A stretch of 64,000 bases of DNA, taken from positions 552,359 through 616,358 of the forward strand of contig CANLVO010000002.1 in assembly GCA_947494645.1 (NCBI GenBank). Reading direction: 5' to 3'. Shown piece after piece: positions 1 to 64,000 of this stretch. A model generated the notes under the pieces. The model ran no database searches, was not told the origin of the DNA, and saw nothing but the letters and a program-made list of their open reading frames with translations. The position numbers were made by a program, and so were the translations under genes. Within the stretch, counting starts at the first letter, position 1, and every line of letters starts with the position of its first letter. This DNA comes from an uncultured Litoreibacter sp. (GTDB taxonomy: Bacteria; Pseudomonadota; Alphaproteobacteria; Rhodobacterales; Rhodobacteraceae).

Positions 1-476
1 TCGGGAACACCGTACTCTACGGTGCGACGGCGGGTCATTTGTTTGCGGCAGGCCGGGCGGGAGAGCGGTTTGCTGTTCGGAACTCGGGGGCCAGCGTGGT
101 GATCGAGGGCTGCGGGACCAATGGCTGCGAGTATATGACCGGTGGTGTCGCGGTGATCCTTGGGTCTATCGGAGCCAACTTCGGGGCCGGGATGACGGGC
201 GGGATGGCCTATCTCTATGATCCTGAGGGGAAGGCGGCGGAGCTGATCAATATGGAGACATTGGTCACTTGTCCGGTGACGGTTGACCATTGGGAGGATC
301 AGCTGCGCGGCTTGATTGAAGCTCATGTGGCGGAGACGGGTAGCGTGAAGGCTGACCGGATTTTGCAGGAGTGGGACACCGAGAAAACGAAGTTCGTTCA
401 GGTCTGCCCAATTGAAATGCTCTCCCGGATCCCGGCTCCGTTGAGCTTTGAGGAAGAGGCCATTCCCGCGGAATGA
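1..476 (+). CDS. gltB: Glutamate synthase (NADPH) large subunit, C-terminal fragment
   Basis: The reading frame is already open at base 3 and runs to TGA at 474-476, so only about the last 157 residues of a roughly 1,500-residue enzyme are present. The fragment contains the glycine-rich repeats of the GltB C-terminal beta-helix (GAGMTGGMAYLYD, GCGTNGCEYMTGG), which scaffolds the FMN/3Fe-4S domain of the ammonia-assimilating enzyme that makes two glutamates from glutamine and 2-oxoglutarate. The tail (EWDTEKTKFVQVCP) is typical of the family. It is followed by a strong inverted repeat and a convergent gene, so transcription should end here. Identification is firm; the start lies outside the window. 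Confidence 0.93.
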   Translation, partial: GNTVLYGATAGHLFAAGRAGERFAVRNSGASVVIEGCGTNGCEYMTGGVAVILGSIGANFGAGMTGGMAYLYDPEGKAAELINMETLVTCPVTVDHWEDQLRGLIEAHVAETGSVKADRILQEWDTEKTKFVQVCPIEMLSRIPAPLSFEEEAIPAE

Positions 477-492
477 CGCTAATTGGCACGGT

Positions 493-508
493 GCGGCGCA
501 TGCGCCGC
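493..508. repeat. 16-bp perfect palindrome after gltB
   Basis: GCGGCGCATGCGCCGC is self-complementary over all 16 bases, 17 bp after the gltB stop. With the inverted repeat at 532-570 it may form part of a two-element transcription end. It could also be a simple GC palindrome with no function. Confidence 0.4.
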
Positions 509-531
509 CATAGCCTAAGTCATTGAAAAAG

Positions 532-570
532 AAAGGTTAACGCGGATTTGTTAGGTCCGTGTTAACCTTT
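532..570. terminator. Bidirectional terminator-like inverted repeat between gltB and a convergent gene
   Basis: Two 15-nt arms (532-546 and 556-570) are complementary except for one G-T pair and flank a 9-nt loop. The arms begin and end with AAAGG/CCTTT, giving short A/T tracts on both sides. The element lies between two convergent stop codons (gltB at 476, the secreted-protein gene at 589), where a bidirectional terminator is expected. Confidence 0.65.
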
Positions 571-588
571 GGAAGCCCATTGATTTTA

Positions 589-1059
589 TCAGTTGTTGAG
601 ACGCTCGCAGGCGCCGCCTTGGGCGCAGTTTTCGACGCGTTTGGTGTCTTCTTGCGACGGCTCCTGGAAGGCGAAGCCATAGCAAGGGCCCACGTCAAAG
701 ATCAGCTTCTCATTATTCTGGTTCTCGACAAAAGCGATGTAGTCAGTTTCCGGCTGAAGGTCGGCGCACCATGACGCCTCGCAGCGCAGATTCACTTCGA
801 CGGGAGCGGAGACCTGCTGTGTGAAACCCGAGCCGGTCAAAAGGCGTCCGTCAAACGTGGCCTCGATTGTTCTGGTCTGCGGCTCGTCTGTTTTTGGTGG
901 TGCGGTGAAAGCAAATTTGCCTTTGAGCACGACGTAGGACAATTCTGATGCAGCAGCGGTCTGAAAGGCTTCTGCAACATCTGGTTTCAGACAGGACAAA
1001 GCCGTTGCCTGATTTACGGAGAGTGCGGTAAGCACGGCGGCTGTAAGGATTTTTCTCAT
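589..1059 (-). CDS. Small secreted cysteine-containing protein of unknown function
   Basis: A 156-residue protein with a clear Sec signal peptide (MRKILTAAVLTALSVNQATA, cleavage near residue 20). The predicted mature protein is a small, probably beta-rich domain with cysteines that could form periplasmic disulfides (LSCLKPD, LRCEASWCAD, VGPCYGF, ENCAQGGAC). The pattern of an N-terminal Cys just after the cleavage site followed by a 'VVLKGKF' strand is loosely like NTR/TIMP-type folds, but this is only a resemblance. No catalytic motif is visible. It stands alone, convergent to gltB and 99 bp from rppH. Function is not assigned. Confidence 0.7.
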   Translation of the reverse strand: MRKILTAAVLTALSVNQATALSCLKPDVAEAFQTAAASELSYVVLKGKFAFTAPPKTDEPQTRTIEATFDGRLLTGSGFTQQVSAPVEVNLRCEASWCADLQPETDYIAFVENQNNEKLIFDVGPCYGFAFQEPSQEDTKRVENCAQGGACERLNN

Positions 1060-1158
1060 GGGAGCAGTGTGATCCTGTGCTGCGTCGGCCTCAACTCACA
1101 TTTGCGTCTGAGGCGCTGCCCTGCGGAATTCAGCCAATAAAAGACGGTGAGGCGAGGC

Positions 1159-1653
1159 TTAGCAGTCCGCGAGGATCACAGGTCGAAATTCGTCTATGAC
1201 CTGGGCATATGTGTCGCGCTTGAAGGGAACGATATTGTCCAGAAGCGTGTCGAGTTCCATCCATTGCCACGTGGAAAACTCCGGCTCTTCCGTTTCAATA
1301 TTGATGTCGCTGTCATCGCCATTGAACCGCAGCAGGAAGTATTTCTGCATCTGGCCACGGAACTTGCCTTTCCAGAGCTTTGGCACAAGCTCATGGGGTA
1401 GGTCGTAAGGCATCCAATCGACGGTTTCCGCAAGAACAGACACTTTCTCAGACGTCAGTCCTGTCTCTTCTTCCAGTTCTCGCAGCGCGGCGTCTCGTGG
1501 GTCTTCGCCTTTATCGATCCCGCCTTGCGGCATTTGCCAAGCGGGCCCGGGGCTGTCGATGCGTTGAGCGGCAAAGACCTTGCCGTCCCTGTTTACAACC
1601 ATCAGGCCGACACAGGGACGGTAGGGAAGCTTTTCAATTTGCTCTGGGGTCAC
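1159..1653 (-). CDS. rppH: RNA pyrophosphohydrolase RppH (Nudix)
   Basis: A 164-residue Nudix hydrolase that removes pyrophosphate from the 5' end of primary transcripts, which starts RNase E-dependent mRNA decay. The Nudix box is complete: G44-x5-E50-x7-REL(58-60)-x-EE-x-GL(65-66). The N-terminal [17 protein letters not shown] and W-containing C-terminal half match the RppH subfamily in length and layout. The start is GTG at 1651-1653, overlapping the ctpA stop as GTGA, so translation is probably coupled. It is the last gene of the minus-strand gpmI-envC-ctpA-rppH string. Confidence 0.95.
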
Positions 1654-3002
1654 TCGCCGTTCGCATTTGCGATTGCGGAGAGACCTTTGAGGATATCGAG
1701 CGCATAAGCGAGCTGGTAATCCTCTTCGCGAAGCTCTGCGGCGGCTTCGGCTTTCTCACGCTCTTCCTCGATGATTTGACGCTCGGCTTCGCTTACGTCG
1801 TCATTTGACAAGGAGCCGCGCAAATCCGCTTCGGAGCGGTTTGGCCGTGCTGCGTTCTCTTCTTCGGTCTCTTCCTCGGCAGCCGGATCGCGGCGGGGTT
1901 GTACCACAATGATATCAGGAGCAACGCCAAGCGCCTGAATAGAGCGACCTGACGGGGTGTAGTAGCGCGATGTCGTCAGACGCATTGCGCCGTCGCCACG
2001 TACCGGAACGACGGTTTGCACGGAGCCTTTGCCGAAGCTTTTCTCGCCAATGACCACGGCACGGCCATGATCTTGCAAGGCGCCCGCGACAATCTCGGAC
2101 GCAGAGGCGGAGCCGCCGTTGATCAGCACCACGATGGGCTTGCCGTTGCTGAGATCGCCGTCTGTTGCATTGTAACGCTCGCTGTCGCGTGGATTGCGGC
2201 CACGGGTGGAGACGATTTCGCCTTGGTCCAAGAATGCGTCAGAAACGGCGATGGCTTGGTTCAAAAGACCGCCGGGGTTGTTGCGCAGATCGAGAACGAT
2301 GCCGTTGACGTTGTCCTCGCCACCCAGCTCTTCGATTTGCTTTTTCAGGCCAGATTCGAGGTTCGGGTAGGTCTGACGGTTGAAGGTAGAGACGCGCAGA
2401 ACGACGCTGTCGCCTTCGGTGCGGGCACGTACGGCGGTCAGTTTGATTGTGTCGCGGATGATCGAGACATCAAACGGCTCGTCAGTGCCTTCGCGCACAA
2501 CGGTCAGGATGATCTCGGAGCCAACGGGGCCGCGCATCAGCTCGACCGCTTGCTCAAGGTTCAGGCCAAGGATGCTTTCGCCATCAACGGCGGTGATGAA
2601 GTCGCCTGCTTCCATACCGGCCTTGTCGGCGGGCGTGTCATCCATGGGCGTGACGACTTTCACGTAGCCCTCTTCTTGCGTCACCTCGATGCCGAGGCCG
2701 CCAAACTCACCAGAGGTCTGCGTGCGCATATCCTCAAAGTCGCTGGCGGAGAGGTAGGATGAATGAGGATCGAGCGAGGTCAGCATGCCGTTGATGGCGG
2801 CTTCGATCAGCTCGGAATCTTCAACTTCTTCGACATATTGCGCGCGGATACGCTCGAAGATGTCACCGAACAGATCAAGCTGCTCATACACGTTTGAAGA
2901 TTTCTCAGATTCTTGAGCCAGCAGTGGCCCCGTAACTTGCGTGGTCACGAGGACCCCAGCAGCGGTGCCAAGTAAGGCGGCCAGCATAAACTTTTTCATC
3001 AT
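1650..3002 (-). CDS. ctpA: Carboxy-terminal processing peptidase (S41A family)
   Basis: A 450-residue periplasmic serine protease that trims the C-termini of exported proteins and peptidoglycan-remodelling factors. Residues 1-30 form a signal peptide or membrane anchor. A PDZ domain spans roughly 95-175 (GGLGIEVTQ... [14 protein letters not shown]). The S41 catalytic core follows, with the nucleophile region SASASE (Ser300 by family alignment) and general-base Lys in FGKGSVQ (Lys325). The C-terminus is charged and probably coiled-coil (residues about 370-430). It lies 1 bp downstream of the EnvC-type gene and overlaps rppH by 4 nt, a gene order common in alphaproteobacteria. Confidence 0.95.
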
Positions 3003-3003
3003 A

Positions 3004-4137
3004 TCATCCTTCGTCCGCCACGAACCATTCGGCGGGGTTTGTGGGCGCGTTGCCCTGTCTGAGTTCTATATAGACCGACTCTTCGCGATTGCCGCCACTC
3101 CCTTTGGCCGCAGCGATCAAAAAAGCGTCACTGTCTGGTGCATTTCCGCCCATTATAGCAAGTCCATCGCCTTGTGACACGATCTGACCCTCTTTGACCA
3201 ATGGCGTGCCGAGGCCCGCGAGCAGCAAAAGGAAGTCTTTGCCGGGCTCGAGAATCACCACGGACCCTTGGTCCAGCAGCGGGCCCGCATAGCGCACAGT
3301 TGCAGGCCAAGGGGCTGTGACGAGCGCTTGAGCGGGGACGGCGAGCGTGATGCCGGGGCGCTTGAGGCCTTGTTCGTCGGGTTCGTTATAGCCCTGAACG
3401 AGCGTTCCCAAAGCGGGCAGCGGCAGGTTGCCTTTGGCGGCCTCGAAATCGGCGAGGTTTGCCGTTTGCTGCACGCCGAGTTCGGACAAGTTGTCGGCGA
3501 AGTCCTGTAGGGTGCTGGAGCTGGCGACCAGCTCCGCCATCTGTTCAGGGTCTAGCGCGACGCGATCCGGCAGATCCGTGCGGTCGGCCACCGATTTGGC
3601 GAGCAAGGTGCGCGCGGTTTGCACATTCTCTAGCGCACGTTCGACCTGCGTTGCGGTGCTTTCCTGAAGCGCCCGGATGACGGAGATTTCCTGGAGTTGG
3701 CCGCGCAGCTCCAGCGCCTCTTGTTGCAGGGCTGGCGTGACGTCGGAAAGTATCATGCCGGAGCGTGCCGTGCCGATAGGGCCGCTCGGATGCATCATCA
3801 GAAGTGGCGCTGGAGAGCGACCGATGGTTTGCAGGACGCCCAAGAGGCGGGACAGGCGGTCCTCCTTGGCTTCGAAGACCAGCGTGATGGCGCGTTCGCG
3901 GATGGCAATGCGGCGCAGGCCCTCGCGCACGGCGGCGAGCCCTTCCTCATATGCGCGGACGGTTTGGGTGAGGGCGGCCACCCGGTCCGACGCGCGTTGC
4001 GCATCGTTCAGCTGGATGGAGGCCGCGTCGAGCATTTGCACGGCGCGTTTCGCGGTGGTGACCGGGTCGGACTGCGCATGGGCCATAGAGGCCGAAAACA
4101 GCAGGAATAGAGCCTGAATGGCGCGGTTGAGGGTCAC
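3004..4137 (-). CDS. envC: Murein hydrolase activator, EnvC/M23 (LytM) family
   Basis: A 377-residue periplasmic protein with a signal peptide (cleavage after SMAHA, about residue 21), a long alpha-helical coiled-coil region (residues about 25-215) and a C-terminal LytM/M23 domain (about 255-370). The M23 domain looks degenerate: I do not see the HxxxD and HxH zinc ligands, as expected for EnvC-type proteins that activate amidases rather than cut peptidoglycan. Partner amidase and septal role are inferred from the family. It overlaps gpmI by 4 nt and lies 1 bp from ctpA. Confidence 0.88.
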   Translation of the reverse strand: MTLNRAIQALFLLFSASMAHAQSDPVTTAKRAVQMLDAASIQLNDAQRASDRVAALTQTVRAYEEGLAAVREGLRRIAIRERAITLVFEAKEDRLSRLLGVLQTIGRSPAPLLMMHPSGPIGTARSGMILSDVTPALQQEALELRGQLQEISVIRALQESTATQVERALENVQTARTLLAKSVADRTDLPDRVALDPEQMAELVASSSTLQDFADNLSELGVQQTANLADFEAAKGNLPLPALGTLVQGYNEPDEQGLKRPGITLAVPAQALVTAPWPATVRYAGPLLDQGSVVILEPGKDFLLLLAGLGTPLVKEGQIVSQGDGLAIMGGNAPDSDAFLIAAAKGSGGNREESVYIELRQGNAPTNPAEWFVADEG

Positions 4138-5651
4138 GAGATCAGCGACTTTCCTGTCATTTCTTCGGGCTTTTCGATTTGCATCAGTTGCAGCAGGGAC
4201 GGGGCCAGATCGGCGAGCCTGCCATTGCTGAGTTTTGCACCTGCGGGCCCGCCGACAAGGATGACGGGGACGGGGTTGAGCGTGTGAGCCGTGTGCGGGT
4301 TGCCGGTGTCAGGGTCGATCATGATGTCGCAATTGCCGTGATCCGCAGTGATGATCATCGCGCCGCCGGTCACATCGAGCGCCTTGAGGGCGCGGCCCAG
4401 GCCCTGGTCGACGGCTTCGCAGGCTTTCTTTGCGGCCTCCAGATCGCCGGTGTGGCCGACCATGTCGGGGTTGGCGTAGTTGACGACGATCAGGTTGTAG
4501 CGGTCGTAAATGCCGTCAACCAGCTTGTCGGTGACCTCGGCGGCGGACATCTCGGGCTGCAGGTCGTAGGTGGCAACGCTGGGTGAGGGGGCCATGTAGC
4601 GGTCTTCGCCCTCTTCGGGCTCTTCCTTGCCGCCGTTGAGAAAGAAGGTGACATGTGGGTATTTCTCCGTCTCGGCAAGGCGGAGCTGTTTGAGGCCTTT
4701 CGCGGCAACCCACGCGCCAAGCGTGTTCTTGATCTTCTGCTTGGGAAATACCGTCGTCATGAAGTCGTTATGGGCGGTGGAGTAGTCCACCATGCCCAGC
4801 CGTGCTGCGAGCTTAGGGGCGTTGGCAGTGGAGAACCCCTCAAAACGGATGTCACCTATTGCGGACAGAATTTCGCGCGCGCGGTCCGCGCGGAAGTTCA
4901 GGCAGAACAGACCGTCGCCACCCGCCATGCCTTTGTAGCCTGTAATGACCGAAGGCGGGATGAATTCGTCGGTCTGATCATTGCCGTAGGCGTCGCGAAT
5001 GACGGAGAGCGGGTCAGCGTAGCTGCGCCCCTTGGCGTGGACCATGGCGGCGTATGCCTTTTCGACCCTATCCCAGCGATTATCGCGGTCCATTGCGAAG
5101 TATCGCCCGCCAACCGTGACAATTTTTGCACCTTCTGGGAGCGCGTCTTTGAGCGATTTGAGATAGGCTCTGGCCGATTTTGGCGCGACGTCGCGCCCAT
5201 CGGTGATGGCGTGAATGGCAACGGGGACGCCTGCGTCGGTGACAGCCTTTGCCGCCGCGATCATATGACTGGTATGGCCATGCACCCCACCGTCAGACAC
5301 AAGGCCCATCAGATGCGCGGTCCCGCCGCTTGCCTTCAGGGTGTCGATGAAATCCAGAAGTGCTTTTTGTTCGAAGAAACTGCCATCTTCAATGGCGAGG
5401 TCAATCTGACCCAGATCCATCGCGACGACGCGACCTGCGCCGATATTTGTGTGTCCAACTTCGGAATTGCCCATTTGCCCCTTCGGTAGTCCTACATCCG
5501 GGCCAAAGGTCGTGAGCGTGGCATTCGGGCATTCGGACATAACGCGGTCAAAATTTGGGGTGCTGGCGAGCAGAGGGGCGTTTCCTGCCTCGGTCTCGGA
5601 CAGGCCCCAGCCGTCAAGAATGCAAAGAACAACAGGTTTCGGGATACTCAT
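4134..5651 (-). CDS. gpmI: 2,3-bisphosphoglycerate-independent phosphoglycerate mutase
   Basis: A 505-residue Mn2+-dependent alkaline-phosphatase-superfamily enzyme interconverting 3- and 2-phosphoglycerate in glycolysis/gluconeogenesis. The N-terminal metal-binding DGWG, the nucleophile region QMGNSEVGHTNIGAGR (phosphoserine near residue 62), and the C-terminal metal ligands in VNYANPDMVGHTGD and ITADHGN(C) are all intact; length is typical. It is the first housekeeping gene downstream of the polysaccharide locus, 28 bp after the acyltransferase stop on the same strand, so it could receive read-through from that operon. Confidence 0.97.
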   Translation of the reverse strand: MSIPKPVVLCILDGWGLSETEAGNAPLLASTPNFDRVMSECPNATLTTFGPDVGLPKGQMGNSEVGHTNIGAGRVVAMDLGQIDLAIEDGSFFEQKALLDFIDTLKASGGTAHLMGLVSDGGVHGHTSHMIAAAKAVTDAGVPVAIHAITDGRDVAPKSARAYLKSLKDALPEGAKIVTVGGRYFAMDRDNRWDRVEKAYAAMVHAKGRSYADPLSVIRDAYGNDQTDEFIPPSVITGYKGMAGGDGLFCLNFRADRAREILSAIGDIRFEGFSTANAPKLAARLGMVDYSTAHNDFMTTVFPKQKIKNTLGAWVAAKGLKQLRLAETEKYPHVTFFLNGGKEEPEEGEDRYMAPSPSVATYDLQPEMSAAEVTDKLVDGIYDRYNLIVVNYANPDMVGHTGDLEAAKKACEAVDQGLGRALKALDVTGGAMIITADHGNCDIMIDPDTGNPHTAHTLNPVPVILVGGPAGAKLSNGRLADLAPSLLQLMQIEKPEEMTGKSLIS

Positions 5652-5679
5652 CAGCGCTCGTCCTCATTTGAGGCATAAG

Positions 5680-6297
5680 TTACGCTTTGATGACTGGACC
5701 CACAACCACCTGACGCTGCGCAACGGGCTTTGCCGGGCTTCCCGTCACCACTTCGCCCGCGGCGATGTCTTTGCTAACAACTGCCCCGGCGCCGATGATG
5801 ACCCCATTACCTATTTTCACCCCGGGCAGCACAGTGGCATTGGCCCCTATCCAGACATCATGCCCTATTGTCACAGGCCGCTCTGTCATTGGTTGCTTTG
5901 AAACCGGTGTGCCGGCGTGGAAATCGTAATTTGCGGCCGTGATCGTGACGTTTGGACCCAGAAGCAGATTGTCACCTGCGCAAATTGTGCCCCGTGTCTG
6001 TCCGGCCCAAAGGCTGCAATTGGCTCCGATATGTGCCGCGTGACCCAAACAGATGTTGCGTGCATTCGCGAAAGAGGCCGTGGGGCTGATGGTGCAGGGC
6101 CCTTGCGTGACCAGCTCGCGACGCGGCGCAACATGCGTATGGTTGTAGTAATTCAATAGCCGGAAAAGGTGTAGCCAAGCGCGCGGGTCAAGGACGGACC
6201 GAAGGGCACGAAGTTGCCGTTCACCACGTGTTAGGCTCTGTTTGGGTATCCCCACCTTGGGTGGCGAGGCGGTGATGTGCTCAGCGGTGACTGTCAT
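5680..6297 (-). CDS. WcaF-like left-handed beta-helix O-acyltransferase
   Basis: A 205-residue hexapeptide-repeat acyltransferase. From about residue 85 onward isoleucine/valine-led hexapeptide repeats form a left-handed parallel beta-helix (FANARN-ICLGHA-AHIGAN ... VTIGHDVWIGANATVLPGVKIGNGVIIGAGAVV). The histidine in ANYDFHAGT is the likely catalytic base. The C-terminal GSPAKPV is the usual acetyl-CoA-site tail. It probably O-acetylates a sugar of the exopolysaccharide or its lipid-linked precursor. It overlaps the kinase-like gene by 17 nt. Substrate is not deducible. Confidence 0.85.
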   Translation of the reverse strand: MTVTAEHITASPPKVGIPKQSLTRGERQLRALRSVLDPRAWLHLFRLLNYYNHTHVAPRRELVTQGPCTISPTASFANARNICLGHAAHIGANCSLWAGQTRGTICAGDNLLLGPNVTITAANYDFHAGTPVSKQPMTERPVTIGHDVWIGANATVLPGVKIGNGVIIGAGAVVSKDIAAGEVVTGSPAKPVAQRQVVVGPVIKA

Positions 6298-7078
6298 CGG
6301 CCAATCCGAAACGACAGGCGTTCATGACCACGCCGACACAGGGCTTCTGTTCGGATATCAGCCGCTCAGCCCGGTCAATCTGATCTGCCGTCGAGTGATC
6401 AGCGCGGGCGACCAGCAAGGCGGCGTCATACAGGTCGGCGGCCGCCACGACATCATCCACGGCCAAGGCCGGGGGAAGGTCGAAAATCATCAGATCAGGC
6501 TCAAACTCGCGCTCAAGCTGTTTGATAAGGGCTCGGGCGCGTAAGGTGCCCAATGCTTCAGCGGCTTGTGGCTCTGGTTGCGTGAACAGGCTGAGCGCGA
6601 GGTTATGACCGACCCGCACGGCGCTGCTGTCGAACTCCCTGCGGGTGCCGGTCAGTGCGGTTTGGCGTGCGGTGGTGCCCGTGATCGCAAATTGGTTACA
6701 CAGCTCGGGTTTGCGCAGGTTGAGATCGATAAGCATCACTTTGAGGTCAATCTGACTTGCGAGCCCCAAAGCCAACCGCGTGGCCAATGTGGTGGTGCCG
6801 CAGCCGTGGGTGGGTGCGGTCAGAGCCAGCTTGCGGATGCCATTCTGGCGCATTTGCCGCAAGAGCCGGGAGCGCAGAAGATCAATAGCGGCTTGCGTGT
6901 CTGGGTCGATAGGCTGTCGCACGGGAGCGGTGAGCGGAATGGTGGCCTCGTTCAATCGCAACCAAGCGCGCGTTGGATCTGATTTCACCCTGTGCCACTG
7001 GATCTCCGGCAAGGGTTCTTGCTCTGGCTTGGTTTTCGTAGCCGCGAACAGCTCTTTGGAATTGGTCAGATGTTGCAT
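6281..7078 (-). CDS. CpsD/ExoP-type polysaccharide BY-kinase-like ATPase with altered Walker A
   Basis: A 265-residue cytoplasmic P-loop protein of the bacterial tyrosine-kinase/MinD-like type that pairs with a Wzz-like membrane partner to control polysaccharide chain length and export. Walker A' (VMLIDLNLRKPEL, about residues 115-127) and Walker B (LMIFDLPPAL) are present. The Walker A, however, reads HGCGTTT (residues 91-97) with Thr95 where the invariant Lys should be. There is also no C-terminal tyrosine cluster. It may bind nucleotide weakly or act as a non-kinase partner. The Wzz-like gene lies 13 bp upstream in the same operon. Confidence 0.85.
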   Translation of the reverse strand: MQHLTNSKELFAATKTKPEQEPLPEIQWHRVKSDPTRAWLRLNEATIPLTAPVRQPIDPDTQAAIDLLRSRLLRQMRQNGIRKLALTAPTHGCGTTTLATRLALGLASQIDLKVMLIDLNLRKPELCNQFAITGTTARQTALTGTRREFDSSAVRVGHNLALSLFTQPEPQAAEALGTLRARALIKQLEREFEPDLMIFDLPPALAVDDVVAAADLYDAALLVARADHSTADQIDRAERLISEQKPCVGVVMNACRFGLADDSHR

Positions 7079-7091
7079 CAGTTGCTCCGTT

Positions 7092-8291
7092 TCAGGCGGG
7101 ACGCATGGCGGGGATCACGGCGTAGGGACGGATGCTAAGGCTTGCCTCGATGTCACGCGGACGGCGGATGAGCGTGTCGCCCCGACCGCGCAGAATTGCG
7201 AAGCCAATTGCCAGGATGAAGGAAAGAGCGATGCCGCCGGCCAGCGCGATTTTCTGCCGTGGACCTTCGGGAAGTGTTGGCGGGATCGCGTGTTCGATGA
7301 TGGTCAGGCGCGATTTGTTTTCACGTGCGCTGCGGCGTGCTTCGATAGCGGCTGCATCAAGCCTTGCGACGGCGGTCTCGTATAGCGTTTCGGCCATATC
7401 ATATTCGCGCTCCAATGCGGCGAGGGACAGGCCGTTGGCTGGAATTTCCGACAGGCGGGCATCGATCCGTGCGAGCTGTTCGGCGACGTCTGTAAGTTCG
7501 GCTAAGGGGGCGTTTTCATCTGACGGGGTCAGTGTCACACGGTCCAGCCGTGAGGCGAGCGCCCGCACGGTTGGGTGGGTTTCGGCAAAGAGACCCCGTG
7601 CCGCGCCCAGCTCTGTTGTGAGGCGTTCGCGCGTGGTGTCGGTGAGCGAAGACGGGCCTCGGATCGTTTCGCGGTGGATCAGGATCTTGCGCAGGTCGAG
7701 ATAGCGCCCGGTGTCTTCTGGAAGTGCGCCTGCATTGGCTTGCTTGAAGCCGAGCAAGGCGGCGAATTCAGCATCTAGCCGGGCCTTGCGAGCGGCGACC
7801 TCTTCACGGAAGAACTGCAGCGCATCATTGATACGTTCGGTGGCGATTTTCTCGTTCTCGGCCAGCACCATTCGGGCCAGTTCATTGGCGGCCTTCATGG
7901 CCCGAAGCCCGTCTGGGTCGGTGACGGAGATGGACATGGTAGTGGCTCGGTCGCGGCCTGCGACCGTTTCGAATCTGACCGCGTCCCGGAAGGTTTCAAC
8001 CGGCATTCTCAGGCTTAACGTCTCGAGCACTTTGGCGAGGCTCGCCTGCGTGGTTATCCTGTTCTCGATCCGCTGCAGATGAGCGGGGCCAGAGGCAAGA
8101 TCAGCCGTAGCATTGGCGCTTTGGGCGAGCGATGGTGCCTCCTCCATCAAAAGGGCGGTGGCGGTCATTGGGAGTTTCAAGAAAGCCGTGCCGATGATCG
8201 TGGCGGCTGTGAGAAACATGAAGATGCCTGCCGCCATCGGAAGCTGCCGAAGCACCAGCCAGCGGATGTATTTGCGATCAGAAACGGTCAT
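7092..8291 (-). CDS. Wzz/ExoP N-terminal-like polysaccharide chain-length determinant
   Basis: A 399-residue inner-membrane polysaccharide co-polymerase. A transmembrane helix lies near residues 19-40 (PMAAGIFMFLTAATIIGTAFL), a large periplasmic domain with long coiled-coil helices and a GNVR-type segment spans about 50-350, and a second transmembrane helix lies near 345-365 (IALAGGIALSFILAIGFAIL). The C-terminus is short and lacks a kinase domain, which is encoded by the next gene, so the ExoP-type protein is split. It is the first gene of the minus-strand operon Wzz-kinase-acyltransferase. Confidence 0.88.
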   Translation of the reverse strand: MTVSDRKYIRWLVLRQLPMAAGIFMFLTAATIIGTAFLKLPMTATALLMEEAPSLAQSANATADLASGPAHLQRIENRITTQASLAKVLETLSLRMPVETFRDAVRFETVAGRDRATTMSISVTDPDGLRAMKAANELARMVLAENEKIATERINDALQFFREEVAARKARLDAEFAALLGFKQANAGALPEDTGRYLDLRKILIHRETIRGPSSLTDTTRERLTTELGAARGLFAETHPTVRALASRLDRVTLTPSDENAPLAELTDVAEQLARIDARLSEIPANGLSLAALEREYDMAETLYETAVARLDAAAIEARRSARENKSRLTIIEHAIPPTLPEGPRQKIALAGGIALSFILAIGFAILRGRGDTLIRRPRDIEASLSIRPYAVIPAMRPA

Positions 8292-8587
8292 AGGGCGGGC
8301 CGTTCTGACAAGTTACAGCAATACGTGGGACACTCATGACGGGCTTTCTGGCGGTTGATTTCCTTTGCCGATCAGAGCGTTGAAAACTTAAGACATAATT
8401 AATCCAATTCGTTTCTTTTCGAGGTGCGGCTCGCGTTTTGGTGAACCGTATAGTTGCGTAACGAGGAGCGTTTTTCTTTTGGACGACAGAGACCATGGGT
8501 GCGTCTCGAAAGTGATGGGGAATCAGGTGGGGCCGCGTGTTTTGCGCGGTTGGCCAGATGTGATGAACGAACCGGAGGACCCCACCG
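8292..8587. promoter_or_regulatory. Divergent intergenic region between the Wzz-like and PssD-like operons
   Basis: About 296 bp without a convincing gene. It contains an AT-rich stretch around 8381-8405 (TGAAAACTTAAGACATAATT) that is the best place for promoters of the two divergent polysaccharide operons. A good Shine-Dalgarno GGAGG lies 9 nt before the PssD-like ATG at 8588. I see no clear operator palindrome. Confidence 0.45.
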
Positions 8588-9019
8588 ATGACATCAAAAA
8601 GAATTCTCGCCGTCGCCTCGAAAGGCGGACACTGGAGGCAGATGCTTGCGTTGAGCGGAGCATATGACGGGCATGAGGTCAGATACGTCTCCACCGACCC
8701 GAGCCTGACCGAATTTAGCGTTAGCGAATGCAGCCGCACGCATTGGTGGCGCGCTTTGACGAACGTCTTTCAACTGATGGTCATCATCCGTCAGGTGCGG
8801 CCGGATGTTGTTGTCTCTACCGGCGCTTTGCCGGGACTGATGGCGCTTATCGTTAGAAAGCTGTTTGGCGCGAGGACGGTGTGGATCGACTCGATTGCCA
8901 ACACGGACCGCATGTCCCTTTCTGGGCGATTGTCGAAGCCCTTCGCGCAGCTGTGGCTTACGCAATGGCCAGAGGTGTCTGATCGCACTGGGGCCACTTA
9001 CGTTGGCGCGGTTCTATGA
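8588..9019 (+). CDS. PssD/Alg14-like glycosyltransferase subunit
   Basis: A 143-residue protein of the Alg14/PssD family, the membrane-anchoring acceptor-side half of a two-subunit GT-B glycosyltransferase. The N-terminal SKGGHWRQML loop is the family's signature GGH region and a hydrophobic stretch (VVSTGALPGLMALIV) provides membrane association. The gene overlaps the next by ATGA (9016-9019), the PssE/Alg13-like catalytic half, so the two are made together. In rhizobia PssD/PssE add the second sugar (glucuronic acid) of the repeat unit; the sugar here is unknown. Confidence 0.87.
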   Translation: MTSKRILAVASKGGHWRQMLALSGAYDGHEVRYVSTDPSLTEFSVSECSRTHWWRALTNVFQLMVIIRQVRPDVVVSTGALPGLMALIVRKLFGARTVWIDSIANTDRMSLSGRLSKPFAQLWLTQWPEVSDRTGATYVGAVL

Positions 9020-9477
9020 TCTTTGTAACCGTTGGTACGCAGCTGCCCTTCCCACGACTGATCGAGGCGATGGACGAGATTGCAGGCCGGCTCTATGAGC
9101 CGGTCATTGCGCAGACCTACGAGCCTACGCGGTGCTCCAACATGATTGTCGAGCCGCAGATGAACGGCGTGCGCTATGCAGACGTTTTATCGCGCGCGAG
9201 GCTCGTTGTGGCACATGCTGGGATCGGGACGATCATGGCGACGCGGGAGGCTGGGATCCCTCTTGTCATTCTGCCTCGGCGCGCCGATCTGGGCGAGCAT
9301 CGCAATGACCATCAGCAGGGTACCGCGCGGCAGATGCTTGGCCATGAAGGGATCACAGCGGTATGGAGCGAAGACAAGCTTGAAGAGCTGCTACACCACA
9401 GTTTCGAATCCCCCGCCGCGCATTCCGCGCCTGCCTTGGATGGATTGGTCAGCGGGCTGCGCAGCTTTATCGGCTAG
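9016..9477 (+). CDS. PssE/Alg13-like glycosyltransferase catalytic subunit
   Basis: A 153-residue protein matching the C-terminal, nucleotide-sugar-binding half of GT-B enzymes (Glycosyltransferase family 28 C-terminal type). Visible motifs are FVTVGTQLPFPRLI at the N-terminus and the HAGIGTIMATREAGIPLVILPR donor-binding loop (about residues 68-90), followed by EHRNDHQQ. It works as a heterodimer with the preceding PssD-like protein, with which it overlaps by 4 nt. It ends 2 bp before a convergent GT2 gene. Confidence 0.88.
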   Translation: MIFVTVGTQLPFPRLIEAMDEIAGRLYEPVIAQTYEPTRCSNMIVEPQMNGVRYADVLSRARLVVAHAGIGTIMATREAGIPLVILPRRADLGEHRNDHQQGTARQMLGHEGITAVWSEDKLEELLHHSFESPAAHSAPALDGLVSGLRSFIG

Positions 9478-9479
9478 GA

Positions 9480-10421
9480 CTACGGGTTTGGCCGTCTGAC
9501 GCCGTGCATTCCGCACAGGATGGCCCAACTCAGCGACCGATGTCCCCTGAATAGAAACTGCGCGGCCTTGGCCACTCCATACAGGTAGCCCACTGGAACC
9601 GATGCGGGGAAATGGCGTTTGAGAAACATCATCCGTGCGCGGTGTTTGTAATAGGCCGAAAACGGTGAGGGCGGCGCGTCAAGCCGAGGCGAACCGATGG
9701 CGGTGCCTGCGTGGTGATAGACGACTGCCTCCTTGCAATAGGTCAAGGGCAGGTTGCCGCGTTTCAGGGCCCAGTCGACTTCTTCATAGTAGAGAAAATA
9801 TTCCTCGGGCATCGGACCTGCGGCCTCAATAAAGGTGCGTGAGGCGACCATGCTTGCACCTGAGATAAAGGCCATGTCATCCGATGCGCTTGGCGCCGTA
9901 TCGCGCGGCGCTCCGAGATTCAGGTTACCGGTGACGCCCGTCCATTTGTCGATCGTGCCGCCATCTATCTGGATGCGGTAAGGCGGCGCCGCATAAAGGA
10001 TACGGCCGCCCATCATCGCGAAACCGGACGGAGCACTTGCAATGGCCTCAGGCGTTCCAAGCGGTGTCAGTGTATCTGGATTGACCACCCAGACGCGATC
10101 AATTTGGGGGACCGCGAGGCAGTGCTTCAGCCCGATATTGACGCCGGCAGCGAAGCCACCGTTTTGAGGCGCATTGATCAGGTGAATTTTGTCGCTTTGT
10201 AGCGGTTTAGACACTATTTTGATGGGAAAGGGCAGATTCTCGGGCGCATAACCATCGCGGCCTTCCGCCCAGACTTCGAGAACCTTCCAGGTGTTGTCTG
10301 TCGAGGCGTTGTTGACGACGACAACATGCGCGCCATCACTTGCAGCCAGTAGAGTTTCGAGACAGTCGCGGATTACGTCAGACGCGTTATACGCGACCAC
10401 CACGATACCAAGGTTCTTCAT
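9480..10421 (-). CDS. Family 2 glycosyltransferase (rhamnosyltransferase-like)
   Basis: A 313-residue GT-A fold enzyme. The N-terminal VVVAYNASDVIRDCLETLL and VVNNASTDNT segments bind the nucleotide sugar, WVVNPDTLTP holds the DxD-equivalent and YYEEVDWALK is the acidic catalytic-base motif of the WbbL/rhamnosyltransferase branch. It has no transmembrane helices and is expected to act on lipid-linked precursor at the cytoplasmic membrane face. It overlaps the upstream ligase/polymerase gene by 4 nt. The sugar is not deducible. Confidence 0.88.
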   Translation of the reverse strand: MKNLGIVVVAYNASDVIRDCLETLLAASDGAHVVVVNNASTDNTWKVLEVWAEGRDGYAPENLPFPIKIVSKPLQSDKIHLINAPQNGGFAAGVNIGLKHCLAVPQIDRVWVVNPDTLTPLGTPEAIASAPSGFAMMGGRILYAAPPYRIQIDGGTIDKWTGVTGNLNLGAPRDTAPSASDDMAFISGASMVASRTFIEAAGPMPEEYFLYYEEVDWALKRGNLPLTYCKEAVVYHHAGTAIGSPRLDAPPSPFSAYYKHRARMMFLKRHFPASVPVGYLYGVAKAAQFLFRGHRSLSWAILCGMHGVRRPNP

Positions 10422-11737
10422 GCCGGTTCGGTTTCCCTGCTGAAGCCGGCTGCAAACGGTCTAGTGTATGTCAGTCTGGATTTGCTGACGGGGTCTTTGT
10501 TTTCCGATACGGCCAACCATTGCCCAGCGCCGAAGAGGAAGAACACGAAGGAATACATCGCTGTCCAGACATGGACAGTAGCCAAGGTAAAGGTGAGCCC
10601 TATCATGCAGAACATCCACGCCGTCTTGAGATGGTGATATCGGGTGGCGCTGCGGGCCATGCGAACGAGCCCCATGATCCAAGCAGTGGCGAGCAAGACA
10701 AAACCGGGAAATCCATATCGTACGGCGTTTGCGAGCCAGAAATTGTCCATGCTGCCGGAATACATAAAATGCGGGCGGACCCAGTCGCTGAGACCCAATC
10801 CGAAAACAGGGTTGTTCCAGACGTTTACCATGCCCCATTCAAAGATCAGGCTCCGCCAATACGCATTATGTGCCGAGAAAGTGGCATAGCTGAGAAAGAC
10901 GCGGATCGGGGACCGGTTCGAGACCAGATCAACATAAGCGTAGGCCACACTGCAGACGGCCAGCAAGATCAGCCATTTACGCCGGACGCTTGTGAAAGCG
11001 ATGCCCCATGCGATGAGAAAGAGTTGGATGAGCACGGACAGGAACGCTCCGCTGGAGAGGGCAAGAAAAGCGGTAACCGAGATGCAAGCGAGGGCGGTCA
11101 GGCGCGTTACGAGCCCAAGGCGCTGGGACTGACCTATGAAGAACAGGGAAACAGCAGTGGAGCAGAAGAGGCCGAAATGGATCGGGTGGGCGAAGACCGC
11201 TTGCACCCGTTCCAGCCCAAGGCGCGGGGCGATGTCCACAACCTCAACCGACGTGATACCCGGTATGGCGCGGATCAGCTCTATTAAAGGAGGGGAGCCA
11301 GTGATCGTCTCGAACAGGGCGAGGGGCATACAGAGCAGAACAAGCAGTGTTAGGGTCTTAATGAGAGCGTAGAACTGCTGCGGGGTGGTGATACAGATGC
11401 GTGCAAGGAGGTAACCGCCAAGCAGTTCAAGCGCGGTGATGCTTGTGTGCTCGAACGCTTGCGCTGGTGTGTTTAGCGACATGGCGACAGCCACCCAAAG
11501 AACAAACAGAACCAGCGACAGGTCAGTCAAGTTAGGCCGAAAGCCTCTGGTGCGGATGAGGTAAAGGGCGAATGGCACGAGCAGTGTCAACATGTAGAGC
11601 CGCAAGGTCGTCATCTGCAACGGCCCTGCCATGAAGCGAACGGGCAGCACGATGCTGATCATATAGAGCAGCACAGGAAGGGGCAGGCGTGTGGCGGGCG
11701 CATTCATGAGGGTAAATTGCGCGTTAACCGTTATCAT
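10418..11737 (-). CDS. O-antigen ligase/Wzy-type polysaccharide polymerase, multi-pass membrane protein
   Basis: A 439-residue integral membrane protein with about 10-12 predicted hydrophobic helices (for example residues 20-40, 75-95, 125-145, 185-205, 215-260) and one larger periplasmic loop around residues 270-340 (AHNAYWRSLIFEWGMVNVWNNPVFGLGLSDW). The AHN and GxGL...W signature in that loop is typical of O-antigen ligase/ExoQ/Wzy_C proteins. In this context polymerase of the exopolysaccharide repeat unit is more likely than LPS ligase. It is the first gene of a two-gene minus-strand operon with the GT2 gene. Confidence 0.86.
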   Translation of the reverse strand: MITVNAQFTLMNAPATRLPLPVLLYMISIVLPVRFMAGPLQMTTLRLYMLTLLVPFALYLIRTRGFRPNLTDLSLVLFVLWVAVAMSLNTPAQAFEHTSITALELLGGYLLARICITTPQQFYALIKTLTLLVLLCMPLALFETITGSPPLIELIRAIPGITSVEVVDIAPRLGLERVQAVFAHPIHFGLFCSTAVSLFFIGQSQRLGLVTRLTALACISVTAFLALSSGAFLSVLIQLFLIAWGIAFTSVRRKWLILLAVCSVAYAYVDLVSNRSPIRVFLSYATFSAHNAYWRSLIFEWGMVNVWNNPVFGLGLSDWVRPHFMYSGSMDNFWLANAVRYGFPGFVLLATAWIMGLVRMARSATRYHHLKTAWMFCMIGLTFTLATVHVWTAMYSFVFFLFGAGQWLAVSENKDPVSKSRLTYTRPFAAGFSRETEPA

Positions 11738-11795
11738 TCTGTAAAGATTTGCGGCTTTAGGTTTGCTTCATGTTGCCGAATTTCTGGAGCCTGAC

Positions 11796-12308
11796 ATGAG
11801 CGACGCCACGATTGGCAGCCCCCCTTTGAGAAAGGCCCGCCGTCGCGGGTTGAACAGGTTGCACCTGTTGCGTTCCGCGTTGGTGACGGCTCGGCGTGCT
11901 TGGATGGTGTGGGCCTACGGGATGGATATCGCGCCAGATGCCCAGATTTCGCTGTCCGCACGGCTGGATCGCACTTTTCCGGTTGGCGTCCACGTCGGGG
12001 CGCGGAGCTATGTGGCGTTGCAGGCGGTTGTGCTGACCCATGACCGGACGCGTGGGGTGTATCTGCATACAAGGATTGGCGCCGACTGCTTTATAGGGGC
12101 GCGCAGCCTGATCTTGCCGGGGATTTCTGTTGGCGATGGCAGCATTGTTGCGGCGGGTGCGGTGGTGACTCGGGACGTGCCTGCGCGATCCGTTGTGGCT
12201 GGCAACCCGGCGCGGGTCATTCGCGAAGGTGTCCAGACCGGCCCCTATGGGCGGCTGAGCAGTGCGGATGATACGGAACACGCTCTGGCTGAGGCTGGGT
12301 TGACCTGA
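11796..12308 (+). CDS. Hexapeptide-repeat acyltransferase (WcaF/DapH-like)
   Basis: A 170-residue left-handed beta-helix acyltransferase with hexapeptide repeats (AQISLSARLDRTF ... TRIGADCFIGARSLILPGISVGDG) and the C-terminal GNPARVIR acetyl-CoA motif. His in VVLTHDRTRG is the likely catalytic residue. I chose ATG 11796 because GGAG lies 6 nt upstream; an in-frame ATG at 11763 has no ribosome site and would add an unusual 11-residue tail. It is divergent from the polymerase gene and 7 bp before the large SGNH-type gene. This is the second acyltransferase of the locus, suggesting an acylated polymer. Confidence 0.85.
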   Translation: MSDATIGSPPLRKARRRGLNRLHLLRSALVTARRAWMVWAYGMDIAPDAQISLSARLDRTFPVGVHVGARSYVALQAVVLTHDRTRGVYLHTRIGADCFIGARSLILPGISVGDGSIVAAGAVVTRDVPARSVVAGNPARVIREGVQTGPYGRLSSADDTEHALAEAGLT

Positions 12309-12315
12309 ACTCTCT

Positions 12316-14745
12316 TTGCGTACGGTGCAGCGCCTGTTCCGCAACGCCGGGCTGGTCGTGCTAGAAGCTTCGCCGCAGCGGAGCGGTGACGTCTTCGCCC
12401 CTAATTTTCAGAGACATCTCGTGCCTCAGGGAGCAGGCGGTCTTTGGAAACGTGTTTCGGGGACGTATCGTGCTTTTGCTTCCTTTCGGCCGACCAAACC
12501 GAAAGTGACGCATATGATCACAGCGCTGGGCCTTGGATTGGCCTCTATCCCTCAGCCGACCGGCGAGGTGTTTGTCCCGCTCACCACCATTTCAATCTCT
12601 GACTTTTCCCGTGACCGCACGTTGTTTGACAGTGGTGCTGCCTTTGGGCGCAGCGAGGCGTCTGTGCCTGTCTCGGGCACGGGGACGGCTGGCGAGATTG
12701 TCGAGCTGCGGCTGGCACCTGAAGGGCAAACGCCGTCTGCCTGGTCTGATTTTGCAACGATCGATGGCGCAGGGGATTGGTCCGGCAGCATTACCGTGCC
12801 ACGACAAGGGGCTTGGATGCGATTTGAGGTGCGGATCAAGTCGGAACCTGTAACCCGCGCCTTTACGGCCAACCGCTTCGGCGTCGGCCATGTGGTTGCG
12901 CTTTGGGGGCAGTCGGAGGTCGTGCGCATCCGCTCAACCGCTTACAATCAGGTGCCGCCGGAGCCGCTTTTGGGCGACGACAGTGTGCAGGCGATGTGGT
13001 TCGACGGTGGGCCGGTGGTCAAGTATCTGACGAACAATGACCCGCACACCGCTGCGCTTGCGGCGATGGCCAATGTGTTTATGGCGGAGCGGCCAGACGA
13101 CAAGGTTGCGCTGGTGTTCCAAGCGGTCGCGGGCACGGGGTTCCGGGACTTGGTAGATGACGGCAATGCCTCCCGGTCTTGGGCGGATGATGCGGCGTTG
13201 CATGCGTTTGCGACGGCGGATGGGCAGCATGTTGGCCTTCCTTCCGTGTCATGGTTTGCCTCCCCCGGGTCGTTCGCAGAACATTACGAAGAGGCACTAT
13301 TCCCGCTCTTTACGGGCAAGACGGCGGCTGGTGCCCCGGTGAATTTCCCGTCTGAGATTACGTATAATGGCGCGGATACCTATCAGGCGGATCACTGGTT
13401 TGGAGAACTGTATGACCCGACCCACACCAAGTGGATCGCCTTTGGACCGCACAAGTTCGACATCGGCGCGGATATGCGAAATGCAACAGTTTTGCTGGAC
13501 GGCAGCCCTGAAAACAACCTGCAGAACAAAGAGCAGGCGCGCGAGAGCTGGCGGGCGATGGTCGGCAATCCTAATGCCGATGGGTTGTTCTTACCGCTGG
13601 GACTTGAGCCGCTGACTTATCAGAACGGGGTCGACGATGGGCAGGGTGGATGGAGCGACCAGAGCCATCCGGCCTCCGACAGTGACGATGGGGCGCCGAT
13701 GTTTGCTCGGCTTATGGCGCATGCAGTTCTGCAAAGTGCTGGGCTGACCAGTTGGACCATGCCGCTGTTTGATCAAGCGGAGTGGGAGCCTTCGGGCGGC
13801 TATGTCGATATCTGGTCAAGCGCAGGTGCGATAACAACGCCGAGGATCAAACGCGGCTTGCCTGCACTTGGGGCTGATCGGCCGCATTGGACGGATGTGT
13901 TTGGCTGGCAGATCAATGGCGAGCCTGCAGAGCGAGCAGAGGTTCTCGCGGGGCGCGTTCGCCTCTACCCGAACGCCGCCAGTTTTGAGGCCAGCGACAC
14001 GATCCGGTTCGGTGAAGGCGGCGCGACAGGGATGGTAAAATTCCCCGAGGACCATCAGGCACAGACCTATCTGAACCTTCCTATCGTGGATGCCGGGTTG
14101 TCGGGCATTGACGGTGTGCCGGTGCGGCCATTGCCCGACGCGGCAGTGCTTGAGAACCCGCTGGTGCCCATGTCTAGCCTGTTTACCACTGGGGCGACGG
14201 GCCCGTTTTTCTATGACCCCCTCACGCTGGGCGCGGGCGTTGAAAGAATGACGTTCCACTTTGATATGGCGGCAGGGCTGCCGTCAGCTGGGACCAAGAT
14301 GCTGATGACGTCGACGGGCAATTACTTGCGTCTGGAGAGTCTGGCCAATGGTCGTCTGCGGCTACGGGTTCGCGACAGCGGTGGTTCGGTTCATGTCGAT
14401 TATGTTCAAACCGATGCGGGCGTTGTGGCGGATGGCATTCAGGCAGATATCAGGCTGTCGATTGATCTGGTCGCAGGCTTCGCCCGCATCTGGGTCAATG
14501 GGATGCTCGAGATGGATGAAACCTTCGTCTCTGCTACGCCGACGCTGCCAAGTAACCGTAGGTTGCTGCTTTTGGCCAATAGCACGGGCTCCAATCAGAT
14601 CGAAGGTGAGATTACTCGCGTTGCGGTTTGGAAGGACGCCGTTTTGGATAGCGGCTTGCCTGCGCAAGCTCCATACAAAGATCTCGTTGGGCCCGCTTCC
14701 GTCGTCAATGCCGATAGTTGGAAGCAAGGGGATGATGCGACTTAG
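12316..14745 (+). CDS. Large SGNH-hydrolase-like protein with C-terminal lectin-like (LamG/ConA) domain
   Basis: Up to 809 residues. An Ig-like beta domain (about 95-190, VPVSGTGTAGEIVELRL) precedes an SGNH-like core starting at VVALWGQSE (about 195), in which the Ser of GQS is the candidate nucleophile, and ending at WSDQSHPASDSDDG (about 445), whose Asp and His fit the DxxH block. Residues about 625-775 look like a LamG/concanavalin A sandwich (ERMTFHFDMAAG ... LRLSIDLVAGFARIWVNG). No signal peptide is clear. The start is uncertain: TTG 12316 opens the frame and ATG 12514 is an alternative. It could be a polysaccharide esterase or a phage/GTA-type fibre. Its stop is 2 bp from that of the convergent flippase gene. 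Confidence 0.7.
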   Translation: MRTVQRLFRNAGLVVLEASPQRSGDVFAPNFQRHLVPQGAGGLWKRVSGTYRAFASFRPTKPKVTHMITALGLGLASIPQPTGEVFVPLTTISISDFSRDRTLFDSGAAFGRSEASVPVSGTGTAGEIVELRLAPEGQTPSAWSDFATIDGAGDWSGSITVPRQGAWMRFEVRIKSEPVTRAFTANRFGVGHVVALWGQSEVVRIRSTAYNQVPPEPLLGDDSVQAMWFDGGPVVKYLTNNDPHTAALAAMANVFMAERPDDKVALVFQAVAGTGFRDLVDDGNASRSWADDAALHAFATADGQHVGLPSVSWFASPGSFAEHYEEALFPLFTGKTAAGAPVNFPSEITYNGADTYQADHWFGELYDPTHTKWIAFGPHKFDIGADMRNATVLLDGSPENNLQNKEQARESWRAMVGNPNADGLFLPLGLEPLTYQNGVDDGQGGWSDQSHPASDSDDGAPMFARLMAHAVLQSAGLTSWTMPLFDQAEWEPSGGYVDIWSSAGAITTPRIKRGLPALGADRPHWTDVFGWQINGEPAERAEVLAGRVRLYPNAASFEASDTIRFGEGGATGMVKFPEDHQAQTYLNLPIVDAGLSGIDGVPVRPLPDAAVLENPLVPMSSLFTTGATGPFFYDPLTLGAGVERMTFHFDMAAGLPSAGTKMLMTSTGNYLRLESLANGRLRLRVRDSGGSVHVDYVQTDAGVVADGIQADIRLSIDLVAGFARIWVNGMLEMDETFVSATPTLPSNRRLLLLANSTGSNQIEGEITRVAVWKDAVLDSGLPAQAPYKDLVGPASVVNADSWKQGDDAT

Positions 14746-14747
14746 AA

Positions 14748-15983
14748 TTACGGCTGTTTGATGTACAACCTGACTGAAGCCGCAGCACAGCCCGCGGCTT
14801 CGGCGCATGCGGCCACCCACATGATTTCGCTCAACTGCGCCCCCGTCGTGAGTTGTGCGTAGATGACGGGTAACGCTGCGAGCCTTGGAATATTTCCGAT
14901 TGCCGTATTGATTGTGTCGCCCCGCGCCAGTGCGACGATGGCTATGCCGGTCTTAAACACCCGGATCGCATGAAGTACAGCCAAGGCGGGTAGGATAGGG
15001 ACCAAAGCCGCGAAGTCCGAACCAAGCTGCTCGGCCACGAAGCGCCCGAAGGGGATCAAGATAAGCCCAAGCGCCAGACCAGCGAAAAAGCACAGTGTTA
15101 GGGTCTGAATGACATGGGCTCGGGCGACCTGTGGATGGGTGTCAGACCCTGTGAGCAGAGGCAGGAAATAGGCCTGCAAGCTACGTCCCAAGATAAGAGC
15201 CGGGGTCAAAGTCAACGTGAATCCCATTGCCAGAATCGCAAGATTGGTTGGTCCCATCACATGCCCCACAATCAGTTTTTCACCGTGGAACGTGGCCAGA
15301 AGCAGGACCCCGTTCAGGGCAAGGGGCATTCCAAATGAGAAGGTTCTGGAAAGATAGGCGCGGGTCAGGGTGATGGTGAAGCGCCGCTCCGCAAAGAGGT
15401 GCGACATCACCAGGACGCCTGCGGCATGGATGATCGACATCATCAAGAGCAGCCTGAAATCCGGCAGTTCGCTTTGCAGGGGCCAGATCATCAGTAGCGC
15501 AAACGCTGCCGGGGCAAGCTGCGCGCAAATCGACGGGCTGAACCTGCCGAAGCGCTGAAAGCGCCAAGGGTCGAGGTGTACGAGCCCTGCCATAACAGGG
15601 ACGACAGCCAAAAGTTGGAAGGCCCAATCGGCTTGGGGCACTTGCAGGAACACGGCAACAGGCTTTGCGCAGACGAAAATAACCACGCCCCCGAGCAATC
15701 CGCGACAAAGCTGAACCACATGCAGCCATCCTTGGAAGGATGGGCTGTCGCCGTCTTTCTCTCTGACAATCAATTGCTGTGCGCCGAGGGTGGTGGCCAT
15801 CTCAACGGCAGAAACCACGATGGCAAAACTGGCGGCTATGCCGAATTGCTCCGCGCCGATGATATGGGCAGCCAAGATGTTACGGGCCAAGGTCAGCAAA
15901 GCCACACCCGCATTGCCAGAGAGCAACACAGCCAGAGGATGTGCGCGTGCCATCACGGGGCTCAGGGTGGAGATCATCGTCAT
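14748..15983 (-). CDS. Wzx-like lipid-linked oligosaccharide flippase
   Basis: A 411-residue polytopic membrane protein of the MATE/MOP superfamily (polysaccharide biosynthesis protein), with about 12 hydrophobic helices distributed over the whole length. The N-terminal SGNAGVALLTLARNILAAHIIGAEQFG is the typical first-helix motif of Wzx proteins. It is expected to flip undecaprenyl-linked repeat units to the periplasmic side for the polymerase. It is divergent from the FrhB-like gene over a 59-bp gap that contains a TTTACC/GGTAAA inverted repeat (15983-16023). Confidence 0.86.
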   Translation of the reverse strand: MTMISTLSPVMARAHPLAVLLSGNAGVALLTLARNILAAHIIGAEQFGIAASFAIVVSAVEMATTLGAQQLIVREKDGDSPSFQGWLHVVQLCRGLLGGVVIFVCAKPVAVFLQVPQADWAFQLLAVVPVMAGLVHLDPWRFQRFGRFSPSICAQLAPAAFALLMIWPLQSELPDFRLLLMMSIIHAAGVLVMSHLFAERRFTITLTRAYLSRTFSFGMPLALNGVLLLATFHGEKLIVGHVMGPTNLAILAMGFTLTLTPALILGRSLQAYFLPLLTGSDTHPQVARAHVIQTLTLCFFAGLALGLILIPFGRFVAEQLGSDFAALVPILPALAVLHAIRVFKTGIAIVALARGDTINTAIGNIPRLAALPVIYAQLTTGAQLSEIMWVAACAEAAGCAAASVRLYIKQP

Positions 15984-16042
15984 TTACCAAGGCTTAACCA
16001 GTTCGGTCTTAACGATGGGTAAATAGCGTTTAGGAACCAGTT

Positions 16043-17269
16043 ATGGGTCGCCACCCGAGTATCATCGAAATGACCGTCGCCTCTGACCTATGTACAGGGT
16101 GCGGTGCCTGTGCGGCCTTAGCGCCTGACTCAGTTCAAATGCATCAGGCTGATGATGGATTCATCAGACCCCGCAGTGTTGGTGCGATGTCCCGGGCGCA
16201 GGCCAAAATGATTGGGGATATTTGCCCCGGTCGGTCGCAGGTTGGGTCTGCAGACGCAGCAAATGAACACCCTATTTGGGGGGCTTACGCTCAGGTCTCG
16301 CAGGGCTGGGCAAAAGATGCCGAGTTGCGCGATGCTGGTGCCTCGGGCGGCGCGCTTTCGCAGATGCTCGTTTGGTTGCTGGAGACGGAGCAGGTTGACG
16401 CTGTCGTGCACATTGCGGCCCATGCTGAAGCGCCGATGGCCAATCAGATCACGTTGTCGCAAACCCGTTTGGACGTCTTGAATGCGGCGGCGTCGCGCTA
16501 TGCGCCTTCTTCCCCACTGCTGATCGTGTCGAAACTGCTTGAGACTGATGGGCGTTATGCGTTTGTTGGCAAGCCTTGCGACGTTGCAGGGCTGCGCCTT
16601 TGGGCTGACAAAGACCCCCGCGTGAACGAACGCTTCCCGGTTATGCGGTCGTTCTTTTGTGCCGGTGTTCCTTCCTTGAAAGGGGCGGAGCAGGTGGCAG
16701 ACTATCTTGGCGTAGCTCCTTCCGATGTCGCACGCTTCAAGTATCGAGGCGGTGGCTGGCCGGGATTGACCGAGGTTGAAACAAAGGACGGCCAAACCCG
16801 CAGTATGCAATACCGCGAAAGCTGGGGTGATATCTTGTCGCCTCAGGTTCAGCATAGGTGCCGCATTTGCGCCGATGGGGTTGGGCTGGCTGCAGACATC
16901 GCTTTCGCGGATGCTTGGCAGACGGATGCCGACGGCTACCCGCTGTTTGAAGAACAAGACGGGCGCAGCGTTATTCTTGCGCGTAATTCGGTTGGTTTGA
17001 ACCTCGTGAATGAGGCGGTGCGTGCTGGTGTTTTACACAGCGAGCCGCTCTGCATTGATGCGTTGGAAGCGATGCAGCCTGGGCAAGTGCGTCGTCGCAG
17101 GGAGCTGTTGGGTCGGCTCGCGGGACGCCTTTTGGTGGGCCTGCCTATCCCTAAATATCGCGATCTAGGTGTCTGGGCTTGTGCACGGCAGGCCGGGATG
17201 GCGCGTACCCTACGAGCGATGCTTGGTACGGCGCGACGGGTATTCTTGAAACATAGGTGGCAGTCATGA
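16043..17269 (+). CDS. FrhB-like (coenzyme F420 hydrogenase/dehydrogenase beta subunit family) iron-sulfur protein
   Basis: A 408-residue cytoplasmic protein with an N-terminal ferredoxin-like motif (CTGCGACAALAP, Cys at about 18, 21, 24) and FrhB-family N- and C-terminal domains. The conserved GASGGALSQML segment, a VGKPCDVAGLR loop and a later HRCRICADG cysteine pair are visible. Family members bind flavin and Fe-S clusters. In polysaccharide loci they often sit beside pyruvyl transferase genes, as here (ATGA overlap 17266-17269). Their role there is not established; F420 itself is not expected in this group. Possibly an oxidoreductase acting on a sugar or its activated form. Confidence 0.82.
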   Translation: MGRHPSIIEMTVASDLCTGCGACAALAPDSVQMHQADDGFIRPRSVGAMSRAQAKMIGDICPGRSQVGSADAANEHPIWGAYAQVSQGWAKDAELRDAGASGGALSQMLVWLLETEQVDAVVHIAAHAEAPMANQITLSQTRLDVLNAAASRYAPSSPLLIVSKLLETDGRYAFVGKPCDVAGLRLWADKDPRVNERFPVMRSFFCAGVPSLKGAEQVADYLGVAPSDVARFKYRGGGWPGLTEVETKDGQTRSMQYRESWGDILSPQVQHRCRICADGVGLAADIAFADAWQTDADGYPLFEEQDGRSVILARNSVGLNLVNEAVRAGVLHSEPLCIDALEAMQPGQVRRRRELLGRLAGRLLVGLPIPKYRDLGVWACARQAGMARTLRAMLGTARRVFLKHRWQS

Positions 17270-18513
17270 ACGCTATTCCATTCCTCACGCGGCCTCGTCG
17301 CGATTTGCAAGTTTGCCTGATCCTCCATGCGTCGCGGTCCAATAATCTTGGCGTGGGGGCACTGACCGTGGCACAAGTTGACCTGCTGCGCGGACTGGCG
17401 ATTGAGCTGCACCTGAACCTGAGCATCACCTTGCTGGATTGGCATGATGACGGCGCGCCCTGCGTATCGGGCGATGACATCACGATCGTTCCAATACGTG
17501 GGAAGGATCTGCTGACCAAGTCGGGTGCATACGCGCATCTTGAGGCAGCGGACATTGTGCTCGACATCGGCGCGGGCGACAGCTTTGCGGATATTTACGG
17601 GACCAAGCGGCTCAAGCGGGTGTTCTGGCTGAAGTATCTTACTCATTTGGCGGGGACACCGCTGGTGCTTGCACCGCAAACCTATGGACCGTTTACCAAC
17701 CCCGTTTCGCGAGCTTTGGCGCGGAGAAGCATTAGCCTGTCGGCGTTGGTTTGCGCGCGCGATAAAGCCTCAGTAGCGCATTTGCGCGACATTGGAGTGA
17801 CGCGCGATGTGGTTGTCGCCTCGGACGTGGCGCTGCGCCTGCGTAAGGGAGGTGCGTTGTCCGTAGCGGAACGACCTCGGGTTGGGTTGAATGTGTCTGG
17901 GCTGATGATGTCGGGCGGGTATAACAGCGCGAACCAGTTCGGACTGAGTGTCGACTATCCGGCACTGATGGAGCGGCTGATCGGGCGGCTTCTGGCCCAT
18001 CCTGAGCAGCCGGAAATTCACCTTATCCCTCATGTGATCTGTCCTGACATGCCGGTGGAAGACGACGTCGCTGCGATGCAGACGCTTCAGGAGATTTTCC
18101 CTTCCGTCGTTCTGGCGCCTGCCTTCGCAACACCGTCGGAGGCCAAGGGGTACATATCCGATATGTCTTTCATGGTGGGCTCGCGCATGCATGCCTGCAT
18201 AGCTGCGCTATCCAGTGGTGTGGCCGTGGTTCCGTTGGCCTACAGCCGCAAGTTCTCTGGGTTGTTTGGGGCTTTGGGCTATGATCATGTCGCCGATTGC
18301 ACCGCAATGACATCGGACAGGATTTTGAACACTGTCATGGACGGATTTGAAAGGCGGTCGACCCTCGCCAAGGATGCACGGGCGGCGACGCTTGAGGGAA
18401 CAGCACGGCTCGCCGCTTATGAAGACAGGCTGCGCCTGCTCATGGACGGTTTGGCACGGTCAATGGAAAGGCCCGCCACGCAGCGCGCGGCGGGCCAATT
18501 GACACCGGTCTAA
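17266..18513 (+). CDS. Polysaccharide pyruvyl transferase
   Basis: A 415-residue GT-B-like enzyme of the polysaccharide pyruvyl transferase family (CsaB/ExoV/WcaK type), which moves the enolpyruvyl group of phosphoenolpyruvate onto a sugar as a ketal, adding negative charge to the polymer. Conserved features are the N-terminal NNLGVGALTVAQVDLL loop, the DIGAGDSFADIYG segment near residue 100 and the C-terminal MVGSRMHACIAALSSGVAVVPLAYSRKFSGLF motif. I chose ATG 17266, which overlaps the preceding stop; a GTG 9 nt upstream is the alternative. It is the last gene of its operon. Confidence 0.9.
   Translation: MNAIPFLTRPRRDLQVCLILHASRSNNLGVGALTVAQVDLLRGLAIELHLNLSITLLDWHDDGAPCVSGDDITIVPIRGKDLLTKSGAYAHLEAADIVLDIGAGDSFADIYGTKRLKRVFWLKYLTHLAGTPLVLAPQTYGPFTNPVSRALARRSISLSALVCARDKASVAHLRDIGVTRDVVVASDVALRLRKGGALSVAERPRVGLNVSGLMMSGGYNSANQFGLSVDYPALMERLIGRLLAHPEQPEIHLIPHVICPDMPVEDDVAAMQTLQEIFPSVVLAPAFATPSEAKGYISDMSFMVGSRMHACIAALSSGVAVVPLAYSRKFSGLFGALGYDHVADCTAMTSDRILNTVMDGFERRSTLAKDARAATLEGTARLAAYEDRLRLLMDGLARSMERPATQRAAGQLTPV
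18470..18496 (+). terminator. GC-rich hairpin at the 3' end of the pyruvyl transferase gene
   Basis: Arms GGCCCGCC (18470-18477) and GGCGGGCC (18489-18496) are perfectly complementary around an 11-nt loop. It lies just inside the coding end, 17 nt before the stop, and has no T-run, so it may slow or end transcription toward the convergent spike-base gene. Weak candidate. Confidence 0.3.
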
Positions 18514-18539
18514 ATCAGCGCGGCGCGGCCGCAGTCAAT

Positions 18540-18800
18540 TCACCAAAGGGCGATGATGGCGGCAGCGGTTGTCCCGGTGGCGCGCACAATGCTGGCGCGG
18601 ACGGGCAGAATGCTGCCGGAGGGTACGGCCTCAAAGACAAGCGTGTCGCCGTCAGCCAAGGTCAAGGAGATGTCTCCGCCCTGGCCTACGTAGAGGGCGC
18701 GACTGACCTGCGACAGATCTGTTGTGTCATTAGGGGTGACCGGCGTGCCGCCGCGCGCCGGAGAAATCGGAGTTGTCGGGAAGTTCGAAAATTTATCCAT
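18540..18800 (-). CDS. Gene transfer agent/phage head-spike base protein (RcGTA Rcc01079/GhsA-like)
   Basis: An 86-residue acidic protein without cysteine. The pattern TPNDTTDLSQVSRALYVGQG - D - SLTLADGDT - VFEAVPSGSILPVRASIVRATGTTA - IIALW matches, from memory, the small 'spike base protein, RCAP_Rcc01079 family' of Rhodobacteraceae, whose founding member forms the base of the head spikes with which the gene transfer agent binds the recipient capsule. ATG 18800 is preceded by AGGA 5 nt upstream; the frame is open further upstream but that part is not conserved-looking. It is the last gene of the minus-strand operon after the CapD-like gene (64 bp). Confidence 0.72.
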   Translation of the reverse strand: MDKFSNFPTTPISPARGGTPVTPNDTTDLSQVSRALYVGQGGDISLTLADGDTLVFEAVPSGSILPVRASIVRATGTTAAAIIALW

Positions 18801-18864
18801 CGGGTCCTGCCATTCATGGGGTGCGCCTAGACGACGCGCGGACCGGGTTGTCCCATAGGGCAGG

Positions 18865-20034
18865 TTAAAATTTGGAAAGTCCTGCGTTCGTAGCTTTGCC
18901 AAACTCTGCACCGGCATGTGCTGGCGTTTGGTCTGCTGCAATCCAACGGTTGATCGTTTCCCGCGCGGCAGCGGGATCATTCTTATCTATTGCGGTCTCT
19001 AAGGCGCGTAATGTGCTGGCAAGCTCCAGCTCAGACAAACACCTTTCGTGAACCTGCAAAATCCGGTCGTGTCGGGTTGGGGTACGGCATTGGCTGAGTG
19101 ACAGCTCTTCGTGCAGCTTCTCCCCCTCGCGCAGGCCGGTGACTTCGATTGCGATATCACCATCGGGATTTTGGGCGTTATGAATGCTGAGCCCTGCGTC
19201 GTTGATCATATGTCCTGCGAGCGCCCGAACCGGGATGGGCGGACCCATATCGAGCATGAAAACCTCGCCGCCCTGCGCCATGTGACCAGCCGCCAAGACC
19301 AGCTGAGCGGCCTCTTGCGGGGTCATGAAATAGCGGGTCGTGTCGTCATGGGTCAGTGTTACGGGACCGCCCTTGGCAATTTGTTTTTGAAACAGCGGAA
19401 AGACAGAGCCCGAGGAGCCCAACACATTGCCGAAACGGACTATGGAGAACACCGTTTCCGAGGGCCTGCTGGCCAGATCCTGCACGATCATTTCGGCAAA
19501 GCGTTTCGAGGCGCCCATGACATTGGCGGGGCGCACGGCTTTGTCGCTTGAAATGAGGACGAAACGGGACACCCCTTCCGCCTTGGCCTGCGCCGCCAGA
19601 ACCCGGGTGCCCATTACATTGTTCGACAGCCCCGAAATTGGGTTTCGCTCGACCATCGGAACATGTTTGTAGGCGGCCGCGTGGAAGATTGTGTCGACAT
19701 GGTGGGCGCGCAACGTATCCCTGACCAGCTGCGCATTGCTGACGGAGCCCAGAACAGCAACAAGCTTGAAACCGTGTGTTTGGGCCAGCTGAGATAGTGC
19801 CAGTTCGATTGAGTAGAGAGCCAGCTCGCTTTGCTCAAAAAGGACGAGCTTGCGAATATCGCCGTTGATCAACTCGTGACAAAGCTGCGACCCGATGGAC
19901 CCACCGGCACCTGTTACCATCACAACCCTGCCCGCATAGTCGGTTTGGCGTCCGCTTCTGCGTCGTGGTTTCGACACGGCCGATGGGCGGTCGCGGGTCG
20001 TCAAAGCACTTAGTAAGGTCTGGAAATCTGTCAC
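18865..20034 (-). CDS. CapD-like nucleotide-sugar 4,6-dehydratase/epimerase (soluble form)
   Basis: A 389-residue extended short-chain dehydrogenase of the FlaA1/CapD family, which converts UDP-N-acetylhexosamine to a 4-keto-6-deoxy sugar, an early step to amino-deoxy sugars. The NAD(P)-binding motif VTGAGGSIGSQL (about residues 39-50), SSDKAVRPANVMGASKR (Lys retained, Tyr replaced by Met as in this family) and RFGNVLGSSGSV are visible. Unlike the long membrane members there are no N-terminal transmembrane helices. It follows the initiating sugar transferase in the same operon. Confidence 0.88.
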   Translation of the reverse strand: MTDFQTLLSALTTRDRPSAVSKPRRRSGRQTDYAGRVVMVTGAGGSIGSQLCHELINGDIRKLVLFEQSELALYSIELALSQLAQTHGFKLVAVLGSVSNAQLVRDTLRAHHVDTIFHAAAYKHVPMVERNPISGLSNNVMGTRVLAAQAKAEGVSRFVLISSDKAVRPANVMGASKRFAEMIVQDLASRPSETVFSIVRFGNVLGSSGSVFPLFQKQIAKGGPVTLTHDDTTRYFMTPQEAAQLVLAAGHMAQGGEVFMLDMGPPIPVRALAGHMINDAGLSIHNAQNPDGDIAIEVTGLREGEKLHEELSLSQCRTPTRHDRILQVHERCLSELELASTLRALETAIDKNDPAAARETINRWIAADQTPAHAGAEFGKATNAGLSKF

Positions 20035-20106
20035 TCTGCGTCATCTCGCTTTGGGTCTCCGCGACGATAGCGGGGCAATGGTTAATGAGTTGATTACAGG
20101 GACGGT

Positions 20107-20739
20107 TCAGGCGGGCATCTGTGAGTGATTTGGCCGCTTCGAGACCTGTCGCAATGTGCGCCATAGTATCCAAATATCGAGCGTCAGATTGGCGTTCTGG
20201 TGGTAGATCAAGTCTAGCCGAGCCTTGGGTGGGATACAGCGACGGCAATAGACGCGGTCGGTTTCCTCGGCTGATTTGCACTCGGCGAGCAGTCGCGCTT
20301 CGCGCTGGTTGAATGTCAGGGTTGCCAGGCCAGTCACCCCGGGTCGTGACCTCAACACGTCCCCGTAAATATCAGGGAAGCGCTCGACATATTCACGCAG
20401 CGGCGGGCGAGGACCGACAATGCTGATATCACCTTTCAGGATGTTCCAGAGCTGGGGTAGCTCATCGAGGCGGCTTTGCCTGAGCTTGGCCCCGAACGGG
20501 GTGATACGATGCGCTTTAGTCGGCCCCGTGACGCCCGTATCGCCGGGTTGCGTGGTCATAGTGCGGAATTTTAACAGCCCGAAAGCGTGGTCGGGTGTCT
20601 TCATCCTTTCGGAGACGTAAAACACAGGGCCGTTGCCTTGCCGCCAGATGCGTAGGGATATCCAGATCAAAACGGGAGAGAGCAGCAGCACGGCAAGGCT
20701 CGCAAGCGCGATATCCATCAGGCGTTTTGATGCGCTCAA
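20107..20739 (-). CDS. Undecaprenyl-phosphate sugar phosphotransferase (WbaP/PglC-type), initiating enzyme
   Basis: A 210-residue monotopic membrane enzyme that transfers a sugar-1-phosphate from a nucleotide sugar to undecaprenyl phosphate, the first committed step of the exopolysaccharide. An N-terminal re-entrant/transmembrane helix (ALASLAVLLLSPVLIWISLRIW) is followed by KFRTM, the catalytic LDELPQLWNILKGDISIVGPRP block and RPGVTGLA. The start is TTG 20737-20739, overlapping the previous stop as TTGA, with GGAG 8 nt upstream; an ATG at 20718 is the alternative. Only the short C-terminal catalytic type is present. Confidence 0.9.
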   Translation of the reverse strand: MSASKRLMDIALASLAVLLLSPVLIWISLRIWRQGNGPVFYVSERMKTPDHAFGLLKFRTMTTQPGDTGVTGPTKAHRITPFGAKLRQSRLDELPQLWNILKGDISIVGPRPPLREYVERFPDIYGDVLRSRPGVTGLATLTFNQREARLLAECKSAEETDRVYCRRCIPPKARLDLIYHQNANLTLDIWILWRTLRQVSKRPNHSQMPA

Positions 20740-21536
20740 TCCTGTTGCTCCATACTTTGCCAATCGGCGACAACCTCTGCCGCGCCGCCGTTGATCGGTA
20801 CCAAGCCCTGCAACCGGCTGACATCTAGATGCACTGATCTGATGGCCGTTTCGGGCGCGGGGGTCGGGGTCCAACCTAACTCCGCATGTGTGAGCAATTC
20901 GTTAAGGCCTGCCGGGATGGGACAGGCGAGGTTCAATGTCGTTGGCAGGGGCGTTCGCTGGGAGAGTTCCGCTAGGTTTGCAAGCGTCGACGCCAGCGCA
21001 TAGGGGCCAATGTAGCTGCGGGTCGGATAGGCGCCATCCGGGAACTGATCCAGAACAAAGCTGCTGTGTCCTTGCCCCAGCAACGCGTCTGCCCCCGCGA
21101 CGTTTCCGATCCTCAAGCTGGTGGCGTTTGGGAAATCGGCTGCCAGGCGTTCCATATCGACCTTTGCCTTGCCATATGCTGAGGCTGGCTGCAGCGCAGT
21201 TTGCTCAGCCAATGGCCCGGGCTGCGCACCATAAACCGCGGCGCTTGAGGCCAGCAAAACAGGCTTTCCTTCACTTGCGTTCAGCGTGGCGCGGGCAAGT
21301 TCTGAGTTGAGGCAAAAGGGCTTGTTTGTCGTTTCGGAGGTGACGCCGGCGAGCAAGAGCACGGCGTTGCTGTCAGAGATCGCGTTCGCCAAGCTTGTTG
21401 GGCTTTCCAGGATATCAAAGTGGCCGTCACCCTCGGATCGGTGATGCCAGACAGGCTCTAATCCAGCGCTATCGGGCCAACATTTCTTGAGCACCCTTCC
21501 CAGCTTCCCGCCGCTGCCAAGGATCAGAAAACGCAT
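20736..21536 (-). CDS. NAD-dependent epimerase/dehydratase family protein
   Basis: A 266-residue Rossmann-fold short-chain dehydrogenase. The N-terminal FLILGSGGKLGRVL binds the dinucleotide, SSAAVYG and SAYGKAK (Tyr-x-x-x-Lys) supply the catalytic residues. It probably makes a nucleotide sugar for the polymer, but which one cannot be read from sequence. It starts 3 bp after the rlmH stop, so it is the junction gene between the ribosome-associated genes and the polysaccharide genes and may be co-transcribed with rsfS-rlmH. Confidence 0.83.
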   Translation of the reverse strand: MRFLILGSGGKLGRVLKKCWPDSAGLEPVWHHRSEGDGHFDILESPTSLANAISDSNAVLLLAGVTSETTNKPFCLNSELARATLNASEGKPVLLASSAAVYGAQPGPLAEQTALQPASAYGKAKVDMERLAADFPNATSLRIGNVAGADALLGQGHSSFVLDQFPDGAYPTRSYIGPYALASTLANLAELSQRTPLPTTLNLACPIPAGLNELLTHAELGWTPTPAPETAIRSVHLDVSRLQGLVPINGGAAEVVADWQSMEQQD

Positions 21537-21539
21537 GGG

Positions 21540-22010
21540 TTATTCGCGATGATAAGGGGCGCCGCCAAGGATGGAGGCGGCGCGGTACAGTTGTTCGCAA
21601 AGCATGACCCGAGCCAGCATGTGGGGCCAGACCATCTTACCGAAGGACACCAGGTGGTCGGCGTCACTCCGTAATTCGGGCGCGATGCCGTCGGCCCCGC
21701 CAACGACGAACGCGACATCCTGACTTCCGGTGTCGCGCCACTTGGCGAGCAATTTGGAGAACTCGGGGCTGGTTGTGCTGCGCCCGCGCTCGTCGAGCCC
21801 GCAGATCACGGCGCCTTTTGGGATGGATTTGCGTAGCAATTCCGCCTCGGCCTGTTGGCCGCCGCCCTTCTTGGCCTCGACCTCGGTAATCTTGGCAGGT
21901 CCGAGCCCCAAGCCACGGCCAGAGCGGTCAAAGCGGGTCAGGTAGTCGTCAATCAGGGTCTGTTCCGGCCCCGCACGCAGGCGGCCGACGGCGCAGATAT
22001 GTACCTTCAT
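21540..22010 (-). CDS. rlmH: 23S rRNA (pseudouridine1915-N3)-methyltransferase
   Basis: A 156-residue SPOUT-class methyltransferase that methylates pseudouridine 1915 in helix 69 of 23S rRNA on assembled 70S ribosomes. The trefoil-knot C-terminal motif FVVGGADGI (about residues 105-113) and LARVMLCEQLYRAASILGGAPYH are unmistakable, and the N-terminal MKVHICAVGRL fixes the start at 22010. The ATG shares one base with the rsfS stop (TGATG), so translation is coupled. Order rsfS-rlmH is conserved in most bacteria. Confidence 0.96.
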   Translation of the reverse strand: MKVHICAVGRLRAGPEQTLIDDYLTRFDRSGRGLGLGPAKITEVEAKKGGGQQAEAELLRKSIPKGAVICGLDERGRSTTSPEFSKLLAKWRDTGSQDVAFVVGGADGIAPELRSDADHLVSFGKMVWPHMLARVMLCEQLYRAASILGGAPYHRE

Positions 22011-22432
22011 CAATGAGCAGGGACTTCCGTGTCCGTGCCGCCGGGCAGCCACATCTTCTCGAGTTGGTAGAACTCGCGCACTTCAGGGCGGAAGATATGC
22101 ACTACGACGTCGCCGGTATCGAGCAGCACCCAGTCACCGGCGGCTTTGCCTTCGATCTTGGCGATCCGGTCGAAATCGTCTTTCAGCTGAGACGACAGTT
22201 TATCGGCCAAAGCCGTGACCTGCCGGGTGGACCGGCCTGAACAGATGACCATGTAATCGGCGATCTCAGAGCGACCGCGCAGATCAATCTGCACGATGTC
22301 TTCGGCCTTTTCGGTATCCAGAGAGGTCACAATCCAATCCAGCAGCTCTTCGCTGGTGGCATTCGCGTGTGGGGCGACCGAGTTGGTCTTTTTCAGAGCG
22401 TTCGCGGCGCCCAGATCAGTGTTTTGAGACAG
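22010..22432 (-). CDS. rsfS: Ribosomal silencing factor RsfS; start appears to be CTG
   Basis: RsfS binds ribosomal protein uL14 and blocks subunit joining in starved cells. The core DKAEDIV-type segment (here EKAEDIVQIDLRGRSEIADYMVICSGRSTRQV) is clear. Homology extends upstream of the first canonical in-frame start (GTG 22330) through ATSEELLDWIVTSL. In that extended frame there is no ATG, GTG or TTG before an in-frame stop near 22438. A CTG at 22430-22432 has a perfect GGAGG (22441-22445) 8 nt upstream, giving 140 residues. Either CTG is the real start or a sequence error hides it. It is followed by rlmH. Confidence 0.88.
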   Translation of the reverse strand: MSQNTDLGAANALKKTNSVAPHANATSEELLDWIVTSLDTEKAEDIVQIDLRGRSEIADYMVICSGRSTRQVTALADKLSSQLKDDFDRIAKIEGKAAGDWVLLDTGDVVVHIFRPEVREFYQLEKMWLPGGTDTEVPAH

Positions 22433-22741
22433 TGCTCAAACCTCCATACAAACTGTGCCACAAAAGCCCGGGCACGGGGACACTTAACAAATAGCATCGT
22501 GGGTCCTTATTCTCAACATCCGGAGCGGAACTGTGTGATTGATTGCGCAAGACCTTGCGTCACTCAGGCGTCTGCTGATCCGAATTTCTGCAAAACCAGT
22601 GGGATTCTGCCTATCAGCGCCCGTAATTCACGGGGTTTGGGGGCTGGTCTGCGATCACTTGTCGTTCAATTGGCCCCTACAGCCTTTACCCGCTTGGCCA
22701 ATGGGCTAGGTTAAATCCAAATAACCGGAGGAACGATTCGA
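22433..22741. promoter_or_regulatory. Divergent intergenic region between rsfS and the cytochrome c2 gene
   Basis: About 309 bp with no convincing gene. The left end holds the rsfS ribosome site (complement of CCTCC at 22441-22445). The right end holds a strong Shine-Dalgarno GGAGGA about 8 nt before the cytochrome ATG. No TGT-N12-ACA operator is present, so the cytochrome gene is probably not a direct PpsR target from this region. Confidence 0.4.
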
Positions 22742-23188
22742 ATGAAATTTCTGTCAGTTGTCGCGCTTGGGCTGGCCACTATGGCCGCACCATCCTTTGC
22801 AGACGGTCACGCCACAGGCGATGCGGCCGAAGGGGAAAGCGCTTTCAAGAAGTGTAAGTCCTGCCACATGATCGTGGCGGACGATGACACAGTGATCCAA
22901 AAGGGCGGTAAGACCGGCCCTAACCTGTATGGCGTCTACAAGCGTGTACCGGGCTCAGTTGAGGGCTTCAAATACGGCAAATCCATCGCGTCCGTCGGCG
23001 AAGCCGGTGTCATGGATGACGGCTGGAACGAAGAGCAATTCGTCAGCTATGTCGCCGACCCAAAAGAATGGCTGAAAGAGATTCTGGACGATTCCAAGGC
23101 CAAGTCGAAAATGTCATTCAAACTGAAGAACGCGGAAGACGCGGCCAATATCTGGGCGTATCTGGTGTCTGTCGGTCCTGCCGAGTAA
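22742..23188 (+). CDS. cycA: Cytochrome c2/c551-type soluble periplasmic electron carrier
   Basis: A 148-residue class I cytochrome c with a Sec signal peptide (cleavage after PSFA, about residue 20), one haem-binding CKSCH (residues 39-43) and a distal Met ligand in SKMSFKL near residue 122. The length and the insertions around KTGPNLYGVYKRVPGSVEGFKY fit the cytochrome c2 family, which shuttles electrons from the bc1 complex to the photosynthetic reaction centre and to oxidases. Its place at the edge of the photosynthesis cluster supports that role. A rho-independent terminator follows at 23211. Confidence 0.87.
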   Translation: MKFLSVVALGLATMAAPSFADGHATGDAAEGESAFKKCKSCHMIVADDDTVIQKGGKTGPNLYGVYKRVPGSVEGFKYGKSIASVGEAGVMDDGWNEEQFVSYVADPKEWLKEILDDSKAKSKMSFKLKNAEDAANIWAYLVSVGPAE

Positions 23189-23210
23189 AACACCCGACAT
23201 TTGATTGCGG

Positions 23211-23240
23211 AAAGGGCGGCTCTGACGGGGCCGCCTTTTT
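23211..23240 (+). terminator. Rho-independent terminator after the cytochrome c2 gene
   Basis: A GC-rich stem (AAAGGGCGGC, 23211-23220, with GCCGCCTTTTT, 23230-23240) closes a 9-nt loop and ends in a run of five T, 22 bp after the cytochrome stop. It separates this gene from the convergent B12-binding gene. Confidence 0.85.
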
Positions 23241-23270
23241 CTATGGGGCTAGGCTGTTCTTAGCTCTGGC

Positions 23271-24104
23271 CTATGTAGGTATCAGGCGACTTTCCCAAAG
23301 GCGTTGCAGGGCCGCGCGTGACTCGTCGTAATCCACAGCCATCGCATCGACGCCGCTGAGCTGGATAAGGTCGGCATAGCTGTCAACGATATGACCACCC
23401 ACAAAGATCGAGGCATCCGGGGTGCAGATCCGGACTGCCATCACCAGTTTGGCCAGGCCGGGCATAGCGTGCTCACCTGCTGCAGAGAGTCCGATGATCA
23501 CAGGTTGAGCCTCTGCAATACGCTCGATCAATTGTTCATGCGTTTCGCCAATCGCCAGATCAATTGTCCATCCGTCTGCGCGCAGCAGGTCACTGGCCAT
23601 TTTCACGCCAAGGGTATGGGTTTCGCCGGGAACGCTGCACAAGAAGGAGCTTTTGCCGGATGTGGTCGTGGTGTTGCGCCGCATCAATGGGGCCAGGACG
23701 CGCAAGATGGCGTATATCCGCGCCGTGCCAATCGTTACTTGGGCAAAATCGACCGTGTCGGCTTCCCACCATTTTCCCAAAAGGCGGGCGGCCTCAGCGA
23801 GGTAGACGAGGTAGATCGATTTCTCGCTATGGCCTGCATCCTGTTGGGCTGAGACCAAGCGTCCCGCGGCTTTGTTGTCCTCCGAGATCAGCGCGGTCGC
23901 TAACTCGTTGATCATGTCGGGTGTAAAGGAGAGACCCAAACTGGGTTGGCTACCAAATTGCTGCGGCAGGCGAGACAGAACCTCACGTGCCAAGGACTCC
24001 ACTGCCGATACCGGCAAACGGGCCTTCAACGTCTTTGTATCCGTAACACTTTTTTCATAGAGGTCGTGCTGAAACAGCTCTCCCCCCGTCCCTATTGAAG
24101 ACAT
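23271..24104 (-). CDS. Second AerR/PpaA-type cobalamin-binding protein
   Basis: A 277-residue protein with the two-part B12 module: a helical cap (about 60-145, with the LLGKWWEADTVDFAQVTIG segment) and a Rossmann-like B12-binding domain (about 153-270). The cobalt-ligating signature is present as GETHTLG, His163. Downstream VGGHIV and MAVDYDESRAALQRLW match the family. It has no methyltransferase or DNA-binding domain, so it resembles PpaA/AerR, the B12- and light-dependent antirepressors of PpsR/CrtJ. It lies on the same strand, 126 bp after ppsR, while the better positional match to ppaA lies before ppsR. Likely a paralogous regulator; target unknown. Confidence 0.83.
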   Translation of the reverse strand: MSSIGTGGELFQHDLYEKSVTDTKTLKARLPVSAVESLAREVLSRLPQQFGSQPSLGLSFTPDMINELATALISEDNKAAGRLVSAQQDAGHSEKSIYLVYLAEAARLLGKWWEADTVDFAQVTIGTARIYAILRVLAPLMRRNTTTTSGKSSFLCSVPGETHTLGVKMASDLLRADGWTIDLAIGETHEQLIERIAEAQPVIIGLSAAGEHAMPGLAKLVMAVRICTPDASIFVGGHIVDSYADLIQLSGVDAMAVDYDESRAALQRLWESRLIPT

Positions 24105-24230
24105 GTGTCCCCCGAATCCGATCGCTGACGAGACGATCAGCCCTGTTTCATAGGTAATGGTAGCGCGTCAGTGTGAGTAAACAAGGTTGTTGTTCACTGA
24201 ACCGTGATGATGGTTTGGGGTTTGATGGGC

Positions 24231-25634
24231 CTAGAGCAGACCGTGCTTGCGCAACTTCACATAGAGGGACTGGCGCGATAGCCCCAGCATTTCAGCCGCG
24301 GCGACCCGGTTATTCGAGGTCAACTCAACAGCCGTCTCAATGCACATTTTCTCGACGACATCGGTGGTTTTGGCGACGATGTCTTTCAGCGCTTGGCTGC
24401 CGATCAGCTCTACGACGGACTTTCTGTCCACCTCAGTCAGCTGCGCGGCCGGGGCACGAAGCGCGTCGATTCGGTTGGCGTCGCGGAAAATCAGGGCAAA
24501 AACCGTGCTATCTTGCGCTTGCAGCCTGGTGGTCGAAATCTCGATGGGCCGCTCGGTGCCATGCTCACTGACCAGATGGGTCGCATAAAGCCGCATCGCA
24601 CCGGACCGGGTCGCATTGTCGAGCAAGACGTTGAGGTCGACACTGCCACGGCTCAGGAAATCTGCGATACTGCGGCCCTGAATGCTGCCGGTGTGGGTGA
24701 CGTCCGACAAATTCATGAACGCGCCATTGGCGCTTAGAATGTTGCCGGTCTCGGCAATGAACACCACGCCATCCACGCCGTTCTTGTAAAGCGCGTCCAA
24801 TTGGCTTTGTAGCGCATCGCCCTGCGGGGCAGCTTCGTTCTTTTGGGTCACACGGCACAGCAACATATGCTCGCCGCCAGAGCGGAACAGCTTGGGCGAA
24901 ATCGTCACTTCTCCGCGTTTCGCCACGGAAAAGGCGTCCACGGGTCCCGGCGTGTTGGCGCTGGCTGCCTCTGTAAGATTGCTGATCAGATGGGCGGACT
25001 GCTTGCCTTGGAACAGGTCGGCAAAGCTTTCACCAACAAGGTTCTTCTCGGCGGTATCAAAGAAGACGGCGCCGGCAGGATTTGTGTCGGTGATCTTGCC
25101 GTCCGAGACACGCACGAAGAGTGTCGGCTCGGCATTGGCGGACATCAGCACGCGGAAGCGGGTGTCGTATTCCCGCTGCGCCTCGTAATCCTTCTCCAGC
25201 GCGATTTGCGCTGCCACCAATTGCTGCTGGATCTCGGCAATGGGGCGCAGGTCGCGGCCCAGCATCAGCAAGGCGCCATCCGTTCCGATCTTGTGGAAGC
25301 TGTAGCGAATGGGAAACTCTGGCTGACCATTGCGGGCCGTATGGTTCAGCTCTACCGGCAGAACGGTGTCTTTGTCTTCAACAAACGCTTCCAGACGCTG
25401 GCGGAACTTGGGCAGGCTTTCGACAGTCAGCTCTTCGTCAAGCATCCGCCCTTCCCAAGTGTCGAGCCCCGATTGGGGCATGAAACTTGGACTGGCCATC
25501 ACGCCCAGCACTTGCCCCTGCTTAGAGATAATCAGAGCCAGGTCGGAAATGTTCGAGATGATCTCGGTCACAACGTCCGGCTCGATCATCGGGATCAGGC
25601 CGACGGTCCATGTGACGTCACCTTGCGGTCTCAT
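24231..25634 (-). CDS. ppsR: Photosynthesis repressor PpsR/CrtJ
   Basis: A 467-residue redox-responsive transcription factor that represses bch, crt, hem and puc-type promoters under oxygen. An N-terminal PAS-like region (about 20-130), a Q-linker helix (about 130-155), two PAS domains (about 160-265 and 280-390) and a C-terminal Fis-type helix-turn-helix (NNRVAAAEMLGLSRQSLYVKLRKHGL, about 441-466) are in order. The only two cysteines, Cys260 (LLCRVTQ) and Cys431 (KMCIETA, beside the HTH), match the two redox cysteines of Rhodobacter PpsR. GGAG lies 7 nt before the ATG. Its operators TGT-N12-ACA occur through the cluster. Confidence 0.96.
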   Translation of the reverse strand: MRPQGDVTWTVGLIPMIEPDVVTEIISNISDLALIISKQGQVLGVMASPSFMPQSGLDTWEGRMLDEELTVESLPKFRQRLEAFVEDKDTVLPVELNHTARNGQPEFPIRYSFHKIGTDGALLMLGRDLRPIAEIQQQLVAAQIALEKDYEAQREYDTRFRVLMSANAEPTLFVRVSDGKITDTNPAGAVFFDTAEKNLVGESFADLFQGKQSAHLISNLTEAASANTPGPVDAFSVAKRGEVTISPKLFRSGGEHMLLCRVTQKNEAAPQGDALQSQLDALYKNGVDGVVFIAETGNILSANGAFMNLSDVTHTGSIQGRSIADFLSRGSVDLNVLLDNATRSGAMRLYATHLVSEHGTERPIEISTTRLQAQDSTVFALIFRDANRIDALRAPAAQLTEVDRKSVVELIGSQALKDIVAKTTDVVEKMCIETAVELTSNNRVAAAEMLGLSRQSLYVKLRKHGLL

Positions 25635-25671
25635 TGTGCAGCTCCGGGCTGACGGTTATTTTTGGGGCGGA

Positions 25672-26457
25672 TCATTGGGCCGCAACTATCTGATGTGGCG
25701 GAAGCTTCAATGCACAAAATTCCAGAGCTTCTGCAAGATCGCTTGTGGCGAGGTTTGCGCCGGTTAGAGCCGCAACATCCACATCAAGCGACAAAACGTT
25801 CCCGCCAATAACCACCGGCACATCTCCAAGAAATTTTCGCACGTTGTCTACGATGGTGCGGATCATTTCAAGGCTCTCCCGCGAAGAAGCAGAGACCATT
25901 ACGGCATCAACCGGATCTTGTGACAAAATATAGGTCAGATCCTTCAGGGATGTGCCAATTTCAAGCGTAACGCAAAACCCGAGGCGTCGCATCTGCCCGG
26001 CCAGAATGGTCGCCCCCAAAGTATGTTGTGCGTCCTCAGGAACAAGCAACAGGCAAGTAGGGGCATTGGGGCGAGGTGTGCCGTCGCCAGAGCACCAGTT
26101 TGGGCCCAGATAGCGCAAGAGCCCTTGCAAGCGGGCCGAGCCAATCGACACTTTGGCGAAGTCCATCATGTCTGAGCACCATGCGTCACCCAGCCGCCGG
26201 GCCACGCTCGGGATGTAGTAATCCGCGAGTTGCTCGGCTGAGATGCCAACTTCAAGGAACTTGTCCACGACTGCGGGTGCCTTGGTCGGATCGGGGTCGC
26301 TTACGGCTCGGTAGAGCTCGTTGATCAGTGGCTCCAGAACATCAGATGTCGAGATGGTTTTGCGCAGATCCGTCGACAGGATCGAGAGCGCTGTCATAGC
26401 GAAGCCGTCCACCGGTGCTTCGGTGACGTCGACACACAGAGCAGAGCGCTGTGACAT
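25672..26457 (-). CDS. ppaA: PpsR antirepressor PpaA/AerR, cobalamin-binding
   Basis: A 261-residue protein that, in Rhodobacter, binds hydroxycobalamin and in light interacts with PpsR/CrtJ to relieve repression. The cap helix LGDAWCSDMMDFAKVSIGSARLQ (about 90-112) and the B12-binding domain with DAQHTLGA (His145 as candidate cobalt ligand), SASSRESLEMIRTIV and VVIGGNVL are visible. I chose ATG 26457 because GGAGGG lies 8 nt upstream; a longer frame exists without such a site. It lies 37 bp before ppsR in one operon and is divergent from bchF, separated by two PpsR operators. Confidence 0.9.
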   Translation of the reverse strand: MSQRSALCVDVTEAPVDGFAMTALSILSTDLRKTISTSDVLEPLINELYRAVSDPDPTKAPAVVDKFLEVGISAEQLADYYIPSVARRLGDAWCSDMMDFAKVSIGSARLQGLLRYLGPNWCSGDGTPRPNAPTCLLLVPEDAQHTLGATILAGQMRRLGFCVTLEIGTSLKDLTYILSQDPVDAVMVSASSRESLEMIRTIVDNVRKFLGDVPVVIGGNVLSLDVDVAALTGANLATSDLAEALEFCALKLPPHQIVAAQ

Positions 26458-26554
26458 GTAACGGGCCCTCCAATGTGGTTTCCGGTCCAGGAGAAGCGCA
26501 GGCAACGCAAGTTTATCGTTTATAGGCACATATGCTGGGTAATGCCATAGGACA

Positions 26555-26572
26555 TGTCAAATAGTATTGACA
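26555..26572. promoter_or_regulatory. PpsR/CrtJ operator 1, ppaA-bchF intergenic
   Basis: TGTCAAATAGTATTGACA, an exact TGT-N12-ACA palindrome 97 bp before the ppaA ATG. On the minus strand its edge forms a TTGACA -35-like hexamer facing ppaA, so PpsR may autoregulate the ppaA-ppsR operon here. The pair with the second site suggests cooperative or looping repression of the divergent promoters. Confidence 0.82.
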
Positions 26573-26652
26573 CCGAAATTGGCTGATGACGCATATATCA
26601 GTGATCTTTGAGGATTACGTGTTTGGCGCCAATGCCAAATCGCTTTCTCATG

Positions 26653-26670
26653 TGTAAATCAAAGTTGACA
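26653..26670. promoter_or_regulatory. PpsR/CrtJ operator 2, bchF promoter
   Basis: TGTAAATCAAAGTTGACA, an exact TGT-N12-ACA palindrome extended to TGTGT/ACACA by flanking bases. It lies 51 bp before the bchF ATG, and its right half is a TTGACA -35-like hexamer (26665-26670) for rightward transcription. Start-to-start spacing from operator 1 is 98 bp. Confidence 0.85.
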
Positions 26671-26721
26671 CATGTCTCCCTACCTGCCAAATTTTCATCA
26701 ATACAGTCCAAGGGGGACAGC

Positions 26722-34494
<7,773 letters not shown>

Positions 34495-35163
34495 ATGACC
34501 TACGAGGCCACACGCAACAACGTCGAAACCTATTTCGACCGCACAGCGACCAAGACATGGGAGCGTCTGACATCGGACGCGCCCGTTTCTGGTATCAGGG
34601 CGACTGTGCGTGCTGGCCGGGACAGGATGCGGGATCTGTTGATTGCGCAATTGCCGGATGATCTGCACGGCGCGCGCATCTTGGATGCGGGCTGCGGTAC
34701 GGGTGCGTTGGCGTTTGAGCTGGCCGCACGTGGCGCGGATGTTGTGGGCGTCGATATCTCCCCGCAATTGATCGACATCGCTGAAAAGCGCATGCCCGAA
34801 GGGCTAAGCGGGTCGCTGAGCTTCAGCGCGGGCGACATGCTGGATGCGGGGCTTGGGCCGTTCGATCATATCGTGGCGATGGACTCGATGATCTACTATT
34901 CCGCTGACGACATCGCACGCATCCTCGACGGCATCGCGCCGCGTCTTTACCAAAACATGGTGTTCACCGTGGCCCCACGCACGCCGCTTTTGATGGCGAT
35001 GTGGCGGGTGGGCAAGCTTTTCCCGCGCTCTGATCGGTCGCCGACTATGGTGCCGCACAGCCCAGAAAAGCTAGCGGCGAAAGTCACCTCCGGCACGCTC
35101 AGAAATGTCGAACGTGTGACGTCTGGATTCTACATCTCCAACGCCTTGGAGTTCCGCGCATGA
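34495..35163 (+). CDS. bchM: Mg-protoporphyrin IX O-methyltransferase
   Basis: A 222-residue class I SAM-dependent methyltransferase that methylates the C13 propionate of Mg-protoporphyrin IX, making the AcsF substrate. SAM-binding motif I is ILDAGCGTGALAFELA (about residues 62-77) followed by VVGVDIS; MDSMIYYS is the post-motif. The start codon is contiguous with the bchL stop, and the stop overlaps lhaA by ATGA. Confidence 0.97.
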   Translation: MTYEATRNNVETYFDRTATKTWERLTSDAPVSGIRATVRAGRDRMRDLLIAQLPDDLHGARILDAGCGTGALAFELAARGADVVGVDISPQLIDIAEKRMPEGLSGSLSFSAGDMLDAGLGPFDHIVAMDSMIYYSADDIARILDGIAPRLYQNMVFTVAPRTPLLMAMWRVGKLFPRSDRSPTMVPHSPEKLAAKVTSGTLRNVERVTSGFYISNALEFRA

Positions 35164-36590
35164 TCATTGGCCGCAACACATTCAAGAACCTGACAATGCG
35201 CGCATTGCCGTTCTCGGATGCTGTCAGTGAGCAACTGCCACTGGGCCAATTGCTGCGCCTGTCGCTCTTCCAAATCTCTGTCGGTATGGCAGCGGTGATG
35301 TTGCTCGGCACGCTCAACCGCGTAATGATTGTCGAGTTGAGTGTACCAGCCACCATCGTGGCGATCATGATTGCGATTCCGGTGCTGGTTGCACCGTTCC
35401 GGGCGCTCTTGGGGTTTCGCTCCGACAATTATCGTTCCGCCATCGGGTGGAAACGTATTCCATACCTTTGGTTCGGGTCGCTTTGGCAGTTTGGCGGCCT
35501 TGCCATCATGCCGATGGGGCTGCTGGTGCTTTCAGGCGATCAGGTGGCTGGCCCGGAATGGGCGGGCGAGGTGGGTGCGGCGTTGGCCTTCCTGTTGACC
35601 GGCGTCGGTATGCACATGACCCAGACCGCAGGGCTGGCGCTCGCCGCTGATCGCGCGACAGAGGAAACCCGGCCCCAGGTTGTCGCGCTGCTCTATGTGA
35701 TGTTCCTGATCGGCATGGGTGTCTCGGCGGTCATCGTGGGGGCATTGCTGCAAAACTTCTCCGACCTGCGTCTGGTGCAGGTGGTGCAGGGCACAGCGGT
35801 CGTGACCATCGTGCTGAACATGGTGGCCCTGTGGAAACAGGAAAAGGTCAACCCGATGACCAAAGAGGAACGCGCAGCCCCGATGCCGCAGTTCCGCGAG
35901 GCATGGGATGACCTGACCAATGGCGGCCATGCGGGCCGGCTATTGGTTGTCGTGTTTCTGGGCACCATGGCGTTCAACATGCAGGACGTATTGCTGGAGC
36001 CTTACGGCGGCGAGATCCTTGGCCTGTCAGTCTCTGCCACCACGCTTTTGACCGCGATGTGGGCGGGGGGTGCTCTTTTGGGGTTTGGCCTTGCGGCGCG
36101 GTGGCTGAAATCCAGCATCGACCCGTTCCGCATGGCGGCACGTGGCATCTTGATCGGCCTCGCCTCGTTTTGCGCCGTTATCTTTGCGGCGCCGCTGGCC
36201 AGCACCGCGATGTTTTTCTCAGGTGCGTTCGGCATCGGGCTGGGCGGAGGTTTGTTCGCCGTGGCCACGCTGACTGCGGCAATGACCCTCAACACCACGG
36301 GCGCAGCAGGCAAGGGTTTGGCGCTGGGCGCGTGGGGTGCCGCGCAGGCCACAGCAGCAGGTCTTTCAATTTTCATCGGGGGCGCTGTTCGCGACCTTGT
36401 AAACACAGCCGCGCAAAGCGGCGCGCTGGGCGATGCGCTCAGTTCAAACGCGACAGGATATTCGGTCGTCTACCACGTAGAGATCGGCTTGCTGTTCGTC
36501 ACACTCGTGGCGCTGGGGCCTTTGGTCAAAGCCCGCGCCATTTCCACTCAGCAGGCGGGGCCGGTTGGCTTGGCCGATTTCCCGACATGA
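35160..36590 (+). CDS. lhaA: LhaA, LH1 assembly factor (PucC/BCH family MFS-like protein)
   Basis: A 476-residue major-facilitator-like membrane protein with about 12 hydrophobic helices. RVMIVELSVPATIVAIMIAIPVLVAPFRALLGFRSD is the hallmark first-loop sequence of the PucC/LhaA family; it is thought to deliver bacteriochlorophyll or chaperone LH1 polypeptides during RC-LH1 assembly. Its position between bchM and puhA is the same as in Rhodobacter. Puh promoters are known to lie inside such upstream genes, so puhA may have its own start within it. Confidence 0.94.
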   Translation: MIIGRNTFKNLTMRALPFSDAVSEQLPLGQLLRLSLFQISVGMAAVMLLGTLNRVMIVELSVPATIVAIMIAIPVLVAPFRALLGFRSDNYRSAIGWKRIPYLWFGSLWQFGGLAIMPMGLLVLSGDQVAGPEWAGEVGAALAFLLTGVGMHMTQTAGLALAADRATEETRPQVVALLYVMFLIGMGVSAVIVGALLQNFSDLRLVQVVQGTAVVTIVLNMVALWKQEKVNPMTKEERAAPMPQFREAWDDLTNGGHAGRLLVVVFLGTMAFNMQDVLLEPYGGEILGLSVSATTLLTAMWAGGALLGFGLAARWLKSSIDPFRMAARGILIGLASFCAVIFAAPLASTAMFFSGAFGIGLGGGLFAVATLTAAMTLNTTGAAGKGLALGAWGAAQATAAGLSIFIGGAVRDLVNTAAQSGALGDALSSNATGYSVVYHVEIGLLFVTLVALGPLVKARAISTQQAGPVGLADFPT

Positions 36591-36623
36591 CCTGCACAAA
36601 AAGATAAGACGGAGGAACCCCCT

Positions 36624-37397
36624 ATGGTTGGCAATACATTCTTTGGAAATTTTGATCTGGCCAGCGCCGCGATCTGGCTTTTCTGGCTATTTTTCGCGCT
36701 GCTGATTTTCTACCTGCAGACGGAGAACATGCGCGAGGGCTATGCGCTGGAAGATGACGACGGCAATGTCGCGCCCAACCAAGGCCCATTCCCGGTCCCA
36801 AAAGACAAGACCTTCATTCTGCGCGACGGGCGCGGCAACCTGACCGTGCCTTCTGGCCAGCGCGGGGACCGCGACAACCTCAAGCTGCAACGCACGGCCA
36901 CGGCGGCGGGTTCGCCATACGTGCCCACAGGTGATCCGATGAGCGACGGCGTTGGCCCTGCGTCCTGGGCGCCACGCCGTGATGTGGCGGAACTGGACGC
37001 GCACGGTCACGTCAAGATCAAGCCGATGTCCGTGCTTGAGGACTTCCACGTCTCCGCGGGCATGGACCCACGCGGCAAAGTGGTCGTCACCGGCGACGGC
37101 GAAGTCGTGGGCCGCATCACCGATATGTGGGTCGATGTGCCCGAGCAAATGGTGCGCTACCTGACGATGGACGCGAACCCAGAGGGCCAGGGCAACACCC
37201 GCCTGATCCCGATGAACTTCGCCAAGATCAAAGGCGACCGCGTCGTGGTCCGCTCGCTGCATGCACATAACGTCATGGGCATCCCGACGATCAAGAAAGC
37301 CGACATGATCACGCTTCTCGAGGAAGAGAAGGTCATGGCCTATTTCGGGGGCGGCACGCTCTATGCGGACCCCGCGCGGGCCGAGCCTTTGATCTAG
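36624..37397 (+). CDS. puhA: Photosynthetic reaction centre H subunit
   Basis: A 257-residue RC-H protein: one N-terminal transmembrane helix (residues about 12-31, AAIWLFWLFFALLIFYLQTE), then a cytoplasmic PRC-barrel domain (about 115-245) that covers the quinone sites and assists proton delivery to QB. Residues typical of the proton path lie in the GRITDMWVDVPEQMVRYL region. The ATG is preceded by GGAGG. First of puhA-puhB-puhC. Confidence 0.97.
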   Translation: MVGNTFFGNFDLASAAIWLFWLFFALLIFYLQTENMREGYALEDDDGNVAPNQGPFPVPKDKTFILRDGRGNLTVPSGQRGDRDNLKLQRTATAAGSPYVPTGDPMSDGVGPASWAPRRDVAELDAHGHVKIKPMSVLEDFHVSAGMDPRGKVVVTGDGEVVGRITDMWVDVPEQMVRYLTMDANPEGQGNTRLIPMNFAKIKGDRVVVRSLHAHNVMGIPTIKKADMITLLEEEKVMAYFGGGTLYADPARAEPLI

Positions 37398-37470
37398 GCC
37401 GCTGATCTAAACCAAAAGACCCACCGGGCTCTCAGCCAAGGGCCCGGTGACCGACATAGGGACAAAGAAA

Positions 37471-38115
37471 ATGCATCACGACGATTTCAAATTCGAACCA
37501 GTACGTGGCCTGCCGGAGGCGCTTCCGGCGGATGAGCATATCATCTGGCAGGGCGCACCCAACGCGTTGCGGCTGGCCAAGGATGCATGGGGCCTGAACT
37601 GGATCATCGGGTATTTCGTGGTGCTGGCGCTGTGGCGCGTGGGGGTTTCGACCACGATGGTGTCGCTGACCGAAGCCATGGGCCACGGCATTCCTTTCCT
37701 TCTGGGTGGGGCACTGGCCGGACTGATCATCTACGGCATCGCCTATGTGCAGGCGCGCTCCACCGTGTACACGCTGACCAATAAGCGCGTGGCAATGCGG
37801 ATTGGTGCCGCGCTCACTATGACGCTCAACCTGCCTTACGTGTGCATCGGCAATGCCGATCTGGGGGTGCGCAAATCCGGCCTCGGTACGCTGACCTTCG
37901 AGATGACTGGCGACACAAGATTGTCTTACCTGATGACCTGGCCGCATGTGCGCCCGTGGCATTTCACGCGCACTCAACCTGCGTTCCGGTCAATTCCGAA
38001 TGCGGCGCATGTTGCCAAGCTCTTTGCAGAAGCCGCAGAGACCCGCGTCTCCACACCTCAGGTGTCGCGGATTGATCCAGATCATAGCGCCCCCGGCGCG
38101 GTTGCCGCGGAGTAG
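37471..38115 (+). CDS. puhB: PuhB, photosynthetic complex assembly protein
   Basis: A 214-residue membrane protein with a PH-like domain and about three hydrophobic segments (around 45-65, 75-95, plus one weaker). MHHDDFKFEPVRGLPEALPADEHIIWQG is the typical PuhB N-terminus, so I chose ATG 37471 (AGGGA about 9 nt upstream) over an in-frame GTG at 37447. PuhB is needed for efficient RC assembly in Rhodobacter. It follows puhA by 73 bp and is 4 bp before puhC. Confidence 0.93.
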   Translation: MHHDDFKFEPVRGLPEALPADEHIIWQGAPNALRLAKDAWGLNWIIGYFVVLALWRVGVSTTMVSLTEAMGHGIPFLLGGALAGLIIYGIAYVQARSTVYTLTNKRVAMRIGAALTMTLNLPYVCIGNADLGVRKSGLGTLTFEMTGDTRLSYLMTWPHVRPWHFTRTQPAFRSIPNAAHVAKLFAEAAETRVSTPQVSRIDPDHSAPGAVAAE

Positions 38116-38119
38116 ACCG

Positions 38120-38590
38120 ATGACCAGCAGAACCTCCTCACTCGCCAACCAGATGAAGCATCGCGACCGCGAGATGGTGCCCAAAGTACTGGTCCGTGCG
38201 ATGTTCGGGCTGATGGCGGCCTCGGTGGCTATGGTGGCCTATGCACAATGGGCGGATGTGCCGCTTTCGGGTGTGGCGCCAGACAGCCCGGTGGTTGAAG
38301 AACGGATAATTACGTTGAGCGGTGACCATGCCGCTGGCTATGCTGTGATCGATGAGAACGGTCAGCAGATCGCGCATTCCAAGGAAGACACGAAAGGGTT
38401 TATCGACGTCATCGCCAGCTCCATCAAACGAGAGCGGGAGACGAACGGGTACACCATAAACGACCCCCTGCGGCTGGTCCGCCGGGAGAACGGCAAGACA
38501 GCCGTAATCGACCCCACCACCGGTTGGAAGATCGAGCTGATCGGATATGGAAAAGACAATGTCGCAGCCTTCGCCTCGCTGATCGACTGA
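38120..38590 (+). CDS. puhC: PuhC, photosynthetic complex assembly protein
   Basis: A 156-residue protein with one N-terminal transmembrane helix (about residues 27-46) and a periplasmic domain (SGDHAAGYAVIDENG ... FASLID). In Rhodobacter capsulatus PuhC supports RC-LH1 assembly and organisation. ATG 38120 is chosen because it follows the puhB stop by 4 bp and restores a normal length; an upstream start would lie inside puhB. Followed after 24 bp by the conserved small protein and acsF. Confidence 0.92.
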   Translation: MTSRTSSLANQMKHRDREMVPKVLVRAMFGLMAASVAMVAYAQWADVPLSGVAPDSPVVEERIITLSGDHAAGYAVIDENGQQIAHSKEDTKGFIDVIASSIKRERETNGYTINDPLRLVRRENGKTAVIDPTTGWKIELIGYGKDNVAAFASLID

Positions 38591-38614
38591 ACCTCATTTG
38601 AAAGGGACTTTAAG

Positions 38615-38911
38615 ATGGGATTTCTAACACGAACGAAAGAAAGCGCACCTTGCGTGGTGACCATTTCGCATCGCTTCGAAGAACTGTCGGCACATGTCAA
38701 ATTCACCAATGGGGCGGTCGTGAACCCCGGTGATAGTGTGTTGGTCCACGGCGCAGAGATCATGGCACCTTACGGCGAGCTTGTCGAAGAAGCTCGCATT
38801 GCCACCATCACACGCGCCTCATGGATCGAGCGGCAATGGACTCGCTGGACGGGCGATTTCGAGTTTATGGAACTCTGCGAGTTCTCGTTCAGCGAGGAGG
38901 TTCTGTCATGA
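38615..38911 (+). CDS. Conserved small protein of unknown function between puhC and acsF
   Basis: A 98-residue soluble protein, N-terminally compact (HVKFTNGAVVNPGDSVLVHG, a short beta barrel-like pattern) with a C-terminal Trp/Glu-rich stretch (SWIERQWTRWTGDFEFMELCEFSF). No transmembrane helix or catalytic motif. An uncharacterised gene in this slot (puhABC-hyp-acsF-puhE-hemA) is a recurring feature of Roseobacter-group photosynthesis clusters, and its stop overlaps the acsF ATG (ATGA, 38908-38911), so it is co-translated with the cyclase. An accessory role in cyclase function is a reasonable guess, not evidence. Confidence 0.88.
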   Translation: MGFLTRTKESAPCVVTISHRFEELSAHVKFTNGAVVNPGDSVLVHGAEIMAPYGELVEEARIATITRASWIERQWTRWTGDFEFMELCEFSFSEEVLS

Positions 38912-40047
38912 ACAAGCATGTAAACACCCCTGAGCACTCTGCATATGCCGCAACCGCGGAGGAGGCCATCGCCGCCCAAGACGCGCTGGACGGTCCCGAG
39001 ATGACTTCGGAAATGGCGACCGAAGTGGCCATGCAGAACACCCTGCTGACGCCTCGGTTCTATACCACCGATTTCGATGAGATGGATGCGATTGACGTCT
39101 CCCCTGTCCGCGAAGATTGGGACAAGCTGATCGCGGGCATGAAGGCTGACCCGAACCGGGGTCACTTCAAGAAGAACGACGATTGGGACGCCAACTGGGA
39201 AGGCATGGACCCTGCGCTGAAGGCCGAGTTTATCGACTTCCTGATTTCAAGCTGCACCGCTGAATTCTCCGGCTGCGTGCTTTACAAAGAGATGAAGCGC
39301 CGTGGCTCGAACACCGACATCACCACGCTGTTCCAGCTGATGGCCCGCGACGAGGCGCGCCATGCGGGGTTCATCAACGATGCGCTGCGCGAGGCAGGTA
39401 TCCGGGTCAATCTCGGCTTCCTGACCCAGCAGAAGAAATACACCTACTTCCGCCCGAAATTCATCTACTACGCGACCTACCTGTCGGAAAAGATCGGCTA
39501 CGCCCGCTACATCACCATCTTCCGCCATCTGGAGCAGCACCCCGACAAGCGCTTCCACCCGATCTTTCAGTGGTTCCGTGAGTGGTGCAATGACGAGTTT
39601 TCCCATGGCGAGGCCTTCGCCCTGCTGATGAAGACCGACCCCGCGCTGACGGAAAGCCGGGTCAACAAAATGTGGATCAAGTTCTTCCTGACGGCGGTCT
39701 ATTCCACCATGTGGGTGCGCGACCACCAGCGCCCCCTGTTTCATGATGCGCTGGGCGTGGACGTGACCTGGTATGGACAAGAGGTGTTCCGCAAGACGTC
39801 CGAGATCTCCAAGCAGGTATTCCCGTTCACACTCGATATTGATCACCCGCGCTGGCGGCCCAATCTCGACCGGATGGAGCGTGCCTCTGTGCAGGTTGCA
39901 AAGGGCAAGGCGCAGGGCGGTGTTGCTGGCACGGCCACACGGGTCGCGGGCATGGCCAAGGCGGCCTTCGCCTTCGTGTCGATCTTCACCATCCCTGTCA
40001 TCCACAATGATGTGCCCGACAGCCCAGTGATGGAGCCCGCCTACTAA
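38908..40047 (+). CDS. acsF: Aerobic Mg-protoporphyrin IX monomethyl ester oxidative cyclase
   Basis: A 379-residue diiron monooxygenase that forms the isocyclic (E) ring using O2. The two metal-binding blocks are RDEARHAGF (ExxRH) around residue 155 and NDEFSHGEAF around residue 236, with an earlier Glu in TAEFSGCVLYKEM. ATG 38908 has GAGGAGG 7 nt upstream. No anaerobic cyclase bchE is in the window, which fits an aerobic phototroph. It overlaps the preceding small gene by 4 nt and puhE by 1 nt. Confidence 0.97.
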   Translation: MNKHVNTPEHSAYAATAEEAIAAQDALDGPEMTSEMATEVAMQNTLLTPRFYTTDFDEMDAIDVSPVREDWDKLIAGMKADPNRGHFKKNDDWDANWEGMDPALKAEFIDFLISSCTAEFSGCVLYKEMKRRGSNTDITTLFQLMARDEARHAGFINDALREAGIRVNLGFLTQQKKYTYFRPKFIYYATYLSEKIGYARYITIFRHLEQHPDKRFHPIFQWFREWCNDEFSHGEAFALLMKTDPALTESRVNKMWIKFFLTAVYSTMWVRDHQRPLFHDALGVDVTWYGQEVFRKTSEISKQVFPFTLDIDHPRWRPNLDRMERASVQVAKGKAQGGVAGTATRVAGMAKAAFAFVSIFTIPVIHNDVPDSPVMEPAY

Positions 40048-40847
40048 TGATGTCCTCCCCTTGGATAGCCGCGATCTTCGCAGTGTTCGCCTGGTGGTTC
40101 TTCACCGGGGCGATCCTGCTGGTCGTGCGCAAATCCGATGTGGGGGAGGCCGTGGGTCACGGACGTTCCGTGTTTCTCAGTGTGCCATTGGCCGCGCTTG
40201 GGTTCGCGGGGCTGGTGGTCTCATCAGCCGAGATGACGCTGCAAAACGTCTATATCTCTTTCCTGTCAGTTCTCCTGATCTGGGGCTGGATAGAGCTAGC
40301 GTTTCTCGCAGGCATCATCACGGGGCCAGAGCGCCGCGAATGCCCGCCGGGCCTGTCCGGGAGCGCGCGTTTTATCCGCGCCTGGAACACCGTCTCCCAC
40401 CACGAGCTGCTGCTTTTTGCGGCGCTTTTGCTGATCATTGTGATCTCAACCGGGGCGGAAAATACCTTCGGCATGTGGGTTTATCTGGTGCTTTTCGTGG
40501 CGCGCATCTCCGCCAAGCTGAACCTCTATTTCGGGGTGCCGCGCATCAACACGGAATTTGTTCCCGTGCCATTGCAGCATCTCAAATCCTACTTCCGCCA
40601 AGGTCCCGTCACCTTCGCTTTCCCTGTTGGTGTCACGCTTTTGACGCTCGCCGCCGCGTGTTTCGCAGAGCGTCTTATCAGCTCCGAAACCGTTCCCTTC
40701 ATCGTAGGGTTCGCCCTGCTAACAGCCCTCAGCCTGCTTGCCGCAATCGAGCATTGGCTGATGGTAATCCCACTGCCCGACGCCAAGCTATGGCGCTGGA
40801 TGCTTCCCGCGCCACCTAGATCACAGGATAAGACCCATGAACTTTGA
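40047..40847 (+). CDS. puhE: PuhE, putative photosynthetic complex assembly protein 2
   Basis: A 266-residue integral membrane protein with about seven hydrophobic helices (first at residues 6-27, [21 protein letters not shown]). [21 protein letters not shown]-like sequence (here [17 protein letters not shown]) in the middle is characteristic of PuhE. In Rhodobacter its loss alters bacteriochlorophyll and RC levels. Start shares a base with the acsF stop (TAATG); its 3' end overlaps hemA by 11 nt. Confidence 0.92.
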
Positions 40848-42051
40848 TGCTCTCTTTAATGCTCAGCTCGACGCCCTCAAGGAAGAAGGCAACTACCGCT
40901 ATTTTGCAGAGCTGGAACGCAAATGCGGCAAGTTCCCCCTGTGTGCAAACCACGTCGATGGCGAACAGCGCGACGTCACCGTCTGGTGCTCCAACGACTA
41001 TCTGGGCATGGGGCAAAACCAATTGGTGATCGATGCCATGTGTGAGGCAGTCAAACGGACTGGCACTGGCGCTGGCGGCACGCGCAACATCTCGGGCACC
41101 AACCACGATCACCTACTGTTAGAAGCGGAACTCGCTGACTTGCACAATAAGGAAGCCGCGCTGCTGTTTACCTCCGGTTACGTCTCCAACTGGGCAGCAC
41201 TGTCCACGCTGGGCTCGCGCCTTGAAAACTGTGTGATCCTGTCCGACGCTGGCAACCACGCGTCCATGATCGAAGGCATCCGCCATTCCCGCGCCGACAA
41301 GGTGCTGTGGAAGCACAATGATGTCGAAGACCTGGAGGCCAAGCTGCAGGCCCTTCCTGCGAATGTCCCAAAGATCGTGGCATTCGAATCCGTCTACTCC
41401 ATGGATGGCGACATCGCCCCGATCCGTGAGATTGTCGAAGTGGCGGAGAAATACGGCGCTATGACCTATCTCGACGAGGTCCACGGCGTCGGCCTTTACG
41501 GCCCGCGCGGCGGCGGCGTGGCCGAGCAAGAGGTGCTGATGGACCGCATCACGCTGATCGAAGGCACGCTCGGCAAAGCCTTCGGCGTCGTCGGCGGCTA
41601 CATCACCGGCTCAGCGGCGCTGTGCGATTTCATCCGCAGCTTTGCCTCCGGGTTCATCTTCACCACCGCTTTGCCTCCGGCGGTGGCCGCGGCGGCGCGC
41701 ACGTCAATAGCGCATCTCAAGCAGTCCGATGCAGAACGCATGAAGCAACGTGAACAGGTCAAGAAACTGCGCGACGGCCTCGACCGTGCGGGCATCCCGC
41801 ATTTGATGAATGACAGCCATATCGTGCCGGTGATGATCAAAGACCCAGTCAAGACCAAGATGCTGGCTGACTACCTGATGGATGAGTGGGGCATTTACGT
41901 GCAGCCTATCAACTACCCGACCGTGCCCAAAGGCACCGAACGCCTGCGCTTCACCCCGTCACCGCTGCACAGCGACGAAGACATCGCGCATCTGCTGAAT
42001 GCGCTTACGACGTTGTGGAAGCAATGCGCCATCGCGCACGCGGTTGCTTAA
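40837..42051 (+). CDS. hemA: 5-aminolevulinate synthase
   Basis: A 404-residue PLP enzyme that condenses glycine and succinyl-CoA (Shemin pathway), the first step of tetrapyrrole synthesis. The PLP-lysine motif [15 protein letters not shown] (Lys near 248), glycine-rich [13 protein letters not shown] and catalytic [10 protein letters not shown] are all present. ATG 40837 lies inside the end of puhE (11-nt overlap), so translation is coupled to the puh/acsF genes. Its stop is 1 bp from the convergent hemC stop. Confidence 0.97.
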
Positions 42052-42052
42052 G

Positions 42053-43000
42053 CTAAGACCGCCACTCAAAGAACTCCGGCCCGGCTTGCGCCAGCAGCTT
42101 TTCGGCCATTTCTTTGCCTGCTTTCGCGCCATCTTCAACGGCGCAGGTCATGTCGTCGTCAATCGCTTCTGACCCGTCCGGTCGCAACACCTCGCCGCGC
42201 AAGCGCAGCGTGCCGCCGTTCAGTTCTGCAAGCCCCGCGATCGGGGTCTCGCAAGACCCGTCCAACGCCGCCAGAAAGCTGCGTTCCGCCGCCAAGCGCT
42301 GACCTGTTGGCCCGTCATGTATCGCGGCCAGCATATCGGCGGCCCGCATATCATCCGCACGCCGTTCAATCCCGATCGCGCCTTGCGCAACAGCTGGCAG
42401 CATGTCCTCGATCTCAATCGCGGATTTCGGCACCTCGTCCATGCGCAGACGGTTGAGCCCCGCCATTGCCAAGAACGTGGCCTCTGCCACCCCGTCATTC
42501 AGCTTCTTTAAACGGGTCTGCAAATTGCCACGAAACTCCACAACCTCCAGGTCAGGCCGCCGCAGCATCAGCTGCGCCTTGCGCCGCAATGACGATGTCC
42601 CTACCACCGTGCCCGCCGCCAAATCCGCTAAGCTGGAGGATCGCGGAGAGATAAACGCGTCCCGGACATCTTCGCGTGGCAGATAGGTCTCCAGCAACAA
42701 CCCGTCCGGTTGCATGGTCGGCATGTCCTTCATCGAATGCACGGCGATGTCGATCTTGCCCGACAGCATGTCGTCCTCGATCTCGCGGGTGAACAACCCC
42801 TTGCCGCCGATCTCTTTCAAAGGCCGGTCAATGATCTTGTCGCCGGTGGTTTTGATCACCACGATGGTGAAGGCCTCGAAGGGGAGATCAAAGGCCGCCG
42901 ACAGCCGTTCCCGGGTCTCATGCGCTTGCGCCAAGGCCAGCGGAGACCCGCGGGTTCCGATGTTTAAGGGCTTGGCGGGGCTGGGTAATTCATAGCTCAT
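42053..43000 (-). CDS. hemC: Porphobilinogen deaminase (hydroxymethylbilane synthase)
   Basis: A 315-residue enzyme polymerising four porphobilinogens. N-terminal NIGTRGSPLALAQ, SLRRKAQL (about 137-144) and the dipyrromethane-cofactor cysteine Cys250 (DGSCETPIAG) are intact. ATG 43000 is chosen because the N-terminus then matches the family; the open frame upstream crosses a PpsR operator. Divergent from hemE, convergent with hemA. Confidence 0.96.
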   Translation of the reverse strand: MSYELPSPAKPLNIGTRGSPLALAQAHETRERLSAAFDLPFEAFTIVVIKTTGDKIIDRPLKEIGGKGLFTREIEDDMLSGKIDIAVHSMKDMPTMQPDGLLLETYLPREDVRDAFISPRSSSLADLAAGTVVGTSSLRRKAQLMLRRPDLEVVEFRGNLQTRLKKLNDGVAEATFLAMAGLNRLRMDEVPKSAIEIEDMLPAVAQGAIGIERRADDMRAADMLAAIHDGPTGQRLAAERSFLAALDGSCETPIAGLAELNGGTLRLRGEVLRPDGSEAIDDDMTCAVEDGAKAGKEMAEKLLAQAGPEFFEWRS

Positions 43001-43017
43001 GACCACAGTGTTAAAGG

Positions 43018-43035
43018 TGTAAACTCTGCCTGACA
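43018..43035. promoter_or_regulatory. PpsR/CrtJ operator between hemC and hemE
   Basis: TGTAAACTCTGCCTGACA is an exact TGT-N12-ACA palindrome in the 100-bp divergent region, 18 bp from hemC and 66 bp from hemE start codons. PpsR control of hemC and hemE is known from Rhodobacter sphaeroides, so this site probably ties early tetrapyrrole steps to pigment demand. Confidence 0.82.
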
Positions 43036-43100
43036 ACTCTTGTATCCCGAGCTCTGAAAAAGCATGATGCGGCGAAGAATTCAGCAGGAAGCACGCCGCC

Positions 43101-44135
43101 ATGAGCAAAGACAAAACCATCCTTCGGGCCCTCGCTGGCGAGACCCTTCCGACGCCGCCCATCTGGATGATGCGTCAGGCAGGCCGCTACTTGCCCGAAT
43201 ACCGCGCCACGCGGGCCGAGGCCGGCGATTTCCTGTCGCTGTGCTACAATTCCGAGCTCGCCGCCGAGGTCACGCTGCAGCCCATCCGCCGCTACGGGTT
43301 TGATGCCGCGATCCTCTTTGCCGACATCTTGCTGGTGCCCCAAGCCTTGGGCGCCGATTTGTGGTTCGTCACCGGTGAAGGCCCGCGTCTTTCCACGATC
43401 ACCACGCCGGATGAGTTGGCAAAATTGAAACCCGCCGACGACATTCACGAACACCTGTCGCCTGTCTATGAAACGGTCAACATCCTGTCCAAGGAGCTGC
43501 CCGAAGAGACAACGCTGATCGGTTTCGCAGGCGCGCCCTGGACCGTCGCCACCTATATGATCGCGGGTCAGGGCACGCCAGATCAAGGACCGGCCCATGC
43601 CTTGAAAGCAGAGAACCGCGCCGTGTTCGACGGTTTGATGGACAAGATTACCGAGGCCACAATCGCCTACATGTCCGCCCAGATCGAGGCCGGGGCCGAG
43701 GTGGTGAAACTCTTCGACAGCTGGGCCGGGTCGCTGCAAGGCGACGATTTCGCTGACTATTCCATCAAGCCCATGCAGCGCATCACCGCCGCGCTGAAAG
43801 AAAAGCATCCCGGCATTCCCGTCATCACCTTCCCGCGCGGCGCGGGGGAAAAATACAAAGGCGCCCACGCTGCTATTGGTGCCGATTGCATCGCTGTTGA
43901 CGATGGGGTTGAGGCCGGCTGGGTTGCGGCACATGTGCAAACAGGCGGCTGCGTGCAGGGCAACCTGAAATCATCTCACATGGTGACCGGTGGCGATGCG
44001 CTGGTGTCCGAGACACGGCGCATAGTCGATGCCCTGAAAACTGGCCCACATATCTTCAATCTTGGCCACGGCATCACACCTGATGCAGACCCCGAAAATG
44101 TGCAGTTGATGATCGACACGGTGCGCGGCGGTTAA
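43101..44135 (+). CDS. hemE: Uroporphyrinogen decarboxylase
   Basis: A 344-residue (beta/alpha)8 enzyme that removes the four acetate carboxyls of uroporphyrinogen III. The N-terminal [17 protein letters not shown] signature (Arg/Asp substrate contacts), [25 protein letters not shown] and the C-terminal [16 protein letters not shown] are present. ATG 43101 gives standard length. The gene ends before a repeat-rich convergent spacer shared with hemF. Confidence 0.97.
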
Positions 44136-44186
44136 ACCCACTTGCCTCTCCATTTGGTTGAAAAATACTCCGGGGGAGGCGCAGCC

Positions 44187-44229
44187 GGGGGCAGAGCCCC
44201 CAAATAAATATCGTGGGCGGCGCAGCCGC
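44187..44229. repeat. Palindromic repeat/bidirectional terminator between hemE and hemF
   Basis: Two adjacent GC hairpins: GGGGGC-AGA-GCCCCC (44187-44201) and GCGGC-GCA-GCCGC (44217-44229), separated by the AT-rich AAATAAATATCGTG. They lie between convergent stops (hemE 44135, hemF 44239). The preceding AAAAATACTCCGGGGGAGG and the GGGGGCAGAGCCCCC core look like a dispersed intergenic repeat familiar from Rhodobacteraceae genomes; dispersal cannot be tested in this window. Probable bidirectional terminator. Confidence 0.6.
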
Positions 44230-44238
44230 GCTATTTGG

Positions 44239-45120
44239 CTACACCCATTTCGCCAGTGGCGGCAGGCTCATCAGCACCGCGTTGGCGTCATGCCCGGTTT
44301 CCAGACCGAACTTTGTCCCCCGGTCATAGACCAGATTATACTCGGCATAGAGCCCACGATGGACCAGCTGCGCGTGCTTTTCCGCATCGCCCCAGCGGTC
44401 GGGGTGGCGCTTGTCCACCAGCGGTACAAAGGAGGGCAGGAAGGCCGCGCCCACATCCTTCGTCAGCGCAAAATCCGCCTCCCAGTCGCCGGTGTTGCGG
44501 TCGTCATAGAAGATGCCGCCAACACCTCGCGCCCTATGCCGGTGGGGGATGTAGAAATACTCATCTGCCCAGGCTTTCAGCTCATCATACAAGCCGTCCC
44601 CGTGCGGGTCACAGGCCGCCTTCATCCCGGCATGAAAATGCTGCGTGTCCTCGTCATATTCCAGACAAGGGTTCAGGTCCGCCCCGCCGCCAAACCACCA
44701 GGCATGGGGCGTCCAGAACATGCGTGTGTTCATATGCACCGCAGGCGCATGCGGGTTTTGCATATGCGCCACCAAGCTGATCCCCGAGGCCCAGAACCGC
44801 GGATCATCCTTCATGCCCGGGATGCCCTTGCGCGCGGCCATTGCGTTCTGTGCGCGCTCCCCCAAGGTCCCGAACACGGTGGAGATATTCACACCCACCT
44901 TCTCGAACACCGTGCCGCCGCGCATGACGCTCATCTCGCCGCCACCTGCGTCCGATCCATCGTCCGAGCTGCGCTTGGTCTTGCTCACCTCCACGCGGCC
45001 TGCGCCGCCATGGCGGTCTTCCAGCGCATGGAACTCCGCGACAATCTGGTCACGCAGGGTACGAAACCAATCAGCGGCTTTGGTCTTCTCGGTCTCAAAC
45101 TCGGTCATCTGGTCTAACAT
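44239..45120 (-). CDS. hemF: Oxygen-dependent coproporphyrinogen III oxidase
   Basis: A 293-residue enzyme converting coproporphyrinogen III to protoporphyrinogen IX with O2. HMNTRMF, WWFGGGADLNPCLEYDEDT, YFYIPHRHRARGVGGIFYDD and the C-terminal EYNLVYDRGTKFGLETG are diagnostic. An in-frame ATG four codons in (45108) is a possible start. It follows bchO by 72 bp on the same strand and may be the last gene of the crtA-bchI-bchD-bchO operon. Another O2-dependent enzyme, consistent with aerobic life. Confidence 0.96.
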   Translation of the reverse strand: MLDQMTEFETEKTKAADWFRTLRDQIVAEFHALEDRHGGAGRVEVSKTKRSSDDGSDAGGGEMSVMRGGTVFEKVGVNISTVFGTLGERAQNAMAARKGIPGMKDDPRFWASGISLVAHMQNPHAPAVHMNTRMFWTPHAWWFGGGADLNPCLEYDEDTQHFHAGMKAACDPHGDGLYDELKAWADEYFYIPHRHRARGVGGIFYDDRNTGDWEADFALTKDVGAAFLPSFVPLVDKRHPDRWGDAEKHAQLVHRGLYAEYNLVYDRGTKFGLETGHDANAVLMSLPPLAKWV

Positions 45121-45192
45121 CTCTTTGCATCTCTTCGCTGTGTATCTTCCGCCAATTCTGCCCCTGGCACCACGTCTTTTCTTTGATCTGCG

Positions 45193-46056
45193 TCAAGGGC
45201 CGCGCCCGGTCATAAACGCCTCAATCAAAGCCGCCACCGCGCCTGCATCTTCCTCATGGGCAAGGTGGCCTAGCCCGGGCAACTCCGAATAGCTGGCCTC
45301 CGGCATTTGGGCTGCCACATCCTGAGAGGTTTGCGGCGGCACCGTTTTGTCCCCGCTCCCCGCGATCAACAGCGTTCGTGACGGATGCCGGCCCAGCCGC
45401 GACAGAAGCGGGTCGAGCCTCCATTGCGCCATCATTGCCAAAGCCGCATCGACATGGTCCCGGTCGCTGACCAGCGCTTTGTAATAGGCGATATCCTCGG
45501 GCGGCAGGGACGAGCCCGTGCCCGCCAAAAGCCGTTCAACGGAGCCTTTCCTTGCTGTCGAGGCGGTAAACAAGTGCGCCACCCAAGGCGTTGCCGCCAG
45601 CACCTTCGCCATCACCGGGAACAGCAGCGCGGCGGGACCTTTGAAATTCCCCAGAGCCGCATTGATCCCAATCACGGGTGGCGCAGGAGACATCTCCTCT
45701 GCCATCCGTAAGGCAATCGCGGCCCCGGCGGAATGTCCGACCAATGCATCAGGCTGCCAGCCTTCTTGGGCGCAGAGAGCAACAATATCCGCGCTCATCT
45801 CGTCCAACCCGCAGCGTTGTTGAGCGCCGAGTTTGGTAAATCCCTGCCCCGGCAGATCCACCGCGATGGTCCGAAAACGCCTGTTCAGAACCGGGATCAG
45901 GTGTCGCCAGCTTTGCGTCCCGCCCCCTGCGCCATGCAGCAACAGCAGCAGCGGACCGTTCCCGCTTTCTTGCACATGCCACTTATGAGGGGTGCTCAGA
46001 ACAAACCGCGAGGTCTCCGCCAATGGCCAGGTCTCGCGATGCCGCGCCCAGTCCAC
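45193..46056 (-). CDS. bchO: BchO, alpha/beta hydrolase associated with Mg chelatase genes
   Basis: A 287-residue alpha/beta-hydrolase. The oxyanion-hole HGAGGGTQSW, nucleophile elbow GHSAGAAIAL (Ser about 107) and a C-terminal GLGHLAHEEDA with the catalytic His form a complete triad set. The protein is always found with bchI-bchD in purple bacteria; its substrate is uncertain, and a role in bacteriochlorophyll synthesis is inferred from the context. Two bp after bchD. Confidence 0.92.
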   Translation of the reverse strand: MDWARHRETWPLAETSRFVLSTPHKWHVQESGNGPLLLLLHGAGGGTQSWRHLIPVLNRRFRTIAVDLPGQGFTKLGAQQRCGLDEMSADIVALCAQEGWQPDALVGHSAGAAIALRMAEEMSPAPPVIGINAALGNFKGPAALLFPVMAKVLAATPWVAHLFTASTARKGSVERLLAGTGSSLPPEDIAYYKALVSDRDHVDAALAMMAQWRLDPLLSRLGRHPSRTLLIAGSGDKTVPPQTSQDVAAQMPEASYSELPGLGHLAHEEDAGAVAALIEAFMTGRGP

Positions 46057-46058
46057 GC

Positions 46059-47693
46059 CTAGCCGCCCAGACTGTCGGTCACCGCAGCAGACAGCTTCTT
46101 GGCATCAGCTCGGGGCAAGGCAAGGTAGGGGGCTGCCATCTCTTTCGCCAAAGTGGCCAAAGCGCGCTCGGGGCGGGTGCCAGTGTCGATCACCAGCCCT
46201 TCGATCCCGCATGCGCTCAGCTGCCGGGCAACGTCTGCCGCGTCCTGCGCCGCTTGGTTCCGGTCCGCCGTTCCATCAAGCGCGATGTTGCTGCGACCGT
46301 CGGTTAGCAAGATCACCGTCGGCGTCAGGCCCTTACGCTCTGCCGATCGCGCCATCTCCAATGCGGTGACCAGCCCTGACGCCGTTGGCGTTCCGCCCCC
46401 GCCCGGCAAGTCTGCCAATCTGCGTTTTGTCTGTACCAGAGACCGCGTCGGCGGCAGCAAAACCTCCGCGCCCGCGCCGCGAAAGGCGATCAGCGCCACA
46501 TGGTCGCGGCGCGCATAGGCGTCGGCCAGCAATAGCTCCACCGCGCCTTTTGCCTCTCCCAAACGGGCCAAAGCGGCAGAGCCCGAGGCGTCCACCGTGA
46601 AAATCAGCAACCTGTCCGACAGTTCCTGATATCGTTTCGCCCGCAAATCATCTGCCCGCACAATGGCGCCTCTGCGGTCCGGCTCCTGTTGTTTGCGCAA
46701 GGTCTGCCACGGGATTGCCGCGCGCAGCGTCGCCATCAGATCAATCCGTTGGCCTGACCGCGCCCGTGCGCCCGTCGGCGGCAACGGACGTCCGCGCCGG
46801 TTGCCGGTCTTGCGTTTGCCCGACCCGGACCCTTTGGCGTTCCTCGCAGCACCCGATCGCAGCTTGGCCAGAATGTCTGGCGGCAATGCAGCCTTGATCG
46901 CCTCGATCATCAACTCGTCGGGCAGGGTCAGGTCTTGCTGCTGGCTTTCGCCGGGGTCAGGAGGGGCTTCCGGCGCATTGTCTTTGGCGGGAGGCGCGTC
47001 CTGCGGGACCTGTGTCGCGCGATGCGCATAGACCAGCTCGACGGCGGCAACCACATCGTCAGAACAGACTCTATCTCTGCCCATCACTGCCGCATGGGCC
47101 TTGGCCGCGCGCAACGCAAAGCTTGGTGCTCTCAGGCTGGAAATGCCCAGTTGCGATGCCAACAGAACCAGCTGCTCTGGAACGTCGCCCGGTATGTCGA
47201 CATTGCGGATGTTTGCCAACTCGGGCAACCGCATCCCGGCCAAGTCTTTCAAGGCGACCTCTGACAGATCAAGATGCAACGCCAGCCGGTCTGACAGAAC
47301 CAGAGGCAAAACCTCCTCCGCGTCCGCGCCTTCATCCAACGCGACAAAGGGTCCGAAACTCCCCCGATCCAGCATAGCCGCCAATGTCGCGGCCAGCTGT
47401 GGCGCGACCCGTTCGGCCATGGGGATGACGTGGCACGCACCCTCTTGCAGCATCCCGCGATGGCGGACCAACACACCTGCGCCCAACGTGGCGGCAAGGT
47501 CCAAGCCGCCTTCCAAATCTTCAACGCTCATTTGCCCGCTCAAGCGCACTTGCTTTGGAAAGGTTTCGCGCACCCATCCGAGAACCGTATCCCGCACGGG
47601 CCCGGACCGGGCACGCAGCACCAGACCGCCAAGCCCAACAGGGTCGGCCTTCAACAGCTGCAACGCTGTCAGAATACGCGCGACGGGGGTCAC
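46059..47693 (-). CDS. bchD: Magnesium chelatase subunit D
   Basis: A 544-residue protein: an N-terminal AAA+-like domain without functional Walker motifs (about 1-215), an acidic/proline-rich linker (about 218-260, with DAPPAKDNAPEAPPDPGES) and a C-terminal von Willebrand A domain with MIDAS DASGSAA (about 365-371). BchD forms the hexameric platform with BchI. The start is GTG 47691-47693, whose first base is shared with the bchI TAG stop. Confidence 0.95.
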   Translation of the reverse strand: MTPVARILTALQLLKADPVGLGGLVLRARSGPVRDTVLGWVRETFPKQVRLSGQMSVEDLEGGLDLAATLGAGVLVRHRGMLQEGACHVIPMAERVAPQLAATLAAMLDRGSFGPFVALDEGADAEEVLPLVLSDRLALHLDLSEVALKDLAGMRLPELANIRNVDIPGDVPEQLVLLASQLGISSLRAPSFALRAAKAHAAVMGRDRVCSDDVVAAVELVYAHRATQVPQDAPPAKDNAPEAPPDPGESQQQDLTLPDELMIEAIKAALPPDILAKLRSGAARNAKGSGSGKRKTGNRRGRPLPPTGARARSGQRIDLMATLRAAIPWQTLRKQQEPDRRGAIVRADDLRAKRYQELSDRLLIFTVDASGSAALARLGEAKGAVELLLADAYARRDHVALIAFRGAGAEVLLPPTRSLVQTKRRLADLPGGGGTPTASGLVTALEMARSAERKGLTPTVILLTDGRSNIALDGTADRNQAAQDAADVARQLSACGIEGLVIDTGTRPERALATLAKEMAAPYLALPRADAKKLSAAVTDSLGG

Positions 47694-48700
47694 TACGCGC
47701 CCAGAACGTCTTCGACGATGCGGATCACGCGGGTGCCCGAGCCTGCCTCGTCCAGCGGGTCACGCCTCAGCCTGTGGCGCAGAGCCATCGCGGCCACGTC
47801 GCGGATATGGGAACGTGTCAGCGCCGTGTCGGCCCGGAACGCCGCGTAGGCACGGGCGGCCTTTAGCAAAGTTAATTCTCCGCGTAGACCATCAGAACCC
47901 AGTTTCACACACAGCTCAGCCACGTCATGCAGGCTCTTCTCAGGCGTCTTCAGCCGTTTTAGAGCCTTACGCGCCTTCAGGATCTGATCCCGCAGCGCCG
48001 CGTCCTCCGCCTGCCAACGCAGCATGAAGGCGGCATTGTCATTCTCGTAGGCGTCGCGGCGCTTGATGACCTCAACCCGTTCAGCGATCTCCGTGGGGGA
48101 GGCCACATCGACCGACAGCCCAAACCGGTCCAACAGTTGTGGCCGCAACTCGCCTTCCTCCGGGTTGCCGGAGCCGACCAGCACAAACCGCGCGGCATGT
48201 CGGATCGACAGCCCCTCACGCTCAATCACGTTCTCGCCGGACTGGGCGACGTCCAGCAGCAGGTCAACAATGTGGTCTTCCAGCAGGTTGACCTCGTCGA
48301 TGTACAAATACCCACGGTTCGCCTGCGCCAGCAGACCCGGCTGAAACGACTTTTCGCCCCGTGTTAGAGCCTTTTCGATGTCCAACGCCCCGGTCACCCG
48401 GTCCTCTGACGCGCCGAGCGGCAGATCGATCACAGGCGTGGCAATGCTGTGGGTCGTTTTGGTCTTCACCTCCGCCCAGTCGGGGCAATCGGCGTGACTC
48501 TCGCTGTTCACCGGACAGTTGCGCACAGCCTTGATCGGTGGCAGCAGAGCGGCCAACGCGCGGACGGCGGTGGACTTACCCGTACCCCGGTCGCCAAAGA
48601 CCAGCACGCCGCCAATCGACGGGTCGATTGCGGTCAGAATCATCGCCCGTTTCATCTCGGTCTGGCCGACAATGGCGGAGAAGGGGAATGGCTGTTTCAT
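47693..48700 (-). CDS. bchI: Magnesium chelatase ATPase subunit I
   Basis: A 335-residue AAA+ ATPase driving Mg2+ insertion. Walker A FGDRGTGKSTAVRALAALLP (about residues 35-54), Walker B GYLYIDEVNLLEDHIVDLLLD and sensor-1 RFVLVGSGNPEEGELRPQLLDRFGL are canonical. Overlaps crtA by ATGA and is joined to bchD by a shared base. Confidence 0.97.
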   Translation of the reverse strand: MKQPFPFSAIVGQTEMKRAMILTAIDPSIGGVLVFGDRGTGKSTAVRALAALLPPIKAVRNCPVNSESHADCPDWAEVKTKTTHSIATPVIDLPLGASEDRVTGALDIEKALTRGEKSFQPGLLAQANRGYLYIDEVNLLEDHIVDLLLDVAQSGENVIEREGLSIRHAARFVLVGSGNPEEGELRPQLLDRFGLSVDVASPTEIAERVEVIKRRDAYENDNAAFMLRWQAEDAALRDQILKARKALKRLKTPEKSLHDVAELCVKLGSDGLRGELTLLKAARAYAAFRADTALTRSHIRDVAAMALRHRLRRDPLDEAGSGTRVIRIVEDVLGA

Positions 48701-49401
48701 AGGTCATCCAATCGCCGGAGGGGAGAAGCGCCGTTCCAGCTGCCACTGTCCGACAGCACGTGGAACCGGGCGTAAAGTTCTTCTTTGAACCAGTTCTGCG
48801 ACCGCACCGCCTGAATGGCCTCCGCGTGACGCCCGGTCCGGGCAAAACGGGCCATCTTCGCGGCATCCGGCCAGATAGAGAACGTAATCTGGTGCAGCCA
48901 CGGCACCTCGCCAATGCCGATCTTGAAGGCGACATTCGGGTCGCTGCCAATCACCTTGGATATGCCCGGCACTCGGCCCCAGAATCGCATAAGAATGGAC
49001 GGCTTGATCGTTGCCCTTGTGAGCACTGCCAAGTTCCCGTCTTGTCCTGCATCAGACACTTCAAACGGGGACTGTCCGGACCATTCCCCGCGGGTGGTTT
49101 GCGGTGACAGAAAGACAGTCCAGCTTTCCGACGCCTTGGCGCGGTACCGGTTGAAAATGCGGCCTTCGCTCAAACGTTTCTCAGCCGTGTCGCGATCAGG
49201 CCAGGTAGCAAGAATGGCGTAGACGGCAGTGTTGGGCAGCGGGGTGAAACCCTCACCAGTGCCTGAGCCGCAAAGCTTCCAAAAGCCAATATCCGGCACC
49301 CGCGCCATGGCAGGCCGGGCAAAGCCCATCATCGACAGCGCCCAAAGCCGCGCCCCGAAGGACCCGAACCGGAAGAAGCTGAGGCTGACCACCTGTGACA
49401 T
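48697..49401 (-). CDS. crtA: Spheroidene monooxygenase
   Basis: A 234-residue haem-type oxygenase that adds the C2 keto group to spheroidene, giving spheroidenone under oxygen. The N-terminal VSLSFFRFGSFGARLWALSMMGFAR and FWKLCGSGTGEGFTPLPN segments are family hallmarks. ATG 49401 is chosen because the CrtA N-terminus begins there; the frame is open further upstream through the PpsR operator. It heads the crtA-bchI-bchD-bchO operon and is divergent from crtI. Confidence 0.94.
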   Translation of the reverse strand: MSQVVSLSFFRFGSFGARLWALSMMGFARPAMARVPDIGFWKLCGSGTGEGFTPLPNTAVYAILATWPDRDTAEKRLSEGRIFNRYRAKASESWTVFLSPQTTRGEWSGQSPFEVSDAGQDGNLAVLTRATIKPSILMRFWGRVPGISKVIGSDPNVAFKIGIGEVPWLHQITFSIWPDAAKMARFARTGRHAEAIQAVRSQNWFKEELYARFHVLSDSGSWNGASPLRRLDDL

Positions 49402-49420
49402 GCAGCGAAGATTCCTAAAC

Positions 49421-49438
49421 TGTAAACACAGGTTTACA
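49421..49438. promoter_or_regulatory. PpsR/CrtJ operator between crtA and crtI
   Basis: TGTAAACACAGGTTTACA is an exact TGT-N12-ACA site and itself a near-perfect palindrome (TGTAAAC/GTTTACA arms). It lies 20 bp from the crtA ATG and 75 bp from crtI in the 112-bp divergent region, matching the known crtA/crtI operator location in Rhodobacter. Confidence 0.85.
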
Positions 49439-49513
49439 CATAATTCAGGACATGGAAAGATGTGGCGCGGGTTATTGTAACCCAAACTAGACAGCTGTGG
49501 AGGAGCCTGAGCC

Positions 49514-51055
49514 ATGACCGACCCGGTCGACGCCACATCCGACAGCCGGGCCATCGTGATCGGCGCGGGCCTTGGTGGGTTGTCTGCAGCGATGCGTTTA
49601 GGGGCAAAGGGTTACGCCGTGACGGTGCTCGACCGGCTCGACCGCGTTGGCGGTCGTGGCAGCTCGATCACGCAGGATGGCCACCGATTCGACCTTGGGC
49701 CAACCATCGTAACAGTCCCGCAAGTGTTCGAGGATCTCTGGTCCGCCTGTGGCCGCGACTTCCACAAAGACGTCGATTTGCGGCCGTTAGAGCCTTTTTA
49801 CGAGGTCCGCTGGCCCGACGGTTCAACCTTCAATGCCTATAGCGACACAGAGAAGATGAAGGCCGAAGTCGCCCGGCTCAACCCTGATGACCTGCCGGGC
49901 TATATGCGGTTTCTCAAAGACAGCCAGAAGCGTTACGTAGTGGGTTACGAAGGGATGCTCACCAAGCCGATGCACCGGATTTGGGAGACCATCAAGGTGC
50001 TGCCGAAATTCGCGCAACTCAGGGCGGACAAATCCATCTACAAGCTGGCCGCCTCACGGGTCAAAGACGAACGCCTCCGCATGGCGCTGTCGTTCCACCC
50101 GCTCTTTATTGGCGGCGATCCAAGCCATGTGACCTCCATCTACGCTTTGGTTGCCTATCTCGAGAAAGAATTCGGCGTCCATTACGCCATGGGCGGGGTA
50201 CAGGCGATTGCTGATGGGATGGCCGCCGTGATCCGCGCCCAAGGCGGCACCATTCGCCACGAGGTTGAGGCCGACGAGGTTCTGATCGAGCGCGGCGCCG
50301 CCAAAGGCGTGCGGCTGACAAGTGGCGAGATCCTCTCCGCCCCACTGGTCGTCAGCAACACCGATGCCGGTCACACCTACAACCACCTGCTGCGCAATCA
50401 TTCACGCAAACGCTGGACCGCTGAAAAGCTAGCCAAGAAAAGATGGTCGATGGGGCTCTATGTCTGGTATTTCGGGACCAAGGGCACGGCAAAGATGTGG
50501 CCTGACCTGGGCCACCATACTATCGTAAATGGACCGCGCTTCACAGGTTTGCTGCACGACATCTTTATGCGGGGCAAACTCTCCGATGACATGAGCCTCT
50601 ATATTCATCGTCCATCAATAACAGACCCTAACGTGGCTCCAAAGGGCGATGATACGTTCTATGTCCTTTCCCCGGTCCCGCATCTGGGATGGAAGAATGC
50701 CGTTGATTGGCAAGCCGAAGAGCCGCGCTACCGCGACAAGGTTGCAGTCGAGCTTGAAAAGGTCATGCCGGGGTTCCGCGACCAGATCTCGACCGAGTTC
50801 GCCTTCACGCCAGAGACCTTCCGCGATCGCTATCTGTCGCCGCATGGTTGTGGCTTCTCCATCGAGCCGCGCATCCTGCAAAGCGCATGGTTCCGCCCTC
50901 ATAATGTCAGCGAGGAGGCCCGCGGCCTGTTTCTGGTGGGTGCTGGGACCCATCCCGGCGCAGGCATGCCCGGTGTGGTTGCCAGCGCCGAGGTGGTGGC
51001 CAGCATGGTGCCCGACGCACCCGTCATGCTTGACCAAAGGATGGCTGCCGAATGA
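49514..51055 (+). CDS. crtI: Phytoene desaturase
   Basis: A 513-residue FAD-dependent desaturase (phytoene to neurosporene in the spheroidene pathway). The dinucleotide fold AIVIGAGLGGLSAAMRLGAKG (about residues 13-33) and C-terminal LFLVGAGTHPGAGMPGVVASAEV are present. GGAG lies about 12 nt upstream of the ATG. The stop overlaps the crtB ATG (51052-51055). Confidence 0.96.
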   Translation: MTDPVDATSDSRAIVIGAGLGGLSAAMRLGAKGYAVTVLDRLDRVGGRGSSITQDGHRFDLGPTIVTVPQVFEDLWSACGRDFHKDVDLRPLEPFYEVRWPDGSTFNAYSDTEKMKAEVARLNPDDLPGYMRFLKDSQKRYVVGYEGMLTKPMHRIWETIKVLPKFAQLRADKSIYKLAASRVKDERLRMALSFHPLFIGGDPSHVTSIYALVAYLEKEFGVHYAMGGVQAIADGMAAVIRAQGGTIRHEVEADEVLIERGAAKGVRLTSGEILSAPLVVSNTDAGHTYNHLLRNHSRKRWTAEKLAKKRWSMGLYVWYFGTKGTAKMWPDLGHHTIVNGPRFTGLLHDIFMRGKLSDDMSLYIHRPSITDPNVAPKGDDTFYVLSPVPHLGWKNAVDWQAEEPRYRDKVAVELEKVMPGFRDQISTEFAFTPETFRDRYLSPHGCGFSIEPRILQSAWFRPHNVSEEARGLFLVGAGTHPGAGMPGVVASAEVVASMVPDAPVMLDQRMAAE

Positions 51056-52080
51056 TTAACCCGAGCGATCTTGAGCATTGCCGCGCCGTGATCCGCACTG
51101 GGTCGCTGTCCTTTCACGCGGCCTCCAAGCTGCTGCCGTCCTCCGTCCGTGACCCAGCCTTGGCGCTTTACGCGTTTTGCCGCTTGGCCGATGACGAGGT
51201 GGATGAAGGCGGTCACAAAGGCCGCGCTGTGCTCGATCTGCAGGACCGGCTCGACAAAGCCTATGCCGGAACTCCGCGTAATGCCCCTGAAGACCGCGCT
51301 TTCTGCGCCATTATCGAGGCGTTTGACATGCCCCGCGCCTTGCCTGAGGCACTGCTCGAAGGGCTCGCTTGGGACGCTGTGGAACGGCGCTATGACACGC
51401 TTTCTGGCGTGCGCGATTATTCCGCACGCGTGGCGGCTGCGGTGGGCGCGATGATGTGCGTGTTGATGCGAGTGCGCGATGCTGACGCCTTGGCGCGGGC
51501 CTGCGATCTCGGCGTCGCAATGCAGCTGACAAATATAGCCCGTGACGTGGGCGAAGACGCTCGGATGGGTCGCATTTACCTGCCGCTCGATTGGTTGAAA
51601 GAAGCGGGAATAGACCCTGAATCCTTCGTACAAGACCCGCAAGCCAGCGCAGAGGTGAAGCGCATGGTGCGCAAACTTCTGTCTGAGGCGCGCAGGCTTT
51701 ATATCCGCTCCGAATCCGGCATCTCAGCCCTGCCAGCGCGGGCACGTACCGGCATTTTCGCGGCGCGCTATATCTATGCAGGCATCGGCGGTGCCATTGC
51801 GCGTAACGGGCATGACAGCGTCAGCTTTCGCGGGCGCACCACGAAGGCGCAGAAGATCGGGCTCATTGGCAAAGCGTCGCTGCGCGCAGCCGCGACCAGC
51901 GTTCTGCCGAAATCCCCGGTGATCTTTGCTCAACCCTTGCCAGAGGTCCGCTTCTTGGTAGAGGCTGCTGCCGACGGCTCTGCTGCCGCCTCCAAGACGC
52001 AAACCCGCGCCGCTGCACTTCTCGATGTGCTGGCCGAGCTCAAAGCGCAGGAGACGTCTCGCGGTATTGCCGCCGAATGA
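51052..52080 (+). CDS. crtB: Phytoene synthase
   Basis: A 342-residue trans-isoprenyl diphosphate synthase that joins two geranylgeranyl diphosphates head-to-head. Both aspartate-rich motifs are present: DDEVDEG (about residue 46) and NIARDVGEDARMGRIYLP (about 162-179). It is co-translated with crtI through a 4-nt overlap; tspO follows after 18 bp. Confidence 0.96.
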   Translation: MINPSDLEHCRAVIRTGSLSFHAASKLLPSSVRDPALALYAFCRLADDEVDEGGHKGRAVLDLQDRLDKAYAGTPRNAPEDRAFCAIIEAFDMPRALPEALLEGLAWDAVERRYDTLSGVRDYSARVAAAVGAMMCVLMRVRDADALARACDLGVAMQLTNIARDVGEDARMGRIYLPLDWLKEAGIDPESFVQDPQASAEVKRMVRKLLSEARRLYIRSESGISALPARARTGIFAARYIYAGIGGAIARNGHDSVSFRGRTTKAQKIGLIGKASLRAAATSVLPKSPVIFAQPLPEVRFLVEAAADGSAAASKTQTRAAALLDVLAELKAQETSRGIAAE

Positions 52081-52098
52081 CCGGGTAAGGACGCACGC

Positions 52099-52578
52099 AT
52101 GGACCTTTTTCTCTTTGCAATTTTCATGATCACTTGTGGCGCGGCAGGTGCGACGGGTGCAATGTTCTCTCCCGGTGAATGGTACGACAAGCTGGATAAG
52201 CCCAGCTGGACCCCGCCCGATTGGGTCTTTCCCGTCGCCTGGACCTCGATCTATCTGCTGATCTCTTTTGCAGGCGCCCGCGTCGCCGGGCTTGACGGCA
52301 GCGGGTACGCGCTGGCGTTCTGGGCCATGCAGGCCGCGTTTTCGACCCTCTGGACCCCGATATTCTTTGGGCTTCATCGCCTCAAGGGTGCGCTCTATGT
52401 GATGGCGCCGCTGTGGCTCGCCGTGCTTGCTGCAACCGTTACCCATTTCCAGCTTGATCTCTGGGCCGGACTGGCTTTCGTGCCGTTCCTGATTTGGGTC
52501 ACCGTTGCGGCTGCGCTGAACTACACTGTGTGGCAGATGAACCCCAACGAAGCACCGCTCGACACCTCGAAAGCCTAA
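52099..52578 (+). CDS. tspO: TspO/MBR family tryptophan-rich sensory protein
   Basis: A 159-residue membrane protein with five helices and conserved Trp/Pro motifs (SPGEWYDKLDKPSWTPPDWVFPVAWTSIYLL). In Rhodobacter sphaeroides TspO (CrtK) is an outer-membrane porphyrin-binding protein that dampens photosynthesis gene expression under oxygen. Its stop overlaps the stop of convergent crtC by 4 nt (52575-52578). Confidence 0.95.
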   Translation: MDLFLFAIFMITCGAAGATGAMFSPGEWYDKLDKPSWTPPDWVFPVAWTSIYLLISFAGARVAGLDGSGYALAFWAMQAAFSTLWTPIFFGLHRLKGALYVMAPLWLAVLAATVTHFQLDLWAGLAFVPFLIWVTVAAALNYTVWQMNPNEAPLDTSKA

Positions 52579-53510
52579 AAGCGCCAGCGCGCCCGCCGGG
52601 GCACGCGCACGGCCAGCATCGGTTTCAACAGCGGCTGCGCATAGCGATCCAAATCCAACGCCTCATGCACCCCTTGGACCACCTTGCCATCCAGCGTGGT
52701 CTGCACCACGGATCGGGAATAAAACGGCGCGTCCAACATCGGCTTGACCTGCCTTGGCGTGGTTCCGGGGTCCGCGCGGGTTTCTCGGCGCAAAGCCCAA
52801 AGCGTGCGCTTGAACGGGGCAGAGGGCGGCGCGCTGACCACTTTGGCCGCGCCCTTTCGGTCAAACCCAATCGCTGCGTCAAGCACCGTGCCGTCGCGCC
52901 GCGTCGCGTCATAGATGCAGGTCGCGCCACCCTTCGTTGGGTAACGCCCCCACGTCCAATAGCTGAAGTCTTCCTCCAGTGTCCGAGTGCCGAAATTCGC
53001 GTCGAAATAGCCATGTCCGTCGAACTGCCAGCCCTTGGCCTCTAGCGCGACTTTGATCCGTGACACAGGGGCAAACGGCCGCCAGACATGCGCGCCATCA
53101 CGGGTCAACGGCAGCTCCACAGAGGTCACCGCCTCCGGCGTAACCGTAATCTGCCCCCGCACGCGTGAGACCAGCGGCAGCGATGACACCTCGTTGATCT
53201 CGATCACCAGCTCCCGCCCGGTCCAGCGCATATGTGACGGGCCAACCTCGAATGTATCCGCGCTTTGGCGCAGGGCAGAGATCCCCCGGTCCGTCATCGT
53301 AAACCGCCCGCCGGGGCCGTATGTGGCGACGTTGATGCAGCAGTGATTGGCCGGGTTGCCGCGCCCGGACCAATGGTACCAAGGCGAGAAAACCGACCCT
53401 ATGAACCCAATGACCGAGACGGCGCGGGTTCCGTCATCGCTGACCCCGTCGACATACCACCACGCGTAGCCGCCTGCCGGGACGTCGAGGTTGAACTGAG
53501 GTCCGTCCAG
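52575..53510 (-). CDS. crtC: Hydroxyneurosporene synthase (acyclic carotenoid 1,2-hydratase); no canonical start codon
   Basis: CrtC adds water across the C1-C2 double bond of acyclic carotenoids. SVFSPWYHWSGRGNPANHCCINVATYGPGG and GYFDANFG...W are diagnostic, and homologous sequence begins near GPQFNLDVPAGGYAWWYVD. In this frame no ATG, GTG or TTG occurs near the 5' end. The nearest in-frame candidate is CTG 53508-53510 with GAGG 4 nt upstream, giving 311 residues and a 112-nt overlap with crtD. The frame is open to 53789, so a -1 frameshift from crtD or a sequence error are alternatives. Identity is firm; the start is not. Confidence 0.88.
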   Translation of the reverse strand: MDGPQFNLDVPAGGYAWWYVDGVSDDGTRAVSVIGFIGSVFSPWYHWSGRGNPANHCCINVATYGPGGRFTMTDRGISALRQSADTFEVGPSHMRWTGRELVIEINEVSSLPLVSRVRGQITVTPEAVTSVELPLTRDGAHVWRPFAPVSRIKVALEAKGWQFDGHGYFDANFGTRTLEEDFSYWTWGRYPTKGGATCIYDATRRDGTVLDAAIGFDRKGAAKVVSAPPSAPFKRTLWALRRETRADPGTTPRQVKPMLDAPFYSRSVVQTTLDGKVVQGVHEALDLDRYAQPLLKPMLAVRVPRRARWRF

Positions 53511-54970
53511 ATCGCCTCGGCCGCGTGCTTGGCGGAGATCGTCGCCATCGGCACGCCTGCCCCCGGATGCGCCCCGCCGCCCACCAGATAGAGGCCCTTC
53601 ATGGCGGTGCGCGCCGTTGGGCGTTTGAACGCCGCCATTATTCCGTGTGGGGATCGCCCGTAAAGAGCGCCGTTCGAGGCGGGAAACATCGCCGCGAAGC
53701 CCTGCGGCGTCGTCAGGCTGTCGGGCGCAGGCTCTGGCATGAAGCTCAGCCCGAACTGCGTCAGGCGCTGAAACGTGGCTGTCTGGCATTGGGCTATGTC
53801 CTTCAAAGTCTCGGGCGTGTCGTCAAAGCTGGGCGGGGCGTTCATGATGGTCTCGAATCGCTCTGGCCCCTGCGGCGTGACGCCGCCAAACCGGTCTTGG
53901 GCACAGAGGTAGATTGTGGCGTCCTGCGGCATCTGCCCCCTGGCCAGCAGTGGAAACTCGGCGTTCACCGCGTCGCTGAAAAAGACGTTATGCGCCGCCA
54001 GATCGCGGCCCTTAGCCTCGGCGGCAAAGCTATGCACACAAGCCGACAGGCTGCGCGGCTCGGTGGCGTGGTCCGGCACGGCGTGGCGCAGGGCCTCCCC
54101 AAGATACCCCTCCTTCAAGGCCCGCGGGTCGCCGTTGAACAGCACCGTGTCGAACCTCTCTCCATCGACAGAAAACCCGCCCCCTGCAGGTGTAATCTCC
54201 GCAACATTTGCACCGTAAACAAAGGACGCGCCGCGCGCCTGCGCCAGCGCTTCAATCGCCACCGCTAGCCGGTGCATGCCGCCCTCGACATGCCAGACGC
54301 CCTGCGCCTCTGCATGCCAGATCAGCGACAGAATCGCGGGCGACGCATCAGGGGAACCGCCCACATAGGTCGCGTACCTGCCGAACAACTGCGCCAGCTT
54401 AGGCTCGCTGAATTGCTTCGCCAACATCTGCGACAGGGTCTGATGCGGGGCCATTGCGGCAATCAAAGACGGGTGGCGCAGCACGGCTTGGGTCAGACCC
54501 AATTGCGTGGGGGCAGCCGCGTGCATCATAGGGGCCTCAAACGCGTCAAACAGCTTCGCCGCCCGCGCGCTGAATGTGCTGAACTCCTGTGCAGCCCTTG
54601 CACCAAACACGTCGGCGACATTCTTTCGGCTCGCCTCAGGGTCGGCCATTAGGTCCAGTTGCGTCCCATCGCGCCAGAAGTGCCGCGCGAGGCAAGGCTC
54701 ACGCACCAGTGTCACGTGGTCGTCCAGCCGCGCACCCGCCTCAGCAAAGAGCGCCTCGAACACGGACTTCATCGTAAGAACCGTAGGCCCTGCATCCACG
54801 GGCCCTGCGCTAGACGGCACGGTCCGCATCTTGCCGCCGGGTGTGGCGTGGCGCTCGAACACGGTCACGTCCAGCCCCTGCGCAGCCAGCCTCAGCGCTG
54901 CTGCCAATCCGCCAATCCCCGCGCCGATAACGGCGACCGAGGCAGGGCGGTCAGGCATGCGGCTCGGCAT
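53399..54970 (-). CDS. crtD: Methoxyneurosporene/hydroxyneurosporene dehydrogenase
   Basis: A 523-residue CrtI-type FAD enzyme that introduces the C3-C4 double bond in spheroidene synthesis. N-terminal VAVIGAGIGGLAAALRLAAQG (about 13-32) and C-terminal LYLVGGGAHPGAGVPMATISAK are intact. ATG 54970 follows an AAAGGGG; the ATG at 54958 would remove four residues. The tail (GGMSTGS...) extends over the 5' part of crtC. Divergent from crtE over a PpsR-site-bearing spacer. Confidence 0.94.
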   Translation of the reverse strand: MPSRMPDRPASVAVIGAGIGGLAAALRLAAQGLDVTVFERHATPGGKMRTVPSSAGPVDAGPTVLTMKSVFEALFAEAGARLDDHVTLVREPCLARHFWRDGTQLDLMADPEASRKNVADVFGARAAQEFSTFSARAAKLFDAFEAPMMHAAAPTQLGLTQAVLRHPSLIAAMAPHQTLSQMLAKQFSEPKLAQLFGRYATYVGGSPDASPAILSLIWHAEAQGVWHVEGGMHRLAVAIEALAQARGASFVYGANVAEITPAGGGFSVDGERFDTVLFNGDPRALKEGYLGEALRHAVPDHATEPRSLSACVHSFAAEAKGRDLAAHNVFFSDAVNAEFPLLARGQMPQDATIYLCAQDRFGGVTPQGPERFETIMNAPPSFDDTPETLKDIAQCQTATFQRLTQFGLSFMPEPAPDSLTTPQGFAAMFPASNGALYGRSPHGIMAAFKRPTARTAMKGLYLVGGGAHPGAGVPMATISAKHAAEAIWTDLSSTSTSRQAATRGGMSTGSAMTEPAPSRSLGS

Positions 54971-55016
54971 AAAGAGGCCCCTTTCCGGGTTGCGGCGTTG
55001 ACAGTTCGTTTCAATC

Positions 55017-55034
55017 TGTCCAGTTTAGTTGACA
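55017..55034. promoter_or_regulatory. PpsR/CrtJ operator at the crtE/crtD promoters
   Basis: TGTCCAGTTTAGTTGACA is an exact TGT-N12-ACA palindrome whose right half is a TTGACA -35 hexamer (55029-55034). With TAAATT (55051-55056) as -10 at 16-bp spacing it forms a plausible sigma70 promoter for crtE. Confidence 0.83.
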
Positions 55035-55041
55035 GATGTGG

Positions 55042-55059
55042 TGTAAGCAATAAATTACG
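55042..55059. promoter_or_regulatory. Degenerate second PpsR/CrtJ half-match at crtE
   Basis: TGTAAGCAATAAATTACG follows the exact operator by 7 bp and fits TGT-N12-AC(A) except for the last base. It covers the predicted -10 of crtE, so a tandem weak site may help cooperative repression, as in the two-site bchC arrangement. Confidence 0.5.
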
Positions 55060-55083
55060 TCACCGGACCAGTGGGAGGCCACC

Positions 55084-55968
55084 ATGGCATTTGCAGAGCG
55101 GATCGACACAGCCATCTCAAGCGCGGTTCGTAGTGGGCAGGCCAGCCCATCCCCGGCCAAGCTGGCTTCTGCATTGCATTACACGGTCACTCCCGGCGGC
55201 GCCCGAATTCGCCCCACCATTCTGCTCAGCGTTGCAGCGGCCTGCGGCGATGACAAACCCGAGCTGGCCGATGCGGCAGCGGCAGCGCTTGAGCTGATCC
55301 ATTGTGCGTCGCTCGTGCATGACGACTTGCCCTGTTTTGACGATGCCGACACGCGGCGCGGCAAGCCCGCCGTGCACCGCGCCTTTGGCGAGCCGCTCGC
55401 GGTTCTGACAGGCGACAGCCTGATCATCATGGCCTTCGAGGTGCTGGCCAATGCTGCCCATTCTGACCCGATGCGGGCCGTGCAGCTAATGAAAGTTCTT
55501 GCCAATCGCACGGGCATGCCCAACGGCATCTGTGCGGGCCAGGGTTGGGAGAGCGAGGACCAGATTGACCTCTCCGCCTATCACCGCGCCAAGACCGGCG
55601 CGCTGTTCATCGCCGCGACCCAGATGGGGGCGATTGCCGCCGGACAAGATGGTGAATTGTGGGAAGAGCTTGGCGCGCGCATTGGCGAGGCGTTCCAGGT
55701 GGCCGACGACCTGCGTGACGCGCTCTATGACGAAGAAACGCTGGGCAAACCTGTAGGCCAGGATGACCTGCACGGGCGGCCCAATGCGGTCAGTGAGTTT
55801 GGTATCGAGGGCGCGATCCAGCGGATGCGCGACATTCTCAGCGGGGCGATTTCCTCCATTCCGAAATGCCCCGGCGAGGCGATGCTGGCCAAGATGGTCA
55901 CCGCGCAGGCAGAGGCGCTGACGCCCATCAAATGGCGTGCCGACCGGGCCGCTGTCCCCGGCGAATAG
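55084..55968 (+). CDS. crtE: Geranylgeranyl diphosphate synthase
   Basis: A 294-residue prenyltransferase that supplies GGPP for carotenoids and the bacteriochlorophyll tail. First aspartate-rich motif VHDDLPCFDDAD (about residue 81-92) and GKPAVHRAFGE are clear; the second is VADDLRDALYDEETL. GGAGG lies 6 nt before the ATG. First gene of crtE-crtF-bchCXYZ-puf. Confidence 0.96.
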   Translation: MAFAERIDTAISSAVRSGQASPSPAKLASALHYTVTPGGARIRPTILLSVAAACGDDKPELADAAAAALELIHCASLVHDDLPCFDDADTRRGKPAVHRAFGEPLAVLTGDSLIIMAFEVLANAAHSDPMRAVQLMKVLANRTGMPNGICAGQGWESEDQIDLSAYHRAKTGALFIAATQMGAIAAGQDGELWEELGARIGEAFQVADDLRDALYDEETLGKPVGQDDLHGRPNAVSEFGIEGAIQRMRDILSGAISSIPKCPGEAMLAKMVTAQAEALTPIKWRADRAAVPGE

Positions 55969-55972
55969 GCTC

Positions 55973-57088
55973 TTGTCCGCCACCTCCGAGACGACCCCGA
56001 ACAGGCGTGGCAGCTTTGGCAACCGCCTCATGGGGTCGCGCAAATTTCAAAGCTGGGCCGCGCATTTTCCGTTGACCCGCCGCCTTGTCCGCAAAGAGGG
56101 CGAGGCGATGTTCGACCTGCTCGCAGGTTTCTGTCATTCGCAGGTTCTGATGGCGCTGGTACAGCTGGATCTGCTCAACATCGTGGGTGAAAAGCCCGCC
56201 ACGGCAAAAGACCTCGCGCAGCAAACCCGCGTACCTGAGGACCGCATGGAAGTGCTGCTCCGTGCGGCTGTTGCGTTGCGGCTGCTCAAGCGAAAATCGC
56301 GCGGCCGGGTGGCGTTGACCCGTTCCGGCGCGGCTCTTTTGGGGGTGCCGGGGCTTACGCAGATGATCTCCCACCACGACGTGCTCTACCGCGATCTCGC
56401 TGACCCGGCTGCCTTTTTTCGCGGGGAAGTTGACACAGAGCTTGCCCGATTCTGGCCCTACGTTTTCGGAGGCGAGATGGACCCGGACGTGGCCGCGACC
56501 TACTCTGATCTCATGGCCGAAAGTCAGGTGCTGGTCGCCGAAGACACGCTGCGGACCGTGCCTTTGAAGGACACGGTCTCTCTCATGGATGTAGGCGGCG
56601 GCACCGGAGCATTTCTGGAAACGGTGGGTCGAAAATATTCCGACATACAGCTTGGCCTGTTCGATCTGCCGCAGGTCGTACCAGAGGCCACCGCGCGGTT
56701 TGCCAAGGCAGGTTTTGAGGCCCGCAGCACAATCCACCCCGGCTCGTTCAAGACTGGCCCGGTGCCGGAAGGCGCCGACACGATCTCCCTCATCCGGGTG
56801 CTCTACGATCATGCCGATGACACGGTCGCTGACCTGCTTGCCAAGTGCTTCGACGCGCTGCCGTCCAATGGACGCTTGCTGATCTCTGAGCCCATGTCGG
56901 GCGGGGCAAAGCCCGACCGCGCCACCGATGTGTATTTCTCGATCTACACGCTGGCGATGCAGACCGGAAAGACGCGGTCGGCGGAGGACATAAAGGCGCT
57001 TTGCGAGGCCGCGGGCTTTGCCGATCTCAAGGTTTATCCAGCCCGCAGATCCTACGTCACGCAGTGCGTTACGGCTCGCAAACCCTAG
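55973..57088 (+). CDS. crtF: Demethylspheroidene/hydroxyneurosporene O-methyltransferase
   Basis: About 371 residues. A class I SAM methyltransferase that methylates the C1 hydroxyl of the carotenoid. The N-terminal dimerisation/winged-helix region carries HFPLTRRL..EGEAMFDLLAGFCHSQVLMA, the SAM motif is SLMDVGGGTGAFLE (about 205-218) and ISEPMSGG follows. The start is uncertain: TTG 55973 lies 4 bp after the crtE stop and gives a normal length; GTG 55937 inside crtE and ATG 56030 are alternatives. Its stop directly abuts the first bchC operator. Confidence 0.93.
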   Translation: MSATSETTPNRRGSFGNRLMGSRKFQSWAAHFPLTRRLVRKEGEAMFDLLAGFCHSQVLMALVQLDLLNIVGEKPATAKDLAQQTRVPEDRMEVLLRAAVALRLLKRKSRGRVALTRSGAALLGVPGLTQMISHHDVLYRDLADPAAFFRGEVDTELARFWPYVFGGEMDPDVAATYSDLMAESQVLVAEDTLRTVPLKDTVSLMDVGGGTGAFLETVGRKYSDIQLGLFDLPQVVPEATARFAKAGFEARSTIHPGSFKTGPVPEGADTISLIRVLYDHADDTVADLLAKCFDALPSNGRLLISEPMSGGAKPDRATDVYFSIYTLAMQTGKTRSAEDIKALCEAAGFADLKVYPARRSYVTQCVTARKP

Positions 57089-57106
57089 TGTCTATTTAAG
57101 TTGACA
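57089..57106. promoter_or_regulatory. PpsR/CrtJ operator 1 at bchC
   Basis: TGTCTATTTAAGTTGACA, exact TGT-N12-ACA, begins at the base after the crtF stop. Its right half is TTGACA (57101-57106), the -35 element of the bchC promoter by analogy with Rhodobacter. Confidence 0.87.
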
Positions 57107-57114
57107 GACAAAAG

Positions 57115-57132
57115 TGTCAGTTTTAACTTACA
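57115..57132. promoter_or_regulatory. PpsR/CrtJ operator 2 at bchC
   Basis: TGTCAGTTTTAACTTACA, exact TGT-N12-ACA, exactly 8 bp after operator 1. It covers the expected -10 position (TAACTT at 57124-57129, 17 bp after the TTGACA). Tandem palindromes 8 bp apart spanning -35 and -10 are the classic cooperative CrtJ arrangement of the bchC promoter. Confidence 0.87.
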
Positions 57133-57202
57133 GATAACAAAAGCATGAGATGCGAGTCTCTTTGCGTCCAAAGCGCGCCGCAACACTCCGGGGAGGGGAC
57201 CA

Positions 57203-58141
57203 TTGCAAGCCACAGCCGTCACATTGAAAGGCCCCAAGGATTTGGACGTCACCAAGCTCGACTTGGCAGACCCAAAACCGGGCGAAATCATTGTGAAAGT
57301 GGCGCATTCGGGGATCTCCACGGGTACCGAGAAGCTGTTCTGGACTGGCGAAATGCCTCCGTTCCCCGGCATGGGCTACCCTTTGGTGCCCGGCTACGAG
57401 GCGGCAGGCGAGGTGATTGAAGCTGGCGCAGAAACACATTTCAAACCGGGCGACCGGGTCTTTGTGCCGGGTGCGAATTGCTACAAGGACGCGTTCGGGC
57501 TGTTTGGTGGGGCGTCAAACCTGCTGGTCACCGACGCCGCCCGCGCCATCGAGATTGACCACACTGGCCCCGAAGGTGCGCTCCTTGCTTTAGCCGCGAC
57601 CGCGCGCCACGCCATTGCCGGGCTGCAAAACACGCCGCCTGATCTGATCGTCGGGCACGGCGTTCTGGGGCGCTTGCTGGCGCGGCTGACATGCCTGTGC
57701 GGTGCACCCGCTCCAACAGTTTGGGAGATTGACCCCGGCCGCCGTGGCGGGGCTGAGGGTTATCAAGTGATCTCTCCCGATGATGATCCGCGCCGCGATT
57801 ACGAGGCGATTTTTGACGTCTCCGGCAGCGCCGCGATCTTGCCCGATCTGATTGGCCGCATCGCCAAGGGCGGCGAGATTGTTTTGGCCGGGTTTTACAA
57901 AGACCCGATCAACTTCGCCTTCCCGCCTGCCTTCATGAAAGAGGCGCGCCTGCGGGTTTCGGCGGAATGGGACCGCGATGATCTGGTCGCCACCCGCGAT
58001 CTGGTTAGCTCCGGCGCGTTGTCGCTGGACGGGCTGATCACACGCCGGGCCGCGGCATCTGACGCGGCAAAAGCTTACGAGACTGCATTCACCGACACGG
58101 ATTGTCTGAAAATGATCCTAGACTGGGAAGGCCACGCATGA
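57203..58141 (+). CDS. bchC: 3-hydroxyethyl bacteriochlorophyllide a dehydrogenase
   Basis: A 312-residue alcohol-dehydrogenase-superfamily protein that oxidises the C3 hydroxyethyl to acetyl, the last bacteriochlorin step. [12 protein letters not shown] and [14 protein letters not shown]-type nucleotide fold (here [14 protein letters not shown]) are visible. The start is TTG 57203, preceded by GGAGGGG about 7 nt upstream; no ATG is available near it. The long leader (57133-57202) follows the two PpsR operators. Stop overlaps bchX by ATGA. Confidence 0.94.
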
Positions 58142-59139
58142 CCCTTGATGTCCCAAATCTGACCGAGTTCGATCAGCGCCTGCGCGACGAGGCCCATGAG
58201 GACCTTGCCGACATCATCGCGGAGGAGCCGACCTCGAAGACCCAGATCATCGCGATCTATGGCAAGGGCGGCATCGGCAAGTCTTTCACCTTGGCCAACC
58301 TCAGCCACATGATGGCGGAGCAGGGCAAGCGCGTGCTGCTGATCGGCTGCGACCCGAAGTCCGACACCACGTCGCTGCTCTTTGGCGGCAAGGCGTGCCC
58401 CACGATCATCGAGACATCGTCGAAGAAGAAGCTAGCCGGTGAAGAAGTCAAAATCGGTGATGTGTGCTTCAAACGCGGCGGCGTGTTCGCGATGGAACTT
58501 GGCGGGCCAGAGGTCGGTCGAGGCTGTGGTGGGCGCGGCATCATTCACGGGTTCGAATTGCTTGAAAAGCTCGGCTTCCATGACTGGGATTTCGACTACG
58601 TCCTGCTCGATTTTCTGGGCGATGTGGTCTGCGGCGGCTTCGGTCTGCCGATTGCCCGCGACATGGCGCAAAAGGTCATTCTCGTTGCCTCCAACGATCT
58701 GCAGTCGCTCTACGTGGCCAACAATGTTTGCTCGGCGGTAGAGTATTTCCGCAAGCTCGGCGGCAATGTCGGCGTGGCGGGCCTTGTGATCAACAAAGAT
58801 GACGGCACGGGCGAGGCAGCGGCTTTCGCCGAGGCCGTCGATATCCCTATTCTCGCAGCCATCCCCCAGGACGACGACCTGCGCAAGAAATCCGCCAATT
58901 ACCAGATTGTCGGCACAATGGACTCGCAATGGGGCTCCCTTTTTGCCTCTCTCGGTGATGAGGTTGCCGCAGCCCCGCCCGTGCGCCCTGCACCTCTGGA
59001 CCAAGACGGGCTGCTTGGCCTGTTTGATGCTTCGGAAACCGGCGGTGATGTGGTGCTGGAGCCCGCTACGGACGCCGATATGCGCGGCAAGAACGCGAAG
59101 CCGCAGGAAAGCCTTGAAGTGGTGTATGACGATGTTTGA
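58138..59139 (+). CDS. bchX: Chlorophyllide a reductase iron protein subunit X
   Basis: A 333-residue NifH-like Fe protein of chlorophyllide a reductase, which reduces the C7-C8 bond. P-loop [15 protein letters not shown] (about residues 42-56) and cluster cysteines in GRGCGGRG and GDVVCGGF are present. It has the extended N- and C-termini typical of BchX over BchL. ATG 58138 overlaps the bchC stop by 4 nt; a start 36 nt upstream is possible but inside bchC. Confidence 0.96.
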
Positions 59140-59299
59140 TCCCGCTCGCCTTGCAGATTTCGACGAGGGCCTCAGCACGTTGGAACGCGCCCAACAGGTC
59201 GCCAACCGCGCCGTAGAACGGACCTTGTCCGCCCAAGGTCGCGCTCAACTCGCTGTTGAAAGCTCCTGCGCCGTGTTGCGGAAGGCGTCCGCCGAGTGA
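59132..59299 (+). CDS. Small ORF between bchX and bchY, possibly translated
   Basis: A 55-codon frame ([20 protein letters not shown]...) fills the 156-bp gap between bchX and bchY. It overlaps the bchX stop by 8 nt and its own TGA overlaps the bchY GTG as GTGA. The predicted product is a short amphipathic helix-rich peptide with one Cys (SSCAVLRK). There is no clear Shine-Dalgarno, so it may be translated by coupling from bchX or only serve as a leader that feeds ribosomes to bchY. No recognised family. Confidence 0.45.
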   Translation: MFDPARLADFDEGLSTLERAQQVANRAVERTLSAQGRAQLAVESSCAVLRKASAE

Positions 59300-60858
59300 A
59301 CGAAGAGGTCAAATATGACCACGCTGACGCGGTAGACGTCGAGACCGGCACTGCGGTTGAAGGGCGCGATACGCCCATTCCGCAGGATGGCTTGGGCTGT
59401 CACTCCGGTGCCGATATGGCAGAGGCCGCGCGGGTTGCCGGGGCGTCCGACATTCTGGATCAATACGCCGCTGACTACCCCCAAGGCCCGCATGACAAGC
59501 CGCAATCCATGTGCCCCGCTTTCGGGTCCCTGCGTGTTGGCCTGCGGATGAAACGCACCGCAACGATCCTGTCAGGCTCCGCCTGTTGCGTGTACGGGCT
59601 GACCTTTGTCAGCCACTTCTACGGCGCGCGTCGGTCGGTGGGTTACGTGCCCTTCAACTCCGAGACATTGGTCACAGGCAAGCTGTTCGAGGATATCCGC
59701 GAAAGCGTCCACGACATGGCCGACCCTGAGAAATACGACAGCATCGTTGTGACGAACCTTTGCGTGCCTACGGCCTCCGGCGTGCCTCTGCGGCTGCTGC
59801 CGAAAGAGATCAACGGCGTGCGCATCGTCGGGATCGACGTGCCGGGCTTTGGCATCCCTACACATGCAGAGGCGAAAGACGTCCTTGCGGGTGCAATGCT
59901 GAACTACGCCCGCGAAGAGATCAAAGCAGGCCCGGTGTCGATGCCCGCCTCTGGCAAGTCGGACCGCCCGACCGTGAGCCTGCTGGGAGAGATGTTCCCA
60001 GCGGATCCAATGATGATCGGTCAGATGCTGGAGCCGCTTGGTCTGGCCGTCGGCCCGACCGTGCCGTGCCGCGAATGGCGCGAGCTATATGCCGCCCTTG
60101 ATTGCGGCGCAGTGGCCGCGATCCACCCGTTCTACACCGCCTCCGTGCGTGAGTTTCAGGCCGCAGGCCGCCCCGTGGTGGGCTCCGCGCCCGTAGGTCA
60201 TGACGGCACCGCCGCGTGGCTGGCAGGTATTGGCGAGGCGTTCAATCTGCCTCAAGACAAGATCGCCGAGGCGCAGAACAAGTTCCTGCCCGCCATTAAG
60301 GGCGCGCTTGCCGCAATGCCGGTCAAAGGCACGATCACCCTATCAGGCTATGAAGGCAGCGAGCTGCTTGTCGCACGTCTGCTGATCGAAAGCGGCGCGG
60401 ATATCCCTTACGTGGGCACAGCATGCCCCAAGACCGAATGGTCCAAAGACGATGCCGCTTGGCTTGAGGCGCGTGGCGTGAAGGTCAAGTTCCGCGCCTC
60501 GCTCGAAGACGATTGCGCCGCGATGGAGGCGATCCGCCCGGATCTGGCCATTGGCACCACGCCGGTTGTCCAAAAAGGCAAAGAGCTGGGTATACCTTCG
60601 CTCTATTTCACCAACCTGATCTCCGCACGCCCCCTGATGGGTGTCGCAGGTGCAGGCTCTCTGGCGCAGGTCGTCAACGGGGCGATGGCCAACAAGGACC
60701 GGATGGAGCATATGCGCGCGTTCTTCGAAGGCGTGGGCGCAGGCGACACCGCCGGGGTCTGGGAGGGCTCTCCCAATGAGCAGCCGCAATTCCGCGCCTT
60801 GAACGCCAAGAAACTGGAACGCGCCGCCAAGGCCGCCAAAGCGGCGGAGATGATCTGA
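59296..60858 (+). CDS. bchY: Chlorophyllide a reductase subunit Y
   Basis: A 520-residue NifD/BchN-like subunit. Cluster-ligand cysteines lie in [21 protein letters not shown] and [12 protein letters not shown], in the order expected for the BchYZ catalytic component. The start is GTG 59296. The N-terminal 30 residues (before [11 protein letters not shown]) are acidic and poorly conserved, so a later start is possible. One-base overlap with bchZ. Confidence 0.96.
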
Positions 60859-62318
60859 TGTTGATTCAAGATCATGACAGAGCGGGCGGTTACTGGGGCG
60901 CGATCTATGCGTTCTGCGCCGTCAAAGGCCTGCAATGTGTGATCGACGGGCCCGTGGGGTGCGAGAACTTGCCGGTGACATCCGTGTTGCATTATACCGA
61001 TGCGCTGCCGCCGCATGAGTTGCCGATTGTGGTCACTGGCTTGGGCGAAGGCGAGATGGGCGCAGGCACTGAAGAGGCGATGAAACGCGCCTGGGAGGTG
61101 CTGGATCCGGCGCTTCCGGCAGTGGTCGTGACCGGCTCCATTGCCGAGATGATCGGCGGCGGCGTGACGCCCCAAGGCACCAACATTCAGCGCTTCCTGC
61201 CGCGCACCATTGATGAGGATCAGTGGGAGTCAGCCGACCGCGCGATGACGTGGATCTTCACCGAGTTCGGCATGACCAAAGGTCGGATGCCGAAAGAGGC
61301 CAAACGCGAAGAGGGCGCAGCCCCCCGCGTAAACATTCTGGGTCCGATGTATGGCACGTTCAACATGCCCTCCGATCTGGCCGAAATCCGCAGACTGGTC
61401 GAAGGCATTGGGGCCGAGGTCAACATGGTCATGCCGCTTGGCGCCCATGTGGCCGAGATGCGCAACCTCGTGAATGCCGATGTGAACATCTGCATGTACC
61501 GCGAATTTGGCCGCGGGCTGTGCGAGGTTTTGAACAAGCCCTATCTGCAAGCGCCGGTCGGGATCGACAGCACCACGAAATTTCTGCGCAAACTGGGTGA
61601 GCTGCTGGGGCTGGACCCTGAGCCGTTCATCGAACAAGAGAAGCATTCCACTATCAAACCCGTTTGGGACCTGTGGCGCTCGGTCACACAGGACTTCTTC
61701 GCAACCGCGTCTTTCGCGATTGTCGCCAATGAAACCTATGCGCGTGGCGTGCGGAACTTCCTTGAGAACGACCTTGGCCTGCCCTGCGCCTTCGCCGTGG
61801 CGCGGACGCGCGGCAAGAAGACCAACAATGACGAAGTGCGCGCTTGGATGCACCAGAAGCGCCCGCTGATTGTCATGGGGTCAATCAACGAGAAAATGTA
61901 TCTGGCCGAGATGAAAGCGGGCTTCGGCCCGGCCCCGGCCTTTATCCCTGCGTCCTTCCCCGGCGCTGCGATCCGTCGCGCGACGGGCACGCCGTTCATG
62001 GGCTACGCGGGGGCCACGTATCTGGTCCAAGAGGTCTGCAACGGGCTCTTTGACTCACTGTTTCATATTCTGCCCTTGGGCAGCGATATGGATGCGGCCG
62101 AAGCGACGCCAACAACGCTTCGCCGCGACTTCCCCTGGGATGCGGATGCCCAGGCCAAGCTGGATGAAATTGTGTCCAGCCATCCGATCCTGACGCGAAT
62201 TTCCGCCGCCAAAACCCTCCGAGACGCCGCAGAGAAACGTGCGCTCGACCAAGGGGCAGAGCGGGTTGTTTTGGAAACCGTTGAGGGACTTCAACCAGCT
62301 TCGGGAGGAGCATCATGA
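60858..62318 (+). CDS. bchZ: Chlorophyllide a reductase subunit Z
   Basis: A 486-residue NifK/BchB-like subunit completing the BchYZ heterotetramer. N-terminal [35 protein letters not shown] includes the cluster-ligand Cys. C-terminal small domain with [33 protein letters not shown] is typical. ATG overlaps the bchY TGA; stop overlaps pufQ by ATGA. In Rhodobacter the main oxygen-regulated puf promoter lies within bchZ; I cannot point to it by eye here. Confidence 0.96.
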
Positions 62319-62542
62319 CTGATTTTACACATGAGACACCCGTCAAGGAGCGGCGCACCAGCCACGTGCCGATGCGCGAATACTACGCGTATTTCGCTCT
62401 GATCTTCGTGGCCACGTTGCCGCTGTCGATCCTGACATGGGTGCTAAGCGCGGCACGGCGGCTTGAGCTGCCCGAGCGCGGTCCGATCAAGTCTGCGTGG
62501 AGCCAAGCGCAGATCATCACGCCGAGAATCTTCTCAGCGTAA
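62315..62542 (+). CDS. pufQ: PufQ, bacteriochlorophyll-related assembly protein
   Basis: A 75-residue single-pass membrane protein (helix about residues 24-46, [26 protein letters not shown]) with the PufQ pattern [20 protein letters not shown]. PufQ is thought to help carry bacteriochlorophyll intermediates during complex formation. Overlaps bchZ by 4 nt, so it is read on the bchCXYZ transcript. Confidence 0.94.
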
Positions 62543-62572
62543 CAACCGATTCAATCTGTCGGGTCGAGACGA

Positions 62573-62646
62573 TGGGTTACACGAGGTTCGCCACTCCCCC
62601 CCGGGGTGGTGGATTAGGGCAGCGGATGAGCCGTTGTCGTAACCCA
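62573..62646 (+). other. Candidate folded RNA leader between pufQ and pufB
   Basis: TGGGTTAC (62573-62580) and GTAACCCA (62639-62646) are perfectly complementary and can close a 58-nt loop that contains its own hairpin (CCACTCCCC with GGGGTGG, 62591-62609, one bulged T). The 154-bp pufQ-pufB spacer is otherwise non-coding. Such a structure could protect or process the 5' end of pufBA mRNA, which in Rhodobacter is differentially stable. Confidence 0.45.
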
Positions 62647-62696
62647 GCCGCGGGGGGCTCGCGGCGTCAGTATGATTTTTTCGAAGGAGAAAAAAT

Positions 62697-62855
62697 ATGG
62701 CTGATAAATCCGACCTGTCATTCACAGGTCTTACAGATGAGCAAGCGCAGGAATTGCACTCGGTCTATCTGAGCGGATTCTACCTGTTCACTTCGGTGGC
62801 GGTGGTCGCTCACATTCTGACCTATTTCAAACTGCCTTGGTTCAGCTGGGGTTAA
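62697..62855 (+). CDS. pufB: Light-harvesting 1 beta polypeptide
   Basis: A 52-residue LH1 antenna polypeptide: polar N-terminus ([20 protein letters not shown]), transmembrane helix about residues 24-44 and the bacteriochlorophyll-binding His39 in [18 protein letters not shown] lies 7-8 nt before the ATG. Length and the C-terminal WFSWG are typical. Confidence 0.96.
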
Positions 62856-62867
62856 GGAGGATCTAAG

Positions 62868-63032
62868 ATGGCACAGTTCTACAAGATTTGGCTGATCTTT
62901 GACCCTCGCCGCGTATTCGTGGCGCAGGGCGTTTTCCTCTTTTTGCTGGCGGCGATGATTCACCTCGTCCTGCTCAGCAACCCAGAGACAAACTGGTTTG
63001 ACCGCGCCTTTGGTGCGGAACAAGCCGAGTAA
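62868..63032 (+). CDS. pufA: Light-harvesting 1 alpha polypeptide
   Basis: A 54-residue LH1 antenna polypeptide: N-terminal [20 protein letters not shown], one transmembrane helix and bacteriochlorophyll-ligand His32 in [10 protein letters not shown]. It follows pufB by 12 bp with GGAGG just after the pufB stop. Together with PufB it forms the ring around the reaction centre. Confidence 0.97.
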
Positions 63033-63050
63033 TCTCAGCTTACGAAGACA

Positions 63051-63080
63051 GCTGCGGGCGGGGCGCCCTCCGCCCGTAGC
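63051..63080 (+). other. pufA-pufL intercistronic hairpin 1
   Basis: GCTGCGGGCGG (63051-63061) and CCGCCCGTAGC (63070-63080) pair over 11 bp with one G-U, loop of 8 nt, 18 bp after the pufA stop. Equivalent hairpins in Rhodobacter block 3'-5' decay and leave a long-lived pufBA message, raising LH1 over reaction-centre output. Confidence 0.75.
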
Positions 63081-63098
63081 AACCGACATAATGAAATG

Positions 63099-63122
63099 GC
63101 GCAGATGCAACGGCATGTGCGC
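63099..63122 (+). other. pufA-pufL intercistronic hairpin 2
   Basis: GCGCA-G-ATGC and GCAT-G-TGCGC form a 9-bp stem broken by a single G-G mismatch, closing a 4-nt loop (AACG). It ends 8 nt before the pufL Shine-Dalgarno region, so it could also influence pufL initiation. Confidence 0.5.
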
Positions 63123-63137
63123 GTAAGGAGACAGAAG

Positions 63138-63986
63138 ATGGCACAGCTCACCTTCGAGAGAAAATATCGCGTTCGGGGCGGCACGTTGATCGGCGGGGAT
63201 CTGTTCGACTTTTGGGTGGGGCCGTTCTACGTCGGCTTCTTCGGCGTCACGACGTTCTTCTTTGCCGCTCTCGGCACAATCATGATTTTTTACGGCGCAG
63301 CCTTAGGGGACACTTGGAACCCGTGGTTGATTTCCATTGATCCGCCTTCGCTTGAAGTGGGCCTTGGCATTGCGCCGCTGGCCGAGGGGGGCATCTGGCA
63401 GATCGTCACCTTCTGCGCCACGCTGGCCTTCCTCAGCTGGATGATGCGCGAGGTGGAGATATGCCGCAAGCTCGGCATGGGATACCATGTCCCCTTCGCC
63501 TTCAGCATCGCGATCCTGGCCTATGTGACGCTGGTTATCATCCGACCCGTCCTGCTGGGCGCATGGGGTCACGGCTTCCCCTATGGCATCTTCAGCCACC
63601 TCGATTGGGTCAATAACGTGGGCTACGCCTATGGCAACTTCCACTACAACCCGGCGCATATGGTCGCGATCACCTTCTTCTTCACCACCTGTCTGGCGCT
63701 TGCGCTGCACGGCTCGCTGGTGCTGTCGGCGGTAAACACGCCAAAGGGCAAAGAGATCGCGTCACCAGATCACGAGGACACCTATTTCCGCGATCTGATC
63801 GGCTATTCGATCGGACCATTGGGCATCCACCGCTTGGGGCTGTTTCTGGCGCTGCAAGCCGTGATCTGGTCGGCGATCTGTATCGTGATCTCCGGGACCA
63901 TCTGGTTCGACACATGGCTCGAGTGGTGGGACTGGTGGTTGGAATTGCCCTGGTGGGCTGACCTCGAAGGGGGAGTAAACGGGTAA
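63138..63986 (+). CDS. pufL: Photosynthetic reaction centre L subunit
   Basis: A 282-residue five-helix membrane protein that binds the special pair, accessory pigments and the quinones with Puf[34 protein letters not shown] is the conserved N-terminus; the His ligands are in [17 protein letters not shown] and [27 protein letters not shown] 63138 has AAGGAG upstream; an in-frame start 42 nt earlier lies in hairpin 2. Stop overlaps pufM by TAATG. Confidence 0.97.
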
Positions 63987-64000
63987 TGGAATATCAAAAC
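63986..64000 (+). CDS. pufM: Photosynthetic reaction centre M subunit, first five codons
   Basis: The window ends 15 nt into a gene starting ATG GAA TAT CAA AAC (MEYQN), the usual N-terminus of PufM, one base overlapping the pufL stop and with GGGAG upstream. The rest lies beyond the window. Confidence 0.88.

Follow-up and report, generated by a model that had tools for sequence, protein, structure and literature searches.

An 86-aa protein encoded in a capsule locus of an uncultured Litoreibacter sp. belongs to the family of head-spike base proteins of gene transfer agents (GTAs), and the genome that carries it has lost most of its GTA structural core. We consider it likely that the gene is a GTA head-spike base and that it was orphaned, together with its fiber, by a recent deletion of that core. 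Dozens of Rhodobacterales species, scattered among relatives with an intact core, carry the identical codon-exact deletion. The gene lies at 18540-18800 on the minus strand of the 64,000-nt stretch of DNA that we analyzed (hereafter, "the window"; positions given without a contig or locus name refer to it).

The 86-aa product matches NCBIfam NF048002.1 ("spike base protein, RCAP_Rcc01079 family") over the full length of the profile (positions 1-85 of 85) and scores 111 bits (cut-off 28; E = 2.5e-32), which bears out the family membership that an earlier note on this DNA had proposed from the letters alone. Searching the PDB with phmmer returns Rcc01079 itself (6tb9, E = 1.8e-10), followed by the Carin1 phage spike base (8cjz, E = 3.8e-5); a Pfam search of the protein gave no match, and PHROG 12296 ("tail fiber protein") also matches it. 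The AlphaFold2 model (pLDDT 78.9, pTM 0.68), whose input included 25 phage relatives, points to the jellyroll fold, as its first fold match in the PDB is 6tb9 of the Rhodobacter capsulatus GTA, RcGTA (E = 2.1e-5, TM 0.70, rmsd 6.6), and its second is 8cjz. The protein has Ile12 where Rcc01079 has the Glu12 described as coordinating a cation in capsid docking (PMC7296036), a detail of docking and not one that defines the family. Within its own genome the gene is the sole match, the search for other copies having found none besides 18540-18800; as a query, the protein found homologues in 26 of the 101 genomes searched, including 18 of 21 genomes of the genus. Spike bases are also common in phages: from two scans we retained 93 loci on viral contigs that carry homologues, taking the best 80 of 113 in the second scan.

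The capsule context reported in the earlier note holds up, with CapD-like, transferase and epimerase genes upstream of the spike base on the same strand and separated by short gaps. The minus-strand order is rsfS and rlmH (21540-22330, assigned by eye; a pair conserved upstream of the spike base across the genus), an NAD-dependent epimerase-like gene (20736-21536, PF01370), the initiating sugar (polyprenyl glycosylphospho-) transferase (20107-20874, PF02397), a CapD-like nucleotide-sugar dehydratase (18865-20034, PF02719) and the spike base. Gaps of 64 and 72 bp separate CapD, transferase and spike base; no minus-strand terminator-like site was found between CapD and the spike base, and a terminator-like hairpin (18470-18496, minus) lies 43 bp past the spike-base stop, although 5 such sites in the region, versus 3.7 expected, is compatible with chance. 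Past the spike base come a convergent polysaccharide pyruvyl transferase (17257-18513, plus, PF04230), an iron-sulfur protein of the FrhB/FdhB family (16043-17269, plus, PF04432), a Wzx-like flippase (14748-15983, minus, PF13440), the fiber discussed below, a hexapeptide acetyltransferase (11763-12308, plus, PF14602), a Wzy-like polymerase or O-antigen ligase (10418-11737, minus; PF04932 at 34.1 bits versus a cut-off of 31.7), and a chain-length regulator with three glycosyltransferase-like genes (7092-10421, by eye), of which the regulator and one glycosyltransferase have homologues in related loci. Directly after the capsule locus, at 22742-33578, we see by eye a cytochrome c gene, a regulator and bacteriochlorophyll-synthesis genes.

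Synteny was read in 16 loci of the genus as far as each contig reaches. In all 16, the spike base lies between rlmH (or an inserted CapD/transferase block) and the convergent pyruvyl transferase. CapD is present in five and the transferase without CapD in one, so that the operon with CapD and transferase is not genus-wide; in 10 of the 16 the spike base directly follows rlmH.

The partner of the spike base is probably encoded at 12514-14745 (plus strand), a gene absent from the earlier note. In RcGTA, the head fiber Rcc01080 is described as binding the base pentamer through residues 2-10, IALGLGLGL (PMC7296036), and a comparable alternating hydrophobic-glycine N-terminus, MITALGLGLAS, is encoded in the locus of the spike base itself. 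The open frame begins at 12316 (12316-14745, plus), and the start at 12514, which gives 743 aa, was chosen by the conserved N-terminus, MITALGLGLASIPQ. The fiber is present in 14 of the 16 genus capsule loci and matched in 17 of 21 genus genomes (two of them partially). Its body shows a weak C-terminal LamG/ConA-like match, seen in 4 of 16 members, and a search of the fiber profile against the PDB gave no match; the body also contains what we take to be SGNH-hydrolase-like motifs. A 53% identical relative, with no obvious anchor, lies directly downstream of tail genes on a viral contig (IMGVR_UViG_3300048837_000139, L227, 4929-5975). The link between the fiber and Rcc01080 is probable: it draws on the anchor, synteny and the phage relative, and no family match joins the two proteins.

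The anchor itself follows spike bases elsewhere. In the 93 viral-contig loci, 18 of 38 distinct next genes have an alternating hydrophobic-glycine start versus 53 of 1485 background ORFs (p = 1.5e-16), with a pattern written post hoc, after viewing examples, and a background that comes from the same loci and includes non-genes. A stricter start pattern, written earlier, occurs twice within 1.5 kb downstream of a spike base versus 0.14 expected. In 29 further loci (19 from other genera and 10 from earlier relatives, including G015), a same-strand next gene exists in 19 and carries the motif in eight (6/13 and 2/6). The strict fiber-start motif, searched in 20 loci, matches in eight and falls in the next gene after the spike base in only one. 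In two other genera, a 47-49% identical fiber is encoded convergently and right beside the spike base in three loci (L388, L391 and L049). In a locus of another genus (L389), the gene that follows the spike base scores slightly under the cut-off for GDSL lipase. In the capsule locus of G015 (L402, 2374-6777, minus), a 1467-aa ORF has a hydrophobic N-terminus, and part of it is 31% identical to the first third of the fiber.

The capsule link has a precedent. Spike genes of R. capsulatus are reported also to adjoin capsule genes and to be co-regulated with them (PMC10218006), so the present locus is a further case, with a fiber of another size. Of the capsule link proposed in the earlier note, the co-location therefore stands, but it is not special to this genome, being common to R. 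capsulatus in that report (PMC10218006). The proposal of matched evolution finds some support, in signs that spike module and capsule share a linked fate: G015 has a GTA capsid 79% identical to that of its relative G016 together with a spike base only 44% identical to the one studied here and a different capsule locus, and two genomes described below (G002 and G007) have lost parts of the module, G002 along with most of its capsule locus.

The GTA locus of this genome (L031) consists of a small-terminase-like ORF (by eye; no Pfam match), an 833-aa chimeric ORF and a DUF2793 gene. Neither an intact terminase nor an intact g15 is present; both are cut into the one chimeric ORF (contig G000:C1, about 1506329-1508830; L031 3330-5831, minus), in which Terminase_6N leads into the final third of GTA_TIM, with Phage-tail_3 and Rcc01698_C after it, and PF13547 is truncated in this genome. 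In the intact cluster of G016, 11,375 nt lie between the two points joined here, i.e., about 11.4 kb are missing, and that stretch includes the capsid gene and, judged by position, those for the portal and most of the tail. Neither the capsid family PF05065 nor the GTA capsid of G016 (the orthologue of Rcc01687) has a match in this genome; a GTA capsid of the G016 type is present in 15 of 21 genomes of the genus. Second GTA-like capsids, 38-39% identical and probably from prophages, were seen in two relatives (G009:C1:837614-838624 and G015:C3:305117-306106). For this genome, the GTA part of the earlier note's reading is not borne out: with no capsid match and a core reduced to a terminase::megatron remnant, no GTA head is left for the spike. 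A search for a GTA head-tail cluster found only remnants of structural genes at the core locus, and for this reason the absence of GTA structural genes, which that note had named as an objection to its own reading, largely applies. With the core deleted, base and probable fiber are left as an intact but orphaned head-spike module.

This genome, G002 and G017 have the same terminase::g15 codon junction, and each groups with or among intact relatives. It joins ...WxDE of the terminase to xGC... of the g15 TIM barrel, codon-exact and in frame; the terminase side is what we take to be Walker B. A search of an 84,980-species collection with the junction DNA pattern, which misses variants such as GCPA, returned 47 stretches, of which 46 are true fusions; besides L031, loci with the fusion include L160-L206 except L199, and L351-L357. 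A quick tree was built from 76 rows (51 fused and 25 intact, short-part rows dropped and some genomes present in both collections); its well-supported branches force at least 9 state changes, and the minimum on the whole tree is 16. In the genus of G103, whose sequence is identical to a Ruegeria record, 10 of 54 genomes have a junction-spanning match, seven of them sequence-checked. Many of the fused frames are open for about 835 aa; those of L152, L160, L190, L192 and L204 are clearly broken, and further ones stop where the retrieved DNA ends. In pairwise comparisons, fused genes have a dN/dS of 0.04-0.25 and intact ones 0.04-0.34, with 4 of 22 pairs saturated in the C-part, and an open chimeric remnant with intact-like dN/dS could mean that the remnant is used.

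Several routes to this junction were considered and set aside. A homology-driven deletion finds little to act on: across 25 intact clusters, the two sites have an exact run of just 2-8 nt in common (median 3), and many other pairs of sites are more alike. A shared or horizontally copied deletion allele was rejected because third-position identity near the junction is not consistently higher among fused alleles. On the N side, identity is elevated over codons 11-20 (p = 0.0015) and 1-20 (p = 0.005), by label permutation that ignores phylogeny; there is no excess on the C side and none in Ruegeria. Where comparable, fused genes consist of lineage-native parts up to the junction. No reciprocal junction, as from an excised circle, was found in viral contigs or in 404 loci, and no fused junction in viral contigs. 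An apparent junction in a Shinella record proved to be ordinary g15, and the contig break in G005 lies elsewhere than at the junction. Two contigs begin exactly at the g15 junction codon GAA (L155 of G052 at position 1, and L158 of G205 at the contig end), which suggests an assembly fork between deleted and intact forms in the sample. The exactness of the junction may stem from selection acting on the fused protein or from a site-specific process, or else be an unforeseen artifact. A search of the literature, in the portions of it that were accessible, turned up no paper on this particular deletion, which does not show it to be unpublished.

Loss of the core has left little trace on the genes that remain. 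With G006 as outgroup, nonsynonymous/synonymous counts on the branch of this genome versus that of GTA-positive G016 are 14/87 versus 12/69 for the fiber, 1/6 versus 1/10 for the base and 11/63 versus 8/59 for the g15/GTA remnant, and tests with four outgroups each all give p >= 0.13 (FrhB and the G006 triple of rlmH were excluded, having too few usable codons). The codon counts of fiber and base give no sign that selection on the spike has relaxed in this genome without a GTA, and we set that reading aside. For the remnant, one of nine tests differs (G002 versus G010 with outgroup G014, p = 0.0065, but not with outgroup G017). The fiber of G017, which has no capsid match, gives 36/68 versus 21/74 in G010 (p = 0.06) in one of three comparisons, a hint of possible relaxation. 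As base, fiber and remnant all appear constrained, a recent loss suffices to explain them without a new function; and because the remnant shows no relaxation even with no particle left to serve, recent loss is the simpler reading.

Relatives with no capsid match differ in what they have kept. G017 and G003 retain base and fiber, the fiber of G003 being shortened to a 706-aa open frame. G002 keeps the base and has lost the capsule locus from mid-FrhB on, including the fiber (L404 156-2228); G007 has lost the base and holds a fiber remnant of ~206 N-terminal aa beside rlmH (L403 9239-10419). In G011 (79% complete), neither base nor fiber was seen. Across the genus, the base is found in 14 of 15 capsid-positive versus 4 of 6 capsid-negative genomes (p = 0.18). 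In a family sample of 395 genomes, a spike base is present in 132 of 329 with other GTA_TIM matches, 5 of 20 with the fusion and 5 of 46 without GTA_TIM; 132/329 versus the combined 10/66 (fused or no GTA_TIM gene) gives Fisher p = 7e-5, in hand-tallied counts that ignore phylogeny and include some spike or GTA_TIM matches from prophages. The association is driven by genomes without GTA_TIM (5/46 versus 132/329, p = 6e-5), the fused ones alone giving p = 0.24 (5/20). The 20 fused genomes, this one and 19 others, were selected on E-value and on the range of the match; in 18 of them the sequence contains the junction, and the other two begin at it.

The pair could instead do its work without a GTA, as a capsule-modifying lectin or esterase or by arming other particles such as those of infecting phages. 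We regard this as unlikely. Both genes are intact and constrained in a genome without a capsid match, and G003 likewise keeps the base and its 706-aa fiber, as this idea would predict; the fiber-like segment (31%) of the 1467-aa ORF in the capsule locus of G015 and the near-cut-off GDSL lipase match beside the base of L389 also fit it. However, the GTA remnant is equally constrained, so that constraint shows no separate job, the fiber N-terminus is a spike anchor with no evident signal peptide (by eye), and G002 and G007, both without a capsid match, have lost the fiber and the base plus most of the fiber, respectively. That the spike base is instead a prophage part, or a phage remnant that landed beside capsule genes, seems very improbable. 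The 93 viral-contig loci with homologues and the phage spike base in the PDB (8cjz) give that idea some ground, but positions 8000-30000 contain no recognized phage genes except the fiber (most ORFs judged by eye), the position is conserved in 16 genus loci, and no capsid of PF05065, the family searched for, is in the genome.

Two further doubts concern the deletion and the linkage. The core might be intact in the living strain, the deletion being an assembly artifact or a minority form, and an identical junction in many assemblies is indeed suspicious; the G052 and G205 contigs that start exactly at the junction codon also speak for it. Yet many projects have produced assemblies with the junction, no match to the capsid turns up at another place in the genome, and the joined sites share 2-8 nt only, too little for assembly collapse; in addition, the length stated in the title equals the listed length for seven contigs, although listed values may share metadata. 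We consider an artifact or minority form quite unlikely. About as little probability attaches to an incidental capsule linkage, in which the gene simply follows rsfS-rlmH and capsule genes happen to adjoin. The 10 of 16 genus loci with the base directly after rlmH favor such an accident. Against it, 6 of 19 loci from other genera, picked among the best-scoring spike-base matches, have homologues of at least two genes of this capsule locus no farther than about 8 kb from the base, and another 10 loci include 3 that have them near the base (a short match in one of these), counts made with no random-locus control; the link also holds in R. capsulatus as reported (PMC10218006). Of the 95 ORFs that lie closest to the base in these 19 loci, 7 encode family-2 glycosyltransferases, again with no random-locus control.

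The reading that we prefer, an orphaned GTA head spike, draws on what is known of RcGTA, in which capsule binding and base-fiber assembly have been described (PMC7296036, PMC10218006). In a GTA-producing relative, five copies of the base would sit on a capsid vertex and hold one fiber, the base pentamer gripping it by its alternating leucine-glycine N-terminus; the body of the fiber would attach to the capsule that the surrounding locus produces, letting particles recognize kin. Keeping base, fiber and capsule genes together would leave spike and receptor matched through exchange or loss of the locus. In the present genome, a recent deletion of the GTA core would then have left base and fiber intact. 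The sequences themselves establish the family membership, the anchor signature, the synteny, the loss of the core and the lack of a capsid match, whereas the pentamer, capsule binding, matching and recency of the loss are what we infer.

Compared with the RcGTA head spike (Rcc01079, or GhsA, as base and Rcc01080, or GhsB, as fiber), the base here is alike in family, length and modeled fold, and both systems have the alternating leucine-glycine fiber anchor (PMC7296036, PMC8601537, PMC10218006) and, in the published account, the linkage to capsule genes (PMC10218006). The fiber is 743 aa here versus 325 aa in RcGTA, and the likeness noted is that of the anchor. Unlike in RcGTA, base and fiber lie on opposite strands with three capsule genes between them, and the 11.4 kb stretch that holds the GTA capsid gene has been lost. 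The Carin1 spike base, second in both sequence and fold matches, ends alike at the C-terminus, but it belongs to a phage, unlike the gene here. The Rhodobacterales GTA core locus is described as rcc01682-rcc01698 followed by g16 and cysE1 (PMC9552610). What remains here keeps that order, with the small-terminase-like ORF (by eye), the terminase N-part, the g15 C-part, the DUF2793 gene and, beyond the remnant, a cysE-like gene (by eye); unlike an intact core, it lacks about 11.4 kb from the terminase to the g15 TIM barrel.

These genomes constitute a natural experiment on the upkeep of GTAs, with close relatives that have and have not kept the particle, most of which keep the capsule locus and several the spike module. 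A spike base beside an alternating hydrophobic-glycine fiber start could, moreover, serve as a simple genomic signature for finding spike fibers with bodies unlike any known one. Tentatively, and with more doubt than confidence, one may go further: the same deletion would remove the core repeatedly, perhaps beside the intact form within populations, as a programmed or strongly favored rearrangement that switches the GTA off, and some carriers would keep the capsule-matching half of the spike without the cost of the particle. The recurrence of an identical core deletion makes the question of GTA loss and upkeep directly testable.
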